Shown here piece by piece: positions 1 through 63,029 of a stretch of 63,029 bases of DNA. Both the position numbers and the translations under genes were made by a program. The stretch's first letter is position 1. The number at the start of each line of letters is the position of its first letter. The stretch is from assembly GCA_009838075.1 (NCBI GenBank), contig VXSG01000033.1:1-63029 (forward strand), given 5' to 3'. The notes under the pieces are model-generated. The model saw only the letters and a program-made list of their open reading frames with translations, was not told the origin of the DNA and searched no databases. This stretch comes from Boseongicola sp. SB0665_bin_10. Lineage in GTDB: Bacteria > Pseudomonadota > Alphaproteobacteria > Rhodobacterales > Rhodobacteraceae.

Positions 1-132
1 TGGATGCCCGGCGTCAAGGAAAATCCGACAAAATCTAGCGTGGGAAGGCCCTGCCGAATTTCCCAAAGGCTCTTGTAATCGAAGATTAGGCGTCGTATAG
101 GGTTCGGCTAAGAAAAAAATAAGGCAAGATCA

Positions 133-390
133 ATGCGCGTCAGTGAATTCGAACAGGCCGTACTCGATAAAGAGGAGGTGGTCATTCGTATCAGAGCCCC
201 TCTTGCGACAGTGCTCGATGACTATGACTACGAGCGGCAGGCAAGCAGTTCTACGTCTGTAACTGATTGGCTCGAAAACAGAATCCTCCCAAAATTGAAA
301 GGAAGTCAAGTCGCCGTCGTGGACGGGAATGGACAAGCGCCGCATGGTCGGACCAAGCTTGCGACGTTGAGGGCCACGTATGAGCGCTGA
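133..390 (+). CDS. Small hypothetical protein, first gene of an Abi/HEPN cassette
   Basis: An 85-residue acidic protein with no domain I can name for certain. Its C-terminal half has a VVDGNG motif followed by PHGRTKLATLR and ends in YER. My recollection, which I could not check, is that small proteins ending in a PHGRT..TLR..Y.R pattern occur just upstream of Abi-family genes. The ATG follows a weak AAGG. The gene overlaps the next reading frame at 380 by 11 bases, which begins a chain of coupled short genes leading to the HEPN protein at 514. A regulatory or antitoxin partner role is inferred from position only. Confidence 0.6.
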   Translation: MRVSEFEQAVLDKEEVVIRIRAPLATVLDDYDYERQASSSTSVTDWLENRILPKLKGSQVAVVDGNGQAPHGRTKLATLRATYER

Positions 391-517
391 AGCAAGGGCA
401 ATTAGACGACTGTTTTCTATGCTTCAAGTTAGCCCCAACAAAAACATACCCCGGGCGCATGCAAAACGCAGAGGCGGACCCGGGGGGTTACAGGCTGAAA
501 GATTGTTTCCTTGGTGA
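380..517 (+). CDS. 45-residue basic ORF bridging the 85-aa gene and the HEPN gene
   Basis: ATG at 380 lies inside the end of the upstream gene. The frame runs 45 codons to a TGA at 515-517, which overlaps the GTG (514) of the next gene in a GTGA arrangement. The peptide is basic (many Arg and Lys, ending in FPW) and matches no family I recognise. It may be a real small gene or only a device that couples translation of its neighbours. The two exact overlaps are the main reason to list it. Confidence 0.35.
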   Translation: MSAEARAIRRLFSMLQVSPNKNIPRAHAKRRGGPGGLQAERLFPW

Positions 518-1179
518 CAGATGTCAACACCTTTTGCATGCTCGAAAGTGCTTTCTCTCACGAGCGCATGCAAACCTATCTCGATGCCGCGCATGGGGAC
601 CGGGCAGTCGCTCTGCAGCACTATACCCGAAACGTACAACTTGGGGCCGCGTTTCACGGTCCGTTGCAGGCACTTGAGGTCACTTTGCGAAACACCATGC
701 ATAGTCAGCTTGCAACGCAATACGGCGGCCATTGGTTCTTGGACCCTGCTCCAGGCCTCGACAGTCACGCCCGCGATGCCATAGACGGCCAATTGCGGCG
801 TAGCATGGGAGCGCTGACCCCCGGGCGGTTCGTGGCATCAATGTCGCTGGGCTTCTGGGTCCGGCTTCTTGGTCGCGGCAGCTATATCAATGGCGGTGGC
901 AAAGCTGACTACGAAAAGACTCTCTGGCGTCCCGCACTATGCAAGGCGTTTCCGGGCCGCCAGCGTCGGGCAGTGCAGCAAAGGCTGGATCAGCTACGAC
1001 AGCTTCGAAACCGGATCGCGCATCACGAACCGATATTCGACCGAAATTTGACGGAGGACTATGCCCTGCTCTTGGAGGCAGTGGACTGGATCTCGGTAGA
1101 TGTCCGTGCGTGGATTGAGACGCACAGCATTTTGCCAGACGCTCTCCAAGCTCCGCTGTCCGACCCGATCCGATTTTAG
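514..1179 (+). CDS. Abi-family HEPN-domain protein
   Basis: About 221 residues and resembling the Abi-like (AbiD/F, Abi_2) family. The C-terminal half carries RNRIAHHEPIF, giving an R-x4-H pair (about R165 and H170) that matches the HEPN ribonuclease motif. The N-terminal part has the helical HYTRNVQL...LQALEVTLRN pattern seen in this family. Known HEPN Abi proteins are usually RNA-cleaving toxins or phage-abortive-infection effectors. I chose GTG 514 over TTG 511 because its GTGA overlap with the preceding ORF suggests coupled translation. Next to it lies a Tn3 relic, consistent with an accessory defence cassette. Activity is inferred. Confidence 0.75.
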   Translation: MTDVNTFCMLESAFSHERMQTYLDAAHGDRAVALQHYTRNVQLGAAFHGPLQALEVTLRNTMHSQLATQYGGHWFLDPAPGLDSHARDAIDGQLRRSMGALTPGRFVASMSLGFWVRLLGRGSYINGGGKADYEKTLWRPALCKAFPGRQRRAVQQRLDQLRQLRNRIAHHEPIFDRNLTEDYALLLEAVDWISVDVRAWIETHSILPDALQAPLSDPIRF

Positions 1180-1191
1180 CTTAGCGCCACG

Positions 1192-1584
1192 TCAATGAGC
1201 AATGGGACGGCGAGGTGTCTTGGTCCTGCAATTACCAACAGGTACGGTCGCGCCAAGACCGTCACGGCAGATGCCTATGGTGCGTTTGGCCGCTGGTTCG
1301 GCCAGCACAGAGATGCTGAGCCGGATGCTTGCCGATGGAGACATTCCGAACTCCCTGATCCGCGGCGACCGTTCCGGAATTCGATAATGGACGACCCGTG
1401 CCCCGAAGCCGCTTTGCGTGTTCAAGGACCCGGCGATCCGTGTTTCGATCCGGCGTTCCGCCAAAACGAGTGCGTCGACGCATAGTCGCTCGATAACGGA
1501 GGTGCAGGGCAAATTTCCCTGCGTTCTGCGGCATTCTGCAGCAAACCGACGCGCCAGAAGTTCGTTGGAGCGGGCAGTTTCCAC
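1192..1584 (-). pseudogene. Tn3-family transposase fragment (decayed)
   Basis: This minus-strand frame carries a stretch like the N-terminal half of Tn3-family transposases: a segment matching ERLCxDALVxAERRIExRIA (about 1430-1500), then IREF....SASI.RL (about 1320-1360), in the right order. The spacing is degraded and the frame soon ends in unrelated sequence. No catalytic DDE part is present. This is a relic, and it marks the left end of the window as formerly mobile DNA. A chance resemblance is possible but unlikely given two ordered blocks. Confidence 0.5.
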
Positions 1585-2394
1585 CTCAGGCGCATGCCAT
1601 GCCTTCAGATCGCGCGTGGCCTCACTCGACCGAAAAACATCTTGCTGCCACAGACATTCCGGAGAGCATGATGACGCTTGGGACGGGTTTGGAGACGTGC
1701 GTCGCAGGAGAGGATATCATCACCAATCAGCCCCAACGGAGGCGCGACGCACCTCCGCACCTTCTCCGGGATGACATCTCCGAAGGACAAAAGGCGTTCC
1801 GTGCATCGCGAGGTGCAGAAACAAATTGCGAAGTGAATCCGGTTCCTTGGGCGCCGTCGCTTGCGGATGTGCTCAAAGTCGTCGCCTGCCAGTGCGTGGT
1901 TCCGCAGCGTGTCTGGCTCGCCAGTTGGCAGGTCGAAGAGGTGCCGAGCGCTGGTGCACGGTTGGAATTGTACGGTGCGCCGTGCTTCTTTTGCCTTCTT
2001 CAGTGGGTTTGACTACAGATGATTGTGACGTCGGATAAGGAATGGTTGGGGAACAATGTGCAGAAGTCACATCGGTTCGAGTTTTTCGTTGCGGGCGCGT
2101 TGGATACGTGGCAGAGAGAATCCGGGAGGGCGAGGCTTTGCCTTGCCGATCTCCGGCATAGAGATAGAGGGCCAAGGCCCTGCCGCACTGCCCCGTTCAA
2201 GGGCCGGAACATGACGAGGCGTCCGGGATTGGCGCACTTGCACGGCGAGAGGAGCTGGCGCTGGCCATCTCTACTGACCCGTGAATTCAGTGCGAAAGTT
2301 CGATGTGACTTTCCCCAATGGATGCGATGATCGCATGCCGAAAATTCTCCAGTGCATCGCAAGCTCTCGCTTTAGAAACAGGCAGGCATGACGC
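1585..2394. other. 810-bp stretch without a recognisable gene
   Basis: The open frames here (for example 1599-2012 plus and 2000-2362 minus) lack a family motif, a good ribosome binding site and a plausible composition. I see no tRNA, terminator or repeat. It is probably decayed accessory DNA continuous with the Tn3 relic. Confidence 0.5.
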
Positions 2395-2751
2395 ATGACA
2401 GCCGAAGCAGTGAACCTCTCCGAAAAGCTCAGCAAGTTTTCCGAATACTGGTCGCCGAAAATCGTTTCACAGTTCAATGGCCACGATGTGATGGTAGTGA
2501 AAGTCCAAGGGGAGTTTGTCTGGCACTCGCATGACGACACAGATGACTTTTTCCTTGTCCTGAATGGCGTCGTGAAGATTGAGACAGAACAGGGAAACGT
2601 CGTCCTTGGGCCAGGAGAGCTGTACGTTGTTCCGAAAGGCGTCAAACATCGGCCGGTTGCACAGGAAGAGGCCCATATCCTGCTGATTGAGCCAATTGGG
2701 ACGCCCAACACGGGCGATGCCAAGACGGCGGCTCAAAAAGTCGAAATATAG
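2395..2751 (+). CDS. Cupin-domain protein
   Basis: A 118-residue single-domain cupin. The first cupin motif is visible as HSHDDTDDFFLVLNG (metal ligands HxH plus Glu/Asp-type positions), followed by G.V.LGPGELYVVPKGVKHRP, the second motif with its histidine. Such small cupins bind a divalent metal and act as isomerases, dioxygenases or sugar-binding proteins; the substrate cannot be told from sequence. It stands alone: relic DNA lies upstream and gyrA starts 372 bases downstream. ATG 2395 is the only sensible start. The cupin call is firm, the function open. Confidence 0.8.
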   Translation: MTAEAVNLSEKLSKFSEYWSPKIVSQFNGHDVMVVKVQGEFVWHSHDDTDDFFLVLNGVVKIETEQGNVVLGPGELYVVPKGVKHRPVAQEEAHILLIEPIGTPNTGDAKTAAQKVEI

Positions 2752-3123
2752 TTCCGATCGGCCATGCACGTGAATCCTGAGCCCAGGTTCGTACGGCTTA
2801 CGCTGCAATGGCCGGTATCTGGCATCGGTTCCGAGCCTTGCAAAGAACTGCGCATGAGGCCCGACATTCCCCACCGATACATCGATCCAAAGGAAGGACT
2901 GCGGAACTGCGAGAGACATGTGCTTGGGGCCCAAGGTGTCACTCGGCACTGAACCGGAGCAATTCCCGGATTCGGCCTGTGGCCGACGTTTGCCGCCCGG
3001 CAGGTGCACATCGGGCTTCGTGACACCGCGCCACGAAACAAGTCTTCCATTGCACACCATCAATGGCGTCTGATATGGTGCGGGCAACGAGATATGGTCT
3101 ATCGGTGACGAAGAGGCAACTTC
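2752..3123. other. Intergenic region upstream of gyrA, nothing recognised
   Basis: 372 bases between the cupin gene and gyrA. Short frames on both strands show no family signature. It presumably contains the gyrA promoter, but I see no convincing -35/-10 pair or hairpin. A purine-rich AAGAGG at 3111-3116 serves as the gyrA ribosome binding site. Confidence 0.4.
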
Positions 3124-5847
3124 TTGGGCGACACTCCTGAAACGCCGGACGAAGCGGAAGAGCTCCCGCCCGTTCCGCCGCGCTACGACGGTCCGACGGT
3201 TACGATCGAGGACGAGATGCGAACCTCGTATCTCGACTACTCGATGAGCGTGATCGTCTCGCGAGCCATTCCCGACCTTCGGGATGGCTTGAAGCCCGTG
3301 CATCGCCGAATTCTCTATGCAATGCACGAGACCGGGAACACGCATGACAAGCCATATCGCAAGTCCGCACGGCCGGTGGGCGACACCATGGGCAAGTACC
3401 ACCCCCATGGTGACGGTGCAATTTATGACGCGCTCGTGCGCATGGCCCAGCCCTTCTCCATGTCGCTCCCGCTGCTTGACGGCCAGGGCAACTTTGGATC
3501 GATGGACGGCGACAACCCGGCCGCCATGCGGTACACCGAAGTCCGCATGGATCGGCCGGCCTCTGCCCTGCTTGTCGACATAGAGAAGGAAACCGTTGAT
3601 TTTACGGACAATTACGACGGGAAGGACCACGAACCCACGGTCCTTCCCGTGCGCTTTCCAAACATGCTCGTCAACGGCGCGGGCGGGATCGCCGTCGGGA
3701 TGGCGACCAACATTCCGCCGCACAATCTGGGCGAGGTCATCGATGCCACGTTGGCGCTAATCGAGGAACCCGACGTCTCTTCAGAGCGCCTGATCGAAAT
3801 TGTACCGGGGCCGGACTTCCCGACGGGTGGCCTGATCCTGGGCCGTTCCGGATCTCGCAAGGCGTATCTGGAAGGGCGCGGCAGCGTCATCACCCGGGCC
3901 AAGACCCGCGTCGAGGAAGTGCGCAAGGATCGTTTCGCCATAATCGTTGACGAAGTCCCCTACCAGGTCAACAAGGCGGCAATGATCGAGAAGATCGCGG
4001 AACTCGTGCGCGAAAAGAGGATCGAGGGCATTTCTTCGGTTGCCGACGAAAGCGACCGCATCGGTGTGCGCGTGGTCATTGAACTGAAGCGCGATGCGAC
4101 ACCCGAAGTCGTCCTGAACCAATTGTACCGTTTCACGCCGATGCAGACTTCGTTCGGCTGCAACATGCTGGCCTTGAACCACGGACGTCCCGAGCAGCTC
4201 ACTCTCCGCGATTTTCTCTCATGTTTCATAGAGTTCCGGGAAGAAGTTGTGGCGCGCCGCACCGCCTTCGACCTGCGCAAGGCTCGCGAGCGCAGCCACA
4301 TTCTCTGCGGCCTTGCAGTGGCCGTGTCCAACGTGGACGAAGTGGTTGCCACGATCCGTGCCTCGGCAGACGCGGCGGAAGCGCGCATGAAACTGATGGA
4401 GCGGCGCTGGCCTGCCAAGGAAATTGCCGAATACATCCAGCTGATCGACGATCCCAACCATATGATCAACGCGGACGGCACATACAACCTTTCGGAAGTC
4501 CAGGCACGCGCCATTCTGGACCTGCGCCTGAACCGCCTCACGCAGATCGGGGTCAGGGAAGTCACGGACGAACTTGAAGAACTGGCCACAAACATCAAGG
4601 ATTACTTGGATGTCCTCTCATCCCGTGAACGCATCATGGCGATCATTTCCGATGAGCTCCGCGACGTCCGGGAACGGTTCGCCGTGCCACGCCGCAGCGA
4701 AATCATCGATTGGGATGGCGATCTTGAAGACGAAGACCTGATCGAGCGCGAGGACATGGTCGTCACCGTCACTGCAGAAGGATATATCAAGCGGACGGCG
4801 CTGGCGGAATTCCGGTCCCAGAAGCGCGGTGGCAAGGGCCTGTCGGGCGGCTCGCTCAAGGACGACGATGTTGTCACCACACTGTTCGTGGCCAGCACGC
4901 ATGCCCAGCTCCTGTTCTTCACGACGGACGGGATGGTGTACAAGCTCAAGACCTGGCGTTTGCCGCTCGGCGGGCGCACTTCGCGCGGAAAGGCCATCGT
5001 CAACATCCTGCCGATTCCAACGGGTGTCTCCATTGCGGCGATCATGCCGACCGACCGTGATGAGGAGGAATGGGATCAGTTGCAGGTTTTCTTCGCGACT
5101 TCGGACGGCGACGTGCGACGCAACGCCCTAAGCGATTTCACGAACGTCAAGTCGAATGGCAAGATCGCGATGAAGCTTCCTGATGAAGTGTCTCTCGTAA
5201 ACGCCAGGATATGCACGGAAAACGATGATGTGATGCTGGTAACGGCACGAGGGCGCGCCATTCGGTTCCCGACGACTGCCGTGCGCGTCTTCAAGGGCCG
5301 TGGCTCAACTGGCGTTCGCGGAGTCAAACTGGCTGACGGCGACCGCGTCGTGTCCATGGCCGTGATCCGGCATTTCGACGCCGACCCAGCCGAGCGGAGC
5401 GCCTACCTGAAGCAGAGGCGCCTGGTGGCCGGCATGCCGGAAGACGACGCAGATGCGGACGAAGACGCGCCCGCGGGCGGCCAGCTTTCGCCCGAGCGCT
5501 ACTCGGAAATGTCCGCTGCCGAGGACCTGATCCTCACGATCACCTCCGGCGGGACCGGCAAACTGTCTTCCAGTCACGGCTATCCCGTGCGCCAGCGTGG
5601 CGGCCAAGGTGTCCTCGCAATGGACAAGGGCCTGCGCGACGGCCCGCTGGTGGCGTCCTTCCCCGTGGACATGTCCGACCAGATCATGCTGGCAACGTCG
5701 ACCGGCCAATCCATCCGCGTTCCGATCGAGGACATCTCCTTCCGGTCCCGCACGGCTGGTGGCGTCAAGGTCCTGAATGCATCCGAAGGCGAGAAGGTCG
5801 TCTCTGTCGCCTGGATTGCAGACCAGGGCGAAGAGGAAAGCGTCTAG
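3124..5847 (+). CDS. gyrA: DNA gyrase subunit A
   Basis: The 907-residue breakage-rejoining subunit of gyrase, which with GyrB introduces negative supercoils. The catalytic tyrosine lies in AAMRYTEVR (Y137). The quinolone-determining region reads [10 protein letters not shown], with Gly98 where E. coli has Ser83 and Asp102 where it has Asp87. The GyrA box (QKRGGKG) and the six-bladed C-terminal wrapping domain identify it as gyrase rather than topoisomerase IV ParC. An acidic insert ([12 protein letters not shown], near residue 775) sits inside the C-terminal domain. The start is TTG 3124: an in-frame stop lies 18 bases upstream and AGAGG precedes it. It is followed by trmFO on the same strand. 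Confidence 0.97.
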
Positions 5848-6051
5848 CCTGCCACTGGCAGTTGAGCTTTCGCCGGGATCCTGATCCCGACCCGTCCTGG
5901 CTGGCATCCGCAACGATCCTGCAGACTTGGCGCCCGGGGCTGGCAGCCGGATCGGGGCACCGTGCCGCTTGTCACGTCAGCGCCGGGCCATGTGCAGAGT
6001 TGAACGGACGTTACCCTTTCAAATCTGCGCCGCGGGCGCTACATCGCGGGC

Positions 6052-7398
6052 GTGTCGGACCCTCTTCATATCGTTGGCGGTGGCCTCGCAGGCTCCGAAG
6101 CTGCATGGCAGGCCGCACAGCGGGGCGTCCAGGTTGTCTTGCACGAGATGCGGCCAAAGTCTGGAACCTTCGCCCACAAGACCGGAAAGCTGGCTGAACT
6201 GGTTTGCTCGAATTCGTTTCGGTCCGACGATGACGAGAACAATGCCGTAGGTCTCCTGCACTGGGAAATGCGGCTGGCCGGTGGAGTTGTCATTGAGGCA
6301 GGTGACCGTCACCGCCTTCCCGCCGGCGGTGCACTCGCGGTCGACCGCGAGGCGTTTGCAGACGCCGTGACCTCAAAGCTGCTGTCGCACCCGAATGTCA
6401 CGCTCGCGACAGAAGAGATCACCAACCTGCCCGTAGATGGAAATTGGATATTCGCGACCGGTCCGCTTACCTCGAGCGCTCTTGGCGAAGCGCTGCTGGC
6501 AGAAAGCGGCGAAGAGAGCCTGGCCTTCTTTGACGCCATAGCTCCGATCGTCTACGCGGACAGCGTGGACAAGTCCGTTACGTGGGAGCAGTCGCGTTAC
6601 GACAAGGGCGAGACGGAAGACGAGCGCAAAGCCTATATCAACTGTCCATTGACACGAGACGAGTACGAAGCCTTCGTGGATGCCCTGCTTCAAGCCGAAA
6701 AGACGGAATTTCGCGTCGGGGAAACGGCACGATACTTTGACGGCTGCCTGCCAATCGAGGTGATGGCCGAGCGCGGTCGCGAGACCCTCCGTCATGGACC
6801 GATGAAACCGGTCGGACTGACCAACACGCATGCACCGGACCAAAGGCCCTACGCCGTCGTTCAACTCAGGCGCGACAACAAGCTGGGCACGCTGTTCAAC
6901 ATTGTAGGGTTCCAAACGAAGATGAAGTACCGCTCTCAACTCGAAGTTTTCAAAATGATTCCTGGGCTCAAGAATGCCAGATTCGCACGCCTTGGCGGAA
7001 TTCACAGGAATACGTTCATCAATTCTCCCCGCCTGCTCGACGAAGAATTGCGTCTTCGGTCCAAGCCCCATATCCGTTTTGCGGGGCAGATCACCGGCGT
7101 CGAAGGCTACGTTGAATCAGCCGCAATGGGCTTGCTGGCAGGTCGCATGGCGGCAGCGACGATGACGGGACGCTCACTGCCACCCGCACCTCCTACCACA
7201 GCCATCGGTGCACTCGTCAATCATGTCACCGGCGGCGCCGAGGCACGCACCTTTCAACCGATGAACGTCAATTTCGGCCTGTTCCCGCCAATTGACGCCC
7301 CAAGCGGTCGACGCGGACGCCGCGAACGGTACAAGGCATACACCGACCGCGCCAAGCGGGACTGGGCGGCCTGGCTGGCGACGGTTGGTCTTGCGTGA
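6052..7398 (+). CDS. trmFO: Methylenetetrahydrofolate-tRNA-(uracil-54-C5)-methyltransferase TrmFO
   Basis: A 448-residue FAD enzyme that makes m5U54 in the T-loop of tRNA using 5,10-methylenetetrahydrofolate. The N-terminal dinucleotide-binding motif is [13 protein letters not shown]. The conserved [10 protein letters not shown] block (C52) and a second cysteine in YINCPL match the paired cysteines of the family. The length is normal. GTG 6052 directly starts the conserved N-terminus. It lies 204 bases after gyrA on the same strand, with no hairpin that I can see between them. The presence of TrmFO rather than SAM-dependent TrmA fits an alphaproteobacterium. Confidence 0.96.
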
Positions 7399-7670
7399 TT
7401 GCCGATCGTGCGCTTGTTCGAGCAAGAGCCTGACCTTTGGCGCCTGCCATGCGCATCTGGCATGCTGACTTGATTGACCGCTCCACGACATTGAGCGAGA
7501 GCCTTGAGAGACTCCCATCTGCTCCATTGCGCCAATTCACGAAGCTGGCAGAGCAACCATTTTGGTCTATTGGGCAAAGAGATCGACACGAGTCCAAATG
7601 CCGGCAGGAAAGGTGAGCAGTGCGGTTGAGACAGGGACGAGGGACAAGTTGGAGAGAGGCCGTGACGGAC

Positions 7671-9230
7671 ATGGAAAGTCATCCTGCATGCTATGGAGTT
7701 GACGGTTGCCGGGGCGGCTGGTTCTGGGTCGCGCTGCTGCCCGGTGGAGAAATCCAGAGCGGCATTGCCGCAAGACTCGGCGAATTGGTCGACCGGGCTC
7801 GGGACATGGACAGGATCTTCGTGGACACGCCCATTGGGCTGCAAGCCGAACCACGGGAATGTGACCTGCTTGCAAGAAAGATTCTCGGACGTCCCCGGGC
7901 GTCGAGCGTATTCCCCGCACCCGCGCGCGACGCGCTGCGCTCTTCGAACTACGAGGAAGCCAGCCAACGAAACCGCGCCGCCGCCGGCAAGGGGCTGACG
8001 AAGCAGACATATGCCATCATGCCGAAGATCCGGGAGGTCGACGACCTCCTTCGCGCGAGCGAGAAGGCGCGCAAGATCGTTCGAGAAGTTCATCCGGAGG
8101 TGTGTTTCCGGGGGTTCGCCGGGCACGCCATGAAATTCACTAAGGCAAGTCCGCAAGGATTCGAGGAACGTGTCCGGGTGCTCGAGGAGCTGCCGCCCGA
8201 TCTAGGAGCAATGGATGTCAGACGGAAAGTCGAGGACATGTTCGCCCGGCACGGTGGCAGCGACGTTGCTCGCGACGACATCGTCGACGCCATGACTGCC
8301 GCAATGACGGCAGCTGCACATCCATCGGTCCTGCACACGCTTCCCGAACAGCCAGAAAGAGACTCCTTTGGATTGCCGATGGAAATGGTCTTTGCCGATA
8401 TGTCCTTGAGAAGTCCGATCCCCGCGAACGCACCCGGAAACGCGGCGATCAGTCCGGCAGCCCGCAATCGCATCAAGGAGAGGCTCGTTGGCATCGGACG
8501 CCAGCACTCCGTACGGATTCTGCTCGCGGTAGAGTCGGGCAGCCGGGCCTGGGGGTTCCCGTCGCCGGACAGCGACTTTGACGTTCGTTTCCTCTACGTC
8601 CGACCACGTGACTGGTACCTTTCGATCAACTCTCGCCGGGACGTGATCGAGTGCCCCATCACGGACATTTTGGACATCAATGGCTGGGACATCAGGAAGG
8701 CGCTCGGGTTGCTGCTCAAGGCCAATCCGGTCCTGTCGGAATGGCTGTGCTCTCCAGTCCGTTACATGGTCAATGAGGCATGCACCCAGCGACTGATGGC
8801 GCTCGCCGACCGCGTCGCGTTTGAGCGCCCAGCGCGCTACCACTACCTTCATCTTGGACGATCGGCGTACGACGCGAAGATTCGCGGTCGCGAAACGGTC
8901 GCGTTGAAGAAGTACTTCTACGCGATTCGGCCGGCACTCGCGCTTCGCTGGTTGCGCGAACGCCCGGATCCGCCTCCAATGGACCTGCCGCGACTGCGTG
9001 CCGGCCTTCAGCTCGAAACCGGACTGGATGAGGCGATCGAAAGGCTGTTGATTGCAAAGGCCGGGTCGTCCGAACTCGGCACCGGGCGCCGCATCGGCGA
9101 TCTCGACCGTTTCGTCGAGGAGGAACTCGCGATTGCCGACGCTGCCGGAGCGCCGGACGTCGATCGCGATCCTGATCTCCTCGATGATGCGAACCGGGCA
9201 TTCCGGGAAATCGTCGACGGCGAACTCTGA
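7671..9230 (+). CDS. Fusion: DUF429 nuclease-like domain + RlaP-type nucleotidyltransferase
   Basis: 519 residues in two parts. Residues 1-220 look like DUF429, an RNase H-like predicted nuclease family: GVDGCRGGW (D11), FVDTPIGL (D52), HPEVCF (E143) and RDDIVDA (about D206). Residues 260-500 look like the RlaP/COG3541 nucleotidyltransferase family of RNA-repair gene clusters: GSRAWGFPSPDSDFDVRF supplies the GS and DxD (D302, D304) of a polymerase-beta-type active site, followed by RDWYLSI. I chose ATG 7671 because GGAGAG lies about 14 bases upstream; GTG 7620 and 7662 are alternatives. The substrate is unknown. The fusion suggests cutting and adding nucleotides on the same nucleic acid. Confidence 0.8.
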   Translation: MESHPACYGVDGCRGGWFWVALLPGGEIQSGIAARLGELVDRARDMDRIFVDTPIGLQAEPRECDLLARKILGRPRASSVFPAPARDALRSSNYEEASQRNRAAAGKGLTKQTYAIMPKIREVDDLLRASEKARKIVREVHPEVCFRGFAGHAMKFTKASPQGFEERVRVLEELPPDLGAMDVRRKVEDMFARHGGSDVARDDIVDAMTAAMTAAAHPSVLHTLPEQPERDSFGLPMEMVFADMSLRSPIPANAPGNAAISPAARNRIKERLVGIGRQHSVRILLAVESGSRAWGFPSPDSDFDVRFLYVRPRDWYLSINSRRDVIECPITDILDINGWDIRKALGLLLKANPVLSEWLCSPVRYMVNEACTQRLMALADRVAFERPARYHYLHLGRSAYDAKIRGRETVALKKYFYAIRPALALRWLRERPDPPPMDLPRLRAGLQLETGLDEAIERLLIAKAGSSELGTGRRIGDLDRFVEEELAIADAAGAPDVDRDPDLLDDANRAFREIVDGEL

Positions 9231-9564
9231 ATCCGCCATGGCCGAGTGCGGAAGGATCGAGGTCCGGCCTCAATGCGCGTCATTGATCATTCTGCGGACC
9301 AGGAGCGTCTGCGTTCAACCGGCGCCAGCCGCCCGAAACGGATTGAGCGTCGATTCCGCCTTCGGAGCGGGAATTCCAGGCCGCCTGCTCAAGCCAAGCC
9401 ACGCCGCGCTTCGACGTTCTGCATCAGGCCTGCGATAAGTTGCTGCACTTGCTGGAATTTTTTGGTCGTCACCGACCCCTCGCCTCTTGCGTTTCCGCCA
9501 GGGATCGGCTCCATTGGCTCACGGCCTTGAGTTCGTACGGTTCAGGTTCCTGCCGGAGGAGACG
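9231..9564. other. Intergenic, nothing recognised
   Basis: 334 bases between the DUF429 fusion gene and an integrase relic. The 3' part (9500-9560) has tRNA-like GGTTCAGGTTCC wording, but I cannot fold a cloverleaf. No gene is supported. Confidence 0.35.
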
Positions 9565-9735
9565 ATGCCGAAGCGGAGCGCGCCCAAGCTCAACAGGATG
9601 CTTGTGGAACGGATCAGGGCCGAAGGCAGGGACGCTTCGTTCCGGGACCGCGACCCCGCTGGCTTCGGCGTGCGGGCGCATCCGACCGGGCACAAGCCCT
9701 ACGGCGTACAGTCCCGGTGGCCAGCCGGCCTCCAC
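9565..9735 (+). pseudogene. N-terminal fragment of a tyrosine integrase
   Basis: ATG 9565 follows a good GGAGGAG. The first 50 codons read like the DUF4102 arm-binding domain of phage and island integrases: MPKRSAPKLN...VERI followed by RDRDPAGFGVRAHPTGHKPY. The homology then stops and the frame continues as low-complexity Arg/Pro sequence without core-binding or catalytic domains. It is a truncated relic, perhaps the left scar of a lost island that brought in the neighbouring permease gene. The intact recombinases at 60-62 kb share the same N-terminal pattern but are not close copies. Confidence 0.6.
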
Positions 9736-10046
9736 CCTTGCTCACCACCCCGGGTTCCTCGCCGCGGACGGGATGCTCGGGCGGGAGCGGCGCGGCAGCA
9801 CCGAGATCAGCCTCGCCGCCGAGCAGCGTCTCCAGGCCCTCGTGGCCTTCCCGCTCGAGGAATGCCGCGCCAATTCCTGGCCATCGTCCAGGATCCGTGC
9901 AGTCCGGGGTCTCATCGAACTCTTCGCCGCAGTCGTGCCCGCCTGGACCGGCATGGTCTTCCCTTCGGCGACCCGCCAAGGCGGGAGGGACGCGCCACTT
10001 GGGTCCGCCTCCGCCGACTCGGCGGTCTTCCACCAACCACGGCGCC
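9736..10046. other. Non-coding remnant between integrase relic and permease
   Basis: GC-rich DNA open in several frames but without a recognisable family on either strand. It is probably the decayed remainder of the integrase or of an island. Confidence 0.35.
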
Positions 10047-11027
10047 ATGAAACCCGCTGCGGTCCACGCGATTCGAATCCGGCGCCCGAGCGCGGAAGCG
10101 CTGACGTGGCTCGTGACCGCGGTCCTGTTCGTAGCAGGCTCGATGCTGCCCGAAGCCGATGCCGGGATGCTGATCGCGTTGGGCCGGGATCTGCTTGCGC
10201 TGTCGCCGGTGGTCGCGGTCGCCGCCGTTCTCGCCGGCGCCCTTACCCTCGGCAACTGGTCCGACCGAGCGCTCGCCTGGCTCTCGGGCAGCCCGGGCCG
10301 CGCGGTATTGATCGCGAGCTTCGTCGGGGCCGTCACCCCGGTCTGCGGTCTCGGCGTGCTTCCCCTCATCGCGACCCTCCTGCGCCGCGGCCTGCCGCTC
10401 CCGCCGATCATGGCATTCTGGGTCGCATCTCCAATAACCGACCCGAGCATGCTGGTCATCACCGCCGGCATCATCGGGGTTCCGTTCGCCGTCGCGAAGA
10501 CGGTCGCCGCGTTCGGGATCGGCTTGTTCGCGGGCGCGCTCACCTGGGCCCTGCCCGGCTACCGAGGCGCCGCTCATCACCTGATGCGCCCCGGCCTGCT
10601 TGAGCAGTACGGCTGCGAAGTCCGGCCTGACCGCTTCTGGCCGGAGGTCTGGGGCAGCGTCCGGCTCGTCCTGCGCTGGCTGGTCCTTGCGCTCGTCCTC
10701 GAGGCGTTCCTGCAACGCTTCGTGCCCGACGCGTGGGTGACCTCGCTCTTTGGCGACGACGCGAGCGCCTCCATTCCGCTGGCCGCGATCGTGGGGGCGC
10801 CGATGTACCTGGACGGCTACGCGGCCCTGCCCCTTGTTCGCGGGCTGATGGAGAAGGGGATGAGCTTCGGTGCCGCACTTGCGCTGATGATTTCCGGCGC
10901 CGCGGTGAGCCTCTACGTCGCCGTGGCGGTCGCCTCGATCGTCCGCATGCGGGTCTTCGCGCTCTATGTGGCAATCGCGATGTCCGGCGCCTGCGTGGCC
11001 GGCTACGTGGCCGCCTGGATCGTCTAG
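10047..11027 (+). CDS. ArsP/DUF318-type membrane permease
   Basis: 326 residues with about eight hydrophobic segments in two halves, as in the permease family PF03773. Conserved pieces include FVGAVTPVCGLGVLPLIATLL in the first half and IVGAPMYLDGYAALPL in the second, which are pseudo-repeats around Pro-Cys/Pro-Met turns. Known members export trivalent organoarsenicals (ArsP) or are uncharacterised. ATG 10047 begins just before the first membrane segment; the longer frame upstream is low-complexity and probably not translated. No ars genes are nearby, so the substrate is open. It is flanked by an integrase relic, suggesting acquisition. Confidence 0.8.
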   Translation: MKPAAVHAIRIRRPSAEALTWLVTAVLFVAGSMLPEADAGMLIALGRDLLALSPVVAVAAVLAGALTLGNWSDRALAWLSGSPGRAVLIASFVGAVTPVCGLGVLPLIATLLRRGLPLPPIMAFWVASPITDPSMLVITAGIIGVPFAVAKTVAAFGIGLFAGALTWALPGYRGAAHHLMRPGLLEQYGCEVRPDRFWPEVWGSVRLVLRWLVLALVLEAFLQRFVPDAWVTSLFGDDASASIPLAAIVGAPMYLDGYAALPLVRGLMEKGMSFGAALALMISGAAVSLYVAVAVASIVRMRVFALYVAIAMSGACVAGYVAAWIV

Positions 11028-11540
11028 CGCCGACAGCGGGAGATTGCGGCGAGCGGACGACCGGGCGCTGCGGTCCTCGGTCGCGCAGAACCCGAATTTG
11101 CCGCCGAGCCCGAGAAGGCGCCACCTTCCAGCCGAACGGAAGCCACCCGTTCAGTCCAACATGGGCTCTACCGTCCCAAGCCGACAGCTAGGGACCTCAA
11201 CTTGGGAAAGTCCGCATTCGGTTTGATGCCCGTTCCTGCATCCCCCGCCTGCCCTAACAGAAATTTGAGACATTTATTGTTCAATTGCAGTTAATTACAT
11301 GGACTTCTTGCCTTAGGCCAAGTGATCTCCTCGCCGGCATGCCTCGTGGCGTTCGACACCCTTGCCACGACGAGAATCTTCCGCCAGGAACTTTCCGCGC
11401 GGCGCGGCCTTGCAGCCTGTGCAGTGGCGCAGCCTTGCGTTCCTAAAGCAAATCCTGCGCACCGGGACGCCACTGGTTCCCGGCCGTCATCGGGCGAAAT
11501 CGGGTTGGATTCCCGAGCGCGCCTCATGTAGCCTGTCCAA
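11028..11540. other. 513-bp intergenic region, nothing recognised
   Basis: It includes an AT-rich patch at 11250-11310, unlike the surrounding DNA, that could hold a promoter. No ORF with a family signature, tRNA or repeat is visible. Confidence 0.35.
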
Positions 11541-12155
11541 ATGAGCATACGTCCCGAACACGACCTCTGGACGCCACACACTGTCGAGGAAACCCGGGAC
11601 ATCTACCGCAGATGGGCCAACGAGTACGACAGGGACGTCCAGGAATGGGGCTACGTCACCCCGCCAAGAGTGGCGCGGGCACTTCGCGTCACCGGCGCGG
11701 ACGTATGTCAGCCGATTCTCGACTTTGGATGCGGCACGGGATTGTCGGGACAGGCCTTGGCAGCGGAAGGATTCAGCCTGATCGACGGCACGGACATCTC
11801 ACCGGAAATGCTCGCCAAGGCCAGGGAACGAGACCTTTACCGATCAACCTGGCTGGGCCAGCCCGGAAAGTGCGATGAAGTCCGACCCGGCGACTACGCG
11901 GGCATCGTGGCTACCGGTGTTGTCAGCATGGGCGCCGCGCCACCGGAAACGCTTGCTCTCCTGGTCTCATTGCTGGCTCCAGGCAACCTCCTTGCATTTT
12001 CGTACAATGATGCAACCCTTGCGGACAGCGGCTACATGGATGCCCTGGACTCGGCTTGCAACACCGACGGCATGGCTCTCGTGTTCGAGGAGCACGGTCC
12101 GCACCTGCCAGGGAAGGAAGTCGAATCCACGGTCTACGTTCTGCAGCGCACGTGA
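11541..12155 (+). CDS. Class I SAM-dependent methyltransferase
   Basis: 204 residues with the Rossmann-fold methyltransferase core. Motif I is ILDFGCGTGLSGQAL, followed by the acidic end of strand 2 in IDGTDISPEML. The N-terminus (DIYRRWANEYDRDVQEWGY) resembles small methyltransferases of the UbiE/Williams-Beuren type. The substrate is unknown. Its stop codon overlaps the GTG of gluQ (GTGA at 12152-12155), so the two are translationally coupled and could both act on tRNA or translation, which is inference from position only. Confidence 0.85.
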   Translation: MSIRPEHDLWTPHTVEETRDIYRRWANEYDRDVQEWGYVTPPRVARALRVTGADVCQPILDFGCGTGLSGQALAAEGFSLIDGTDISPEMLAKARERDLYRSTWLGQPGKCDEVRPGDYAGIVATGVVSMGAAPPETLALLVSLLAPGNLLAFSYNDATLADSGYMDALDSACNTDGMALVFEEHGPHLPGKEVESTVYVLQRT

Positions 12156-13051
12156 GAACGCGATTCGCACCGTCACCGACTGGGCCCCTGCACCTCGGCC
12201 ATGCCTACTCCGCTCTGCGGGCGCATGACCTTGCCAAGGATGCCGGCGGAACGTTCGTCCTGCGCATTGAAGACATTGATCAGGGACGTTCCCGCAAGGA
12301 ATGGGAAGCGCTGATCCATGAAGACCTGTGCTGGCTTGGTCTGTCGTGGGAAACTCCAGTGCTCCGCCAGTCCGAGCGACGGGACGCGTATCGCGCCGCG
12401 CTCGACAGTCTTTGGCAAAGGGGCCTGCTGTATGTCTGCACCTGCAACCGACGCGACGTTCTTTCCGCCGCTTCCGCTCCGAATGAGGGAGAGCCGCTCG
12501 TCGGGCCTGACGGCATCGTGTATCCGGGCACCTGCCGTTCAAGGCCGGGGGCATGCGCGGCCCTGCCCGATGGCGTTGCGCTGCGCCTAAACATGTCTTC
12601 GGCACTGAAGGAGTTCGGGACGGAGCGGCCCGAGCCCTGGGAACCGACTCAAGGAAACGGCAGGTTCCGAGCATTTCAGGAAACGGGAAGTGGCCCGAAT
12701 GGCGAAACCGGCATCATTCACGCGTCATGTGGACACTTCCTGAACAACATCGGAGACGTGGTTCTTGCAAGACGGGACTTTGGCACATCCTATCACTTGT
12801 CCGTCGTGGTCGACGACGCATTCCAGGACATCACACACGTTGTGCGCGGCGAGGACCTCTTTGACGCAACGCTGATTCACGTTCTGCTCCAGCATCTTCT
12901 CGGCCTTGAAGCGCCGACCTACCTGCATCACGGGCTGGTGCGCGACGAGTCCGGAAACCGACTGGCGAAACGGCACGATTCAATGGCGATCTCCTCCTAC
13001 CGGGAGGCAGGAGCCACTCCTGCCGACATCCGCGGTCTTGTTGGTCTCTGA
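12152..13051 (+). CDS. gluQ: Glutamyl-Q tRNA(Asp) synthetase
   Basis: 299 residues, a truncated glutamyl-tRNA synthetase that lacks the anticodon-binding domain. GluQ-RS charges glutamate onto queuosine-34 of tRNA-Asp. The class I signature is FAPSPTGPLHLGHAYSAL, and the late lysine motif is LAKRHDSMAI (KMSKS-like). The zinc region C-x-C...Y...C is visible as YVCTCNRRDV with a downstream YPGTCR. GTG 12152 begins the conserved VRTRFAPSPTG. It overlaps the methyltransferase stop. Confidence 0.95.
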   Translation: MRTRFAPSPTGPLHLGHAYSALRAHDLAKDAGGTFVLRIEDIDQGRSRKEWEALIHEDLCWLGLSWETPVLRQSERRDAYRAALDSLWQRGLLYVCTCNRRDVLSAASAPNEGEPLVGPDGIVYPGTCRSRPGACAALPDGVALRLNMSSALKEFGTERPEPWEPTQGNGRFRAFQETGSGPNGETGIIHASCGHFLNNIGDVVLARRDFGTSYHLSVVVDDAFQDITHVVRGEDLFDATLIHVLLQHLLGLEAPTYLHHGLVRDESGNRLAKRHDSMAISSYREAGATPADIRGLVGL

Positions 13052-13092
13052 AGGTTCCGGGGACTCGCGCAACCGGTTGCGGCATCGACCGG

Positions 13093-13461
13093 TCAGCCTG
13101 AAGCCACATCGGGCGCCACGAGTTCCACCTCCTCGTCCTGACGGATCGCGGTATAAAAGCAGCTTTTTCGCCCCGTGTGGCACGCCGGTCCCTTTTGGCG
13201 AACAAGCAGAAGCAGGCAGTCGCGATCGCAGTCGACCCGGAAGTCGACAAGGGCCTGCGTATTGCCGGAGGTCTCTCCCTTGACCCAAAACTCGCGACGG
13301 GACCGTGACCAGTACGTCACCCGGCCGGTCGAAAGGGTCTTGGCAACGGCATCTGCATTCATCCACGCCATCATCAGGACCTCACCCGTCCGGTCATCCT
13401 GAGCGACAGCCGGGATCAAGCCCTTCTCGTTGTATTCCAGGCTTGCAGGATCGAAGGTCAT
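13093..13461 (-). CDS. hisI: Phosphoribosyl-AMP cyclohydrolase
   Basis: A 122-residue single-domain HisI, the third step of histidine biosynthesis: it opens the purine ring of PR-AMP to give ProFAR. Diagnostic blocks are MMAWMNADAV, SRSRREFWVKGETSGN, DCDRDCLLLLV and GPACHTGRKSCFY. The Cys and Asp residues of the last two blocks form the zinc and magnesium sites. The start codon in front of FDPASLEYNEKG gives the usual length; the longer open frame upstream is a shadow of the divergent gene. There is no fused HisE domain, as expected for alphaproteobacteria. Confidence 0.96.
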   Translation of the reverse strand: MTFDPASLEYNEKGLIPAVAQDDRTGEVLMMAWMNADAVAKTLSTGRVTYWSRSRREFWVKGETSGNTQALVDFRVDCDRDCLLLLVRQKGPACHTGRKSCFYTAIRQDEEVELVAPDVASG

Positions 13462-13524
13462 GCGCCAATCCTTTTGACAACCAGCCGCAGTTCCTAGATA
13501 TGGCGGGACACGCAAAGGGAAGCA

Positions 13525-13974
13525 ATGGCGGACAGCGATCTCATAAGGCTCTATTCGGGCAGGATCCTTGAGCTTGCTTCGGACATTCCGCTGACAGAGC
13601 GTCTGGATGCCCCTGACAGCACCGTGCGAAAGCGCTCGCCCCTGTGCGGTTCCACCGTCACCGTCGATGTCGCGCTGGAGGATGGCCGCATTTCGGCCTT
13701 TGGCCAGGACGTCAAGGCTTGTGCGCTGGGCCAGGCATCGGCCTCGATACTGGCACGCAATGTCATCGGCCTCACCCGAGACGACGTGGAGCGAGCCCGC
13801 GACCAGCTTCGCGGAATGCTCACGGACGGCGGCGCGGTTCCCGATGCCCCGTTTCAGGAATTCAAGGTGCTTGCGCCTGCCGCGGAATTCCGAAACCGGC
13901 ATACATCAATCCTTCTTTCGCTCGATGCCACGGCGGACGCAGTGGCCGAAGCGGAGACCGCTGCCTGCGCCTAG
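13525..13974 (+). CDS. NifU/IscU-like iron-sulfur scaffold protein
   Basis: 149 residues related to the N-terminal NifU/SufU scaffold domain. Three ligand regions are visible: RSPLCGS (first Cys), ACALGQAS (second Cys, the usual CAIS-type turn) and a final RNRHTSILL where most scaffolds have a third Cys after R. That third Cys appears replaced by His or Thr, as is common in the short alphaproteobacterial version encoded beside hisI. The role is probably Fe-S cluster handling. It is divergent from hisI with 63 bases between them. Confidence 0.8.
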   Translation: MADSDLIRLYSGRILELASDIPLTERLDAPDSTVRKRSPLCGSTVTVDVALEDGRISAFGQDVKACALGQASASILARNVIGLTRDDVERARDQLRGMLTDGGAVPDAPFQEFKVLAPAAEFRNRHTSILLSLDATADAVAEAETAACA

Positions 13975-14477
13975 CGTATCGCCATCGCTGAAGTAATGGC
14001 CTGCATTGAATTCCAGCCGCGGCCTCACGGTGCAGGTTGAAGTTCGGCAACCCGCGAGACGACAGATGCAAGGTGACGTTGGGAACCGCTCCTGAATGTC
14101 TGTTTGCGACCGCAGGCACTGGTGCCGGCATGACAGGAACGTCACAGGTCCCGATGGTCCGCCGTGGCCGCATTCGGGCGAAGAACGGGTAGAAGCGCGG
14201 CTGATCATCTGCCACGCCCGGAGCGATGCTGGATGTCCAGCCGTCACCTCCGATACCAGCATCGGCGGGCGGGTCCGCCGACACCGCCTGCCGTGAACGG
14301 CCGCATGCCTAGGCGGGACGAGCGACGCGACGCAGCCAGCAGCACTTGAAGCCGATTCACTTCAGGACTGATTGTCACAAAAACATCAAGAATCCGTCAT
14401 ACGAGGTATGCGAAACGTCTTCAGATTCGGCGCAAAGCTGCAAGTGGCGGCCCAAGCAGGACTCTCGGGAGAAACTC
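13975..14477. other. Region before pstS; possible Pho box, otherwise no gene
   Basis: About 370 bases after the scaffold gene have overlapping open frames on the minus strand without recognisable domains, and may be decayed. The last 110 bases form the pst promoter region, with the repeat array annotated at 14373-14400. Confidence 0.4.
14373..14400 (+). promoter_or_regulatory. Possible Pho box (three xxTCA repeats at 11-bp spacing)
   Basis: TGTCAC at 14373, CATCAA at 14384 and CGTCAT at 14395 are spaced exactly 11 bases apart, as in PhoB boxes built from CTGTCAT-type half-sites. The array lies about 80 bases before the pstS start. The middle repeat is weak. It is supported by position and periodicity rather than a perfect match. 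Confidence 0.45.
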
Positions 14478-15515
14478 ATGAAGACCATCAAGCTGACGGC
14501 CTCTGCATTGGCGATCACGGCCGTTGTCACGACTGCTGCCTCGGCCCGTGACGCGATTCGCATCGTCGGCTCATCGACTGTTTTCCCGTACGCTCAGGCG
14601 GTCGCTGAACAGTTCGCCAACTACACCGGCGCACCCTCGCCCATCGTTGAATCGACCGGCACGGGCGGCGGCATGAAAATTTTCTGTGAAGGCATTGGCG
14701 AGAACACCGCTGACATTGCAGGCGCATCCCGGACAATGAAGGCGTCCGAATACGAGCTGTGCCAGTCGAACGGCGTGACCGACATTACCGAAGCCCTGAT
14801 TGGCTTCGACGGCCTATCCATCGCCATCTCGCGCGCCAACGACCTTGCCTGGGACCTGAAGCTCAGCGAAGTCTATCAGGCGCTTGCCGCCCGGGTTCCC
14901 GTCGACGGCGAATGGGTCGACAACCCTTACCGGACTTGGGACCAGATCAACTCGGGTCTGCCGGCCGTCGAAATCCTCGCCTACGGGCCACCGCCGACCT
15001 CGGGCACCCGTGACGCATTCGTCGAACTCGCGATGCATGCAGGCTGCGAAGAGCTGCAGTATGTCAAGAACGGCGGCTTCGACGGCGATTGGGTCAAGGT
15101 GAATTGCTCGCGCATGCGCACCGACGGACCCTTCGTGGAGGCGGGCGAGAACGACAACCTGATCGTGCGGCGCCTTGAAGCCGACCCGAACGCCTTGGGC
15201 ATCTTCGGCTACTCGTTCCTGTTCGAGAACCTCGACAGGCTGAAAGCGGTGTAGATCTCAGTCGTCGACCAAACATAAAGCACGATCGCCGACAAGTCCT
15301 ACCCGGTGTCCCGCCCGCTCTTCTTCTACGTGAAGAACGCGCATCGTGGCGTCATTCCCAACCTCAACGCGTTTCTTGAAGAGTACGTGTCGAGCGACGC
15401 GCTCGAGCAGGGAGGCTACCTCTCCGAACGCGGGCTGGTGTCGCTGGCTGACGATCTCCTGATGGAGCTGCAGGACGCCGTTCTGAACGGGACGAACATG
15501 GAGCCCAAGTCGTAA
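14478..15515 (+). pseudogene. pstS: Phosphate-binding protein PstS with two in-frame stop codons
   Basis: Periplasmic phosphate receptor of the Pst importer. The signal peptide is about MKTIKLTASALAITAVV..ASA. The mature start RIVGSSTVFPYAQAVAE, VESTGTGGG, DIAGASR and PTSGTRDAF are phosphate-site blocks. The frame reaches GYSFLFENLDRLKAV, then TAG (codon 259, 15252) and, eight codons later, TAA (codon 267, 15276). It continues in the same frame with TIADKSYPVSRPLFFYVKNAH to the normal C-terminus at 15515. Without the stops it would encode about 345 residues, a normal length. No base insertion or deletion is needed. pstC, pstA and pstB downstream are intact. Possible reasons are recent inactivation, readthrough or sequencing error. 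Confidence 0.85.
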
Positions 15516-15589
15516 GGCTCAGGCTCATTGGAAAACAAGGGCCGCCCGACAGCAGCGTTGGGCAGCCGTCTCTTGCGCCTGAGGGGCAG

Positions 15590-16966
15590 ATGACAGCCAT
15601 CGCATTTCTTGCACTTCTTTGCGTCAGCATCCTTGGTTACTTGCTGAACAGGCAGGCCGCGACGAGATTGCGGGCGAACGGAACGAGGCTGCACTCGGTT
15701 CCGGGCTACCATGGGCTTTACGCCCTTCTTTCCACGATCGTGCCCGTTGCCGTCCTCGTCGTGTTCTGGCTCATGCTTCAGGGACCGCTGATTGATCGCT
15801 TCACGATGTCGGGCCTGCCTGCAGGCAGTCTCGACGAGGTCGATGCTGGCGGCCGTCAACTCGTTCTCACCGAGATAAAGTCCATCGCGCGCGGGCGGAT
15901 CTTCGGCAATCCAGAGGCCTGGAAGGTCGATGCAGCGGATCGATACGTCTGGATGCACGCAGTTGCAGGCTGGATGCTGCTCGGGATCGTGACTGTCGCT
16001 TCGCTCGGGATCGTGGGGTTCGCCCGCTCCTGCGTCGCCGCAGACTTCCGTGCACGGCACGGTGTCGAGCGCATCACGTCTGGCCTCATGCTCTTCTGTT
16101 CGACCATCGCAATCTTCACGACACTCGGCATCATTGCCGCCCTTCTCTTCGAGTCGATCCGGTTCTTCGAGCGCGTGCCGATCACGGAGTTCCTCTTCGG
16201 CCTGAACTGGGAGCCGCAAATACCGCTACGCGAGGACCAGATCGCCGCCGAAGGGGCATTCGGCTGGATACCGGTCTTCCTCGGCACGCTGGTCATCACC
16301 GTCGTGGCATTGTTCCTTGCCGTTCCGGTCGGCCTCTTGTCAGCGATCTATCTGAACGAATTTGCGCCTTCCCGTCTTCGCGCCGTCGCAAAGCCGGTGC
16401 TGGAAATTCTCGCTGGCGTGCCGACCGTCGTCTACGGCTTCTTCGCCATCCTGGTGGTTGCGCCGGCGATACGCAGTTTCGGCGCCACGCTGGGGATCCC
16501 TGTCTCGCCGAACACGGCGCTTGCCGCTGGAAGCGTGATGGGCATCATGCTCATTCCGTTCATCTCGTCATTCACCGACGATGCGCTTTCGGCGGTGCCG
16601 AAGTCCTTGCGCGACGGAGCGCTTGCCCTCGGCGCAACCCGAGCGGAAACCGTCTTGAACGTGCTCTTCCCTGCGGCGATTCCGGGAATCGTCGGCGGCA
16701 TCCTTCTCGCGATCAGCCGCGCGATCGGAGAGACCATGATCGTTGTCATGGCGGCAGGCCTGATCGCGTCGCTCACGATCAACCCGCTGGACAGCGTGAC
16801 GACAGTCACGGTCCAGATCGTGACGCTGCTGATTGGCGACACGTCTTTCGACAATCCCAAGACGCTTGCCGCATTCGCGCTTGGCATGATGCTCTTCATC
16901 GTGACGCTCGCCATAAACGTCTTCGCCCTGCGCATCGTGCGCAAGTACCGCGAAGCCTACGAGTGA
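15590..16966 (+). CDS. pstC: Phosphate ABC transporter permease PstC
   Basis: A 458-residue inner-membrane permease. The C-terminal half (from about residue 230) is the binding-protein-dependent transport domain with PVGLLSAIYLNEFAP, VLEILAGVPTVVYGF and a late EAA loop (LRDGALALGATRAETV). The N-terminal 150 residues add membrane segments and a periplasmic loop, the long form common in alphaproteobacteria. ATG 15590 follows GAGGGGCAG. It starts 75 bases after the pstS frame and is followed 9 bases later by pstA. Confidence 0.94.
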   Translation: MTAIAFLALLCVSILGYLLNRQAATRLRANGTRLHSVPGYHGLYALLSTIVPVAVLVVFWLMLQGPLIDRFTMSGLPAGSLDEVDAGGRQLVLTEIKSIARGRIFGNPEAWKVDAADRYVWMHAVAGWMLLGIVTVASLGIVGFARSCVAADFRARHGVERITSGLMLFCSTIAIFTTLGIIAALLFESIRFFERVPITEFLFGLNWEPQIPLREDQIAAEGAFGWIPVFLGTLVITVVALFLAVPVGLLSAIYLNEFAPSRLRAVAKPVLEILAGVPTVVYGFFAILVVAPAIRSFGATLGIPVSPNTALAAGSVMGIMLIPFISSFTDDALSAVPKSLRDGALALGATRAETVLNVLFPAAIPGIVGGILLAISRAIGETMIVVMAAGLIASLTINPLDSVTTVTVQIVTLLIGDTSFDNPKTLAAFALGMMLFIVTLAINVFALRIVRKYREAYE

Positions 16967-16975
16967 GACCGCCAC

Positions 16976-18280
16976 ATGGCTGATGTGACCGCAGGATCCG
17001 ATCCGAACCCGAAGACGGGTTCAACCGGGGACGTCGTTCGTGCCAGCCTCGCGCGTCGGAACCGGAAACAGACCATTCTGCAAGTGCTGGGGCTCGGCGC
17101 GATCAGCTTCGCGTTTCTCATGCTCTTCATTCTCATCGCATCGCTGGTGTCGACAGGATATCAGGCGTTCACGCAGACCCACATCACGCTTGAAGTCTTC
17201 ATCGATCCCGAAGAAGTCCCCTTGGAGCGGCTGCCGCGGGGTGGATTCGACGATGTGCTCGATGCGTCCCTGGCCGCCATGCTCGAAGGTGTCGACCCCA
17301 ATGACCGCGCAACCATGCGGGCGCTCGGCAACCTGCTAAGCAACGGGGCGCAATTCAAGCTACGGGATCGCGTTGTCGAAGATCCTGACCTAGTCGGACA
17401 AACGGTTACAATTGCCGTGCCTGTTTCCGATCCCTACGATCAGCTCAACAAGGGCCTGATTGATCGCGAAACCCCGGAGCAGTACCGCAGGCTGAAAGAC
17501 TTCGAGATCGCCTGGTTTGACCAGCTCACCGCAAGCGACGCAATCAGCGAACCGTTGAACATCGGCCTCATCAGCAATCCAGACAGCCGGTTCCCCGAAC
17601 TCGCCGGCCTCAAGGGTGCCCTGATCGGATCATTCTGGGCGCTCCTCGTCTGCTTCCTGATCTCGTTCCCGCTCGGCATCGGCGCAGCCATTTACCTCGA
17701 GGAATTCGCGCCCAAGAACAAGTTCAGCGACTTCGTTGAAGTGAACATCAACAACTTGGCGGCCGTGCCGTCGGTGGTCTTCGGCCTTTTGGCTCTCGCG
17801 GTCTTCATTGGATGGTTCGGGCTCCCTCGCTCGGCACCGTTCGTCGGTGGCATGACACTTGCGCTCATGACGATGCCAACGATCATCATCGCGACACGCG
17901 CGGCGCTGAAGGCCGTGCCGCCGTCCATTCGAGAAGCGGCGCTCGGGGTTGGCGCATCCAAGCACCAGGTGGTCTTTGGTCACGTTCTTCCGCTGGCCAT
18001 GCCGGGGATCCTGACCGGCACGATCATCGGCCTTGCGCAGGCCCTGGGCGAAACGGCGCCGCTCCTGCTCATCGGGATGAACGCATTCATCACTTCGGCA
18101 CCTTCCGGCCCCTTTGACAGCGCAACTGCGTTGCCGACGCAGATCTTCATCTGGGCTGACAGCCCCGAGCGCGGCTTCGTGAGCCGGACCTCGGCCGCAA
18201 TCCTCGTCCTGCTCGGATTCCTGATCACGATGAACGCAGTTTCGATCTTTCTGCGCAACAAGTTCGAACGAAGCTGGTAG
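16976..18280 (+). CDS. pstA: Phosphate ABC transporter permease PstA
   Basis: 434 residues, the partner permease of PstC. The first membrane segment is near residues 40-65, then comes a long periplasmic loop of about 150 residues (longer than in E. coli PstA), and then the permease domain with FPLGIGAAIYLEEFAP, NNLAAVPSVVFGLLAL and an EAA loop (IREAALGVGASKHQVV). ATG 16976 is 9 bases after pstC. pstB follows at 18 bases. The complex imports phosphate from the periplasm. Confidence 0.94.
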   Translation: MADVTAGSDPNPKTGSTGDVVRASLARRNRKQTILQVLGLGAISFAFLMLFILIASLVSTGYQAFTQTHITLEVFIDPEEVPLERLPRGGFDDVLDASLAAMLEGVDPNDRATMRALGNLLSNGAQFKLRDRVVEDPDLVGQTVTIAVPVSDPYDQLNKGLIDRETPEQYRRLKDFEIAWFDQLTASDAISEPLNIGLISNPDSRFPELAGLKGALIGSFWALLVCFLISFPLGIGAAIYLEEFAPKNKFSDFVEVNINNLAAVPSVVFGLLALAVFIGWFGLPRSAPFVGGMTLALMTMPTIIIATRAALKAVPPSIREAALGVGASKHQVVFGHVLPLAMPGILTGTIIGLAQALGETAPLLLIGMNAFITSAPSGPFDSATALPTQIFIWADSPERGFVSRTSAAILVLLGFLITMNAVSIFLRNKFERSW

Positions 18281-18298
18281 CGCAAGGAGGACTTGACA

Positions 18299-19096
18299 AT
18301 GAATGACATGAAGGAGGTCGAGCGGGACGCCGCAGCAGGCGACATCAAGATTCAGGCGCGGGGCGTACAGGTGTTCTACGGTGACACGCACGCGATCAAG
18401 GATGTCTCCGTCGACATCCTGGACAAGACCGTGACGGCCTTCATAGGACCTTCGGGATGCGGGAAATCGACCTTCCTCCGGTGTCTCAACCGAATGAACG
18501 ATACGATCGACATTGCACGTGTGCGAGGCGACATACACATCGATGGCGACGATATCCACGACCCAAGCATCGACCCGGTTCAGTTGAGAGCGAAAGTCGG
18601 CATGGTCTTCCAGAAGCCCAACCCGTTCCCCAAGTCGATCTACGACAACATCGCGTACGGTCCACGCATTCACGGCCTCGCAGCGACCAAGACCGAGCTG
18701 GACGAAATTGTGGAAAGGTCTCTTCGTCGCGGTGCTATCTGGGACGAAGTGAAGGATCGGCTGCATGAACCCGGCACCGGGCTCTCGGGCGGTCAGCAGC
18801 AAAGGTTGTGCATTGCGCGCGCCGTGGCAACCGAGCCCGAAGTCCTGTTGATGGACGAGCCTTGTTCAGCGCTTGACCCGATCGCAACGGCGCAGGTCGA
18901 GGACTTGATCGACGAGCTGAGGCGGAACTACTCGGTGGTGATTGTCACGCACTCGATGCAACAAGCTGCCCGTGTCAGCCAGAAGACGGCTTTCTTCCAT
19001 CTCGGCAACCTGGTCGAATACCGGGAAACCGGCCAGATCTTCACGAACCCGGAAGATCCCCGCACGGAATCCTACATTACCGGGAGGATCGGATGA
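18299..19096 (+). CDS. pstB: Phosphate ABC transporter ATP-binding protein PstB
   Basis: A 265-residue cytoplasmic ATPase that powers the Pst importer. Walker A is GPSGCGKS, the Q-loop lies in [17 protein letters not shown], the ABC signature is [14 protein letters not shown], Walker B is [13 protein letters not shown], and the H-loop is [12 protein letters not shown] 18299 has GGAGG at a spacing of 8. It is the last intact gene of the operon: where phoU is normally found, only relics follow. The pst genes therefore lack their usual local regulators here. Confidence 0.96.
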
Positions 19097-20086
19097 CCTG
19101 GAAGACGTTGCCAGTTCAGTGCCCAATGCCTGGCTTCTCGCGAACGTGCGCGACCGACCTGTCCGGATGGATCCCGGAGGAGATGGCCCTCAAGCCGGTT
19201 TGCACCTGCGTGTGGCCCAAATTGAAAGACATGTCAGGCTACGCTCACAAGACTCCGGAGTTCCTCTTCGAGGACAACGTTCGCCACAGGGCCCGCTCCA
19301 TCGCGAAATGCCTGCGCACGCCGACCATCTCGATCCAACGGCTCCATGGCCGCAACACGCGTCTTGTCGTGGCTGTTCCACTGGTCGAAGCGCGGACCCA
19401 AGAAGCGCGTGGCGATCAAGGGCGCAACCCACGTCGATCCCTACGACAAGGACCAGCACGTTGACCAAGCGATCGCCGCAGCCATCGACTCCCTCAAGCA
19501 AGAACCCCAGGCGCGGGTCCTTGAACAGGCCTCCGTGTCGAACACTTCCAAGGAATGCCATGCAGAGAAACTTGCAATCTCACGAGCCGAAGCCGTGAAA
19601 CCCGTACATCCCTTGACCATCATTGCCGAAGTCCCGCGACTGATCGCGATGCGAGTCGCTCAACCCCTTCGGTCGGCTCTGCGCGAACCGCAGGAATACC
19701 CTGAAACACAGCGCCAGCTTCGGGTGCTCGTTGAACGCGCGCTGTCTCACGAAGTCCGCGCCGGATACACGCACCGCTTCATCACGCTGATGTTCGTGAC
19801 CGTTGGCGATCGCGTCTTTTGCCGCCGCTACACCTACAGCGAGCCGTCCTGGCACAGCGCTTTTCGCGCTGACCCGGCTGGCCAAGTCAAGCTGGACAAG
19901 ACCGTTGTGAACATCGATGCACATGTGCCCGACGATCTGGATGATGTCCTTCCCGCTGTTGACCAGGCCTATGCCGACAAGCTCAAGCGACTTGGAGCCA
20001 GCTTCATGCTTGCCGGTGCGGTTGAGCCCCGGGCACAAGCCAGCACCATCGAAATCACCCTCTCGAGTTCACCAGCACGCCCTTGA
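19097..20086 (+). pseudogene. Relics: alpha/beta-hydrolase end and DUF2255-like domain
   Basis: The open frame 19346-20086 is a patchwork. Residues 24-50 (VAIKGATHVDPYDKDQHVDQAIAA) look like the C-terminal end of a dienelactone-hydrolase-like alpha/beta hydrolase, with the GATH catalytic-histidine turn. The last 100 residues (FITLMFVTVGDRVFCRRYTY...SWHSAFRADPAGQVKL) resemble DUF2255. The two belong to different proteins. The frame before 19346 has further hydrolase-like scraps in another phase. I read this as decayed genes left where phoU and phoB would be expected. The DUF2255 part might still be expressed from an internal start. Confidence 0.5.
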
Positions 20087-20317
20087 TGAGCGCCGCATGC
20101 AGGGTGATCCGGGAAACCAGGCCTTGGCGACGGTTGCCGGTCCGTGCCTTCCCACACGCACAAGCTGTCCAATGGGACCATCCAGGCTGCCGGAGCCGGG
20201 GCGACGGCACGGGCCTTGTTCGCTCGATTGCCTCAGGGAGGAGCGACCCGATGCAGCCGTAGACCATGCGCAGGCCGGTTCCGGGGCAGACCGTTTCATC
20301 AACCGAAAGGCGCAGCC

Positions 20318-21481
20318 CTACGTCAAGCTCACTTCCCGACAGAGATCATTCAGGCCGATCGCCTCGACGCCTTCCGTCTTGCGATAGCGTTCCTTGCCGG
20401 AATGGACGACAAAGCTGCGTTCCGGGTTCAAGTCTTCTCGCGCGTGATGAAAGCCGCGTTCAAGCTTCGGGCTCAGACCACGCTTGATCTCGATCGCCCA
20501 GAGCCTCCGGTTCGGCAATTCCAGGAGCAAGTCGATTTCCGCGCCGGCAGCGGTACGATAGAAGCTCGCACGCGTTCGTTCAGGCACCGCACGCATGACG
20601 TTCTCGACCACGAACCCTTCCCAACTGTCGCCGGCAACCGGATGGCCAAGCACGATTTCCCGGCTGTCGAGACCGAGCAGGGCATGGACGAGGCCACTGT
20701 CTCGGATATAGGTCTTCGGTGACTTGACCAGCCGTTTGGCCGCATTGCCGCGATAGGGCGGCAGCCGGCGAACCAACAGCAGGTCGACCATTAGATCAAG
20801 GTAGCGCGCGACGGTCTTGCCGTCGACGGCAAGACTGCGTGCCAGCCGAGCCGCGTTCAGAAGCTGGCCTTGCGAATGCGCCAGCATGGTCCAGAACCTT
20901 TGCAAAATCCGCGCCGGTATCCGTGGCCCAAGCAACGGTATGTCGCGCGCCAGGTAGGTCTTGATGAAGTTGTCCCGCCAGACCACGCTGGCTTCCTCGG
21001 TCTCCGCCAGGAAGCTGTCGGGAAACCCGCCGCGGATCCACAACAGCTCGCGGTCATGGGCCCCGGTCTCCAGAACGTCAAGAGGACAGAGTTCGACATA
21101 GGCGATGCGCCCGGCCAGGCTCTCGCGCGACTGCTTCAGAAAATCCATCGAGGCAGAGCCGAGGAGAAGAAAGCGACCGGTGCGCGTGCCTTGTCGTCGC
21201 CCGCGGTCGATCACGCCGCGAAGTTCCTGGAACAAGGCCGGCACAAACTGGATCCCGTCCAGAATGACCAGTTCGTTCTCGTGCGCAGAGAGGTAGTACG
21301 CAGGATCGGACAGCTTGCCGCGATCCCCCGAGCTCTCCATGTCGAGATAGACGGCCTTGCGGTGCCCAGCTATCAGCTGGGCCAGTGTCGTCTTGCCGAC
21401 CTGACGCGGACCAAGCAGCGCCACGGCCGGAAACTGGTCCAGCCGCGCAATCACGGCTTGCAGCAGTCGACGATCAATCAT
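20318..21481 (-). CDS. AAA ATPase of the DUF4143 family, altered Walker B
   Basis: 387 residues. The AAA_14 ATPase part starts with ALLGPRQVGKTTLAQL (Walker A, residues 22-37). Walker B reads LVILDGIQFVP, with Gly76 where the family has Glu (LDEIQ). The C-terminal DUF4143 part ends in a PD-(D/E)xK-like block, GAEIDLLLELPN....AIEIKRG. Members are widespread, often horizontally moved, and their role is unclear. A glycine at the catalytic glutamate should abolish or slow ATP hydrolysis while allowing binding. The gene is complete and otherwise conserved. It stands alone, convergent to the relic region. Confidence 0.88.
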   Translation of the reverse strand: MIDRRLLQAVIARLDQFPAVALLGPRQVGKTTLAQLIAGHRKAVYLDMESSGDRGKLSDPAYYLSAHENELVILDGIQFVPALFQELRGVIDRGRRQGTRTGRFLLLGSASMDFLKQSRESLAGRIAYVELCPLDVLETGAHDRELLWIRGGFPDSFLAETEEASVVWRDNFIKTYLARDIPLLGPRIPARILQRFWTMLAHSQGQLLNAARLARSLAVDGKTVARYLDLMVDLLLVRRLPPYRGNAAKRLVKSPKTYIRDSGLVHALLGLDSREIVLGHPVAGDSWEGFVVENVMRAVPERTRASFYRTAAGAEIDLLLELPNRRLWAIEIKRGLSPKLERGFHHAREDLNPERSFVVHSGKERYRKTEGVEAIGLNDLCREVSLT

Positions 21482-21602
21482 CCGTGCAAATATGGCATCT
21501 CATTCCACAATTGCAAGGTTAATTTCAAGATCTGGCACGCTTGTCCACCCGATTCGCACCAGGAACTGTCACCGCCTTCTCACAAGATCTGCAAGAGCAT
21601 CG

Positions 21603-21646
21603 CGACACAAAAGAAGCCCGCCGCATTCCTGGGAACGGCGGCGGGC
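21603..21646 (-). terminator. Rho-independent terminator
   Basis: On the minus strand a 9-bp perfect GC stem (21638-21646 with 21616-21624, 13-base loop) is followed by TTCTTTTGTG. It lies about 130 bases downstream of the 39-aa gene at 21775-21894 and so would end its transcript. Confidence 0.7.
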
Positions 21647-21774
21647 AAGTTGCGTGTCTGGCTTCGTTTCGGTCCTGGTCCTTGGGGGGCAAAGACCCCG
21701 ACGACGATGTCGTCGTGCATCGGATTCGGGACAGGATGCATGGACCGACAATCCAGACCGCAGGCAGGCTCGGT

Positions 21775-21894
21775 TCAGAAAAGTCCAGACAGGGACAAAC
21801 CAGCCAATGTAAGCAGCACCAGCGCTGCGCCTCCGGCAAATTCGCCGGGCAAGGTCGCGCCGTTGCGGGCAATCATGTCTTTCAGCTCGTTCAT
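21775..21894 (-). CDS. 39-residue membrane peptide
   Basis: A short frame with a near-perfect AGGAGG 7 bases before its ATG. The product has a charged N-terminus (MNELKDMIARNG) and a C-terminal hydrophobic helix (GGAALVLLTLAGLSLSGLF), so it is probably a single-pass inner-membrane peptide. A strong terminator lies downstream, making a self-contained transcription unit between recG and the DUF4143 ATPase. I do not recognise a family. It could be a small membrane regulator or a type I-like toxin; the sequence does not decide. Confidence 0.6.
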   Translation of the reverse strand: MNELKDMIARNGATLPGEFAGGAALVLLTLAGLSLSGLF

Positions 21895-22019
21895 GTTGTA
21901 GCCTCCTGGCTTTCGGCTGCGGTCGGCAGGCAACGCAGATGTTGCCTGATTGTTCTCAACTTTGGCCAAAAGTAAAGACCTTAACGCGAACATTCGCGAA
22001 CAAAGTGCACAGGCTGACC

Positions 22020-27528
<5,509 letters not shown>

Positions 27529-27552
27529 CCATACGGGGCTTGCAGGATCAAG

Positions 27553-28689
27553 TCAGACTTCCAGCGAAGTGACGTCATGGCGATAGATCCAGTCGAACCG
27601 CCTGAGCATTGCCGCCGGGGCGATCGCGCTTGCCGCCTTGAGCGCCGCGTGTGCCGCGAAGCGTACAGGCGGGATGCGGAGGTGGTAGTTGCGTGCATTC
27701 CTGGTGGCGGCATCCACGATCCGTGTTGCCCTGGGAATCCTGAGGACCTGATATCGTTCGAGGGCCTCGGGCAGATCGTGCTGCCGGATTGCGGCCGCGA
27801 GAACCCATGCGTCCTCAAGTGCCAGGTTTGCCCCTTGCGCAAGAAAGGGCAGCGTCGGATGCGCGGCGTCGCCGAGCAGGACCTTCCGGTCACGAACCCA
27901 GCGTCCTGCCACCCGATGGCGAAACAGGCCCCAGAGATGCACGCTCTCGACCGTTGCCAGCATGCGGCGCACCTCGGGCCCAAATCCGGCAAATGCCGCG
28001 CGGAGACTGTCGGGGTCATCCTCGTGGTTCCAGCCCTCGTCCACCCATTCCGCGCGCTCCTCGAACGCCGCGATGTTGCGCTGCCCGTCTCCGATCGGGT
28101 AGGTCACGAGATGACGGCCCGGGCCCATGTGGACCTCGACCACTGGTTCGCGCCATGCATCTGGAATCACGGTGCGCCAGGCAACCTGGCGGGTGAAGAA
28201 CGGACTTGATTCGTTGTCCACGAGTGCGCGCATGCGGGACTTGATTCCGTCGGCGCCGATCAGCAGGTCTTCGCCTTCAAGCGCTTGTCCCTCTGGCGGC
28301 AGCGCACGGTCGACACCGAACTCGATGGAAGCACCGGCATCCACCGAGGCCGCCGCCAGATGCGCAACAAGGGTAGCCCTGTGCGAGAGTTGCCAGCGCA
28401 GGTCCCCGGCATGGCGCCCGAAGTCCAGAGTTGCCACCGTTCGCCCGCTTGGTCCGTCCCTGAGACGCACGGCTGCGAGCCGGACTGTCTCGGTCCGAAG
28501 CTCGTTTTCCAGTCCAAGCGCACGCAAGACCGCCATGCCGTTCGGGCTTACCTGGATTCCTGCCCCCACCTGGCTGAACGCGCTTGCCCGCTCAATCATG
28601 CGGATTGAATGCCCGTCACGTGCAAGCGCCGCCGCGGCGGCCAACCCGCCGATTCCGGCTCCCGCGATCGTGATCTTCAGAGGTCTCAT
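27553..28689 (-). CDS. FAD-dependent monooxygenase (salicylate hydroxylase-like)
   Basis: 378 residues of the PHBH/UbiH flavoprotein monooxygenase class. The N-terminal GxGxxG is ITIAGAGIGGLAAAAAL, the middle DG motif is LIGADGIKSRMRALV, and the GD motif is VLLGDAAHPTLPFLAQGANLALED. Such enzymes hydroxylate aromatic rings with NAD(P)H and oxygen. The substrate is unknown. The start ATG 28689 immediately precedes the FAD motif. It lies between zapE and dksA on the minus strand, without an obvious pathway partner nearby. Confidence 0.9.
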   Translation of the reverse strand: MRPLKITIAGAGIGGLAAAAALARDGHSIRMIERASAFSQVGAGIQVSPNGMAVLRALGLENELRTETVRLAAVRLRDGPSGRTVATLDFGRHAGDLRWQLSHRATLVAHLAAASVDAGASIEFGVDRALPPEGQALEGEDLLIGADGIKSRMRALVDNESSPFFTRQVAWRTVIPDAWREPVVEVHMGPGRHLVTYPIGDGQRNIAAFEERAEWVDEGWNHEDDPDSLRAAFAGFGPEVRRMLATVESVHLWGLFRHRVAGRWVRDRKVLLGDAAHPTLPFLAQGANLALEDAWVLAAAIRQHDLPEALERYQVLRIPRATRIVDAATRNARNYHLRIPPVRFAAHAALKAASAIAPAAMLRRFDWIYRHDVTSLEV

Positions 28690-28761
28690 GACAGGCAGCC
28701 TTCTGGACAGGACCAAGACTTGCACTGCGGCCGACGGCGCATCCGGCGCATTGCAATCGAC

Positions 28762-29205
28762 TCAACTGTCGCGGTGCACCTTTTCCGCCCGCTCATGCCT
28801 TTCCTGGGCCTCGAGGCTAAGTGTCGCGATCGGGCGCGCGTCCAGGCGCTTGAGCGAGATTGGCTCGCCCGTGTCTTCGCAATAGCCGTAGTCTCCTGCA
28901 TCGATGCGGCGCAAGGCTTGGTCAATCTTGGCAACCAGCTTGCGTTGGCGGTCCCTGGTGCGAAGCTCCAGTGCCCTGTCCGCCTCCTCGCTGGCCCTGT
29001 CCGCGATGTCGGGAATGTTCCGGGTCGTGTCTTGAAGACCTTCGATCGTGGTCTTGCTGTCGCCCATCAGTTCGGACTTCCAGATCAGGAGCTTCTTGCG
29101 AAAGTACGCGAGTTGACGTTCGTTCATGAAGGGCTCGTCATCTGCGGGACGATAGGCATCGTCAAGAACGGCGGCGGCTTTCACATTCTTTCGTCTTGCA
29201 GGCAT
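28762..29205 (-). CDS. dksA: RNA polymerase-binding transcription factor DksA, one-cysteine type
   Basis: 147 residues. DksA enters the RNA polymerase secondary channel and with ppGpp controls stable RNA and amino acid promoters. The coiled coil runs about residues 30-100, with the DxxDxA-like tip in NIPDIADRASEE. The C-terminal zinc-finger region reads YCEDTGEPISLKRLDARPIATLSLEAQERHE, written here in parts: only one cysteine (YCEDTG) remains of the four found in E. coli, the others being Thr, Leu or Ala. Alphaproteobacterial DksA proteins with this pattern probably do not need zinc. ATG 29205 gives the usual length. Confidence 0.93.
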   Translation of the reverse strand: MPARRKNVKAAAVLDDAYRPADDEPFMNERQLAYFRKKLLIWKSELMGDSKTTIEGLQDTTRNIPDIADRASEEADRALELRTRDRQRKLVAKIDQALRRIDAGDYGYCEDTGEPISLKRLDARPIATLSLEAQERHERAEKVHRDS

Positions 29206-29517
29206 TCTCGGGAACTCGAAATTTCGGACGGCGGGCACATAGCCGATCAGCGCGGGCTTGTCACTACACGATCGCTGGAAATTGCTTCGCGGAACTTGAA
29301 ATTTCGTTGCGCAACGGTTTAGTGCCACTGAGACTTCCGGGATCGGAGGCACCCTGCGATGACCCTCAAGGCCAGGCAATTCCTGCACCGAATGACCGGC
29401 AGATGGACGTCCAGGTCCTGCTGGCCGAACTTCATCATCAACTGCCGGAGTTCGCCTCGTCCCTGATCTTCACCGCTGGTCGAAAGTTCCGAAACGCTGG
29501 AAGAAGTGGAAGATCGA
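29206..29517. other. Divergent intergenic region dksA/phyH
   Basis: 312 bases between two divergent genes, presumably with both promoters. I see no clear palindrome, hairpin or small gene. The sequence is not a second copy of the ATTAG-N5-CTAAT operator found at 32.7 and 33.6 kb. Confidence 0.35.
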
Positions 29518-30300
29518 ATGGCAACTCCAAACTTGAAGGACGTCCAGGACACATATGCCAGGGATGGCGTGGTCCTTCTCAAGAACGTCCTGACCGAGAA
29601 CTGGTTGGAACGACTGCGCTCCGCGGTCGACGAAGAAGTGAAGAAGGGCGAACGATACTTCGCCTACAAGAACATGCGTGAACGCGCCGGGACGTTCCGG
29701 GACTACTGCCTGACGTCGGACATCGGGCAACGGGTGGCGGAAGTGGCGGGCGCGAATTGGGCGTCCCTCATGTTTGACCAACTCTTCGTCAAGGAGCCGG
29801 GCACCAGGACGCAAACGGGCTGGCACACAGACCAGCCCTATTGGCCCGTCACCGGGCCCATCATGACGATGTGGATCGCGCTCGATCCGGTCGACCCGGA
29901 CAATGGCGCGCTCGAGTTCATTCCGGGCTCCCACGCCTGGGACGCCAGGTACCGGCCCTTCAAGACGGACCAGATGGGCGCATTCCTGCACTATCTGGAG
30001 GAGGACAGCCCGGAATACTCCGACATGCCCGATTTCGAGGCGGAGCGCGACAGGCATCGCATCATCCATTTCGACATGGAGCCAGGCGACGCGCTCGCCT
30101 TCGACGGGATGATCGTGCATTCGGCAATGGGCAATCGGACGAGCACCCGCCGCAGACGGGGATACGCGGTCCGGTTCGCCTGCGAAGGCGCGACCTACCA
30201 ACCTCGCGATACGGTCACGGAGTGGCTGCACGATCCCGGCATGGCGGACGGTTCCCCGTTCTTTGGCGAGAAGTTCCCGCTGGTCTACGAGGCGGCATAG
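29518..30300 (+). CDS. Phytanoyl-CoA dioxygenase (PhyH) family protein
   Basis: 260 residues of the Fe(II)/2-oxoglutarate dioxygenase superfamily, PhyH branch. The iron site is HxD in GWHTDQPYWP plus a distal His in MIVHSAMGN. The 2-oxoglutarate-binding Arg is probably the one in RRGYAVRFA. A conserved NGALEFIPGSHAW turn follows the HxD. Relatives hydroxylate fatty acyl-CoA, ectoine or small secondary metabolites. It is convergent with the P450 gene and overlaps its end by 16 bases. ATG 29518 is preferred over GTG 29506. Confidence 0.9.
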   Translation: MATPNLKDVQDTYARDGVVLLKNVLTENWLERLRSAVDEEVKKGERYFAYKNMRERAGTFRDYCLTSDIGQRVAEVAGANWASLMFDQLFVKEPGTRTQTGWHTDQPYWPVTGPIMTMWIALDPVDPDNGALEFIPGSHAWDARYRPFKTDQMGAFLHYLEEDSPEYSDMPDFEAERDRHRIIHFDMEPGDALAFDGMIVHSAMGNRTSTRRRRGYAVRFACEGATYQPRDTVTEWLHDPGMADGSPFFGEKFPLVYEAA

Positions 30301-31532
30301 CGACTTGACACGGCGCGGCGCCGCGAATCTTCAGGCTCCAGCCGCGCCAGCAGCTGCGTGACAGACGTGAACATGGGTGAATGCGCGAATCGGGTCGCTT
30401 CCAGCGCCAGGCCGGGAAATCGCTGTGCGAGCAGGGCGATCGTCTCCTCGACCTCGACGGTCACGATGAAACGCCCGATGCACGAGAACACGCCACCACC
30501 GAAGTTCAGGTGCAGAGGCTCGTCCGTGCGGTAGATGTCGAAGACCTCAGGGGCCGAATAGTGGTCTGCATTCCAGTGAGTCGCGCCGACATTTGCGAAG
30601 ACCGGGGTTCCCTCTGGCAAGACAACCCTTTCAAGCTCCGTCGCCGACAATACCTCGCGCGACGTGGAAATGGTGCGGGGATGATAGCGCATGACCTCCT
30701 GAACGGCGCGTGAAACCTGTTCCGGCTGCGTGCCCAGCCGCAGCCATATGTCGGGCCGCGATGCGAGTTCGACGATCGCGATCCCGATCTGGTGCGAGGA
30801 GTTGTCAGTGTTGGCTTCCGCCAGCTTGATGACCCAGTTGCGCAGATCGTCGGCGTCCAGCAGTCCAGCATCCTCGGTCCGGATGAGATCGGAAAGCAGG
30901 TCGTCTCCCGGCGTCCGGCGTCGGTCGGCAATGCGCGCGTCAACGTAGTCGATGAGGGCCTCGAACGCCTCGACGATGGCGGGCGCATGCCGGGGATCGC
31001 GCGTGTGCGCCTGCTGGACGGTGTGCGATGTCCGTGAGACGAAATCGGCGTCGCTCAACGGGGCGCCGACCCAGTGGCAGTAGACGGCAGAGGGAATCCT
31101 GTCGCACAGCGACGAAATGAGATCCACGGGCCGGTCCGCGGGCAATGCGTCCACAATTTCGGTCACGACCTCGCGAATGTTGGGCCGGAAGCGCTCGGAC
31201 GCCTCCTCGCTCAAAAGCCGTGTGAGCGGGCGCCTGAGATCGCGGCGGCGGTCGCCGCGATTGTGGAACGAGATCGAGTTGCGCTTGTAGTCAAGCGGCC
31301 GGCCCTCCGGGAGGCCCAGGAGTTCGATGAGCTTGGGATGGCCTGTTCCAAGGTTCCGGTCGACAATCGCGTTCCGGCACAGTTCGTAGTCGAGCAGCTC
31401 CACACCACGCTCGCTTCGCGCGATCTTCCATTTCTGCGCCCAGCCCGAAAGAGCCGGAAACGGTGCGCTCCGGTATTCGACACTCGAGAAGTCGAGGACC
31501 GGCAGATCGGAAATCGTGCGCGGCACTGTCAT
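30285..31532 (-). CDS. Cytochrome P450
   Basis: A 415-residue soluble bacterial P450. The heme-binding loop is FGGGVFSCIGRF with the axial cysteine. The ExxR of helix K is probably EVMRYHPR. The I-helix oxygen site is in KLAEANTDNSSHQ, where the usual A/G-G-x-D/E-T is replaced by a variant (ANTDNSS), which may alter proton delivery. The ATG overlaps the end of the Rieske oxygenase gene (ATGA), so the two are co-translated. No ferredoxin or reductase gene is adjacent. Confidence 0.93.
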   Translation of the reverse strand: MTVPRTISDLPVLDFSSVEYRSAPFPALSGWAQKWKIARSERGVELLDYELCRNAIVDRNLGTGHPKLIELLGLPEGRPLDYKRNSISFHNRGDRRRDLRRPLTRLLSEEASERFRPNIREVVTEIVDALPADRPVDLISSLCDRIPSAVYCHWVGAPLSDADFVSRTSHTVQQAHTRDPRHAPAIVEAFEALIDYVDARIADRRRTPGDDLLSDLIRTEDAGLLDADDLRNWVIKLAEANTDNSSHQIGIAIVELASRPDIWLRLGTQPEQVSRAVQEVMRYHPRTISTSREVLSATELERVVLPEGTPVFANVGATHWNADHYSAPEVFDIYRTDEPLHLNFGGGVFSCIGRFIVTVEVEETIALLAQRFPGLALEATRFAHSPMFTSVTQLLARLEPEDSRRRAVSSRYAAS

Positions 31533-32578
31533 GGCTCTGGCCGCGTCGCGTCCCCGGACTCGCCTTCAGCCTCGATTGCGCGGCCGAGCATCAGGCGAAA
31601 TTGCTTGGCGCCGGCATCAAGGCCAAGATCAATGCTTGGCGTCCTCTTGTGCTTCATTCCGAGGTGAACCTTTTCGAGCACCGCGCGATCCTCTTCAAAG
31701 GCCATTCGGGCGCCATCATTCATGAACGCCGACACTTCCTGGTTCTCGGGATCGGCGTTTCGATGCTGGAACCAGAAATAGCGCGTCCGGTCTTCGTCTA
31801 TGGGCGTCATGAAATTGTAGGAGATGTTGATGAAAGTCTCCGCGACCGGATCCTTGCCGTATCCGCCCGTGCCCACAGGCGTGTAGATTGACTTGTTGAG
31901 ACCGATCGCCGGCATGCACATCTCGTAGTGCTGAAGCCGGTCGCAGTTGCCCTGGAACGATACAAGCTCTGCGTAGTATGGCGAAGGCGGCTTGTCCGAG
32001 ATCCACCGCGACACCACGACGCCACGGTCCGTCCTTTCGACATTCAGTGGTTCCTCGTCCGTCCCGGCCCCGGCAAAGGAGGTCACGTGCACCCACGCCA
32101 CGTGACTTGGATCGAGCAGGTTGTCGCAGACCCACAGGTAGTTGCAGTCGATGTCCAGAACCCCGCCATCCGTCTTTCCCCAGGAAGAATCCTCGAAGTT
32201 CTCGATCGGAAATATCCTGTCCGGATCGGCCAGCGCCGGATCGCCCGTCCATATCCAGAGGAAACGGTATCGATCAACGACCGGGTAGGACTTCACCGCG
32301 GCTCGGCGCGGAACGTTGTGCTGCTGCGTGGGCGCCGCAACGCATGAACCGCGGCGGTCGAATGTCAGGCCATGGTAGCCGCATTCGACGTGGTCGCCCT
32401 TGAGCGCGCCGTCCGACAGCGGAAGCTTGCGGTGAGGGCATGCATCTTCGAGCGCGACCGGCGTGCCGTCTTCCTGCCGGTAGAACACGATCTGCTCGCC
32501 CAGAAACGTCTCGGCCTTGAGTTCCCGTCCGACATCGTCGCTCCATCCCGCAACGTACCAGCAATTTCTCAGAAACAT
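31529..32578 (-). CDS. Rieske non-heme iron oxygenase (VanA-like)
   Basis: 349 residues. The N-terminal Rieske [2Fe-2S] domain has ACPHRKLPLSDG and VECGYHGL (C-x-H...C-x2-H). The catalytic domain has the mononuclear iron triad in DNLLDPSHVAWVH, with the third ligand probably in the FEEDRAVLE segment. It resembles aromatic O-demethylases and steroid or vanillate monooxygenase large subunits. Gene order on the minus strand is lysR, Rieske, P450. The ATTAG-N5-CTAAT operator copy (32659-32673) lies 81 bases upstream of its start. Confidence 0.93.
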   Translation of the reverse strand: MFLRNCWYVAGWSDDVGRELKAETFLGEQIVFYRQEDGTPVALEDACPHRKLPLSDGALKGDHVECGYHGLTFDRRGSCVAAPTQQHNVPRRAAVKSYPVVDRYRFLWIWTGDPALADPDRIFPIENFEDSSWGKTDGGVLDIDCNYLWVCDNLLDPSHVAWVHVTSFAGAGTDEEPLNVERTDRGVVVSRWISDKPPSPYYAELVSFQGNCDRLQHYEMCMPAIGLNKSIYTPVGTGGYGKDPVAETFINISYNFMTPIDEDRTRYFWFQHRNADPENQEVSAFMNDGARMAFEEDRAVLEKVHLGMKHKRTPSIDLGLDAGAKQFRLMLGRAIEAEGESGDATRPEP

Positions 32579-32658
32579 GTTCGCGCTCCCTTCGTGCGGC
32601 TGACACAACATGAGACATTGCAGACGCTCGGGTCCAGCACCATCCGGTAATGAGGATC

Positions 32659-32673
32659 ATTAGCAGGACTAAT
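32659..32673. promoter_or_regulatory. Predicted LysR operator, copy 2 (Rieske/P450 promoter)
   Basis: ATTAG-CAGGA-CTAAT, a perfect inverted repeat with a 5-base spacer and the T-N11-A shape of LysR sites. The same outer 10 bases occur at 33608-33622 in the lysR promoter. It overlaps the lysR stop codon and lies just upstream of the Rieske gene. Confidence 0.65.
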
Positions 32674-33595
32674 CATTTGACTTCGCAAACCCGGGAATCT
32701 GTGGCTGGTTGGCGGCCTCGGACTTGATCCAGGACATGAACACCTGCACCTTGGCGCTCTCCAGCATCCCGGCTCGACAGACCAGCCAGTAGGACAGCGG
32801 CGACGAAACGATCTCGGGAAACGGCCTCACCAGCTTGCCTGCGACGAGGGCGTCCACGACAAGCGGCTCCCGGCCCAAGGCAACACCGAGACCCTCGATT
32901 GCCGCCTGAATGACAAGGTTCGATTGGCCAAGGCGCCTGGTGCGAACTGGCTCGGGCAGCCGGACGCCGGCTTCCCTGGCCCAGTATTCCCATGTCGGGC
33001 TTGAAGCGCCAAAGTCCAGGTTCTCGTCCTGGAGCACCGTGTGATGCGCGAGGTCCGACAGGGTCGCCAGTCCGGGCGCGGCATCCCGGAGTGCAGGAGC
33101 GCAAACGGGAAACAGGCGTTCCGGCATGAGTCGTTCGACATGAAATCCGGGATTGTCGCCGAGCCCGTATCGAATCCCGACATTCGCGTCGGTGCCCGAA
33201 AACGGCAGCTGGCCGGTATCGGTCGTGATCGAAATGGACAGTTCCGGGTGCGCAAGATCGAAGTGCAGCAACCTCGGGAAGAGCCATGTAAAGGCAAATC
33301 CCGGCAGACAGCTGATGATGATCGTCCTGTCGGCCCGTTTCCTGTCCCTCAAGTCGATGCAGACATCCGACAACCGTCCCAGCCCTTCCGAGATCGCTCG
33401 GCCAAGCCGCTCTCCTTCCAGCGTCGGCTCCGACTTGCGGGCGCCTCGAAGGAGAAGGTCCTGCCCCAGCCACTCCTCCAGCACCTTCACGTGCTGGCTG
33501 ATCGCGCTCTGGCTGACGCCCAGCTCCGCGGCTGCCGCAGAGAAGTTGGACTGCCGATACACCGCCTCGAAGGCGCGCAGGGAGGCGAATGGCAT
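32669..33595 (-). CDS. LysR-family transcriptional regulator
   Basis: 308 residues with an N-terminal winged helix-turn-helix (SLRAFEAVYRQSNFSAAAAE, then LGVSQSAISQHVKVLEE) and a periplasmic-binding-like effector domain, GcvA-like in its C-terminal half. I chose ATG 33595; starts farther upstream would place the operator at 33608-33622 inside the coding sequence. It is divergent from the M29-like gene and directly upstream of the Rieske/P450 pair, both of which carry the same 15-bp palindrome. It probably responds to the oxygenase substrate and controls itself and these genes. Confidence 0.92.
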   Translation of the reverse strand: MPFASLRAFEAVYRQSNFSAAAAELGVSQSAISQHVKVLEEWLGQDLLLRGARKSEPTLEGERLGRAISEGLGRLSDVCIDLRDRKRADRTIIISCLPGFAFTWLFPRLLHFDLAHPELSISITTDTGQLPFSGTDANVGIRYGLGDNPGFHVERLMPERLFPVCAPALRDAAPGLATLSDLAHHTVLQDENLDFGASSPTWEYWAREAGVRLPEPVRTRRLGQSNLVIQAAIEGLGVALGREPLVVDALVAGKLVRPFPEIVSSPLSYWLVCRAGMLESAKVQVFMSWIKSEAANQPQIPGFAKSND

Positions 33596-33607
33596 GTTGA
33601 TTATCAT

Positions 33608-33622
33608 ATTAGCCAGTCTAAT
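33608..33622. promoter_or_regulatory. Predicted LysR operator, copy 1 (divergent lysR / M29-like promoter)
   Basis: ATTAG-CCAGT-CTAAT, an inverted repeat with T-N11-A geometry (T33609, A33621), 13 bases before the lysR start and 80 bases before the divergent gene. It matches copy 2 in all ten palindromic positions. Confidence 0.65.
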
Positions 33623-33702
33623 GGTTGGCATAACGACATTCAAATGGCGCAAGAGCTCGGATGGCCGGATGATCAGCTTCAACGGCAATTGGCTGGTCCG
33701 AG

Positions 33703-34791
33703 ATGGCGGAAATGACCCCTTCGCTTGGTGCCAAAAACCTGCTGGTGAACTGCGCCGAGGCAAAGCCAGGGGACCGGCTGCTCATTGCCTACGAGCCTTC
33801 GGCACATGGCTACTTCGACGACGACGCGCATGATTGCGTGGTCAGGGAGGCAGCGCGCATCGGCCTTGCCGTTGATGCCGTTGATGTCGGCTTTGACGCT
33901 GACAATCCCCGTCTTTCGGAAGAGCTGCGCCAACGGATGCAGGGCTTCGACATCATCCTCTTTCTTGCCCGGCTCGGCGACCAGCTCCGTTTCTCCGACA
34001 TGCCGCCCGGCAAGAAGGTGATCGTCAGCTTCGCGTTGAACGCCCACCTGCTCGGAACCGGGTTCGGCAACGCTCACCATGCAGCGTTCCTGGATCTCAA
34101 GAACGAGACAAATTCCGTGATTTCGCGCGCTGATGAAGTCCGGATCACCTGCCCGGCCGGTTCCGACGTGGTGGGAAGGTCCGACATTGTCCTCGATCCC
34201 GAGAGCGACACCACCATCATGCGATTCCCGATGTCCGTATTCACGCCCGTGCCGGCAACCGGGTTCAGCGGCCGGATCGCTTTGCCCGGATTCCTGACCG
34301 GCACAGGTTCGCGCTACTATGACGACTACACCGTCGAGTTCGACGGGCCGGTCCACGCATTGCTCAGCGACGGGCGGCTTGCAGGTTTCGAGGGCGATCC
34401 CCTAGATGTCGAGCGCGCGAATGCCCACTACGACCGGGTGTCACGCCTCTTTGGAATCGACCGGAACTTCGTTCATTCCTGGCATGCCGGCATTCACCCG
34501 GGATGCGGCTTTCCCTGGGATGCCAGATCAGGCTACGAGCGCTGGGGGGGCGTTGCGTTCGGCAATCCCCGCATTCTCCACTTCCACACATGCGGCGCAT
34601 ATGCGCCGGGCGAGATTTCCTGGAACGTGATCGATCCAACGATTGAAGTTGACGGCGTAAAGTATTGGGAACGCGGCATTTTCATGGCGAATATCCTGCC
34701 GGGCGGCGCTGACATCCTGTCACGCTACCCTTGTGCGGCAAGTCTCTTCGAACATCCGGACCGAGACATCGGCCTGTCAGCGGCTGCATAG
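33703..34791 (+). CDS. M29/NicX-like metalloprotein of unknown function
   Basis: 362 residues that resemble, distantly, the thermophilic aminopeptidase (M29) fold family, which also includes the 2,5-dihydroxypyridine dioxygenase NicX. The N-terminal half (CAEAKPGDRLLIAYEPSAHG) is typical of this group. Possible metal ligands lie in FVHSWHAGIHPGC and ILHFHTCGAY. No peptidase signature is certain. It is divergent from lysR and shares the operator at 33608-33622, so it may be part of the same oxidative pathway, for example ring cleavage after hydroxylation. That role is inferred. Confidence 0.6.
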   Translation: MAEMTPSLGAKNLLVNCAEAKPGDRLLIAYEPSAHGYFDDDAHDCVVREAARIGLAVDAVDVGFDADNPRLSEELRQRMQGFDIILFLARLGDQLRFSDMPPGKKVIVSFALNAHLLGTGFGNAHHAAFLDLKNETNSVISRADEVRITCPAGSDVVGRSDIVLDPESDTTIMRFPMSVFTPVPATGFSGRIALPGFLTGTGSRYYDDYTVEFDGPVHALLSDGRLAGFEGDPLDVERANAHYDRVSRLFGIDRNFVHSWHAGIHPGCGFPWDARSGYERWGGVAFGNPRILHFHTCGAYAPGEISWNVIDPTIEVDGVKYWERGIFMANILPGGADILSRYPCAASLFEHPDRDIGLSAAA

Positions 34792-35515
34792 CTTCAGTTC
34801 GATGCAGGCGTGAAAGTGTTGCCATGTAGCGGCAACCGATGCGATCCTGGTCGAGACTGGCCGTCCTGCCGGGAATCGACCCATCCTTCGTGGCAGGATC
34901 GATGTTTTGGAAACCGTCATCCGGTTGATCATTGTCATGGTGGTCATGATGGGTGGCAGGCTCGCGATGATGGTCGGCATGATGTCGTGAGCGCTTGTCC
35001 AGTCCCACAGAGTCGTCTTTTTTCGTCTTTTGCGTGTGTAAAATACGACAAATACGGAATTTCTTGACATATTTGGATCGGCATTCCAGTCGACGGACGG
35101 TAGCTCGAGAGGAGTCTCGGCACTTGCCGATCAGATTCCGCCAGGAGAATCTCTGTGGCGCACTCCGGCACCGATCCAATGCGGCCCCGCCTCCTTTCAG
35201 GCCGAAATTCGTCTGCGGCACGGTGGATCAGTCCGCGATTTCCGAAGAGTGTCCGTCCGGTTGGCTGGAGTTCGCACCTGCACGGGAGGAGCGACTTGGC
35301 GAGGCGGGCCCGACGACAGCGGACCGGTCACCCGCATGCCTTGGGCGCACAGAAAGGGCTTGGGCCGGTTGCGTGGCCAGACCGCGCGTGGCCGAGCAAC
35401 CTGTGGCTCAATTCGCGATGCGACTCAACTCCAAGGCACCAAATGCTCTGAATGCAGCTGGCACAAGTCGAGTCGAGGCATGCCTGTGCTCCCGCGTGTG
35501 ACTTGGACAGCGGAG
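34792..35515. other. 724-bp intergenic region, no gene supported
   Basis: It holds several short frames without family signatures. A Met/Val-rich hydrophobic run on the plus strand (34905-34987) and an AT-rich patch with TTGACA near 35064 are the only oddities. No hairpin with a T-tract was found for the convergent genes. Confidence 0.35.
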
Positions 35516-38323
35516 TCATCGGTCGCGCGATTTTCGCAATTCCTGGTAGACCCTCGCACCTCTTAGCAAACTGTCCTCGGGGATCAGGTCAACGGGGAAT
35601 TTCCCATTCCTGTCCCGTGAGTCCGGGTTGGCCCCTGCATCAAGCAGCGCCTGCACCATTTCAGCGCTCGTGCCGTTTCCCGCCGCCCAGTGCAGCGGGG
35701 TAAGGCCCCGAATGTCCGGCGCGTTCGGGTCGGCTCCTGCATTGAGCAACGCCCGCACCACTTCCGGGCTCGCGTCGAAGCTTGCCGCCCGGTGCAAAGG
35801 GGTCACGTCCGCCGTGTCCGGCTGGCTCGGATCGGCCCCCGCGTCGAGCAACGCCTGCACCACTTCCGGGATCGCGTCCTCCTTCACCGCCCAGTGCAAC
35901 GCGGTCAGACCAAGATGGGCTCGCGCGTTCGGATCGGCCCCGGCGTCAAGCAGCAGCTGCACCGCCTCGAGACTCGCGCCGACTGCTGCAGCCAGATGCA
36001 GTGGGGTCAGGCCATGGCTGTCCCATGCGTTCGGATCGGCGCCGGCGCGGAGCAACATCCGCACCACCTCCGGCCCCGTCTCGATGCCTGGCACTACGTG
36101 GAGAGGGGTCACGCCTTGGACGTTCCGCGCATTCGGATCGGCCCCGGCGTCGAGCAGCGCCTGCACCACGCCCGGGTTCGCGCCTTCGGCCACCGCCAAG
36201 TGAAGCGGGGTGTTGCCAAGAACATCCCGTGCATCCAGTTCGGCCCCTGCCCCGACGCAGTGGCGAACATCATCAGCCGTTAAGGCAACGAAGGATCCAT
36301 CCGCATTCCAGCCGTGACAACCAGGTATCGAGAGGGCGGCTTCGACACTGTCAATCTCGGCGACATGCACTTCGGAATATCCGCCGACGGCATCTAGCGA
36401 TTTGGTTCCGACGCGGACTTCATAGCGACCGCTGGTTGGATCACCCAGCGCGATCAGCGTATCGCGACCGGCTCCGCTGTCGTCGTCGCACAGGACGCTG
36501 CCCTCCGGCGTCGTGACCTGCAACGTGGCGTCGAAGTTGTGGCCAAGGGCGCCGAAGCTCAGGCCGTAGTAGTCGCTCTCATGGTCGAGGACAAGCTGTG
36601 GCTCGTTCGACAAGTGCCCGCAATCGTCTCGGGTCAGACCGCCGGCGGTCACTTCGAGGCTGCGCCGACTAGGGGCGGAACCGGCATCGAACGTCAACTG
36701 GTGTACCGGCGCTGGCTTGATCGCACCTGGATGGACTCGCTCGGTGACAAACACTTTGGCGACCCTGCCGACCACACCGGAATAGTTGCTGCCGACGCGA
36801 ACTTCATAGCGACCGTCCGCCGGATCACCCAGCACGATCAGCGCGGTGCGGGCGTCGTCGTAATCCCTCTCGCACAGGACGTCGCCCGCCGGCGTCGTGA
36901 CCTGCAGCGAGGTTCTGGCAAACCAGTAACCGGAGCCGCCAAAGCCAAGGGCGTTGCCGTCGCCCTCGTAGTCGACGACGACCTGCGGCTTGTCCGGCAT
37001 ATGACCGCACTCGCCATCGGTCGAACCCCCTGCCGAAACTTGCGCATTCAACGGATCCGGGCCAAATCCGTCTTCGAGTGCCCATTGGTGTACAGGCACC
37101 GGTTTGATCGACCGTTCTTCAATTCGCTCGGTGACATACACTTCGGCGACCCTGCCAACTCGTTTCGGCCAGTGGGTTCCGGCACGAATTTCATAGCGAC
37201 CGCTCGCCGGGTCACCCAGCGTGATCAGCGCGTCGTAGTCGCCTCCGCTGTCATCGTCGCACAGGACGTCACCCGCCGGAGTCGTGACCTGCAGCGTGGC
37301 GTCGATCCTGTAGCCAAGAGTGCCAAAGCTCAGGGCGTGACTTCCGCTCTCGTAGTCAACCACGAGCGACGGCTCCAGTGGCAGAAGGCCGCACTCGTCA
37401 ATGATCGGACCACCCACCACCACTCGTGCATTCATCGGATCCTGATCGAATCCGGCTTCAAGCCTCCATTGATATGCAGGCGCAGGTTTGGCCGAACGTT
37501 CGTCAATTCGCTCGGTCAAATAGACCTCGGCGGCGGCGCCGACATCATCGGCCGAGACGGTTCCGACACGGACCTCGTAGCGACCGCTGGCCGGATTGCC
37601 CAGCGTGATCAGCGCGTTGCGGTAATCTCCGCCGTCATCGTCGCACAGGACGTCACCCTCCGGCGTCGTGACCATTAGCGTGGTGTTCAACCGGAACCCT
37701 ATGGTGCCAACGCTCAAGGCGTGGTTTTCGCTCTCGTAGTCGAAGACGAGTGACGGCTCGTCCGGCAGGTGACCGCACCCGTCCTGAATCGGACCCCCGA
37801 CCACCACTTCCGCATGCCTTGGATCCTGGTCGAAGCCGACTTCAAGATTCCATTGGTGCAGGGGCGTCGGCTTTGCCGGACCTGCATCAATGCGCTCGGT
37901 GACAAATGCTTCGGCGATGCTCCCGACATCATCGGGCCAGACGGTTCCAACGCGAACTTCGTAGCGGCCGTTTGCCGGATCGCCCAGCGTGATCAGCGAG
38001 TCTCGGCCGCTTCCGCTGTTATAGTCGCACAGGACGTCGCCCATCGGCGTCGTGACCTGCAGCGTGGTGTCCAGCCCGTTGCCAACAGTGCCAAAGCTCA
38101 AGGAATAGCCTCCACTCTCGTAATCGATGACGAATTGCGGCTCGTTCGGCAGATGCCCGCAATCGTCCCAGGCCGGACCGCCCGCCGCCACTTCCCGCTT
38201 CCACGGGTCGACGCGGAACCCGGATTCGAGCGTCTGCATTGGTCCGGATTCCGAGGCAGTCGCGATTGTCGACGCAGCCAAGGTTGCGGCGACGGCAAGA
38301 ACAGCTTCAGCTTGGCGGCGCAT
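35516..38323 (-). CDS. Secreted protein: five tandem 128-aa units plus ankyrin repeats
   Basis: 935 residues. A signal peptide (MRRQAEAVLAVAATLAASTIATAS) is followed from about residue 35 to 675 by five tandem units of about 128 residues. Each has CGHLP...P..V.DYES, ALSFGT.G, LQVTTP.GDVLCDDDSG and DALITLGDPASGRYEVRVGT, which recalls the pre-peptidase C-terminal (PPC) beta-sandwich. The paired cysteines could form a disulfide. From about residue 697 follow six ankyrin repeats with the consensus TPLH.A......EVVQ.LLDAGADPNA, ending near 920. AGGAGG lies 8 bases before ATG 38323. Likely extracytoplasmic, perhaps for contact with other cells or proteins. It is a single-gene unit. Confidence 0.82.
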   Translation of the reverse strand: MRRQAEAVLAVAATLAASTIATASESGPMQTLESGFRVDPWKREVAAGGPAWDDCGHLPNEPQFVIDYESGGYSLSFGTVGNGLDTTLQVTTPMGDVLCDYNSGSGRDSLITLGDPANGRYEVRVGTVWPDDVGSIAEAFVTERIDAGPAKPTPLHQWNLEVGFDQDPRHAEVVVGGPIQDGCGHLPDEPSLVFDYESENHALSVGTIGFRLNTTLMVTTPEGDVLCDDDGGDYRNALITLGNPASGRYEVRVGTVSADDVGAAAEVYLTERIDERSAKPAPAYQWRLEAGFDQDPMNARVVVGGPIIDECGLLPLEPSLVVDYESGSHALSFGTLGYRIDATLQVTTPAGDVLCDDDSGGDYDALITLGDPASGRYEIRAGTHWPKRVGRVAEVYVTERIEERSIKPVPVHQWALEDGFGPDPLNAQVSAGGSTDGECGHMPDKPQVVVDYEGDGNALGFGGSGYWFARTSLQVTTPAGDVLCERDYDDARTALIVLGDPADGRYEVRVGSNYSGVVGRVAKVFVTERVHPGAIKPAPVHQLTFDAGSAPSRRSLEVTAGGLTRDDCGHLSNEPQLVLDHESDYYGLSFGALGHNFDATLQVTTPEGSVLCDDDSGAGRDTLIALGDPTSGRYEVRVGTKSLDAVGGYSEVHVAEIDSVEAALSIPGCHGWNADGSFVALTADDVRHCVGAGAELDARDVLGNTPLHLAVAEGANPGVVQALLDAGADPNARNVQGVTPLHVVPGIETGPEVVRMLLRAGADPNAWDSHGLTPLHLAAAVGASLEAVQLLLDAGADPNARAHLGLTALHWAVKEDAIPEVVQALLDAGADPSQPDTADVTPLHRAASFDASPEVVRALLNAGADPNAPDIRGLTPLHWAAGNGTSAEMVQALLDAGANPDSRDRNGKFPVDLIPEDSLLRGARVYQELRKSRDR

Positions 38324-38810
38324 TGAAAGTCCTCCTTTCGGACAAGGTGCGCGCAGCAGCACATTTTGCGGCCATGCCGATGACCCACGTTTCGCAGGAT
38401 TAGCAGGAACGCGGAAAACAGGCCATCCGCATGCAAGTTGGACGTGCTCCAATGTCGGTCCGGCGCTGCCTTGCCGCCGATGGCAGGGGCCATGCCGTCA
38501 CGACTTGAAAGGAGCTGACGGTCAGAGGGACGTTGGTCAGCACTCGCCTGGTCTTGCGTCTAGGCTTTCCCATGAACAAGCCAGTGCCGTCTTCCATCCT
38601 GTCCAGGCCCGTTGAACCCGAGGGCAAAATTGACTGCGGGCGCTGTCGGGACGTTGGAGCCTGTCAGGGCATTGCACAATCAGGCAAAATGCGGTAACCA
38701 GTTGGCAATGTGGCCAGATGTTCCGGTCACATGGTGCGGAGCACTCCCGTCTCCGGAGCCGTCAAGCAAGGTGAAAAGGACACCGCTGTCGGCAAATCAC
38801 GAGGGTTCCC
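38324..38810. other. Divergent promoter region, no gene supported
   Basis: 487 bases between the ankyrin protein and the desaturase, with both promoters presumably inside. No palindrome, hairpin or short gene stands out. Confidence 0.35.
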
Positions 38811-39770
38811 ATGTCAAATCCCATTGTCACACCCCTGACCCAAGCGCTGGCCGAGGGGAAACTTTCGCGCGAGGAACTGAAGCAGTTCATGCGCCGGTCC
38901 GACGGGCCGGCCTTGCGTCGCCTGGTCCTTTGGGTCGGGCTTCTTGCCGTCACAACCACACTGATAGCGCTTGCATGGAACAGCTGGCTGATATGGCCCG
39001 CAATGCTGTTGCAAGGCACCGTGCTGGTGCACCACTTCGCGCTCCAGCACGAATGCGTGCATTACACGGCGTTCCGCACGCGTTGGATCAACGACGTCGT
39101 CGGCCATGTCTGCGGGCTCATCATCATGCTTCCGCACAGGTTCTTCCGTTACGAGCACTGCGACCATCACACCTACACGCAGCTGCACGACGACGATCCG
39201 GAAATGATCTCGATGCCCACGACATTCGGCGAATACCTATGGTACCTGAGCGCCGTCCCCTACTGGCGCGGCAAGTTCACCGAAGTATTCCGGCATGCGA
39301 CCGGTCGACTGAACGAAGCGGAGAAGAAGTTCATTCCGGTGGTGGAGCACAAGGCCGTATTCAATGATGCGCGCCGGATGCTGGCGATCTACGCCGCCAT
39401 CTTCCTTGGCATGGCCATGACGGGCTGGTGGGGCCCCGTCTGGTACTGGGTCATTCCGCTGTTCCTGGGCGAGCCGGTGATGCGCTTCGTTCGCATGACG
39501 GAGCATGTCGGGCGACCGACCGTCGCGCAAATGTCCGAGAACACGCGGACGAATCTCGTCTCCGCACCATGGCGCTTCCTCTGCTGGAACATGAACTATC
39601 ACGCCGAACACCACTACGTGGCTTCCGTGCCGTTCCATGCCCTGCCCAGCCTGCACGAGAAGCTGAAGGACCATATCCACGTCGAACAGCACGGCTATCT
39701 GGGTGCGCATCGCGACATCCTGCGACAGCTCTTTCGGCGCGAACCGGCGGCAGCAGCGGACCGGACGTGA
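38811..39770 (+). CDS. Membrane fatty acid desaturase
   Basis: 319 residues of the membrane diiron desaturase/hydroxylase superfamily. The three histidine boxes are HECVH (about residue 82), HCDHHTYT (about 117) and HAEHH (about 264), between paired hydrophobic segments. Substrates in this family range from lipids to carotenoids and small molecules. Its stop overlaps the GTG of a Rieske ferredoxin gene (GTGA), which very probably supplies electrons. Convergent with the RidA/sox cluster. Confidence 0.9.
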   Translation: MSNPIVTPLTQALAEGKLSREELKQFMRRSDGPALRRLVLWVGLLAVTTTLIALAWNSWLIWPAMLLQGTVLVHHFALQHECVHYTAFRTRWINDVVGHVCGLIIMLPHRFFRYEHCDHHTYTQLHDDDPEMISMPTTFGEYLWYLSAVPYWRGKFTEVFRHATGRLNEAEKKFIPVVEHKAVFNDARRMLAIYAAIFLGMAMTGWWGPVWYWVIPLFLGEPVMRFVRMTEHVGRPTVAQMSENTRTNLVSAPWRFLCWNMNYHAEHHYVASVPFHALPSLHEKLKDHIHVEQHGYLGAHRDILRQLFRREPAAAADRT

Positions 39771-40087
39771 ACAAGGCCAAGCGTGCCTGGACCGATCTGA
39801 TCGCGGTGGATGCTCTGGAGCGGAACTGGGTCACTCGGGTGCCGCTGGGCCCGCGACTGCTTGCTGTCTACGATGCGCCGACCGGCATCTTTGCTTCGCT
39901 CGCGCACTGCAACCATGGCGGCGCCGATCTTTGCGACGGGTATTTCGACGGTCACGTCATCGAATGCCCGTTGCACCAAGGCGCATTTGATGTCCGCGAC
40001 GGAAAGCCGGTCTGTGCGCCGGCAACGCGCCCGATGAGGGTATTCGAGACCCGCGTGAAGGACGGGATGGTTCAAGTCAGAATCTGA
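39767..40087 (+). CDS. Rieske [2Fe-2S] ferredoxin
   Basis: 106 residues, a complete small Rieske ferredoxin. The cluster ligands are CNHGGADLCDG and ECPLHQGAFDVRDG (C-x-H and C-x2-H). It resembles the electron carriers of ring-hydroxylating dioxygenases. GTG 39767 overlaps the desaturase stop, so the two proteins are made together. It is likely to be the electron donor of that desaturase, but it could also serve the Rieske oxygenases elsewhere in the window, which lack a neighbouring ferredoxin. Confidence 0.9.
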   Translation: MNKAKRAWTDLIAVDALERNWVTRVPLGPRLLAVYDAPTGIFASLAHCNHGGADLCDGYFDGHVIECPLHQGAFDVRDGKPVCAPATRPMRVFETRVKDGMVQVRI

Positions 40088-40090
40088 GGA

Positions 40091-40489
40091 CTATTCGTCG
40101 GCGACTACCGCCATCGCGTCGATCTCGACCAGCAACGCCGGGTCGGCAAGCGCGCTGACGACGACTCCGGTCGAGCAGTGGTGCACGCCCTCGAACCAAC
40201 GGTTGATCGCTGCATAGACCGCCGGGCGGTAGCTGGCGTCAGTGACGTACACGGTCAGCTTCACGACGTCCTTCAGGCCGCCGCCAGCCTCGTTCATCCA
40301 GCGCTCGATGTTGCGGCAGGCCTGGTCCGCCTGCGCGCCCGGGTCCCCTTCGCCGATGACGGTGCCGTCCAGCAGCGTGCCGACCTGGCCTTGCATGACG
40401 ACGAGGTCGCCTCGCGCCCGGATCGCCTTGGAATAGGTCGCCTTCGCATGATAGCGGGTTTCGTACTTGTGGATATGCGTCCGTGTCAT
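40091..40489 (-). CDS. RidA/YjgF-family protein
   Basis: 132 residues of the RidA family, which includes deaminases that destroy reactive enamine/imine intermediates. The typical pattern G.V..........GDPGAQADQACRNIERWMNEAGGGLKDVVKLTVYVTD is visible in parts, followed by HCSTGVVVSALADPALLVEIDAMAV. It follows soxG by 13 bases on the same strand. The imine product of sarcosine oxidation or of amino acid oxidation would be a natural substrate, so a protective role in the sox operon is plausible. Confidence 0.9.
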   Translation of the reverse strand: MTRTHIHKYETRYHAKATYSKAIRARGDLVVMQGQVGTLLDGTVIGEGDPGAQADQACRNIERWMNEAGGGLKDVVKLTVYVTDASYRPAVYAAINRWFEGVHHCSTGVVVSALADPALLVEIDAMAVVADE

Positions 40490-40502
40490 TCATGCCTCCG
40501 AA

Positions 40503-41003
40503 TCAACGCAGCGCGCGTGTCAGGCAATCTTCCATCATGTCGCCGAAACTCTGCTCGACGGAAACGTCGAACCCGCCTGCGCATCGGCGCACCAGCGCAT
40601 TCTGGCCAAAGAGCTCGGCAAAGCTCACTGCATCCTCCGGAAATGCGGCTTCGTGCAGGTCGAGCGGACAGCCGATTGCCAGTACATGCGCCGCATCGGT
40701 TCCGGTGATGCGAAAGGTCGTCAAGGTGTCCGAGATCCTGACGATGCTCACCTCGGCCGGGGCGTCGTGCGGACGCAATGCCGCGTTCAATGCGTCCTCC
40801 CGGTCAATGTTCGCCTGCAAGAGCCAATGACGCGGTCCTACATGGTCGAGCGAAACGCCATCCGCCTTGCGACAGCAATTCGCTTCCACGGGAAATTCCG
40901 GCAGGACACCTGCGCCGATCCACTCGACCAAGGCGACTTCCTCGCCCTTCAGGTCGAAGCAGGCGCTGACCGGAAGCCTTTCGAATGATGCGTTGTAGCC
41001 CAT
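40503..41003 (-). CDS. soxG: Sarcosine oxidase gamma subunit
   Basis: A 166-residue protein of the SoxG family. Conserved parts are GPRHWLLQA and VRISDTLTTFRITGTDAAHVLAIGCPLDLH, given here in parts, and a late ALVRRCAGGFDVSVEQSF. In known enzymes the gamma subunit completes the alpha-beta-gamma-delta heterotetramer. Its ATG directly abuts the soxA stop (TGA-ATG). Confidence 0.9.
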   Translation of the reverse strand: MGYNASFERLPVSACFDLKGEEVALVEWIGAGVLPEFPVEANCCRKADGVSLDHVGPRHWLLQANIDREDALNAALRPHDAPAEVSIVRISDTLTTFRITGTDAAHVLAIGCPLDLHEAAFPEDAVSFAELFGQNALVRRCAGGFDVSVEQSFGDMMEDCLTRALR

Positions 41004-43925
41004 TCAGGACCTCATTCTCAGGCCGTCGGGATCGTGGAACACCGGCTCCCTGACGGTGGCGGCGGCCGTCGCGTTCTTCAAGCGGACGTGGACGGTTTCA
41101 CCATGCCGCGACTTCCCGTTCTCCAGAAGCGCCAACGCGACCCACCGGTCAAGGACGACGCTCCACACGCAGGCGGTTACAAGCCCCTCGGTCGGGTGCC
41201 TCCCACCGCCGGGAGTAAGCGGGGCGCCCTCCGGAATCTGGTCATTCAGGTTGACAGGCAGCAATCCCACAAGTTCGCGTCGAATTGCGTTGCCCCGGCG
41301 ACGCAGTTCCACCGAACGCTTGCCGACATAGTCCCTTTTCTTCTTCGACATGATCCAGCTCATGCCGAGGTCATGGGCATCCACCGTGCCATCCACTTCA
41401 TGTCCCAGGGAAAGAAATCCCTTCTCGACCCGCAGGACGTGGCTGGCTTCCGACCCTACCGGCTCGATCCCGAAGGGTGCACCGGTCTCCATGATCCGCT
41501 CCCAGAGGTCGCGCATGTGCCGAGGCGCAACGTTGACCTCGAACGACAGCTCGCCCGTGAAGCTGACCCGGACGACACGCACAGGCAGCCCGGCCACATG
41601 ACCGTCCGCGAACCGCATGAACGGCAGCCGCTCGGGCGAGAGGTCGATGTCCGTGCCCAGGGCGGCCATGACCTCGCGCGCCTTCGGACCGCACACGGTC
41701 GCGTTGTTCCACTGGCTGGTCACGGTCGTCACATGGACGTTCCAGGCCGGAAACTGAGTCTGAAGCAATTCCTCCATGTGCCCGTTCACGGTGTCCGCAT
41801 GGGCCGTGGATGTGGAGACAAGCCAGCGGTGCTCTCCCAGTCGCATGGCGACGCCGTCGTCAAGGATCAGGCCGTCTTCGGTCAGCATGAGCCCGTAGCG
41901 GCACTGGCCGGGCTTCAGGGTGGACATCAGGTTCGTGTAGACGTGGTCGAGGAAGCGACCGACGTCACGTCCCTTCAGCTCGAACTTCCCAAGGGGGGAC
42001 CCGTCATAGACTCCGACTCCCTCGCGGACGGCACTGCACTCGCGGTTGACGGTCTCCTGAAACGTCTCGTCGCCGCGCGGGAAATACCCCGGCCGCCGCC
42101 AGCGAGCGCCGGCCTCGTACATGAACGCGCCGTGATCAAGGTTCCACCGGGTAACGGGCGTGTGGCGGTATGGCAGAACGACGCTCTCTTCGCGGATTCC
42201 TCCGATCGCTCCAAAGGACACGGGCGTGTAGGGCGGGCGGTAGGTCGTGGTTCCGACATCCTGAAGCGGCACGCCCTTCTGAAGTGCAATCGTGCCGATG
42301 ACGTTGACATTGCCCGTCTTTCCTTGATCGAACCCCATGCCGCCCGTGGTGTACCGCTTGACATGTTCGACGTTGTCATAGCCCTCGCGAAGCGCGAGTT
42401 GCACGTCGTCGACCGTGACGTCGTTCTGCAAGTCCAGGAATGCCTTGCCCTTGGCACCCCGTGCACCGACGCGCCAAAGCGGCGTGATCGTGTAGCTTTC
42501 CTCGGTCGCTGCGGGGAGATCCGGCATATCCGTCCCCGCTGCCCTGGCGCCGGCCTCAGCACCGGTCCGCATGGCGGATGCGAGCGAAAACTCTCCCGCT
42601 GCACCTCCGACCGAAACGCAGGCCTGCGCCGCGTCGTCGGGCACGAAAGTCGCGAGAGAGTCGTCGTAGCGGAGACTGCCGCGCGCCTGGGAGAAGAGGT
42701 GCACGGCCGGGTTCCATCCGCCGGAGTGGAGCAGCAGGTCGCAATCGATCGCCGAGGCCCCCTGCCCGTCTCGCCCGGCAACGACGGCGGCCCTGACCGC
42801 CCGTCTTCCTCGAACGCCGACGACGGCGGCACCCGCCCTGATCGGGATGCCCTCAGCCAGGCCTCTTGCATGGCCAGGAATCGCATCGCGGCTGTCCACG
42901 ATTGCAGCAACGTCAACGCCCGACGCCAGAAGGTCAGACGCGGCGGCATACGCGCTGTCGTTGTTGGCGAAGACCAACGCCCTATCCCCCGGCTTCACCG
43001 CGAATCGGTTGACGTAGGCCTGAGCGGCGGAGGCCAGCATCACGCCCGGACGGTCGTTGTCTGCAAAGACGAGGCCCCTTTCGATCGCTCCGGTCGCAAG
43101 GACTACCTGTCGCGCCCGCACCCGCCAGTTCCGTTCCAGTAAGCTGGGGTTGGCCGGTGACCGCTCGTTCACCATCAGGAGGTTGTGCTCGCGATATGCC
43201 CAGACGCACGCGTCCTGCAGATGGTTGACATTGGGCATCGCCTTCAATTCTGCAACGGATTCAGCCACCCAGTCCAATGCAGGCCTTCCAGCGATTTGCA
43301 GGCGCCGGTCGAGCAGGCCACCGCCTGCCTCGGTTCGTTCGTCGGCCAGGAAGACCCGGCGCCCGGCGCGACCGGCGACAAGGGCCGCCATCAGCCCGGC
43401 GGGTCCGGCCCCGACGACCAGCACGTCCGCATGCGCATGCAGCGCCTCGAAATGGCCGCCTGACGGCGGCGCCCCCGGCGCGCCGGCAAGACCAGCGGCC
43501 TTTCGGATCGTCGGTTCATAGAGGCGCCAGGCCGGCCACTTGAACGTCTTGTAGTAGAAGCCCGCCGGGATGAGCCCCGCGAACAGCTGGCTGACCGCGC
43601 CAACGTCAAGGCCCGGCGACGGCCAGCAATTCACCGACCGCGCGGCCAAAGCGTCTTCCAGCCGGACCGTTGTCGCCGCAAGGTTGGCGGATGCGTGGCG
43701 ACCCTCCAGTTCCACCAGGGTCGCAGGTTCCTCCGGACCGGACCCGACGATCCCTCGAGGGCGATGATACTTGAAGCTTCGTGCAGTCAGTCGAACGTTG
43801 TTGGCAAGCAATGCCGACGCCAGGGTGTCGCCCGAATGTCCCGTGTACCCCTTGCCGTTGAAGCGAAAGTCCAGCGGCCGGCTTCGATCAATTCTTCCGC
43901 CAGACGGGAGGCGCCTATCCTGCAT
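41004..43925 (-). CDS. soxA: Sarcosine oxidase alpha subunit
   Basis: 973 residues, the large subunit carrying NAD and folate functions. The N-terminal domain (DFRFNGKGYTGHSGDTLASALLANN) is the 2Fe-2S-ferredoxin-like part. The dinucleotide fold follows (VLVVGAGPAGLMAALVAGRAG). The C-terminal 370 residues are a GcvT-like aminomethyltransferase domain that passes the released methylene group to tetrahydrofolate (block YGLMLTEDGLILDDGVA). ATG 43925 overlaps the end of soxD. The enzyme oxidises sarcosine to glycine with hydrogen peroxide and 5,10-methylene-THF as products. Confidence 0.95.
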   Translation of the reverse strand: MQDRRLPSGGRIDRSRPLDFRFNGKGYTGHSGDTLASALLANNVRLTARSFKYHRPRGIVGSGPEEPATLVELEGRHASANLAATTVRLEDALAARSVNCWPSPGLDVGAVSQLFAGLIPAGFYYKTFKWPAWRLYEPTIRKAAGLAGAPGAPPSGGHFEALHAHADVLVVGAGPAGLMAALVAGRAGRRVFLADERTEAGGGLLDRRLQIAGRPALDWVAESVAELKAMPNVNHLQDACVWAYREHNLLMVNERSPANPSLLERNWRVRARQVVLATGAIERGLVFADNDRPGVMLASAAQAYVNRFAVKPGDRALVFANNDSAYAAASDLLASGVDVAAIVDSRDAIPGHARGLAEGIPIRAGAAVVGVRGRRAVRAAVVAGRDGQGASAIDCDLLLHSGGWNPAVHLFSQARGSLRYDDSLATFVPDDAAQACVSVGGAAGEFSLASAMRTGAEAGARAAGTDMPDLPAATEESYTITPLWRVGARGAKGKAFLDLQNDVTVDDVQLALREGYDNVEHVKRYTTGGMGFDQGKTGNVNVIGTIALQKGVPLQDVGTTTYRPPYTPVSFGAIGGIREESVVLPYRHTPVTRWNLDHGAFMYEAGARWRRPGYFPRGDETFQETVNRECSAVREGVGVYDGSPLGKFELKGRDVGRFLDHVYTNLMSTLKPGQCRYGLMLTEDGLILDDGVAMRLGEHRWLVSTSTAHADTVNGHMEELLQTQFPAWNVHVTTVTSQWNNATVCGPKAREVMAALGTDIDLSPERLPFMRFADGHVAGLPVRVVRVSFTGELSFEVNVAPRHMRDLWERIMETGAPFGIEPVGSEASHVLRVEKGFLSLGHEVDGTVDAHDLGMSWIMSKKKRDYVGKRSVELRRRGNAIRRELVGLLPVNLNDQIPEGAPLTPGGGRHPTEGLVTACVWSVVLDRWVALALLENGKSRHGETVHVRLKNATAAATVREPVFHDPDGLRMRS

Positions 43926-44172
43926 CGCCTGGCCCCTCGACGATGTCATGCGTCCGCGTGTCCCGCCAGATCGTCAGCCAGGTGCCGCACCCCCTCACGT
44001 GCCACCAGCGTTCCTGCACGGGGCCGAGCGGATTGGGGACGGTTGTCAGCCAATCGACCCAGTCTTCATCGCTTGCCGCATGCGGGTCCGGTCGGTCCGG
44101 CTTCACGGGACCGCCATACGCGAACTCGCTTTCGCTACGGTCACCGCAGAACGGACATGGGATGAGCATCAT
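43915..44172 (-). CDS. soxD: Sarcosine oxidase delta subunit
   Basis: 85 residues. The zinc-site N-terminus CPFCG and the typical C-terminal block RWWHVRGCGTWLTIWRDTRTH match SoxD, which binds zinc with cysteines and histidine. It lies between soxB and soxA with short spacing (12 bases after soxB, overlapping soxA by 11), as usual for soxBDAG. Confidence 0.93.
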   Translation of the reverse strand: MMLIPCPFCGDRSESEFAYGGPVKPDRPDPHAASDEDWVDWLTTVPNPLGPVQERWWHVRGCGTWLTIWRDTRTHDIVEGPGDAG

Positions 44173-44184
44173 CGATCCGTCTCC

Positions 44185-45435
44185 CTATCTCGCCGTCGTC
44201 GTTCCGGATTCCATCACGTAGTCGAGATGCTTGAACCGGTTCATGGTGAAGGGCGCCATCAGCGGATGGGGCTCGCCCCTCGCGATCAGGTGCGCCAATG
44301 TCAGCCCTCCGGCCGGGATCGCCTTGTAGCCGCCCCACCAGCCTGCCGTCACGAAGAGCCCCGGAACGTCCGTTTCGTCCATGATTGGCGAGGCGTCGGG
44401 CGTGATGTCCACATGTCCGCCCCATTGGCGCAGGAGCTTCAGCCTGCTGAACGACGGGAACAGCGACAGCAAGGCCGTCACGGTGTCCTCGAACACGTGC
44501 TGCTTGACGTCGCGGCGAAAGCTCTGGCCCATGTCCGGCGCGCCGCCGATCACCATTTCGCCCTTGTCCGACTGGCTGAAATAGAACCCGCTGTCCGGGC
44601 AGTTCACGACCACGTCGACAAGCGGCTTGACCGGCTCGGAAACGAAGGCCGTCAGGTTCATCGTTCGCAGCGGCAGCCTGAGCCCGACGGTCTCGGTCAG
44701 CGTCGTCGTATGCCCCGACACCGCAACCGCAACCTTGCGCGCCCGCACGATGCCGCGCGTCGTCTCGACACCCTCTATGGCGCCGTCTCGGCCGCGCAAG
44801 AGCCTGGTGACCGGCGTCTGCTGGTGCATTTCGACTCCCCGCGCATCGGCGCCGCGCGCATAGGCCCACGCGACCGCATCGTGCCGGTTCACCCCGGCGT
44901 CCGTATGCACCATCCCGCCGATCACGGGCAGCCGTGCATCCGGCCCGCCGCCGGTCAGCGCCGGAATTCGTCGGCGAACTTCCTCGGTGGAAATCCGTTC
45001 GTAGGTCGACCCGTAAATGTCCATGATCAGCTGACGGCGCCGCAGCTCGCGCATCTTCGGATATGTCTGGACCACGTCGATCATGGTGCGCTTCGAGTGC
45101 ATCAGGTTGAAGTTCAATTCGTCGGTCAGGCCCTCGTACAGCGCGACCGACTTCACGTAGAACGGGATTGACGCATCGCGCATGTAGTTCGACCGGACGG
45201 TCACGGTGTTTCGCGCGACATTCCCGCCGCCGAGCCATCCCCGCTCCAGGACCGCGACATCGGTGATGCCGAACTCCCTGGCAAGGTAGTAGGCGGTCGC
45301 CAGTCCATGTCCGCCGGCGCCGATGACGACCACGTCGTAGCTTTCCTTCAGGGGCGGGCTGCGCCAGGCGGGCGCCCAGGTCGTATGGCCGTTGCGCGCA
45401 TGCCGGAGCAGGGAGAAAATCGAGTATCGTTGCAT
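44185..45435 (-). CDS. soxB: Sarcosine oxidase beta subunit
   Basis: 416 residues, the catalytic FAD subunit. The FAD motif is YDVVVIGAGGHGLATAYYLA. The site of covalent FMN attachment is probably the His in NRHDAVAWAY. The substrate side has GWWGGYKAIPAGGLTLA near the C-terminus. The MQRYSIFSLLRHARNG start matches known SoxB N-termini. First gene of soxBDAG-ridA, transcribed divergently from an XRE-cupin regulator gene 62 bases away with repeats in the gap. Confidence 0.95.
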   Translation of the reverse strand: MQRYSIFSLLRHARNGHTTWAPAWRSPPLKESYDVVVIGAGGHGLATAYYLAREFGITDVAVLERGWLGGGNVARNTVTVRSNYMRDASIPFYVKSVALYEGLTDELNFNLMHSKRTMIDVVQTYPKMRELRRRQLIMDIYGSTYERISTEEVRRRIPALTGGGPDARLPVIGGMVHTDAGVNRHDAVAWAYARGADARGVEMHQQTPVTRLLRGRDGAIEGVETTRGIVRARKVAVAVSGHTTTLTETVGLRLPLRTMNLTAFVSEPVKPLVDVVVNCPDSGFYFSQSDKGEMVIGGAPDMGQSFRRDVKQHVFEDTVTALLSLFPSFSRLKLLRQWGGHVDITPDASPIMDETDVPGLFVTAGWWGGYKAIPAGGLTLAHLIARGEPHPLMAPFTMNRFKHLDYVMESGTTTAR

Positions 45436-45436
45436 G

Positions 45437-45463
45437 TTGGTAATGTTTTTTACTTTTGGTAAT
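45437..45463. promoter_or_regulatory. Candidate operator between soxB and its XRE-cupin regulator
   Basis: TTGGTAAT occurs exactly twice (45437-45444 and 45456-45463), 19 bases apart, about two helical turns. The first copy continues into the inverted repeat GTAA-N6-TTAC (45440-45453). The patch is AT-rich in GC-rich DNA and lies in the 62-base divergent gap, so it is a good candidate for the regulator binding site. Confidence 0.5.
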
Positions 45464-45497
45464 ATGGAGTCAAGTGGCCAGGAGCCGGGTGAACGTC

Positions 45498-46076
45498 ATG
45501 CCGGAGAAGGCGGAAATCGACATCGTGGTTGGACGGGCGGTCAACGGGCTGCGCCGGGAGCGCGGAATGACGGTCGCGAAGCTGGCGGAACGTGCCGGGG
45601 TTTCGGGGGGCATGATCAGCCGAATCGAGAACGGGCTGGTCTCCCCGTCCCTGGGAACGCTCGACGCGATCGCCGAAGCCATGTCCGTTCCCGTCATGGC
45701 GCTGCTCGCCCGCAGGAGCGGGAAGGCCGATGTCTACCACCTCAAGGCCGGCGGCGGCATCCCGTCGCGCCGGATCACGCCAAACCATGCCCATGAGTAC
45801 CTGCTGCTCGGCAAGCACAGCGGCCCTGGCGGAAGCTTTGAGGCGGCCCGCGTCCGGATCCTTCGGGACGAGGCGGGCGAGCTGCCCAGGTACCAGCACG
45901 ACGGTCACGTCTTCCTGACCGTGATTTCCGGCAAGGGGCGCTACGCGTGCGGCGATGCCGAGTTCGATCTCGCGCCCGGCGACACGCTTAGCTTCGACGC
46001 AAAGCTCGACCATGGCGTCGTGGAAATCCGGAGCAAGGAGATCGAGTTCATCACGGTATCGTCCCGCCCCGACTGA
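45498..46076 (+). CDS. XRE-family regulator with C-terminal cupin domain
   Basis: 192 residues. An N-terminal helix-turn-helix of the HTH_3 type (LRRERGMTVAKLAERAGVSG, then MISRIENGLVSPSLGTL) is followed by a C-terminal cupin (YQHDGHVFLTVISGKGRYACGD, DLAPGDTLSFDAKLDHGV) that likely binds the inducer. Such proteins often regulate amino acid or amine catabolism. It is divergent from soxBDAG and upstream of, but opposite to, the amino acid ABC importer. A second protein of the same design is at 50556. ATG 45498 is preferred over upstream TTG. Confidence 0.88.
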   Translation: MPEKAEIDIVVGRAVNGLRRERGMTVAKLAERAGVSGGMISRIENGLVSPSLGTLDAIAEAMSVPVMALLARRSGKADVYHLKAGGGIPSRRITPNHAHEYLLLGKHSGPGGSFEAARVRILRDEAGELPRYQHDGHVFLTVISGKGRYACGDAEFDLAPGDTLSFDAKLDHGVVEIRSKEIEFITVSSRPD

Positions 46077-46086
46077 AGGCTTCCGC

Positions 46087-46971
46087 CTATGCCTGGCCCT
46101 CCCGCCTGCGCTCCAGGCGCGAGAACAGCCGGCTCAACCCGAAGCAGACCACGAAGTAGAACGCCGCGGTCGTGATCCATGCCTCGAAAATCATCCGGGA
46201 CGAGGCCACCATCTCAACCGTCTTGTACGTCAGTTCCTGGACCGAGATGAGCGATATGATCGAGCTGTCCTTGATGAGCGATATGAACTGGTTGGCGAGC
46301 GGCGGAACGACCCTCTTCATCGCTTGCGGCAGCACGATGTACCGCATTTCCTGGAGCCGGTTCATTCCGATCGATCTCGCCGCTTCCCGCTGTCCCTTCG
46401 GAATCGACTGGATTCCCGCGCGAACGATCTCCCCGACAAAGGCGCTTTCGAAGAGCGCAAGAACGATCACGCCGGAAATGATCGAGGGAAAGCGGCGCAT
46501 GTCGCCGAAGAACAGCTCCCAAAGCCAGATGTCATCTTGCCGCGCGATATTGCGCGACCAGCGCGCGAGGTCGAGCGCGTCGATCAACTGCTGCGACAGG
46601 AAGAAGAAGAAAATGAAGACGACGACAACCGGGGGGATGTTCCGCAGCAGTTCCAGATACGTCCGCGCCAGCATCCGTATCGTCAGGTTCTGCGAGCACC
46701 GTGCGACGCCCAGGATCGTGCCGAGAACCAGCGCCAGGATACTCGCGTAAATGCTGATCCGGATCGTCGCGGCAAGGCCCTGAAGCAGGATGTTGGCGAA
46801 ATACGCCTCGCGGCCGGTGTGATAGCCGATGATGTATCCCGGTATGAGCTCCCAGCGCCACTTGTAGTTGAGCGTGCCTTCGATGGTGAACCAGATGTAC
46901 CCGAAGAAAGCGATGAGCATCGCGACAATCAGGTAGTCAGGCCACCGCATCTTTTTGATGAACGAGCGCAA
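46087..46971 (-). CDS. Polar amino acid ABC transporter permease (HisM/GlnP type)
   Basis: 294 residues with about six membrane helices and the HisMQ-type permease block (YLELLRNIPPVVVVFIFFF, then the EAA loop EAARSIGMNRLQEMRYIVLPQA). A periplasmic insert (ARWSRNIARQDDIWLWELF) precedes the permease core. It is the last gene of a four-gene importer operon on the minus strand: ATPase, permease 1, binding protein, permease 2. Confidence 0.92.
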   Translation of the reverse strand: MRSFIKKMRWPDYLIVAMLIAFFGYIWFTIEGTLNYKWRWELIPGYIIGYHTGREAYFANILLQGLAATIRISIYASILALVLGTILGVARCSQNLTIRMLARTYLELLRNIPPVVVVFIFFFFLSQQLIDALDLARWSRNIARQDDIWLWELFFGDMRRFPSIISGVIVLALFESAFVGEIVRAGIQSIPKGQREAARSIGMNRLQEMRYIVLPQAMKRVVPPLANQFISLIKDSSIISLISVQELTYKTVEMVASSRMIFEAWITTAAFYFVVCFGLSRLFSRLERRREGQA

Positions 46972-46992
46972 TTCCTGGCGCCTAACGGATCA

Positions 46993-47021
46993 AGGCCCGG
47001 GAGCCCGTGGATCCCGGGCCT
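46993..47021. promoter_or_regulatory. Intercistronic perfect hairpin
   Basis: AGGCCCGGGA (46993-47002) pairs fully with TCCCGGGCCT (47012-47021) over a 9-base loop, between the binding-protein gene and the downstream permease gene. There is no T-tract, so it is more likely an RNA-stabilising or partial-termination hairpin, which would keep the binding protein more abundant than the permease. Confidence 0.6.
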
Positions 47022-47031
47022 CGGTCTTGGT

Positions 47032-47865
47032 CTACTGGGCGACCTGGTCGGCCCATTCCTCGGTCGCGAACCAGTAGTCGTGGCGCGCTTCGAGCCAGCC
47101 GCTGCGCCATTGCTGGGCGATCCAGTTGTTGAAGTAGTTGAGGGCGTCAGGATCTCCCTTGCGCAATGCAAAGCCTTCACCGCGCGGGTCGTAAAGTTCG
47201 GCTTCCACGACGACTAGCGTCTCCGGATTCCGGCCCGCTTCACGGTTCGGCGTCGGCTGTGCGGCCATGGTCGCGTGGGCATTGCCGTTCAGCACTTCCT
47301 GGGAAGACGCGCCGTCTTCGTCGAAGAGGAGAAGCTGCGCCTCCGGAAAGTGGTCGGCGATCACGACGGCCGGCGTTGCGCCGCGACGGGCCGTGAAGAT
47401 CACGTCGGGCGAATTCAGGTCCTCCAGCGACATGCCGGCAGTCATTTCCTTGTTTGCCATGATTGCGAGGCCGGAATACGCGTAGGGATCGGTGAAGTTG
47501 ATCGTCAGGTTACGCTGCGCCGTAACCGACATGCCCGAGATGATGACGTCGAAGTTGCCGGCAACGAGGGCCGGGATGATCCCGTCCCAGGAGGTCGGAA
47601 CGAACTCGACTTCAACGCCCATGTCCTCTGCGAGCTTGCGACCGACATCGAGTTCGTACCCGATCAGGTCGCCGTTCTTGTCGCGCATGGACCAGGGGAC
47701 GAACAGGGACAGGCCGATCCGGATCACGCCGTCCTGCTTGATCTGCTCGATGACGCTCTCCGAGGTCAGCGCCTGCGTGGCCTGCTGCGCCGCCGCGGGC
47801 AGCGCGAGGCCCATGGCCGCTGTCGCAGCCAAGGCGCATCCCAGCATTCTTCGAGTGAGTCTCAT
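47032..47865 (-). CDS. Amino acid ABC transporter substrate-binding protein
   Basis: 277 residues of the SBP_bac_3 family with a signal peptide (MRLTRRMLGCALAATAAMGLALPAAAQ). The lobes show GVIRIGLSLFVPWSMRDKNG, GYELDVGRKLAEDMGVE and DFVPTSWDGIIPALVAGNFDVIISGMS in parts, then the turn ITFARRGATP. Ligand is probably a polar amino acid or an amine. AGGAGG is 7 bases before the ATG. Between permease genes in the same operon. Confidence 0.92.
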   Translation of the reverse strand: MRLTRRMLGCALAATAAMGLALPAAAQQATQALTSESVIEQIKQDGVIRIGLSLFVPWSMRDKNGDLIGYELDVGRKLAEDMGVEVEFVPTSWDGIIPALVAGNFDVIISGMSVTAQRNLTINFTDPYAYSGLAIMANKEMTAGMSLEDLNSPDVIFTARRGATPAVVIADHFPEAQLLLFDEDGASSQEVLNGNAHATMAAQPTPNREAGRNPETLVVVEAELYDPRGEGFALRKGDPDALNYFNNWIAQQWRSGWLEARHDYWFATEEWADQVAQ

Positions 47866-48072
47866 TTTGGTATCCTCCTATTTTGATGGTCTTCTCACTT
47901 GTGCGTTCGCCGGTCAAGTCCGGGGCTCTCCGGACGTCGACGACACTCGGCTTGGCCAGCCTGGAATCCAATGGAACTGTCCAACACCGATTCGCGGTCC
48001 GGCTCGCAACGCCGGACATTGGCCAGGATGCGGCTTGCATGCCGACAGGCTTCGGGATGAGCTTCAGCCGCA

Positions 48073-48915
48073 TCATTGGTCAACCGTGAACTTTCGCTCG
48101 AGAAACGACACGCCCACGGACAGGATCAGGGTCACCACCATGTAGACGGCCGCAATCGTGAACCAGATCTCGAAACTCATGTACGTGTCGGAGATTATGT
48201 TGCGCCCGATTGTCGTGAGCTCCGCCACGGCAATGACGCTGACGATCGCCGACGACTTGATGAGATGCACCATTTCTCCCGTCATCGGCGGAAGCATGAA
48301 ACGGACGGACTGTGGGAGAATGATGTAGCGGTAGGCCTGCCCGGTGGACATCCCGATCGACTTCGCGGCCTCCCACTGCCCGACGGCAACGGCATTGATG
48401 CCAGCCCGGAATATCTCGGATATCAACGCGGAATGGAAAACGGCGAGCGTCAGGATGCTGGCGACGTAGCGGTCGAGGCCAAAGATCGGCCCCAGCACGT
48501 AGTAGAAGAGATAGAGCAGCACCAGGAGCGGGATGTTGCGGATCAGTTCGAGATACGCGACGGCAACGGCGGACCCCACGACGAGACCTGACAGGCGCAG
48601 GAGCGCCACGACGAGCCCGAGAACCGTGGCGAGCGCGAACGACAGGATGGAGAGCCTGATGGTCGCCACGAGCCCGACCGAGATCTCGCCCCACTGGAAT
48701 CCGTCGTCGGTGAAGCTGTACAGGTATTGCGGCACGCGGTACCACTGCCAGTTATAGCCCATGTTCTGGGCTCCGGCGAACGATCCGTAGACGATCAGCC
48801 CGACGACGATGGCGTAGATCGCGACAGCGACCGGCACGGAGTTCAGCACCTGCTGATGCACCGGCGGCTTCGGGATTGGCGGCCCGTGCAGTCCGGCTGT
48901 CTCGCTCAGCGCCAT
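48073..48915 (-). CDS. Polar amino acid ABC transporter permease
   Basis: 280 residues, paralogous to the permease at 46087. The permease core has YLELIRNIPLLVLLYLFYYV and the EAA loop EAAKSIGMSTGQAYRYIILPQS. It starts one base after the ATPase stop. With the other permease it forms the heterodimeric membrane channel. Confidence 0.92.
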   Translation of the reverse strand: MALSETAGLHGPPIPKPPVHQQVLNSVPVAVAIYAIVVGLIVYGSFAGAQNMGYNWQWYRVPQYLYSFTDDGFQWGEISVGLVATIRLSILSFALATVLGLVVALLRLSGLVVGSAVAVAYLELIRNIPLLVLLYLFYYVLGPIFGLDRYVASILTLAVFHSALISEIFRAGINAVAVGQWEAAKSIGMSTGQAYRYIILPQSVRFMLPPMTGEMVHLIKSSAIVSVIAVAELTTIGRNIISDTYMSFEIWFTIAAVYMVVTLILSVGVSFLERKFTVDQ

Positions 48916-48916
48916 C

Positions 48917-49660
48917 TCAGTGTTCCAGGATCTGCGCCAGGAACATCCGGCATCGGTCGCTTGAAGGCGCGGTGAAGAACTGATCGGGCGGGGCAACCTC
49001 GACGATCCGCCCCTCTTCCATGAACACCATGGTGTCGGCCACCTTGCGCGCGAAACCCATCTCATGCGTGACCACGACCATGGTCATGCCGGTTTCGGCG
49101 AGTTCGACCATGACGTCGAGCACTTCGTTGATCATCTCGGGATCCAGCGCCGATGTCGGCTCGTCGAACAGCATGATCCGGGTCTCCATGCAAAGCGACC
49201 GGGCTATTGCGACACGCTGCTGCTGGCCGCCCGAAAGCTGGGCCGGGTACTTTTCCGCCTGCTCGGGAATGTGCACCCGGTCCAGATACGTGCGCGCGGT
49301 CCTTTCCGCCTGGTCCCGCGAGACCTTCCGGACCTTCATCGGCCCGATCATGAGGTTTTCCAGCACGGTGAGATGCGGAAAGAGGTTGAACTGCTGGAAG
49401 ACCATGCCCACTTCCTGCCGCAGTTTCCGGACGTCCTTCGATCCCTCGAAGACCTCGATGCCGTCGACCACAAGCGTGCCTGAACTATGGCTTTCCAGCG
49501 CGTTGAAACAGCGGATCAACGTCGACTTGCCGGAACCTGACGGACCGCACACCACCACGCGCTCACCCTGGCGAACGGAGATGCTTACATCCTTCAGGGC
49601 GTGGAACTTCCCGAAGAACTTGTCCAGGTTGCGAGCTTCGATGATCGGCTGGCTACTCAT
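48917..49660 (-). CDS. Polar amino acid ABC transporter ATP-binding protein
   Basis: 247 residues. Walker A is GPSGSGKST, the Q-loop lies in GMVFQQFNLFPHLTVLEN, the signature is [14 protein letters not shown], Walker B is IMLFDEPTSALDPE and the H-loop is VVTHEMGFAR. This is the GlnQ/HisP class. GGTGGAG precedes ATG 49660. First gene of the importer operon, divergent from the AhpD-like gene across a 307-base gap with two palindromes. Confidence 0.95.
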   Translation of the reverse strand: MSSQPIIEARNLDKFFGKFHALKDVSISVRQGERVVVCGPSGSGKSTLIRCFNALESHSSGTLVVDGIEVFEGSKDVRKLRQEVGMVFQQFNLFPHLTVLENLMIGPMKVRKVSRDQAERTARTYLDRVHIPEQAEKYPAQLSGGQQQRVAIARSLCMETRIMLFDEPTSALDPEMINEVLDVMVELAETGMTMVVVTHEMGFARKVADTMVFMEEGRIVEVAPPDQFFTAPSSDRCRMFLAQILEH

Positions 49661-49891
49661 GCACTCCACCTTCCGTTACGACTGGCGCACGTTTCATGGA
49701 ACCATGGCAGCAAGCGAAGAGGCCTGGCAACGTCTTTCCCCCGTTGCCGATGCCGGCGGCCATGCCATTGCAGACGCACGTCTGGGATCGCATGGATCCG
49801 GGTCGCATTGCGCGCGGCGTTCGGTCCGGCCACTGACAGCGACAACGCAAAATCAGGCACCCCTCCCATTCTTGCACTTCACTCAATAACG

Positions 49892-49911
49892 TTGCATGAC
49901 GGTTTATGCAA
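49892..49911. promoter_or_regulatory. Inverted repeat TTGCAT-N8-ATGCAA
   Basis: A 6-base perfect inverted repeat with 8-base spacer, 7 bases left of the larger palindrome at 49918. It could be an operator half-site pair or overlap the promoter of the downstream operon. Confidence 0.4.
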
Positions 49912-49917
49912 GAAATG

Positions 49918-49936
49918 GTTCGAAATAATTTCGAAC
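49918..49936. promoter_or_regulatory. 19-bp perfect palindrome GTTCGAAAT-A-ATTTCGAAC
   Basis: A perfect inverted repeat of 9+1+9 bases, 32 bases before the AhpD-like start. In GC-rich DNA it is unlikely to occur by chance, and its position suits an operator for the XRE-cupin regulator encoded two genes downstream (50556). Confidence 0.6.
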
Positions 49937-49967
49937 GTTCGTCTGCCAGCCGCTGCGAGGAGGCACA

Positions 49968-50546
49968 ATGTCGGCATGGATCAAGATGATTTCCGACGAG
50001 GACGCCGATGAGGCGCTCTCGGAAGCCTTGAAGCGGGCGCGAACTCCACATGGAACCGTGGACAACGTCATGCGCGTCCATTCGCTCAGGCCGAGCACGA
50101 TGCATGGTCACGTCACGCTCTACCGCGCCTGCCTTCACGACGACGGCAACAGCATTCCGCAGTGGTTCCAGGAGGCATTGGGATCGTACGTGTCCGCGCT
50201 GAACGATTGCGCCTATTCCTATGCAAATCACTGGGCCAACGCGAAGCATCTGATCGAGGACGACGAGCGCGCCGACCGGATCGAGAGGGCGCTCAAGGAC
50301 CGGCAGCCTGAGGTCGAGTTCAAGGGTCGCGAACTTGCGGCGCTGCGGTATGCCGAAGCACTGACCCTTCGGCCCGCCACAATCGCGGAAGATTGCGTTC
50401 GCACGCTTCGCGATTCGGGCTGGGATGACGGCGAGATCCTGGAAATGAACCAGATCATTTGCTACTTCAACTACGCCAACCGGTTGCTCAACGGGCTTGG
50501 CGTGACAACGGCCGGCGACGTGGTCGGCTACTACGCAGGGACGTGA
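49968..50546 (+). CDS. AhpD/CMD-like protein with CxxS instead of CxxC
   Basis: 192 residues of the carboxymuconolactone decarboxylase/peroxidase-related superfamily. The usual redox motif E/D-C-x-Y-C-x-x-H appears as DCAYSYANH: Cys81 is present, but the second cysteine is Ser84. The helical frame (Y.SALN.CAYSYANHWANA) is retained. Without the second cysteine, peroxide reduction by disulfide exchange is doubtful, so it may be a thiol-dependent or non-redox member. GAGGAGG precedes the ATG. The first gene of the operon with the XRE-cupin regulator and the MATE exporter. Confidence 0.82.
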   Translation: MSAWIKMISDEDADEALSEALKRARTPHGTVDNVMRVHSLRPSTMHGHVTLYRACLHDDGNSIPQWFQEALGSYVSALNDCAYSYANHWANAKHLIEDDERADRIERALKDRQPEVEFKGRELAALRYAEALTLRPATIAEDCVRTLRDSGWDDGEILEMNQIICYFNYANRLLNGLGVTTAGDVVGYYAGT

Positions 50547-50555
50547 CGGCACGAA

Positions 50556-51143
50556 ATGGCATCCGAGAAGGCCGGCAAGCACATCGATGAAGCCATCGGG
50601 CAGTCACTGAGAGAGCTCCGGCGCGAACGCGGCCATTCCGCCAGGGCGCTGGCAGAGCTTTCCGGCGTGTCCGCCGCCATGGTGAGCCGCATCGAGAACG
50701 GATTGGTAAGCCCGAGCATCTCCACGCTCGCTGCGCTCGCCGAGGCACTGAGCGTTCCCATCGTGTCGCTGTTTCGCGAGGCGCGCACCGATCACACGGA
50801 CTTCACGCTCGTGCACGCCGGCGAAGGCTTGAAGTCCACCCGCCTCACCGAGGGACATAGGCACGACTACGTCAATCTTGCCTTTCACGCGCGCAAGGAT
50901 CTTCGTTTCCAGGCTCGCAGGGTGACGCTGACCCGGGATGGCGGCAAGCCGCCGACCTATGTCGGGCACGGAGTCGTTTTCGTGCACGTGCTCGCCGGCC
51001 GGGCAACCTATCGCTACGGCAAGCAGCACCTGACGCTGTCCGAAGGTGACAGCCTGAGCGTGGACGCCGAACTGAACCACGGGTTCGTGGACGTGTTGAC
51101 GCCGGAGTTCGTGTTTCTGACCGTCCAGGCAGAGCGCCCGTGA
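50556..51143 (+). CDS. XRE-family regulator with C-terminal cupin domain (second copy)
   Basis: 195 residues, the same design as the regulator at 45498. HTH: LRRERGHSARALAELSG, then VSAAMVSRIENGLVSPSIST. Cupin: YVGHGVVFVHVLAGRATYRYGKQ and LSEGDSLSVDAELNHGFV. It probably binds the promoter with the 19-bp palindrome upstream of its operon. The two regulators flank the amino acid importer (46087-49660), which either could control. Confidence 0.88.
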   Translation: MASEKAGKHIDEAIGQSLRELRRERGHSARALAELSGVSAAMVSRIENGLVSPSISTLAALAEALSVPIVSLFREARTDHTDFTLVHAGEGLKSTRLTEGHRHDYVNLAFHARKDLRFQARRVTLTRDGGKPPTYVGHGVVFVHVLAGRATYRYGKQHLTLSEGDSLSVDAELNHGFVDVLTPEFVFLTVQAERP

Positions 51144-51153
51144 GCGGTCATGC

Positions 51154-52542
51154 ATGGCACGCGAGCTCACCAGCAACCTGACCGACGGTCCGATCAGCGG
51201 TCACTTTCGGACGCTTGCCGTCCCTGCCGCGATCGGGATGCTGTTCAACACGCTCTACAACGTCGTGGACATGTTCTTCGCCGGACTGCTTTCGACCAGC
51301 GCGCAAGCCGGCATCTCGCTGGGGTACCAGGCCTTCTACATCGCCCTGTCCATCGGCTTCGGCCTCGGCGCCGCAATGGGGGCCATCGTCGGAAACGCTC
51401 TCGGGGCGAAGAACCGGCGTGCCGCGCGACGGCTTTCGGCGCAAGGCGTCACTTTCGGCACCATTGCCGCCCTGGCCCTTCTGGCAATCGGATCGTGGTA
51501 CGGCCCCGCGCTGGTGCAGCTTGTGTCGGAGCCCGGGCCCTATCGCGACGCCGGGACCCGGTACTATCTGCTCCTTTCCCTGGCGCTGCCGGGCTTCATG
51601 ATCGCGTTTGCCTGCAACGGGGCATTGCAGGCACACGGCGACGGGCGGTCCATGCAGCATGCCCTGATCGCCGCGTTCTTTGCCAACATCGCCCTCAATC
51701 CGCTGCTGATATTCGGCATTCCCGGCCTTTGGGCCGGGATCGGATTCGACGGCCTCGCTGTATCCACCGTCATCAGCCAGACCGGCGTGATGATCTACCT
51801 GCTGTGGAAGCTGCTGAGGCTGCCGACGCTGTCCCGGGTACGGACCCGGCATTTCGCGCCCCGAGGGCCCGAGCTTCGGGAAATCTTCCTTCAGACGTTT
51901 CCGACCGCATTTGCGCTCATGATCATGATGCTGTCGGGTTTCGTGGTCCAGTTCGTTCTCAAGGGCTTCGGCGAGCACGCGATTGCCGGGTTTGGCATTG
52001 CCATCAGGCTCGAGCAGATCCTGTTCCTGCCGGTTCTCGGCGTGACCGGGGCACTGCTCCCTATCGCGGCCCAGGCGTACGGCGCCCGCGACCATGATCG
52101 CGTGCGCGAAGCTCTCTTCTTTTGCTGTAAGGTCGGAATCCTCATGACCGCCGGTGCTTTGCCGATCATCTGGATCCTTGGGCGCCCGGTGCTTGAACGG
52201 TTCACCCAGGATCCGGACGTGATTCGAGTCGGGCTCGCCTACCTCCGGGTCGAGAGCCTGATCCTTCCGGCCTACATGATGCACTTCGCGATCAACTCCT
52301 TCCTGCAGGCCCTAAGGCGCCCGATCTGGAATGTCTGGATCAGCCTTTACCGACAGGCGTTCGGCATCGCGTTCTTCGTCTGGCTGTTTGTCGGCGTGTT
52401 CCAGTTCAGCGAGATCGGCGTCTGGTTCGGAATCGCCGTGGCCGTCACGACCGGACTGATGATCGCGATGGTCATCGCGTCGCGCGTTGCAACGGAGAGC
52501 ATTGGCGGCCTCTGGCGGGCGTCCGCGCTTCGCGGCGCCTGA
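51154..52542 (+). CDS. MATE-family multidrug/metabolite efflux protein
   Basis: 462 residues with twelve membrane segments in two similar halves (first half LAVPAAIGMLFNTLYNVVDMFF; second half ALMIMMLSGFVVQFVLKGFG, each given in part). It is an Na+ or H+ antiporter that expels cationic compounds. It follows the XRE-cupin gene by 10 bases in the same direction, so it belongs to the regulated operon. Substrate unknown; given the context an amine-like metabolite is possible. Confidence 0.92.
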   Translation: MARELTSNLTDGPISGHFRTLAVPAAIGMLFNTLYNVVDMFFAGLLSTSAQAGISLGYQAFYIALSIGFGLGAAMGAIVGNALGAKNRRAARRLSAQGVTFGTIAALALLAIGSWYGPALVQLVSEPGPYRDAGTRYYLLLSLALPGFMIAFACNGALQAHGDGRSMQHALIAAFFANIALNPLLIFGIPGLWAGIGFDGLAVSTVISQTGVMIYLLWKLLRLPTLSRVRTRHFAPRGPELREIFLQTFPTAFALMIMMLSGFVVQFVLKGFGEHAIAGFGIAIRLEQILFLPVLGVTGALLPIAAQAYGARDHDRVREALFFCCKVGILMTAGALPIIWILGRPVLERFTQDPDVIRVGLAYLRVESLILPAYMMHFAINSFLQALRRPIWNVWISLYRQAFGIAFFVWLFVGVFQFSEIGVWFGIAVAVTTGLMIAMVIASRVATESIGGLWRASALRGA

Positions 52543-52543
52543 C

Positions 52544-53119
52544 CTATTCCCGTCCGTTCAGCGCATCCTCGAACGTCTTTCGCGCCTCGGCACTATGGAT
52601 GTAGTCGTAGTTTCTCGGGTACGACTCGCCGGGCACTGTCTCGAGGCTGACCATCTGCGGACCGTCAAGCCCGACGATGCGGGGCACCGCGCCGACAAAT
52701 TCGTCAAGTTCGTCAAACGACCGCGACATGGCATATCCCGCAGCCGCGGCAAGCCCCGCAAAGTCGACGTTCTCGGCGTTCGGGATCGGCTGGTCGCCGT
52801 TCACCTCGTACACGCGGTTCGCAAACACGAAATGGTAGAAATTGGTGACGTCGGCGCCGGCAACGGTGACGAGTGCGCCGAGATTCATGAGCAGCGAGCC
52901 GTCACCGTCAAACACGAACACCCGCCGCTCCGGGTTGGCCAGCGCGAGGCCCAGCCCGTGCGACGCCGCCTGCCCCATTGCTCCTACGGCGACGTAGTTC
53001 AGCGGCCTTGGATTGATCGCAATCCAGTCGAAATTCGCCTGGTACACGGCGACGACAATGTCGTCGTCGCGCACGAGCGGCACGAGGGCGCGAAGCGCGT
53101 CATCACGCCTGATGGTCAT
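52544..53119 (-). CDS. TPP-dependent decarboxylase, beta subunit (ComE-like)
   Basis: 191 residues of the C-terminal TPP-binding class. The TPP motif is FVFDGDGSLLMNLGALVTVA followed by ANRVYEVNGDQP. It resembles the beta subunit of sulfopyruvate or phosphonopyruvate decarboxylase. Its start overlaps the end of the alpha gene by 4 bases (ATGA). Together they would decarboxylate a 3-substituted pyruvate to an aldehyde. Convergent with the MATE gene, one base apart. Confidence 0.85.
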   Translation of the reverse strand: MTIRRDDALRALVPLVRDDDIVVAVYQANFDWIAINPRPLNYVAVGAMGQAASHGLGLALANPERRVFVFDGDGSLLMNLGALVTVAGADVTNFYHFVFANRVYEVNGDQPIPNAENVDFAGLAAAAGYAMSRSFDELDEFVGAVPRIVGLDGPQMVSLETVPGESYPRNYDYIHSAEARKTFEDALNGRE

Positions 53120-53664
53120 GGCGCCACCGGTGCCCGGCCAATCAGGAACACGTGCGGGCGCGAATTCGAATATGCTTCCTCGATCAGGCGAACGATGCCT
53201 TCGACGTCCTCCGGCTCCTCGATCGAGGAATGGGAAATCCCCATCGCCCGGAGCACCGGCTCGACGATCCTCACCCCGTAGGCCGCGGACTCGCTTGCGG
53301 GCAGATGGGGCTCCTTCTCCAGCAGACCAACAAGCATGACAACCGGCCTTTGGTAGTCGACTCCGATCGCCCGAACCGCGTTGAGGGAGTCCATGAGTCC
53401 GGTCTGCTGCATCAGCAGCACCGCTCGCGTGCCGTTGCAGGACATCGCGGCACAGATGGAGACGCCTTCGTCCTCCTTGCAGACCCGTGTCAGGCGAATC
53501 GCCGGGTCTCGCGAAATCGGCCAGAGCAGGCCGTCGCTCGTGACGATGTCGGGCAGCGCAACGACCTCTCGAACCCCGCTTTCCCTGAGAAGCTCGATGA
53601 TGCGCGCGCCCGAGGGGTGCGCCACCTGCGCCCCTGTCCCTGCCGACGTGGCTGCGGCCGTCAT
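53116..53664 (-). CDS. TPP-dependent decarboxylase, alpha subunit (ComD-like)
   Basis: 182 residues of the N-terminal PYR class. VCKEDEGVSICAAMSCNG contains the catalytic Glu, followed by AVLLMQQTGLMDSLNAVRAIG. It is the partner of the beta subunit. The stop/start junction with the aminotransferase gene upstream also overlaps (ATGA), so three genes are co-translated. Most like sulfopyruvate decarboxylase alpha (ComD). Confidence 0.85.
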   Translation of the reverse strand: MTAAATSAGTGAQVAHPSGARIIELLRESGVREVVALPDIVTSDGLLWPISRDPAIRLTRVCKEDEGVSICAAMSCNGTRAVLLMQQTGLMDSLNAVRAIGVDYQRPVVMLVGLLEKEPHLPASESAAYGVRIVEPVLRAMGISHSSIEEPEDVEGIVRLIEEAYSNSRPHVFLIGRAPVAP

Positions 53665-54818
53665 TTTGCCGTCCCAAGATGACGCTCGAGCGCCCTGGCG
53701 GTTGCGTCCAGCTCGCGCCGCAGGCCGATCGAGACCCTGAAGCAGTTTGCATAGGCCGGCGAGTTCATTCGCCGAACCCGAATCCCCCTCTCGCCGAGCG
53801 CAACGACCGCCGATTCCGACTGGGCTGCCTCGGGCATCCTGACGAGGACGAAGTTGGTTTGCGACGGAACGCAATCCACGCCCAGGCGGGCCAGCCGGGC
53901 GCAGAATCGGTCCAGAAGCGCACGGTTCTCCCGTCGGACGAACGCGACATGCGCCTGGTCTTCGATCGCCGCCATCGCAGCCGCGACAGAAGGTCCCGCC
54001 ATCGGGAAGGTCAGGGCGATCCGCCGCACGGCGTCGACCACGTCCCGCGGGCCATGCGCCCAGCCCACGCGCGCTCCGGCAAGTCCGTAGATCTTCGAGA
54101 ACGTCCGGCAGACGACCACGTTGGCGGATCGCGCGACAAGGCCATGTCCGGGACAGTAGTCGCCGGCCCATGCATATTCGGCATAAGCGCAATCCAGGAT
54201 CAGGAGAACGTCGTCGGGAAGCGCGGCATGCAGTCGTTCGACCTCGGTCCCCGGCAGGTACGTGCCGGCCGGGTTTTCCGGATTGGCGAGGTAGACAACG
54301 CGCGTCCGCTCGGTGACGGCGGCGATCATCCCGTCGACGGAAGGTGTCAGGTCGTCATCGTCGACCGAAACGACCTCGCCTCCGTTTGCATGGGCATAAT
54401 TGGGAACCTTCAGGTATCCGTTTGCGGAGCGGATCAGTTGGTCTCCCTTACCGAGATAGGCACGGAACAGCCGCGACAGAAGGTCGTCCGCCCCCTGCCC
54501 GACGACTATCCTCTCCGGGTCGAGCTTGTGAAACCCGGCAATTGCGCGGGCCAGCGTGGCCTCGACTCCCTCCGGATATCGCTCGATTCCGGACACGCAT
54601 GCACGGGCGGCGTCCCTTGCGCGCCGGCTCGGGCCAAAGACGCTCTCATTGGAGTTCAGGAGCGCCCAAGGGGGCGGCAGGCCGTCGTCAGCCGACCCAA
54701 GCATGTGTGCCCTGATCCGATCGATTCCCGGCTTTGCCCTCGGTCCCGCTATCGTCGCCTCCCCAATTCGATGCCGCAAGCCACATGCAAGGACAGGTAT
54801 GGTCAATACCCTCATCAC
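53661..54818 (-). CDS. Class I/II aminotransferase (HisC-like)
   Basis: About 385 residues in the longest frame, fold type I PLP enzyme like histidinol-phosphate aminotransferase. The PLP lysine lies in CRTFSKIYGLAGARVGW and the early blocks are LNSNESVFGPS and ERYPEG. The family N-terminus (RAKPGIDRIRAH) begins near 54740, so the true start is probably downstream of ATG 54818. A strong GGGGAGG (54758-54764) sits just before ATA 54752 and no ordinary start codon is there. Coupled to the ComD/ComE-like genes. It would supply the 2-oxo acid for decarboxylation. Confidence 0.85.
   Translation of the reverse strand: MMRVLTIPVLACGLRHRIGEATIAGPRAKPGIDRIRAHMLGSADDGLPPPWALLNSNESVFGPSRRARDAARACVSGIERYPEGVEATLARAIAGFHKLDPERIVVGQGADDLLSRLFRAYLGKGDQLIRSANGYLKVPNYAHANGGEVVSVDDDDLTPSVDGMIAAVTERTRVVYLANPENPAGTYLPGTEVERLHAALPDDVLLILDCAYAEYAWAGDYCPGHGLVARSANVVVCRTFSKIYGLAGARVGWAHGPRDVVDAVRRIALTFPMAGPSVAAAMAAIEDQAHVAFVRRENRALLDRFCARLARLGVDCVPSQTNFVLVRMPEAAQSESAVVALGERGIRVRRMNSPAYANCFRVSIGLRRELDATARALERHLGTAK
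54796..54810. promoter_or_regulatory. Inverted repeat GGTAT-N5-ATACC between divergent operons
   Basis: A perfect 5-base inverted repeat in the short gap between the aminotransferase operon and the deacylase gene. Its geometry suits a GntR-type operator. It lies within the longest aminotransferase frame, another hint that translation starts downstream. Confidence 0.4.
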
Positions 54819-54864
54819 ATTTTAGGATAAACGGCAAAGCAACTTCTCGGCGAAGGGATCCGCT

Positions 54865-55860
54865 TTGGCAGCCACCAGGGTTTCGACGTCCATCGACCTC
54901 GAAAAGCCCGGTCGTCACGTCGGCGCGTTTCGCCTTCGTTGGTCCGACAATTCCAACCCGCTGGGCCATCATCCAATCCCGGTCATGTCGCTGAAGGGCG
55001 GCGCCGGTCCCGTCGCCTTGTTCATTGGCGGCACGCATGGCGACGAGTTCGAGGGACCGGCCGCCGTCATGCGCCTGGCACGGCAGCTTGACCCGGCGGG
55101 TCTCGCGGGGCAGGTCATTCTCGTTCCCGCCCTGAACGCTCCCGCGATCGCCGAATCCTCCCGTGTCAGCCCGCTGGACGGCGCGAACCTCAACCGGGCC
55201 TTTCCCGGCGATCCGGACGGGGGACCGACAGCCATGATCGCCGACTACGTCGAGACCGAACTGCTGCCTCGCGCCGACGCCGTGGTCGACCTGCACTCAG
55301 GTGGAAAGGCATCGTTCTTCCAACCCTGCACGCTAGTCACGCACTGCGCCGACGGAGCGCTCTACGAGGCGAATCTTGCCCTGGCCCGGGCGTTCGGCCT
55401 TCCGCTGATCTGGCGGCTGGGCGCCCAGAACGATGACCGCTCCGTCAATGCCGCCGCCGAGCGGCGCGGCGTCCCCATGATCGCCACGGAACTGGGAGGC
55501 GGCGGCGGATCGGATCCCGAAATCACGGATCGCGCTGAGGCCGGCCTGCTCCGCATGCTTCGGACTCTGGGGATCATCGCCGGCGCGGCGGAACCCCGCG
55601 ACGCCCGGGTCGTTGAGACGTCGTCACCGGACTCGTCGCTCTGCGCGGCAGGCGACGGACTGTTCGACAGGGCCGCAGCAGCGGGGCAGGAAGCGAAATC
55701 CGGTGCCCTGGCCGGCACGCTTCATCACGTGTTCGAACCGGAGCGGCCGTCAAGGGACGTGAAGTTTCAGTCTGACGGCGTCATCCTGGCGCATACTTGC
55801 CGCGGCCTTGTAAGGCGCGGAGACTTGCTGCATCTCGTTGCACAGGACGTCACCGAATGA
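54865..55860 (+). CDS. Succinylglutamate desuccinylase/aspartoacylase-family deacylase
   Basis: 331 residues of the M14-like AstE/AspA zinc family. The first metal motif is GGTHGDEFEGP (H-x2-E), the second zinc His is in VDLHSGG, and ANLNRAFPGD completes the site. It is closest in style to DoeB, the deacetylase of ectoine degradation, but no doeA partner is nearby. TTG 54865 follows GAAGGG and is the best start. Divergent from the aminotransferase operon, and 73 bases upstream of the Rieske operon on the same strand. Confidence 0.88.
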   Translation: MAATRVSTSIDLEKPGRHVGAFRLRWSDNSNPLGHHPIPVMSLKGGAGPVALFIGGTHGDEFEGPAAVMRLARQLDPAGLAGQVILVPALNAPAIAESSRVSPLDGANLNRAFPGDPDGGPTAMIADYVETELLPRADAVVDLHSGGKASFFQPCTLVTHCADGALYEANLALARAFGLPLIWRLGAQNDDRSVNAAAERRGVPMIATELGGGGGSDPEITDRAEAGLLRMLRTLGIIAGAAEPRDARVVETSSPDSSLCAAGDGLFDRAAAAGQEAKSGALAGTLHHVFEPERPSRDVKFQSDGVILAHTCRGLVRRGDLLHLVAQDVTE

Positions 55861-55933
55861 TGAAGCCGCTTGTCATGCCGCCCATCCCCCATCACCGGCT
55901 CGGCCATCGCCAGCCGAGCGGCAGGGCGTTGAG

Positions 55934-57292
55934 ATGAACGACCGGTTTGCAGCACCGACAGGCAACTTTCGCGGACACGCCCGACAGGCCGTCTGGGCCG
56001 CGGCGCCCGACCCCGAACTGACGGAGGTCGGCCCTGGCACGCCTTGCGGCGAGTACTTGCGCCGCTACTGGCTGCCCGTCGCGATGACGGACCGGGTCGG
56101 AGACCTTCCCTGCCGCATCAGGATCCTGGGCGAGGACCTCGTGCTGTTCCGGGAAAAGGGCGAGGGCAGGCTCGGTCTCACCCACCTGCATTGCTGCCAC
56201 CGGAACATGAGCCTTGAATTCGGCATCGTGGAAGAGGGAGGCATTCGCTGTTCCTATCATGGATGGAAATACGGGCTCGACGGGACGATCCTCGAGACAC
56301 CCTGCGAACCGCCGGCCAGCCAGGTCAGGACGCGCGCCTGCCTTGGCGCCTACCCGGTCATCGAGTGCAAGGGCCTCGCGTTCGCCTATATGGGGCCGCC
56401 GGAGGAACAGCCCGGGTTTCCCGTGATGGACACGTTCGACGAGGCGGGCGACGAAATGCTGCCTTACCTCATCGAGTCTCCGTGCAACTGGCTTCAGGTG
56501 ATGGAGAACGCGTGGGACCCTTTCCACGTCGTCTACCTTCACACGCTCGCGGTGCGCAGCCAGTTCATCGACGCTTTCGCCGAAATGCCGATGATCGAGT
56601 TCCACGAGAGCAGGACGGGTGATTTCTACACCAACGTAAGGCGCGTGGACGACATTGTCTGGATCCGGTGCCATGATCACATGCTGCCGAGCTTCACGCA
56701 AAACGGCGGACACTTTCCCGTGCCGGACAAGCCCCGGTATTTCGGGCGCTGCGGACTCAGCCGCTGGGTAACGCCAGTGGATGACACGCATACCCTGGTG
56801 ATCGCATGGCGCCATTTCCGCGACGGCGACGACCCCCGGGGCTTGACCGACAAGTCACGGGTCGGCTTCGGAACGACCGATTTCTATGGCCAGGGGCCCG
56901 ATCGCTCCTACGAGCAGCGTCAGCGCGACCCTGGCGACTATGACGCCTGGGTCAGCCAAGGCCCGAAGAACATTCATGCGCGCGAGAACATGGGCTTCAC
57001 GGACAGGGGCGTCGCGAAGGCCCGCCGTCTCCTGCGGAACGCCATCCGTTCCGTTGCCTCCGGGAACCCGGCACCGCAGCCAACGGACAGTTTCAAGGGC
57101 GTGATCCCGACCTATGGAGGTGACACGATGCTCAGAATTCCCGTGCAGGAGGGTCGTGACGACGGTGCGGTCCTCAAGGAGGTCTCGATCGACGTGGCGG
57201 AAATCTACAGGTCCGCCGATCACCTGCAGGGGGACGCGAGAAACGAGTTCATCCGGTCGCGTCTCAAGGAATACGAGGCGGGCTGGCAATGA
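55934..57292 (+). CDS. Rieske non-heme iron oxygenase (phthalate dioxygenase-like)
   Basis: 452 residues. The Rieske domain has LHCCHRNMSLEFG and RCSYHGWKYG. The catalytic domain has NAWDPFHVVYLH, supplying two iron histidines, and a late iron-ligand region. At 452 residues it is longer than the VanA-like oxygenase at 31529, with a long C-terminal segment. First gene of a coupled operon: its TGA overlaps the ATG of the next gene (57289). No reductase or ferredoxin gene is in the operon. Substrate unknown. Confidence 0.9.
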   Translation: MNDRFAAPTGNFRGHARQAVWAAAPDPELTEVGPGTPCGEYLRRYWLPVAMTDRVGDLPCRIRILGEDLVLFREKGEGRLGLTHLHCCHRNMSLEFGIVEEGGIRCSYHGWKYGLDGTILETPCEPPASQVRTRACLGAYPVIECKGLAFAYMGPPEEQPGFPVMDTFDEAGDEMLPYLIESPCNWLQVMENAWDPFHVVYLHTLAVRSQFIDAFAEMPMIEFHESRTGDFYTNVRRVDDIVWIRCHDHMLPSFTQNGGHFPVPDKPRYFGRCGLSRWVTPVDDTHTLVIAWRHFRDGDDPRGLTDKSRVGFGTTDFYGQGPDRSYEQRQRDPGDYDAWVSQGPKNIHARENMGFTDRGVAKARRLLRNAIRSVASGNPAPQPTDSFKGVIPTYGGDTMLRIPVQEGRDDGAVLKEVSIDVAEIYRSADHLQGDARNEFIRSRLKEYEAGWQ

Positions 57293-57918
57293 CGCGCGTC
57301 TCCATCAATCCCGGCCGCGTCGACTGGTCTGGCGAGAATCCGGGCATCTACCTGAAGTCCGATCCCTCCGCCGACAGGTACGACGCCCTTGCCCTGTTCT
57401 TTCGCGTCGTCCTCTCCCCCTTCGGCCGCGGACATGCCGGCCTGGTCATCGGCCAACCAGACAGTGATGCCGGCTGGCCAGATGCACCCAACTTCATCAT
57501 GACCGACAACCAGCGCATGATGCGCTGGATCGTGGATGGCTGGGTGTCGAAGATGCCAACATTCGTCGGCAAGTCCGGCCTGAAGCGCATGACCTGGCTT
57601 GATTGCGACAGCGTCGAAAGGCGGCCGGGCGACCTGAAGACCCGATACTCGGAAACCGTTCGTGGCTCCGGCGTGACTCTTGAAATGATCTGGCGCGACA
57701 TGGGTCCGCCCCTGCCCGTCGAAGTCACGAAGGAGAACTCGGCCACCAAGGCGCACGAAATGTACTCCGTGTTTCTGGAGGCGGGATCTGCGGAGGTGCG
57801 CGTAAACGGGACGCCGCTCCCGGGCCGGGTGGCCGAGCGGCAGTTCTTTGGTCGCACGATGTCAACCGCCTTCCTCGCGTTTTCCGAAACCTGGGTCACG
57901 CCAACGGAGGATGCCTGA
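57289..57918 (+). CDS. Unknown protein A of a tandem paralogous pair
   Basis: 209 residues, no recognised domain. It shares its whole layout with the next protein: PGRVDWSGENPGIYLK at the start, AL.FFRVV.SP.G.G in the middle, R.SETVRG.GV.LE.IW.D, then EMYSVFLEAG..EVRVNG.PLPG.V, and FLAFSETWVTP at the end. Predicted soluble, with mainly beta structure. ATG 57289 overlaps the Rieske stop. Its place in the operon suggests an accessory subunit, a ferredoxin-independent electron partner, or a substrate-binding protein of the Rieske enzyme. Confidence 0.75.
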   Translation: MTRVSINPGRVDWSGENPGIYLKSDPSADRYDALALFFRVVLSPFGRGHAGLVIGQPDSDAGWPDAPNFIMTDNQRMMRWIVDGWVSKMPTFVGKSGLKRMTWLDCDSVERRPGDLKTRYSETVRGSGVTLEMIWRDMGPPLPVEVTKENSATKAHEMYSVFLEAGSAEVRVNGTPLPGRVAERQFFGRTMSTAFLAFSETWVTPTEDA

Positions 57919-58544
57919 TGCCGCTGAGCGCACCGATCACCCCTGGCACGGTCGACTGGACCGGGGAAAACCCCGGCATTCTCCTGAAGGACGACGACGG
58001 GACATTCACGGCCATGGCTCTCTTCTTTCGGGTGGCCTGGTCGCCGGCCGGCCAGGGCCAGGTGCTCTGGCTCTACGGCTCTCCTGGACTGGAGGCCGGC
58101 ACGCCCGAGGCCCCGAATGTCGTTTTGGCCGACAACGTCGACCTCGCCACCTACCTGAAGTCAAATTTCATTGGCCGTCTCGGCGCCTTCCGCGACGCGC
58201 CGGCATTCGCGCACATGACACCGCGCCTTGCCCAGACCGTGCGAAGCTCCGGCGACCCGAAGAGCCACCGGTATGCCGAGACCATTGTCGGAGAGGGCCT
58301 GGCCGTGGAACTGGTGTGGGAAGACCTGGAACCGCCGAGGGCGCTGGAGCTTGCGCCTGACCAGGTCGGCACCGGCGCCCACACGATGTTCACCCTCCTC
58401 GTTGCCGCAAGAGATGCGCAGATCATCGTCAACGGCCGCGCCCTGCCAGGCCAAGTGGGCAGCCGCGTGCAGGCCGGTCTCGAGACGACAACCGCCTTTC
58501 TCTATTTCAGCGAGACGTGGGTGATCCCGCCCGCCGCGGCATGA
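57918..58544 (+). CDS. Unknown protein B, paralogue of the preceding gene
   Basis: 208 residues and clearly homologous to protein A: PGTVDWTGENPGILLK, ALFFRVAWSPAGQGQ, RYAETIVGEGLAVELVWED, RDAQIIVNGRALPGQVG, and FLYFSETWVIPP. No domain known to me. Its ATG shares a base with the stop of A (TGATG), and its stop overlaps the DUF1116 start. The pair could form a heterodimer. It arose by tandem duplication. Confidence 0.75.
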   Translation: MPLSAPITPGTVDWTGENPGILLKDDDGTFTAMALFFRVAWSPAGQGQVLWLYGSPGLEAGTPEAPNVVLADNVDLATYLKSNFIGRLGAFRDAPAFAHMTPRLAQTVRSSGDPKSHRYAETIVGEGLAVELVWEDLEPPRALELAPDQVGTGAHTMFTLLVAARDAQIIVNGRALPGQVGSRVQAGLETTTAFLYFSETWVIPPAAA

Positions 58545-59725
58545 CGCATCGCCATGACGACAGGCTGGCGTTCGACCGAGCCATGGTCACGCAACCGGTC
58601 TGGAACAGGTTCGACCTGGCACGAGACGCGACCGGCATCGCGGACAACGTCCTTCTCCATGCCGGACCGCCCTTTCCGGATCCTGGCGAGATCAGCCGGC
58701 CAATCCTGAACTCGGCTTGCGTTGCTGCCGTCTACGAGGGGCTCGCGCCGAGCCTCGACGCGGCCGAGCGCATGATCTCGTCTGAAGAGATCCTTCTGAA
58801 ACCAGCGCAGGACGTGAATGTCGTCACACCGCTTGCAGCCGTTGTCAGCGCCTCAATGCCGCTGCATTCCGTGTACGACGCGTGGCGAGGGCAGCACAGG
58901 ACGTTTGCCCCGATCAACGGCGGAAACCGGCCCGCCCTTCGCCTCGGCCTGAGGTCGGAAGCGGTCCTGGAACACATCAGATGGCTCAACACGCGCTGCC
59001 TGGACGTGCTTCAGGGAGGCCTCGCGGAAGGGATCGCCCTCGTGCCGCTGGCCGTCGAAGGCCTCAAGGGCGGCGATGACTGCCACGGGCGGACGCCGGT
59101 CGCGGGCGCCGCGCTTGTCCGCGAGTTGATCGATCGTTCGCCGAACGGTGTCGGAGATGACGAGACCCTGGAGTTTCTCAAGGGGTCGCCCAGCGTCTTT
59201 CTCAACCTCTGGATGGCGGCCACCAAGCTGATGATGAGCCGGGCGGAGGGCGTTCCAGGTTCCGGTTTTGTCACCGCGGCCGGTGGCAACGGTCGCGACG
59301 TCGGCATCCAGGTCTCCGCATTCCCCGGGCACTGGTATACCGTTCCTGCCACGCCGCCCGAAGGCGCGTTCGACGTTGACCTGCCGCAGTCCCGTGCCCT
59401 GGGTGCCATAGGCGACAGCGCCGTTGTCGATGCGTTCGGCCTGGGCGCAATGTCAAGTGTGCGCACCGAGCCGCCGGCTTCGGTCAAGTCAGTTCACGGC
59501 ATGTCGGTCGGAGAGCATCCCTATTTCAGAGGCACGGGACTGAAACTGGGCATTTCCGCGATGGCAGTCGCCGAAAGTGGACATGCCCCGCGAATCAGCC
59601 TTGGAATTCTTGATCGCAAAGGGGAAATGGGACGCCTTGGCGGCGGCCTCTATCAAGTGCCGGTCATGCCTTTCAAGCAAGCGGCGGAGGACATCCTGAC
59701 GAGTCGTCAGCCGTCTTCGGGCTGA
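58541..59725 (+). CDS. DUF1116 family protein (AllG/YlbE-like)
   Basis: 394 residues of the DUF1116 family. Conserved blocks are LKPAQDVNVVTPLAAVVSASMP, APINGGNRPALRLGL, GDDCHGRTP and FVTAAGGNGRDVGIQ, each given in part. E. coli YlbE/AllG belongs to this family and is part of the AllFGH oxamate carbamoyltransferase of allantoin degradation. No AllF (FdrA) or AllH is present here. Last gene of the Rieske operon (ATGA overlap). It suggests carbamoyl or acyl transfer after oxygenation. Confidence 0.8.
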   Translation: MTHRHDDRLAFDRAMVTQPVWNRFDLARDATGIADNVLLHAGPPFPDPGEISRPILNSACVAAVYEGLAPSLDAAERMISSEEILLKPAQDVNVVTPLAAVVSASMPLHSVYDAWRGQHRTFAPINGGNRPALRLGLRSEAVLEHIRWLNTRCLDVLQGGLAEGIALVPLAVEGLKGGDDCHGRTPVAGAALVRELIDRSPNGVGDDETLEFLKGSPSVFLNLWMAATKLMMSRAEGVPGSGFVTAAGGNGRDVGIQVSAFPGHWYTVPATPPEGAFDVDLPQSRALGAIGDSAVVDAFGLGAMSSVRTEPPASVKSVHGMSVGEHPYFRGTGLKLGISAMAVAESGHAPRISLGILDRKGEMGRLGGGLYQVPVMPFKQAAEDILTSRQPSSG

Positions 59726-60230
59726 CATTTTGGCGCAAGCGCCGCGCCGCACGGGTCCTGGGCAGTTCCGCTTTCGGCTTGTGTCGCCATGCGATCACAC
59801 GATCAAGAGGCGGGCCTGAAAGGTTCATCACGCGATCTCTGCCCCGCAGGACGACCTGAACCGGATGTTCATCGCAGCTCGGTCGGGCTTCCGCCGGCGA
59901 CCATGCCGGTTTCCTCCTTGAGCGGGACCGACAAGGCGCGTCCGAGCACGCGACCTGCGGGACCGATGCGACTCCCGCCCGAAAGCCATGAAGGCAGGCA
60001 GCGTCGATTCCTGTCGCGAGGCTTGTCGCCAAGTGTCCCCGGTCGAGGAGGTCGAGATCGAATCCATGCCGCGCGGCGGTTGCACACGACCATTGCCCGC
60101 ACACCACGGATCCGCACCACCGGTGCTAAGTCTTTGACATAAAGTCTTTTCCTTCCCCTCGAATCTGCAACTTCGGGCGGAATCGCACCCGTTTCCTCCC
60201 GTTCCTGCAACCGGAAGGAGGAAGTGAATC
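59726..60230. other. 505-bp region before the recombinase genes
   Basis: No convincing gene. An 8-base direct repeat AAGTCTTT at 60126 and 60139 and the hairpin at 60193-60223 are the only structures. It may include the attachment site of the recombinase module. Confidence 0.4.
60193..60223 (+). promoter_or_regulatory. Hairpin that hides the ribosome binding site of the first recombinase
   Basis: TTCCTCC (60193-60199) pairs with GGAGGAA (60217-60223), and TTCC (60202-60205) with GGAA (60213-60216), around a 7-base loop with a 2-base bulge. GGAGG at 60217-60221 is the Shine-Dalgarno sequence of ATG 60231, so the structure would block translation unless it is opened. Confidence 0.6.
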
Positions 60231-61349
60231 ATGTCGAGAGTCCGACTCACCGACGCGAAGGTCCGCGACCTGCGTTCGAAGAAGGCCACACGGAACGTCA
60301 GGGATGCCGTTCTCGCGGGGTTCGGCGCCAGGATCCTGCCGAGCGGGCGGAAGCGCTATTTCGTTCACAGTCAGCACGAAGGCCGACGCACGTGGAGGAT
60401 CGTGGGCGATCCCGCCGCCATGACGGTCGCCGAGGCGCGGGAGAAGGCGAGGGGCATGCTTGTCTCGATCCGGGCCGGACGCCCGGCCTCCGACGAGGAG
60501 ACGCTGTTCGAGGCCGTGGCGGAGAACGCGTTCCGCAGGCACGGCGGGAACTGGAAGGAAAGCACGCTTTCCGTGAACCGGCACTATCTCCGCAACCAGA
60601 TCCTGCCCTGGTTCCGGGGCAGGCAGGTCGCGGAGATCACGTCGCAGGACGTGCGGGACTGGTTCGCCTCGATGCACGCGACGCCGGTGTCTGCGGACCG
60701 GTCGATGCCCGTGCTGTCGGTCATCATGCAAGTGGCCGAGATCGGCGGCCTGCGACCGGAGGGCAGCAACCCGTGCGGGGGCATAAGGAGGTACAGGAGA
60801 CGAAACAGGGACCGGTTCCTGTCCGCTGCCGAGTTCGGCAGGCTCGGCAAGGCGCTGCGCGGGACGAAGCCGTCGCTGGCCGTCCCGATCATCCGGCTCC
60901 TTGCGCTGACCGGCTGCCGGTCGAGCGAGATCAGGACCCTTCGCTGGACGGACTTCCGTGACGGGCACGTCTTCCTGCGCGACAGCAAGACAGGTCCTCG
61001 CACGGTCTGGCTGTCATCGGCGGCCCGCGAGGTCCTCGACAGCCTTCCACGAACGTCGCCTTGGATCTTTCCTTCCGGAAGGAAAGACGGTCCGGTTACA
61101 GGGACGATGCTTGGCCGGGCCTGGTCCAGGATCCGGACCGAAGCCGGCTTGAAGGATGTCCGCCTCCACGATCTGAGACACGCGTACGCGAGTCTGGCGG
61201 TCACCGGCGGAGAGACCGTCCTGACGGTCGGGCGGCTGCTCGGTCACGGCGATCCGCAAACCACGCTCAAGTACGTCCACGATTCCGAGGCGGAGGCGGA
61301 GCGGGCCGCGGTCGCGATGGGCGCCGTACTCGCCGAGCGGCAGACATGA
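60231..61349 (+). CDS. Tyrosine recombinase (integrase) 1
   Basis: 372 residues. N-terminal arm-binding part (RVRLTDAKVRDLRSKK, GFGARILPSGRKRYF), a SAM-like core-binding domain about residues 95-170, and the catalytic domain with Arg in ALTGCRSSEIRTLRW, HDLRHAYASLAV (HxxR), LLGHGDPQTTLKYVH (His and nucleophile Tyr). All active-site residues are present. GGAGG lies 9 bases upstream, inside a hairpin. Its stop overlaps the ATG of a second recombinase. Confidence 0.94.
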   Translation: MSRVRLTDAKVRDLRSKKATRNVRDAVLAGFGARILPSGRKRYFVHSQHEGRRTWRIVGDPAAMTVAEAREKARGMLVSIRAGRPASDEETLFEAVAENAFRRHGGNWKESTLSVNRHYLRNQILPWFRGRQVAEITSQDVRDWFASMHATPVSADRSMPVLSVIMQVAEIGGLRPEGSNPCGGIRRYRRRNRDRFLSAAEFGRLGKALRGTKPSLAVPIIRLLALTGCRSSEIRTLRWTDFRDGHVFLRDSKTGPRTVWLSSAAREVLDSLPRTSPWIFPSGRKDGPVTGTMLGRAWSRIRTEAGLKDVRLHDLRHAYASLAVTGGETVLTVGRLLGHGDPQTTLKYVHDSEAEAERAAVAMGAVLAERQT

Positions 61350-62458
61350 CCCGGGTCCGGCTGACGGACGCCCGCGCGAGGCGGCTCAGGCCGTCCGCGT
61401 GCGAATACTCGGTCCATGACAAGGCCGTCCCGTCCCTGAGCGTTCGCGTCTATCCGACGGGCACGAGAACCTGGACCTGCACCGTCGACGGACGGAAGGC
61501 GTCGCTTGGCCGGGTCGACCTTGTTCCCGTCGAGGACGCGCGCCGCGAGAGCCTCCGGCTCCAGGCAGACGGGATCGCGCCGCACAGGGACGTCCCGACC
61601 TACCGGGCGTTCGCCCTGGGCGTCTGGCGGGAGTCCTGGGCTGGCAGGTGCAAGCCGTCGACGGTCAGGGGCTGGGACCAGGTCCTGAAGAGAAGGCTCC
61701 TGCCGAAGTTCGGTCCGTTGCCGCTTGACCGGATCACGCGTCAGGCCGTTCAGGGCTGGTTCGAGGAATACAGCAGGACCGCTCCCGGCGGGGCGAACTC
61801 TGCGCTGCGGCTTCTCCGCCATAGCCTGAAGTTCGCGATGGAGCGCGGCCTGATCGAATCCAGCCCGGCCGGATCCGTGCTCCCGAACCGGCGGCCGAGG
61901 CTTTCGCGGTTCCTGTCCCGGGACGAGATACGGCGGCTGAACGAGGCCCTTGACCGGCATGCCGGAGGCCGCAGGGGCATGCAGGCCGACATCATCCGTC
62001 TCCTGCTTCTCACCGGCGCCCGCAAGAGCGAGATCGTCCGGCTGAAGCGAGGCGAGGTCGACGGCGACCGTCTCAGGCTCGCGGACGCCAAGACGGGTCC
62101 GAGAACGGTGCATCTCGGTCCTGAGGCCCGCGAGATCGTCGAAAGGCGGATGAACGCCCCCGGAGAGTTCCTGTTCCCCTCGCCGGTCAACCCGGAGAGA
62201 TCGCTTTATGGCAATCTGCCCCTGTGGCTTGAGATCCGGCGCGAGATCGGCATCGAGGACGTGCGCCTCCACGACCTGAGACGCAGCTTTGCGAGCCAGT
62301 GCGTGATCGCTGGCGTTCCCCTGCCGGTCGTCGCCAGGCTGCTCGGTCATCGCGATCCTGCGATGACCCTTCGCTACGCCCACGTGTCGGACCCGGACGT
62401 CGAGGCCGCGGCGGAGCGGATCGGGGCGCGGATTTCGGGACTGTTGTCGGGTGGATGA
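61346..62458 (+). CDS. Tyrosine recombinase (integrase) 2
   Basis: 370 residues, similar in design to the upstream gene but far from identical. N-terminus MTRVRLTDARARRLRPS. Catalytic residues are in LLTGARKSEIVRLKR, HDLRRSFASQCV and LLGHRDPAMTLRYAH. The residue after HxxR is Arg-Ser-Phe, still within family range. The ATGA overlap with recombinase 1 makes co-translation likely, so the two may act as a heteromeric pair. Recombinase pairs or triplets (RIT-like) move as units in other bacteria; only two are seen here. Confidence 0.94.
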   Translation: MTRVRLTDARARRLRPSACEYSVHDKAVPSLSVRVYPTGTRTWTCTVDGRKASLGRVDLVPVEDARRESLRLQADGIAPHRDVPTYRAFALGVWRESWAGRCKPSTVRGWDQVLKRRLLPKFGPLPLDRITRQAVQGWFEEYSRTAPGGANSALRLLRHSLKFAMERGLIESSPAGSVLPNRRPRLSRFLSRDEIRRLNEALDRHAGGRRGMQADIIRLLLLTGARKSEIVRLKRGEVDGDRLRLADAKTGPRTVHLGPEAREIVERRMNAPGEFLFPSPVNPERSLYGNLPLWLEIRREIGIEDVRLHDLRRSFASQCVIAGVPLPVVARLLGHRDPAMTLRYAHVSDPDVEAAAERIGARISGLLSGG

Positions 62459-62975
62459 CGCTTGCGGCCCGCGATCTTCCAGCGGGCGGCCTCAACTGCC
62501 TCTATCCGCTCCGGCAAGGCCTGGATGCGGGCGCGTGAAAGAAGGGAATGCACATGCTTCGCGCGAATTTTCGGCACTGCACCTGTCTGTTGCACATCTT
62601 TTGGGCATTGTCCGGAAATCGCGCAGCCGCATCGCCTGCTTTCGTTCGCAACGCCAAGCGCTTGCGGCGACACTGCCGCCCAGGCGGCAGGCACGGAGGT
62701 TCCGCATGCGATCGCATGTTTCGTTCAAGCGTCAGGAAAAGTGATTTGACCAGTTTGCGGATTCAGGTGCAGACTTGCCTTCAGACGCGTTCGACCCGGT
62801 CGGCATGCCGTCGAGGACCGGGTCCTGCGGGAAAGGAGTGCAAGCCGAAAGCCTTCCATTTCGTACGGCAAAGGTCGAAGGTGTCGCGTGTCTCCGGTTC
62901 CTGACAGTCTCAAGTTGACCGAATCTTGTTCCGTCGTGAAGTTGACAGGCGACGGCAGCCAGCCGTACATAATTA
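62459..62975. other. Tail of the recombinase module, no gene supported
   Basis: 517 bases. Open frames such as 62548-62904 have no family signature. A perfect palindrome at 62673-62690 is the only structure before the satellite. Confidence 0.4.
62673..62690. repeat. Perfect hairpin CTGCCGCC-CA-GGCGGCAG
   Basis: An 8-base stem with a 2-base loop, 215 bases after the second recombinase. It has no T-tract, so it is not a standard terminator. It could be a recombinase target. Confidence 0.5.
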
Positions 62976-63029
62976 AGCCGAGCCGAGCCGAGCCGAGCCG
63001 AGCCGAGCCGAGCCGAGCCGAGCCGAGCC
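62976..63029. repeat. AGCCG pentanucleotide satellite, cut by the window end
   Basis: Ten full AGCCG units and four more bases run to the last base of the window without a mismatch. The true length is unknown. A satellite at a sequence end is typical of an assembly break. Confidence 0.97.

Follow-up and report, generated by a model that had tools for sequence, protein, structure and literature searches.

Two paralogous proteins of an unnamed family, a Rieske oxygenase and an AllG/DUF1116 protein: the possible core of a conserved catabolic gene cluster

Results

Four overlapping genes of Boseongicola sp. SB0665_bin_10, encoding a Rieske oxygenase, the paralogues ParA and ParB and an AllG/DUF1116 protein, may form the core of a conserved catabolic cluster through which an N-methylated N-heterocyclic amino compound serves as carbon and nitrogen source. 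We put the probability of this reading at roughly 40%. ParA and ParB would then be a new protein family at the centre of an otherwise known kind of cluster. The analysis covered a 63,029-nucleotide stretch of DNA (contig VXSG01000033.1), referred to as the window. The four-gene unit belongs to a larger cluster: upstream of it, and divergent from it, lie genes for an aminotransferase and a ThDP decarboxylase (Table 1).

Table 1. Positions of the four genes and of neighbouring genes in the window
Feature	Position	Strand	Remarks
PhyH dioxygenase and second, VanA-type Rieske oxygenase	29518..32578	PhyH +, Rieske -	PhyH, VanA_C matches
RidA and four-subunit sarcosine oxidase / N-methylglutamate dehydrogenase-like genes (G, A, D, B)	40079..45435	-	
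ThDP-dependent decarboxylase, beta-like	52556..53119	-	match range; 69% to R. conchae
ThDP-dependent decarboxylase, sulfopyruvate decarboxylase alpha-like	53122..53625	-	match range; 68% to R. conchae
HisC-like aminotransferase	53667..54737	-	tblastn match range; 57% to R. conchae protein
DoeB/aspartoacylase-like deacylase	54865..55860	+	PF24827, E 3.2e-37; start codon uncertain
Rieske non-heme iron oxygenase	55934..57292	+	452 aa
parA, paralogue 1	57289..57918	+	209 aa; family without a name
parB, paralogue 2	57918..58544	+	208 aa
AllG/DUF1116 protein	58541..59725	+	394 aa; PF06545

According to the original prediction, the four genes are joined by stop/start overlaps at all junctions. This was confirmed when the letters were read at each: ATGA at 57289 (Rieske/parA), TGATG at 57916-57920 (parA/parB) and ATGA at 58541 (parB/AllG). 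The overlaps had been taken to imply a shared complex or pathway; by themselves they do not demonstrate a complex. When the window was compared with a single relative (L015), dN/dS was about 0.07 for the Rieske gene, 0.08 for parA, 0.16 for parB and 0.13 for AllG. All four genes are therefore selected as proteins. Between positions 54500 and 60300, no promoter- or terminator-like site was found on the + strand; the - strand had one of each, neither clearly above shuffles. The DoeB-like deacylase gene is probably the first gene of the unit.

The Rieske protein matched PF00355 (E 8.3e-15, 54.9 bits against a cut-off of 20.3) and LigXa_C (E 7.2e-07). The Rieske [2Fe-2S] motifs C-x-H and C-x-x-H were recognized by eye, as was D-x2-H-x4-H, part of a putative mononuclear iron site that would also include a third, carboxylate ligand. 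Its best match among PDB sequences was 7fhr, a putative phthalate 4,5-dioxygenase (E 1.2e-42), and no curated oxygenase model of NCBIfam was matched at its cut-off. PF06545 (AllG) aligned along its full length to the fourth protein with 192.5 bits (cut-off 27; E 9.2e-57), in agreement with the earlier assignment of this protein as an AllG-related DUF1116 protein. This was the single PF06545 match in the window's genome. Among PDB sequences the protein matched 3clq (E 3.6e-31), which was deposited as uncharacterised.

ParA and ParB proved to be full-length paralogues, as predicted, with 41% identity across residues 5-206 of ParA (E 1.4e-45). The further claim that they fit no known family also held. 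Neither protein scored above the cut-off in Pfam or matched any NCBIfam model, and ParA had no match among PDB sequences. When 64 members of the ParA/ParB family were scanned against Pfam, no known family appeared above cut-off and no Rieske small-subunit family. The profile of these 64 members, the only PDB sequence search that covered ParB, gave matches only at E of 1.1 or above, that is, by chance. Structures were predicted with a pLDDT of 93.8 for ParA and 94.6 for ParB. Foldseek comparison of these models with PDB folds gave none at E <= 0.001 among the best 50 of 950 matches for ParA and the best 50 of 970 for ParB, and the ParB model, run alone against BFVD, gave no fold at the same threshold. 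A Rieske oxygenase small (beta) subunit was thus found for ParA and ParB neither as a Pfam family nor as a fold at E <= 0.001. A lipocalin-like fold was considered and dropped, the matches of ParB to 9g4c and 6kaw and of ParA to 7e5t and 6jjs, which we take to be lipocalin-like proteins, being weak (E 0.08-0.4, TM <= 0.34).

In a residue comparison of ParA/ParB that left out L041, no invariant His, Cys or Lys was seen, and hence there was no pointer to a catalytic site. ParA and ParB each occupied one side of a branch with moderate support, in a sample that spans bins named alpha- and gammaproteobacteria; the duplication therefore looks old.

Conservation of the gene order was surveyed in 53 loci with a parB relative, from 52 genomes (L014 and L058 are from one bin). 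The loci were located by parB, whose counts are therefore true by construction, and the scan relied on exact peptide patterns, so that absence from it is weak. L006 (G079), probably the same contig as L025, and L067, which with L033 represents two R. conchae strains, lie outside the 53. The order Rieske-parA-parB-AllG was present in 33 of the 53 loci, and in 28 of the 42 with room on both sides, Rieske matches below 40% identity being dropped; it is thus not confined to this genome. In 44 of the 53 loci, from bins named alpha- and gammaproteobacteria, parA-parB-AllG was found, and parA and parB were adjacent in 49. Among the names of the loci are Rhodobacterales, several species of Ruegeria and a SAR116 bin, and the complete, LysR-linked cluster is present on a plasmid of Ruegeria conchae (NZ_CP081104, L067). 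The 29 loci that span 16.5 kb or more contained genes for Rieske (29), AllG (27), ComD (25), HisC (24), DoeB-like deacylase (19), aldehyde dehydrogenase (18), amidase (17) and any Sox protein (14). For these counts and the neighbourhood survey, matches covering less than 40% of the query were dropped, as were Rieske matches below 40% and HisC or aldehyde dehydrogenase matches below 38% identity.

The surroundings hold genes for an aminotransferase, a ThDP decarboxylase, an aldehyde dehydrogenase, a DoeB-like deacylase, an amidase, RidA, a sarcosine oxidase-like complex and importers, and suggest a catabolic cluster. In many relatives the DoeB-like gene adjoins the Rieske gene or is separated from it by one aldehyde dehydrogenase gene. 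The deacylase of the window scored 229.2 bits with ectoine_eutE/DoeB, below the equivalog cut-off of 402.7 for a DoeB. Of the R. conchae homologues, the HisC-like protein reached 241.1 against the hisC equivalog cut-off of 276.55, the ComDE-like proteins 85.9 against 147.95 (alpha) and 102.6 against 221.5 (beta) for sulfopyruvate decarboxylase, and SoxB and SoxA fell just below the subfamily cut-offs (494.8 against 529.45; 1151.2 against 1164). The reactions assigned to the aminotransferase, decarboxylase, deacylase and sarcosine oxidase-like complex are therefore guesses. The RidA and sarcosine oxidase-like genes, 48-83% identical to R. conchae genes downstream of its amidase gene, are probable partner genes of the cluster. 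The PhyH dioxygenase and the VanA-type Rieske oxygenase, 76% and 79% identical to proteins encoded next to the cluster in R. conchae, are possible partners; they were seen seldom in the flanks of the long loci (2/29 and 1/29). No aldehyde dehydrogenase or amidase match was found in the window, the best amidase in its genome had only 32% identity, and no amidase was visible in 12 of the 29 long loci.

The wider unnamed ParA/ParB family occurred in 41 of the 385 genomes sampled from the class, and 35 of these had a single match. Its contexts are mixed, as they are for most of the single-copy relatives examined, and the family may therefore serve a more general function. In Paracoccus, Variovorax and G645, single-copy relatives were clustered with a Rieske gene, an amidase gene and an ABC importer; the Rieske protein of the Paracoccus cluster is only distant (22% over 202 residues). 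A hand-pruned tally of 69 neighbours, mostly of single-copy relatives (25 of 109 listed; no control set), contained at least three luciferase-like monooxygenase and at least two formamidase domains, and at least one each of amidase, hydantoinase A, hydantoinase B and molybdopterin-binding domains. As such domains are scattered among ordinary families, no broader tie between ParA/ParB and N-heterocycle genes is claimed outside the paired group. AllG occurred in 37 of the 385 genomes and together with the family in 14, against 3.9 expected (Fisher p 2.9e-6, with kinship ignored and two families giving three genomes each), which is only a hint of co-occurrence by genome. In a hand-picked set, AllG was found in 6 of 14 genomes with ParA/ParB relatives.

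In G728, a one-contig genome of the same class, aldehyde dehydrogenase, Rieske, AllG and amidase genes stand in a row. The row adjoins a formamidase-like gene and glutamine synthetase III / glutamate synthase-like genes, which we take to be the gene set converting methylamine to N-methylglutamate. FmdA-like genes were seen only in paired loci without AllG inside the flanks (L043, L044 and L099). Replacement of AllG by formamidase was rejected for G728, the source of L099, since AllG lies about 12 kb from parA. In Rhizobium daejeonense, a 39% identical amidase gene adjoins a gene annotated as 2,5-dihydroxypyridine 5,6-dioxygenase.

Discussion

In the step order that we infer for catabolism of an N-heterocyclic compound, the HisC-like aminotransferase, the ThDP decarboxylase and the aldehyde dehydrogenase would shorten the amino-acid side chain, and the Rieske enzyme would hydroxylate the ring. 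ParA and ParB, an apparently old pair that probably act as a heteromer, would together with AllG/DUF1116 open the oxidised ring or cleave the resulting amide or ureide, a step that we place after oxidation of the ring and before hydrolysis of the amide. A simple amino acid may be set free by the amidase and the DoeB-like deacylase, and N-demethylation may fall to the sarcosine oxidase-like complex. Oxidation of a small nitrogen compound, as originally predicted, fits the neighbouring genes. The reading is favoured by the conserved gene order, the complete R. conchae cluster, the separate branches of ParA and ParB, the row of genes in G728, the clusters of single-copy relatives in Paracoccus, Variovorax and G645, and the amidase gene of Rhizobium daejeonense. 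Counting against it are the lack of aldehyde dehydrogenase and amidase matches in the window, the long loci with no visible amidase, the mixed contexts of most single-copy relatives, the scores below the cut-offs of the named families, the distant Rieske protein of Paracoccus and the lack of an invariant His, Cys or Lys in ParA/ParB.

The best surviving alternative, although an unlikely one, is that the cluster encodes the homarine (N-methylpicolinate) pathway or a close variant, in which opening of the pyridinium ring falls to the Rieske enzyme, aldehyde dehydrogenase and amidase/deacylase lead to N-methylglutamate, and the sarcosine oxidase-like complex (Mgd) yields glutamate. The homarine operon is reportedly homABCDER and is said to occur in Rhodobacterales, SAR11 and SAR116, and the first and last of these are among the names of our loci. 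The R. conchae cluster has Sox/Mgd-like genes as well as those for aldehyde dehydrogenase, amidase and RidA. However, the HisC-like aminotransferase (24/29 long loci) and the ThDP decarboxylase (25/29) would have no obvious place in such a pathway, and the smallest of the AllG-positive genomes (37/385) is 1.9 Mb, SAR11 genomes reportedly being smaller. The evidence for homarine is all indirect. It includes an excerpt of PMC13390433, in which Mgd takes part in homarine catabolism and whose reference list has a conserved homarine pathway as the subject of a paper in Nature Microbiology (2026). Ruegeria pomeroyi, a homarine consumer as far as the source excerpt goes, was missing from the 53 loci, which counts for little in an exact-peptide scan. 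Literature searches on homarine yielded no gene list.

It is also improbable that ParA and ParB are partners of the Rieske oxygenase, as a new type of small subunit or an effector, with AllG performing a separate step. The position of parA immediately 3' of the Rieske gene in most Rhodobacterales loci would suit such a role, and so would the arrangement in L043, L044, L049, L054 and L099, where a second type of Rieske gene precedes a Pot-type importer and parA-parB. Yet in eight loci titled gammaproteobacteria or Proteobacteria (L045, L047, L048, L052, L053, L056, L057 and L060), parA-parB accompany AllG with the Rieske gene several genes off or unseen; single-copy ParA/ParB relatives occur without a nearby Rieske gene; and in G728 a Rieske gene of the window type stands in a run without parAB. 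To our knowledge, moreover, Rieske relatives of the phthalate dioxygenase type need no small subunit.

A bolder version of the preferred reading, which we consider distinctly doubtful, is that ParA and ParB have a new fold and form a new heteromeric enzyme class that, with AllG and without AllH, opens or hydrolyses an oxidised N-heterocycle. The pathway would be an undescribed one, such as a route for imidazole amino acids methylated on the ring or on N (methylhistidine, hercynine, ovothiol class), proceeding via a heteroaryl acetate to N-methylaspartate and aspartate. Literature searches found no paper combining DUF1116 with Rieske and none joining three of six pathway terms, ParA/ParB being unsearchable for want of a name; for imidazoleacetate, no bacterial Rieske gene study was among the matches listed.

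Very unlikely, finally, is the carbamoyl or acyl transfer after oxidation that had been suggested by analogy with oxamate carbamoyltransferase. In its favour, the PF06545 match is strong and full length, the excerpt of PMC3364942 counts ylbE (DUF1116) among three candidates for the gene of the E. coli enzyme, and AllG homologues elsewhere occur, in two operons, with amidase and HpxZ genes. Against it, AllG homologues also lie in other operons, these two among them, that have molybdenum hydroxylase genes; AllH (PF11392) was absent from the window's genome in a search whose E. coli positive control matched; the neighbourhoods showed nothing noticeably FdrA-like; and ParA and ParB were below the cut-off for every Pfam model, AllH included.

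Two proteins under purifying selection, without a Pfam or NCBIfam name or a matching solved fold, thus mark a catabolic cluster in a SAR116 bin, several Ruegeria species and others. Identification of the substrate would probably add a route of organic nitrogen recycling by marine bacteria, and would give DUF1116 a second testable role besides oxamate carbamoyltransferase.

Comparison with known systems

Trigonelline degradation (tgn) in Acinetobacter employs a flavin oxygenase, not a Rieske enzyme. As we know it, this pathway shares with the present cluster an oxygenase, an aldehyde dehydrogenase and amide hydrolysis on an N-methylated heteroaromatic, and releases methylamine; unlike the window cluster, it has no ParA/ParB and no AllG. 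The hin pathway of histamine / imidazoleacetate degradation in Pseudomonas putida U, again as we know it, shares an aminotransferase, an aldehyde dehydrogenase, an oxygenase acting on a heteroaromatic acetate and the release of aspartate, a likeness drawn from the description of the pathway, and is without ParA/ParB and AllG. The homarine pathway is reportedly alike in distribution. It also has the involvement of Mgd in common, going by the excerpt mentioned, whereas the aminotransferase and ThDP decarboxylase genes found here lack an obvious role there. Rieske oxygenases of the phthalate dioxygenase type (7fhr, 7fjl), the best sequence matches of solved structure, have the same Rieske centre and, putatively, the same mononuclear iron motif; the neighbouring genes here are different, and so, probably, is the substrate. 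With the oxamate carbamoyltransferase AllFGH (FdrA/YlbE/YlbF) of E. coli, the cluster shares the full-length AllG/DUF1116 domain. In contrast to that system, AllH is absent here, and the partners of AllG are ParA/ParB and the Rieske enzyme.

Conservation of the four-gene unit

Four genes of the window, encoding a Rieske oxygenase, two paralogues here called parA and parB, and an AllG (DUF1116) protein, overlap at every junction on one strand, as the original prediction had claimed; this observation is sound. The parA and parB products share 41% identity across about 200 residues, so the claimed homology holds. Across the four genes, dN was 0.03-0.07 and dS 0.37-0.56 against a related locus (L015); with dN far below dS, all four are real genes. 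The assembly comprises 4.8 Mb in 124 contigs.

One genome per species was scanned for parB relatives, which gave 53 loci in 52 genomes, the nearest being from bins named Boseongicola and Silicimonas. These names suggest that the window's genome belongs to the Rhodobacteraceae or to a family close by. The order Rieske-parA-parB-AllG was observed at 33 of the 53 loci (28 of the 42 with room on both sides), parA-parB-AllG at 44 (37/42), and adjacent parA-parB at 49 (40/42). Such conservation is striking, and the order is not seen only here. Of 149 genomes searched within the family of the window, 3 had a match, one being the window's own; the same four genes stand in the same order in the other two, G059 and G079 (the latter probably already counted as L025). 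At five loci (L047, L048, L053, L055, L056) the Rieske gene is set apart, adjoining HisC- and ComDE-like genes. At L026, by the end of a contig, the AllG match is split into two pieces with about 370 bases between them.

Features of the window and of other loci
Sequence	Feature	Coordinates	Strand
Window	PhyH gene	29518-30297	
Window	Cytochrome P450-like gene	30285-31532	
Window	Second Rieske gene, VanA type	about 31529-32611	
Window	Rieske oxygenase gene	55934-57292	+
Window	parA	57289-57918	+
Window	parB	57918-58544	+
Window	AllG gene	58541-59725	+
Window	Tyrosine integrase-like gene	60231-61349	
Window	Tyrosine integrase-like gene	61061-62458	
L026	AllG match in two pieces	8305-9483	
L041	Divergent parA	7352-7957	
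L114	Single-copy relative, hydantoinase A, B genes	7999-12431	
L125	Rieske cluster	3258-18677	
L126	Rieske/VanB reductase pair	5872-8434	

An unnamed protein family

Pfam identifies the first protein as a Rieske oxygenase (PF00355; LigXa_C is matched in part), and 7fhr, a putative phthalate 4,5-dioxygenase, heads its PDB sequence matches (E 1.2e-42). The fourth matched AllG/DUF1116 across the full model, as predicted, and also the solved 3clq, deposited as uncharacterised (PDB sequence search). For parA and parB, Pfam and NCBIfam gave nothing above chance, in line with the claimed absence of a known family. No PDB match by sequence was found for parA, and a PDB search with a profile of 64 family members gave chance-level matches only; the same members met four Pfam families at E ≤ 0.1, one member each. 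By sequence (Pfam, 64 members included), neither is a known Rieske small subunit. In the libraries searched, the ParA/ParB family is unnamed.

The AlphaFold models of parA (pLDDT 93.8, pTM 0.90) and parB (94.6, 0.91) are confident and consist chiefly of beta strands, with two short helices past the fifth strand. For neither model did Foldseek return a PDB chain at E ≤ 0.001, and its top result (E 2.1e-3, TM 0.20) was not counted as a match; a new fold is possible. Residues were called conserved when present in at least 95% of parA rows, at least 95% of parB rows and all five aligned single-copy relatives. Among them are G15, N17, E122, W135, G179, R184, E200 and W202 (parA numbering), the list containing no His, Cys or Lys; W13 is retained in four of the five single-copy relatives.

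In a tree of 54 rows, one branch set off the 28 parA rows and another the 21 parB rows, both moderately supported (85/73 and 93/79, respectively). Each group includes bins named alpha- and gammaproteobacteria, and five relatives, single-copy in the sequence examined, fell outside both. On this unrooted tree, the simplest reading is one old duplication with both copies retained. A Paracoccaceae genome (L041) has a parA of only 30% identity on a very long branch (4.6 changes per column), adjoining a parB of 61% identity; either decay or a new role may account for it.

When divergent members were included in the profile, 41 of the 385 genomes from the class had a match, a single one in 35 of these; of the 41, just the window's genome and G728 were listed with adjacent pairs. 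With a narrower profile, matches came from 2 of 398 genomes sampled across the phylum, one being the window's own. The contexts of relatives varied over 20 fetched stretches, and three single-copy clusters resemble that of the window. The Paracoccus aminovorans cluster has a distant Rieske, a VanB-type reductase, an epimerase/dehydratase-family protein, a ParA/B relative, DUF1116, a VOC protein, an amidase and an ABC importer. That of Variovorax has a Rieske (47%), a ParA/B relative, a Liv-type importer and DUF1116, with an amidase on the far side of a divergent LysR-like gene; that of genome G645 has a Rieske, a Pot-type importer, a ParA/B relative and an amidase. At L114 hydantoinase A and B genes directly follow a single-copy relative.

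The surrounding cluster

The full cluster is carried by a Ruegeria conchae plasmid, in the order LysR, then ComE-, ComD- (ThDP-dependent decarboxylase) and HisC-like (aminotransferase) genes on the other strand; DoeB-like (deacylase), ALDH, Rieske, parA, parB, DUF1116 and amidase; and AEC transporter, RidA, sarcosine oxidase-like G, A, D, B, PhyH and a second Rieske. When 17 of its proteins (LysR and the transporter left out) were compared with the window, 15 had homologues at 48-83% identity. The ALDH and the amidase had none in the window, and the best amidase in the window's genome is 32% identical. In many relatives an amidase gene occupies the place where two tandem integrase-like genes (read by eye) directly follow AllG in the window, and the cluster end may have been rearranged there. 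A P450-like gene of the window (also read by eye) overlaps the second Rieske gene and adjoins PhyH; no P450 is annotated between these two in R. conchae.

Counted over the 29 loci that span 16.5 kb or more, Rieske was present in 29, AllG in 27, ComD-like in 25, HisC-like and ComE-like in 24 each, DoeB-like in 19, ALDH in 18, amidase in 17 and any sarcosine oxidase-like gene in 14.

In G728, a one-contig genome, ALDH, Rieske (73%), AllG and amidase lie in a single run; about 9 kb from it, parA-parB come after an importer. We call this genome SAR116-like because its FmdA- and MetX-like genes match those of L044, titled SAR116, in identity (83% and 81%) and order. Next to this run stand a gene for a type III glutamine synthetase, which scores above its cut-off, and genes of the glutamate synthase-like, GXGXG and glutamine amidotransferase kinds, all of which we take to be the gmaS-mgsABC set of methylamine use. 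Enzymes of methylamine use are named in passages of PMC13390433.

Proposed function and comparison with known systems

An amino acid whose side chain is unusual would suit four of the steps: loss of an N-acyl group (DoeB-like), transamination (HisC-like), decarboxylation (ComDE-like) and aldehyde oxidation. Oxidation and opening of a nitrogen ring would suit the Rieske enzyme, amidase, RidA and AllG; a 39% identical amidase adjoins a gene annotated 2,5-dihydroxypyridine 5,6-dioxygenase. An N-methyl group would suit both the sarcosine oxidase-like complex and the genes of methylamine use. From these three fits we propose an N-methylated N-heterocyclic amino compound as the substrate. The most likely place of ParA/ParB, which adjoin AllG at 44 of 53 loci, would be after oxidation of the ring and before cleavage of the amide. 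Apart from the gene content, this whole scheme is inferred. Of the proteins tested (aminotransferase, decarboxylase, deacylase, sarcosine oxidase-like, ALDH and amidase), all scored under the curated cut-offs of the specific families matched.

The strongest rival is that the cluster is the homarine pathway, to which a passage and a reference in PMC13390433 refer; homarine removal by R. pomeroyi is described in passages of PMC12817926. Two indirect arguments stand against it: none of the 53 loci comes from R. pomeroyi, and that pathway would leave the aminotransferase and decarboxylase genes without a role. By the AllH test the system is not an oxamate carbamoyltransferase, since AllH is absent from the window's genome; the carbamoyl transfer suggested in the original prediction is not supported.

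AllG/DUF1116 also lies near molybdenum hydroxylase genes on plasmids of Azospirillum, Caballeronia, Paraburkholderia and Pacificitalea (L071, L073, L074, L075), with amidase and HpxZ beside it in L071 and L073; neither FdrA nor AllH is annotated near AllG in these four, where annotation is incomplete. A Rhodobacteraceae plasmid (L125) carries a 43% identical Rieske with ectoine-type importer genes, betB, hydroxyacid dehydrogenases and a gene annotated 5-guanidino-2-oxopentanoate decarboxylase; no ParA/B or DUF1116 is annotated there, and its cluster is perhaps a sister pathway. In Methylibium petroleiphilum PM1 (L126), a plasmid carries a Rieske/VanB reductase pair, the Rieske 42% identical to the window's; this pair is the tert-butyl alcohol hydroxylase MdpJK. 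The predicted gene unit and its conservation stand, and the new enzyme system itself is plausible but unproved; we rate the unit as a Rieske-led catabolic cluster, a known kind, containing an unnamed protein family.
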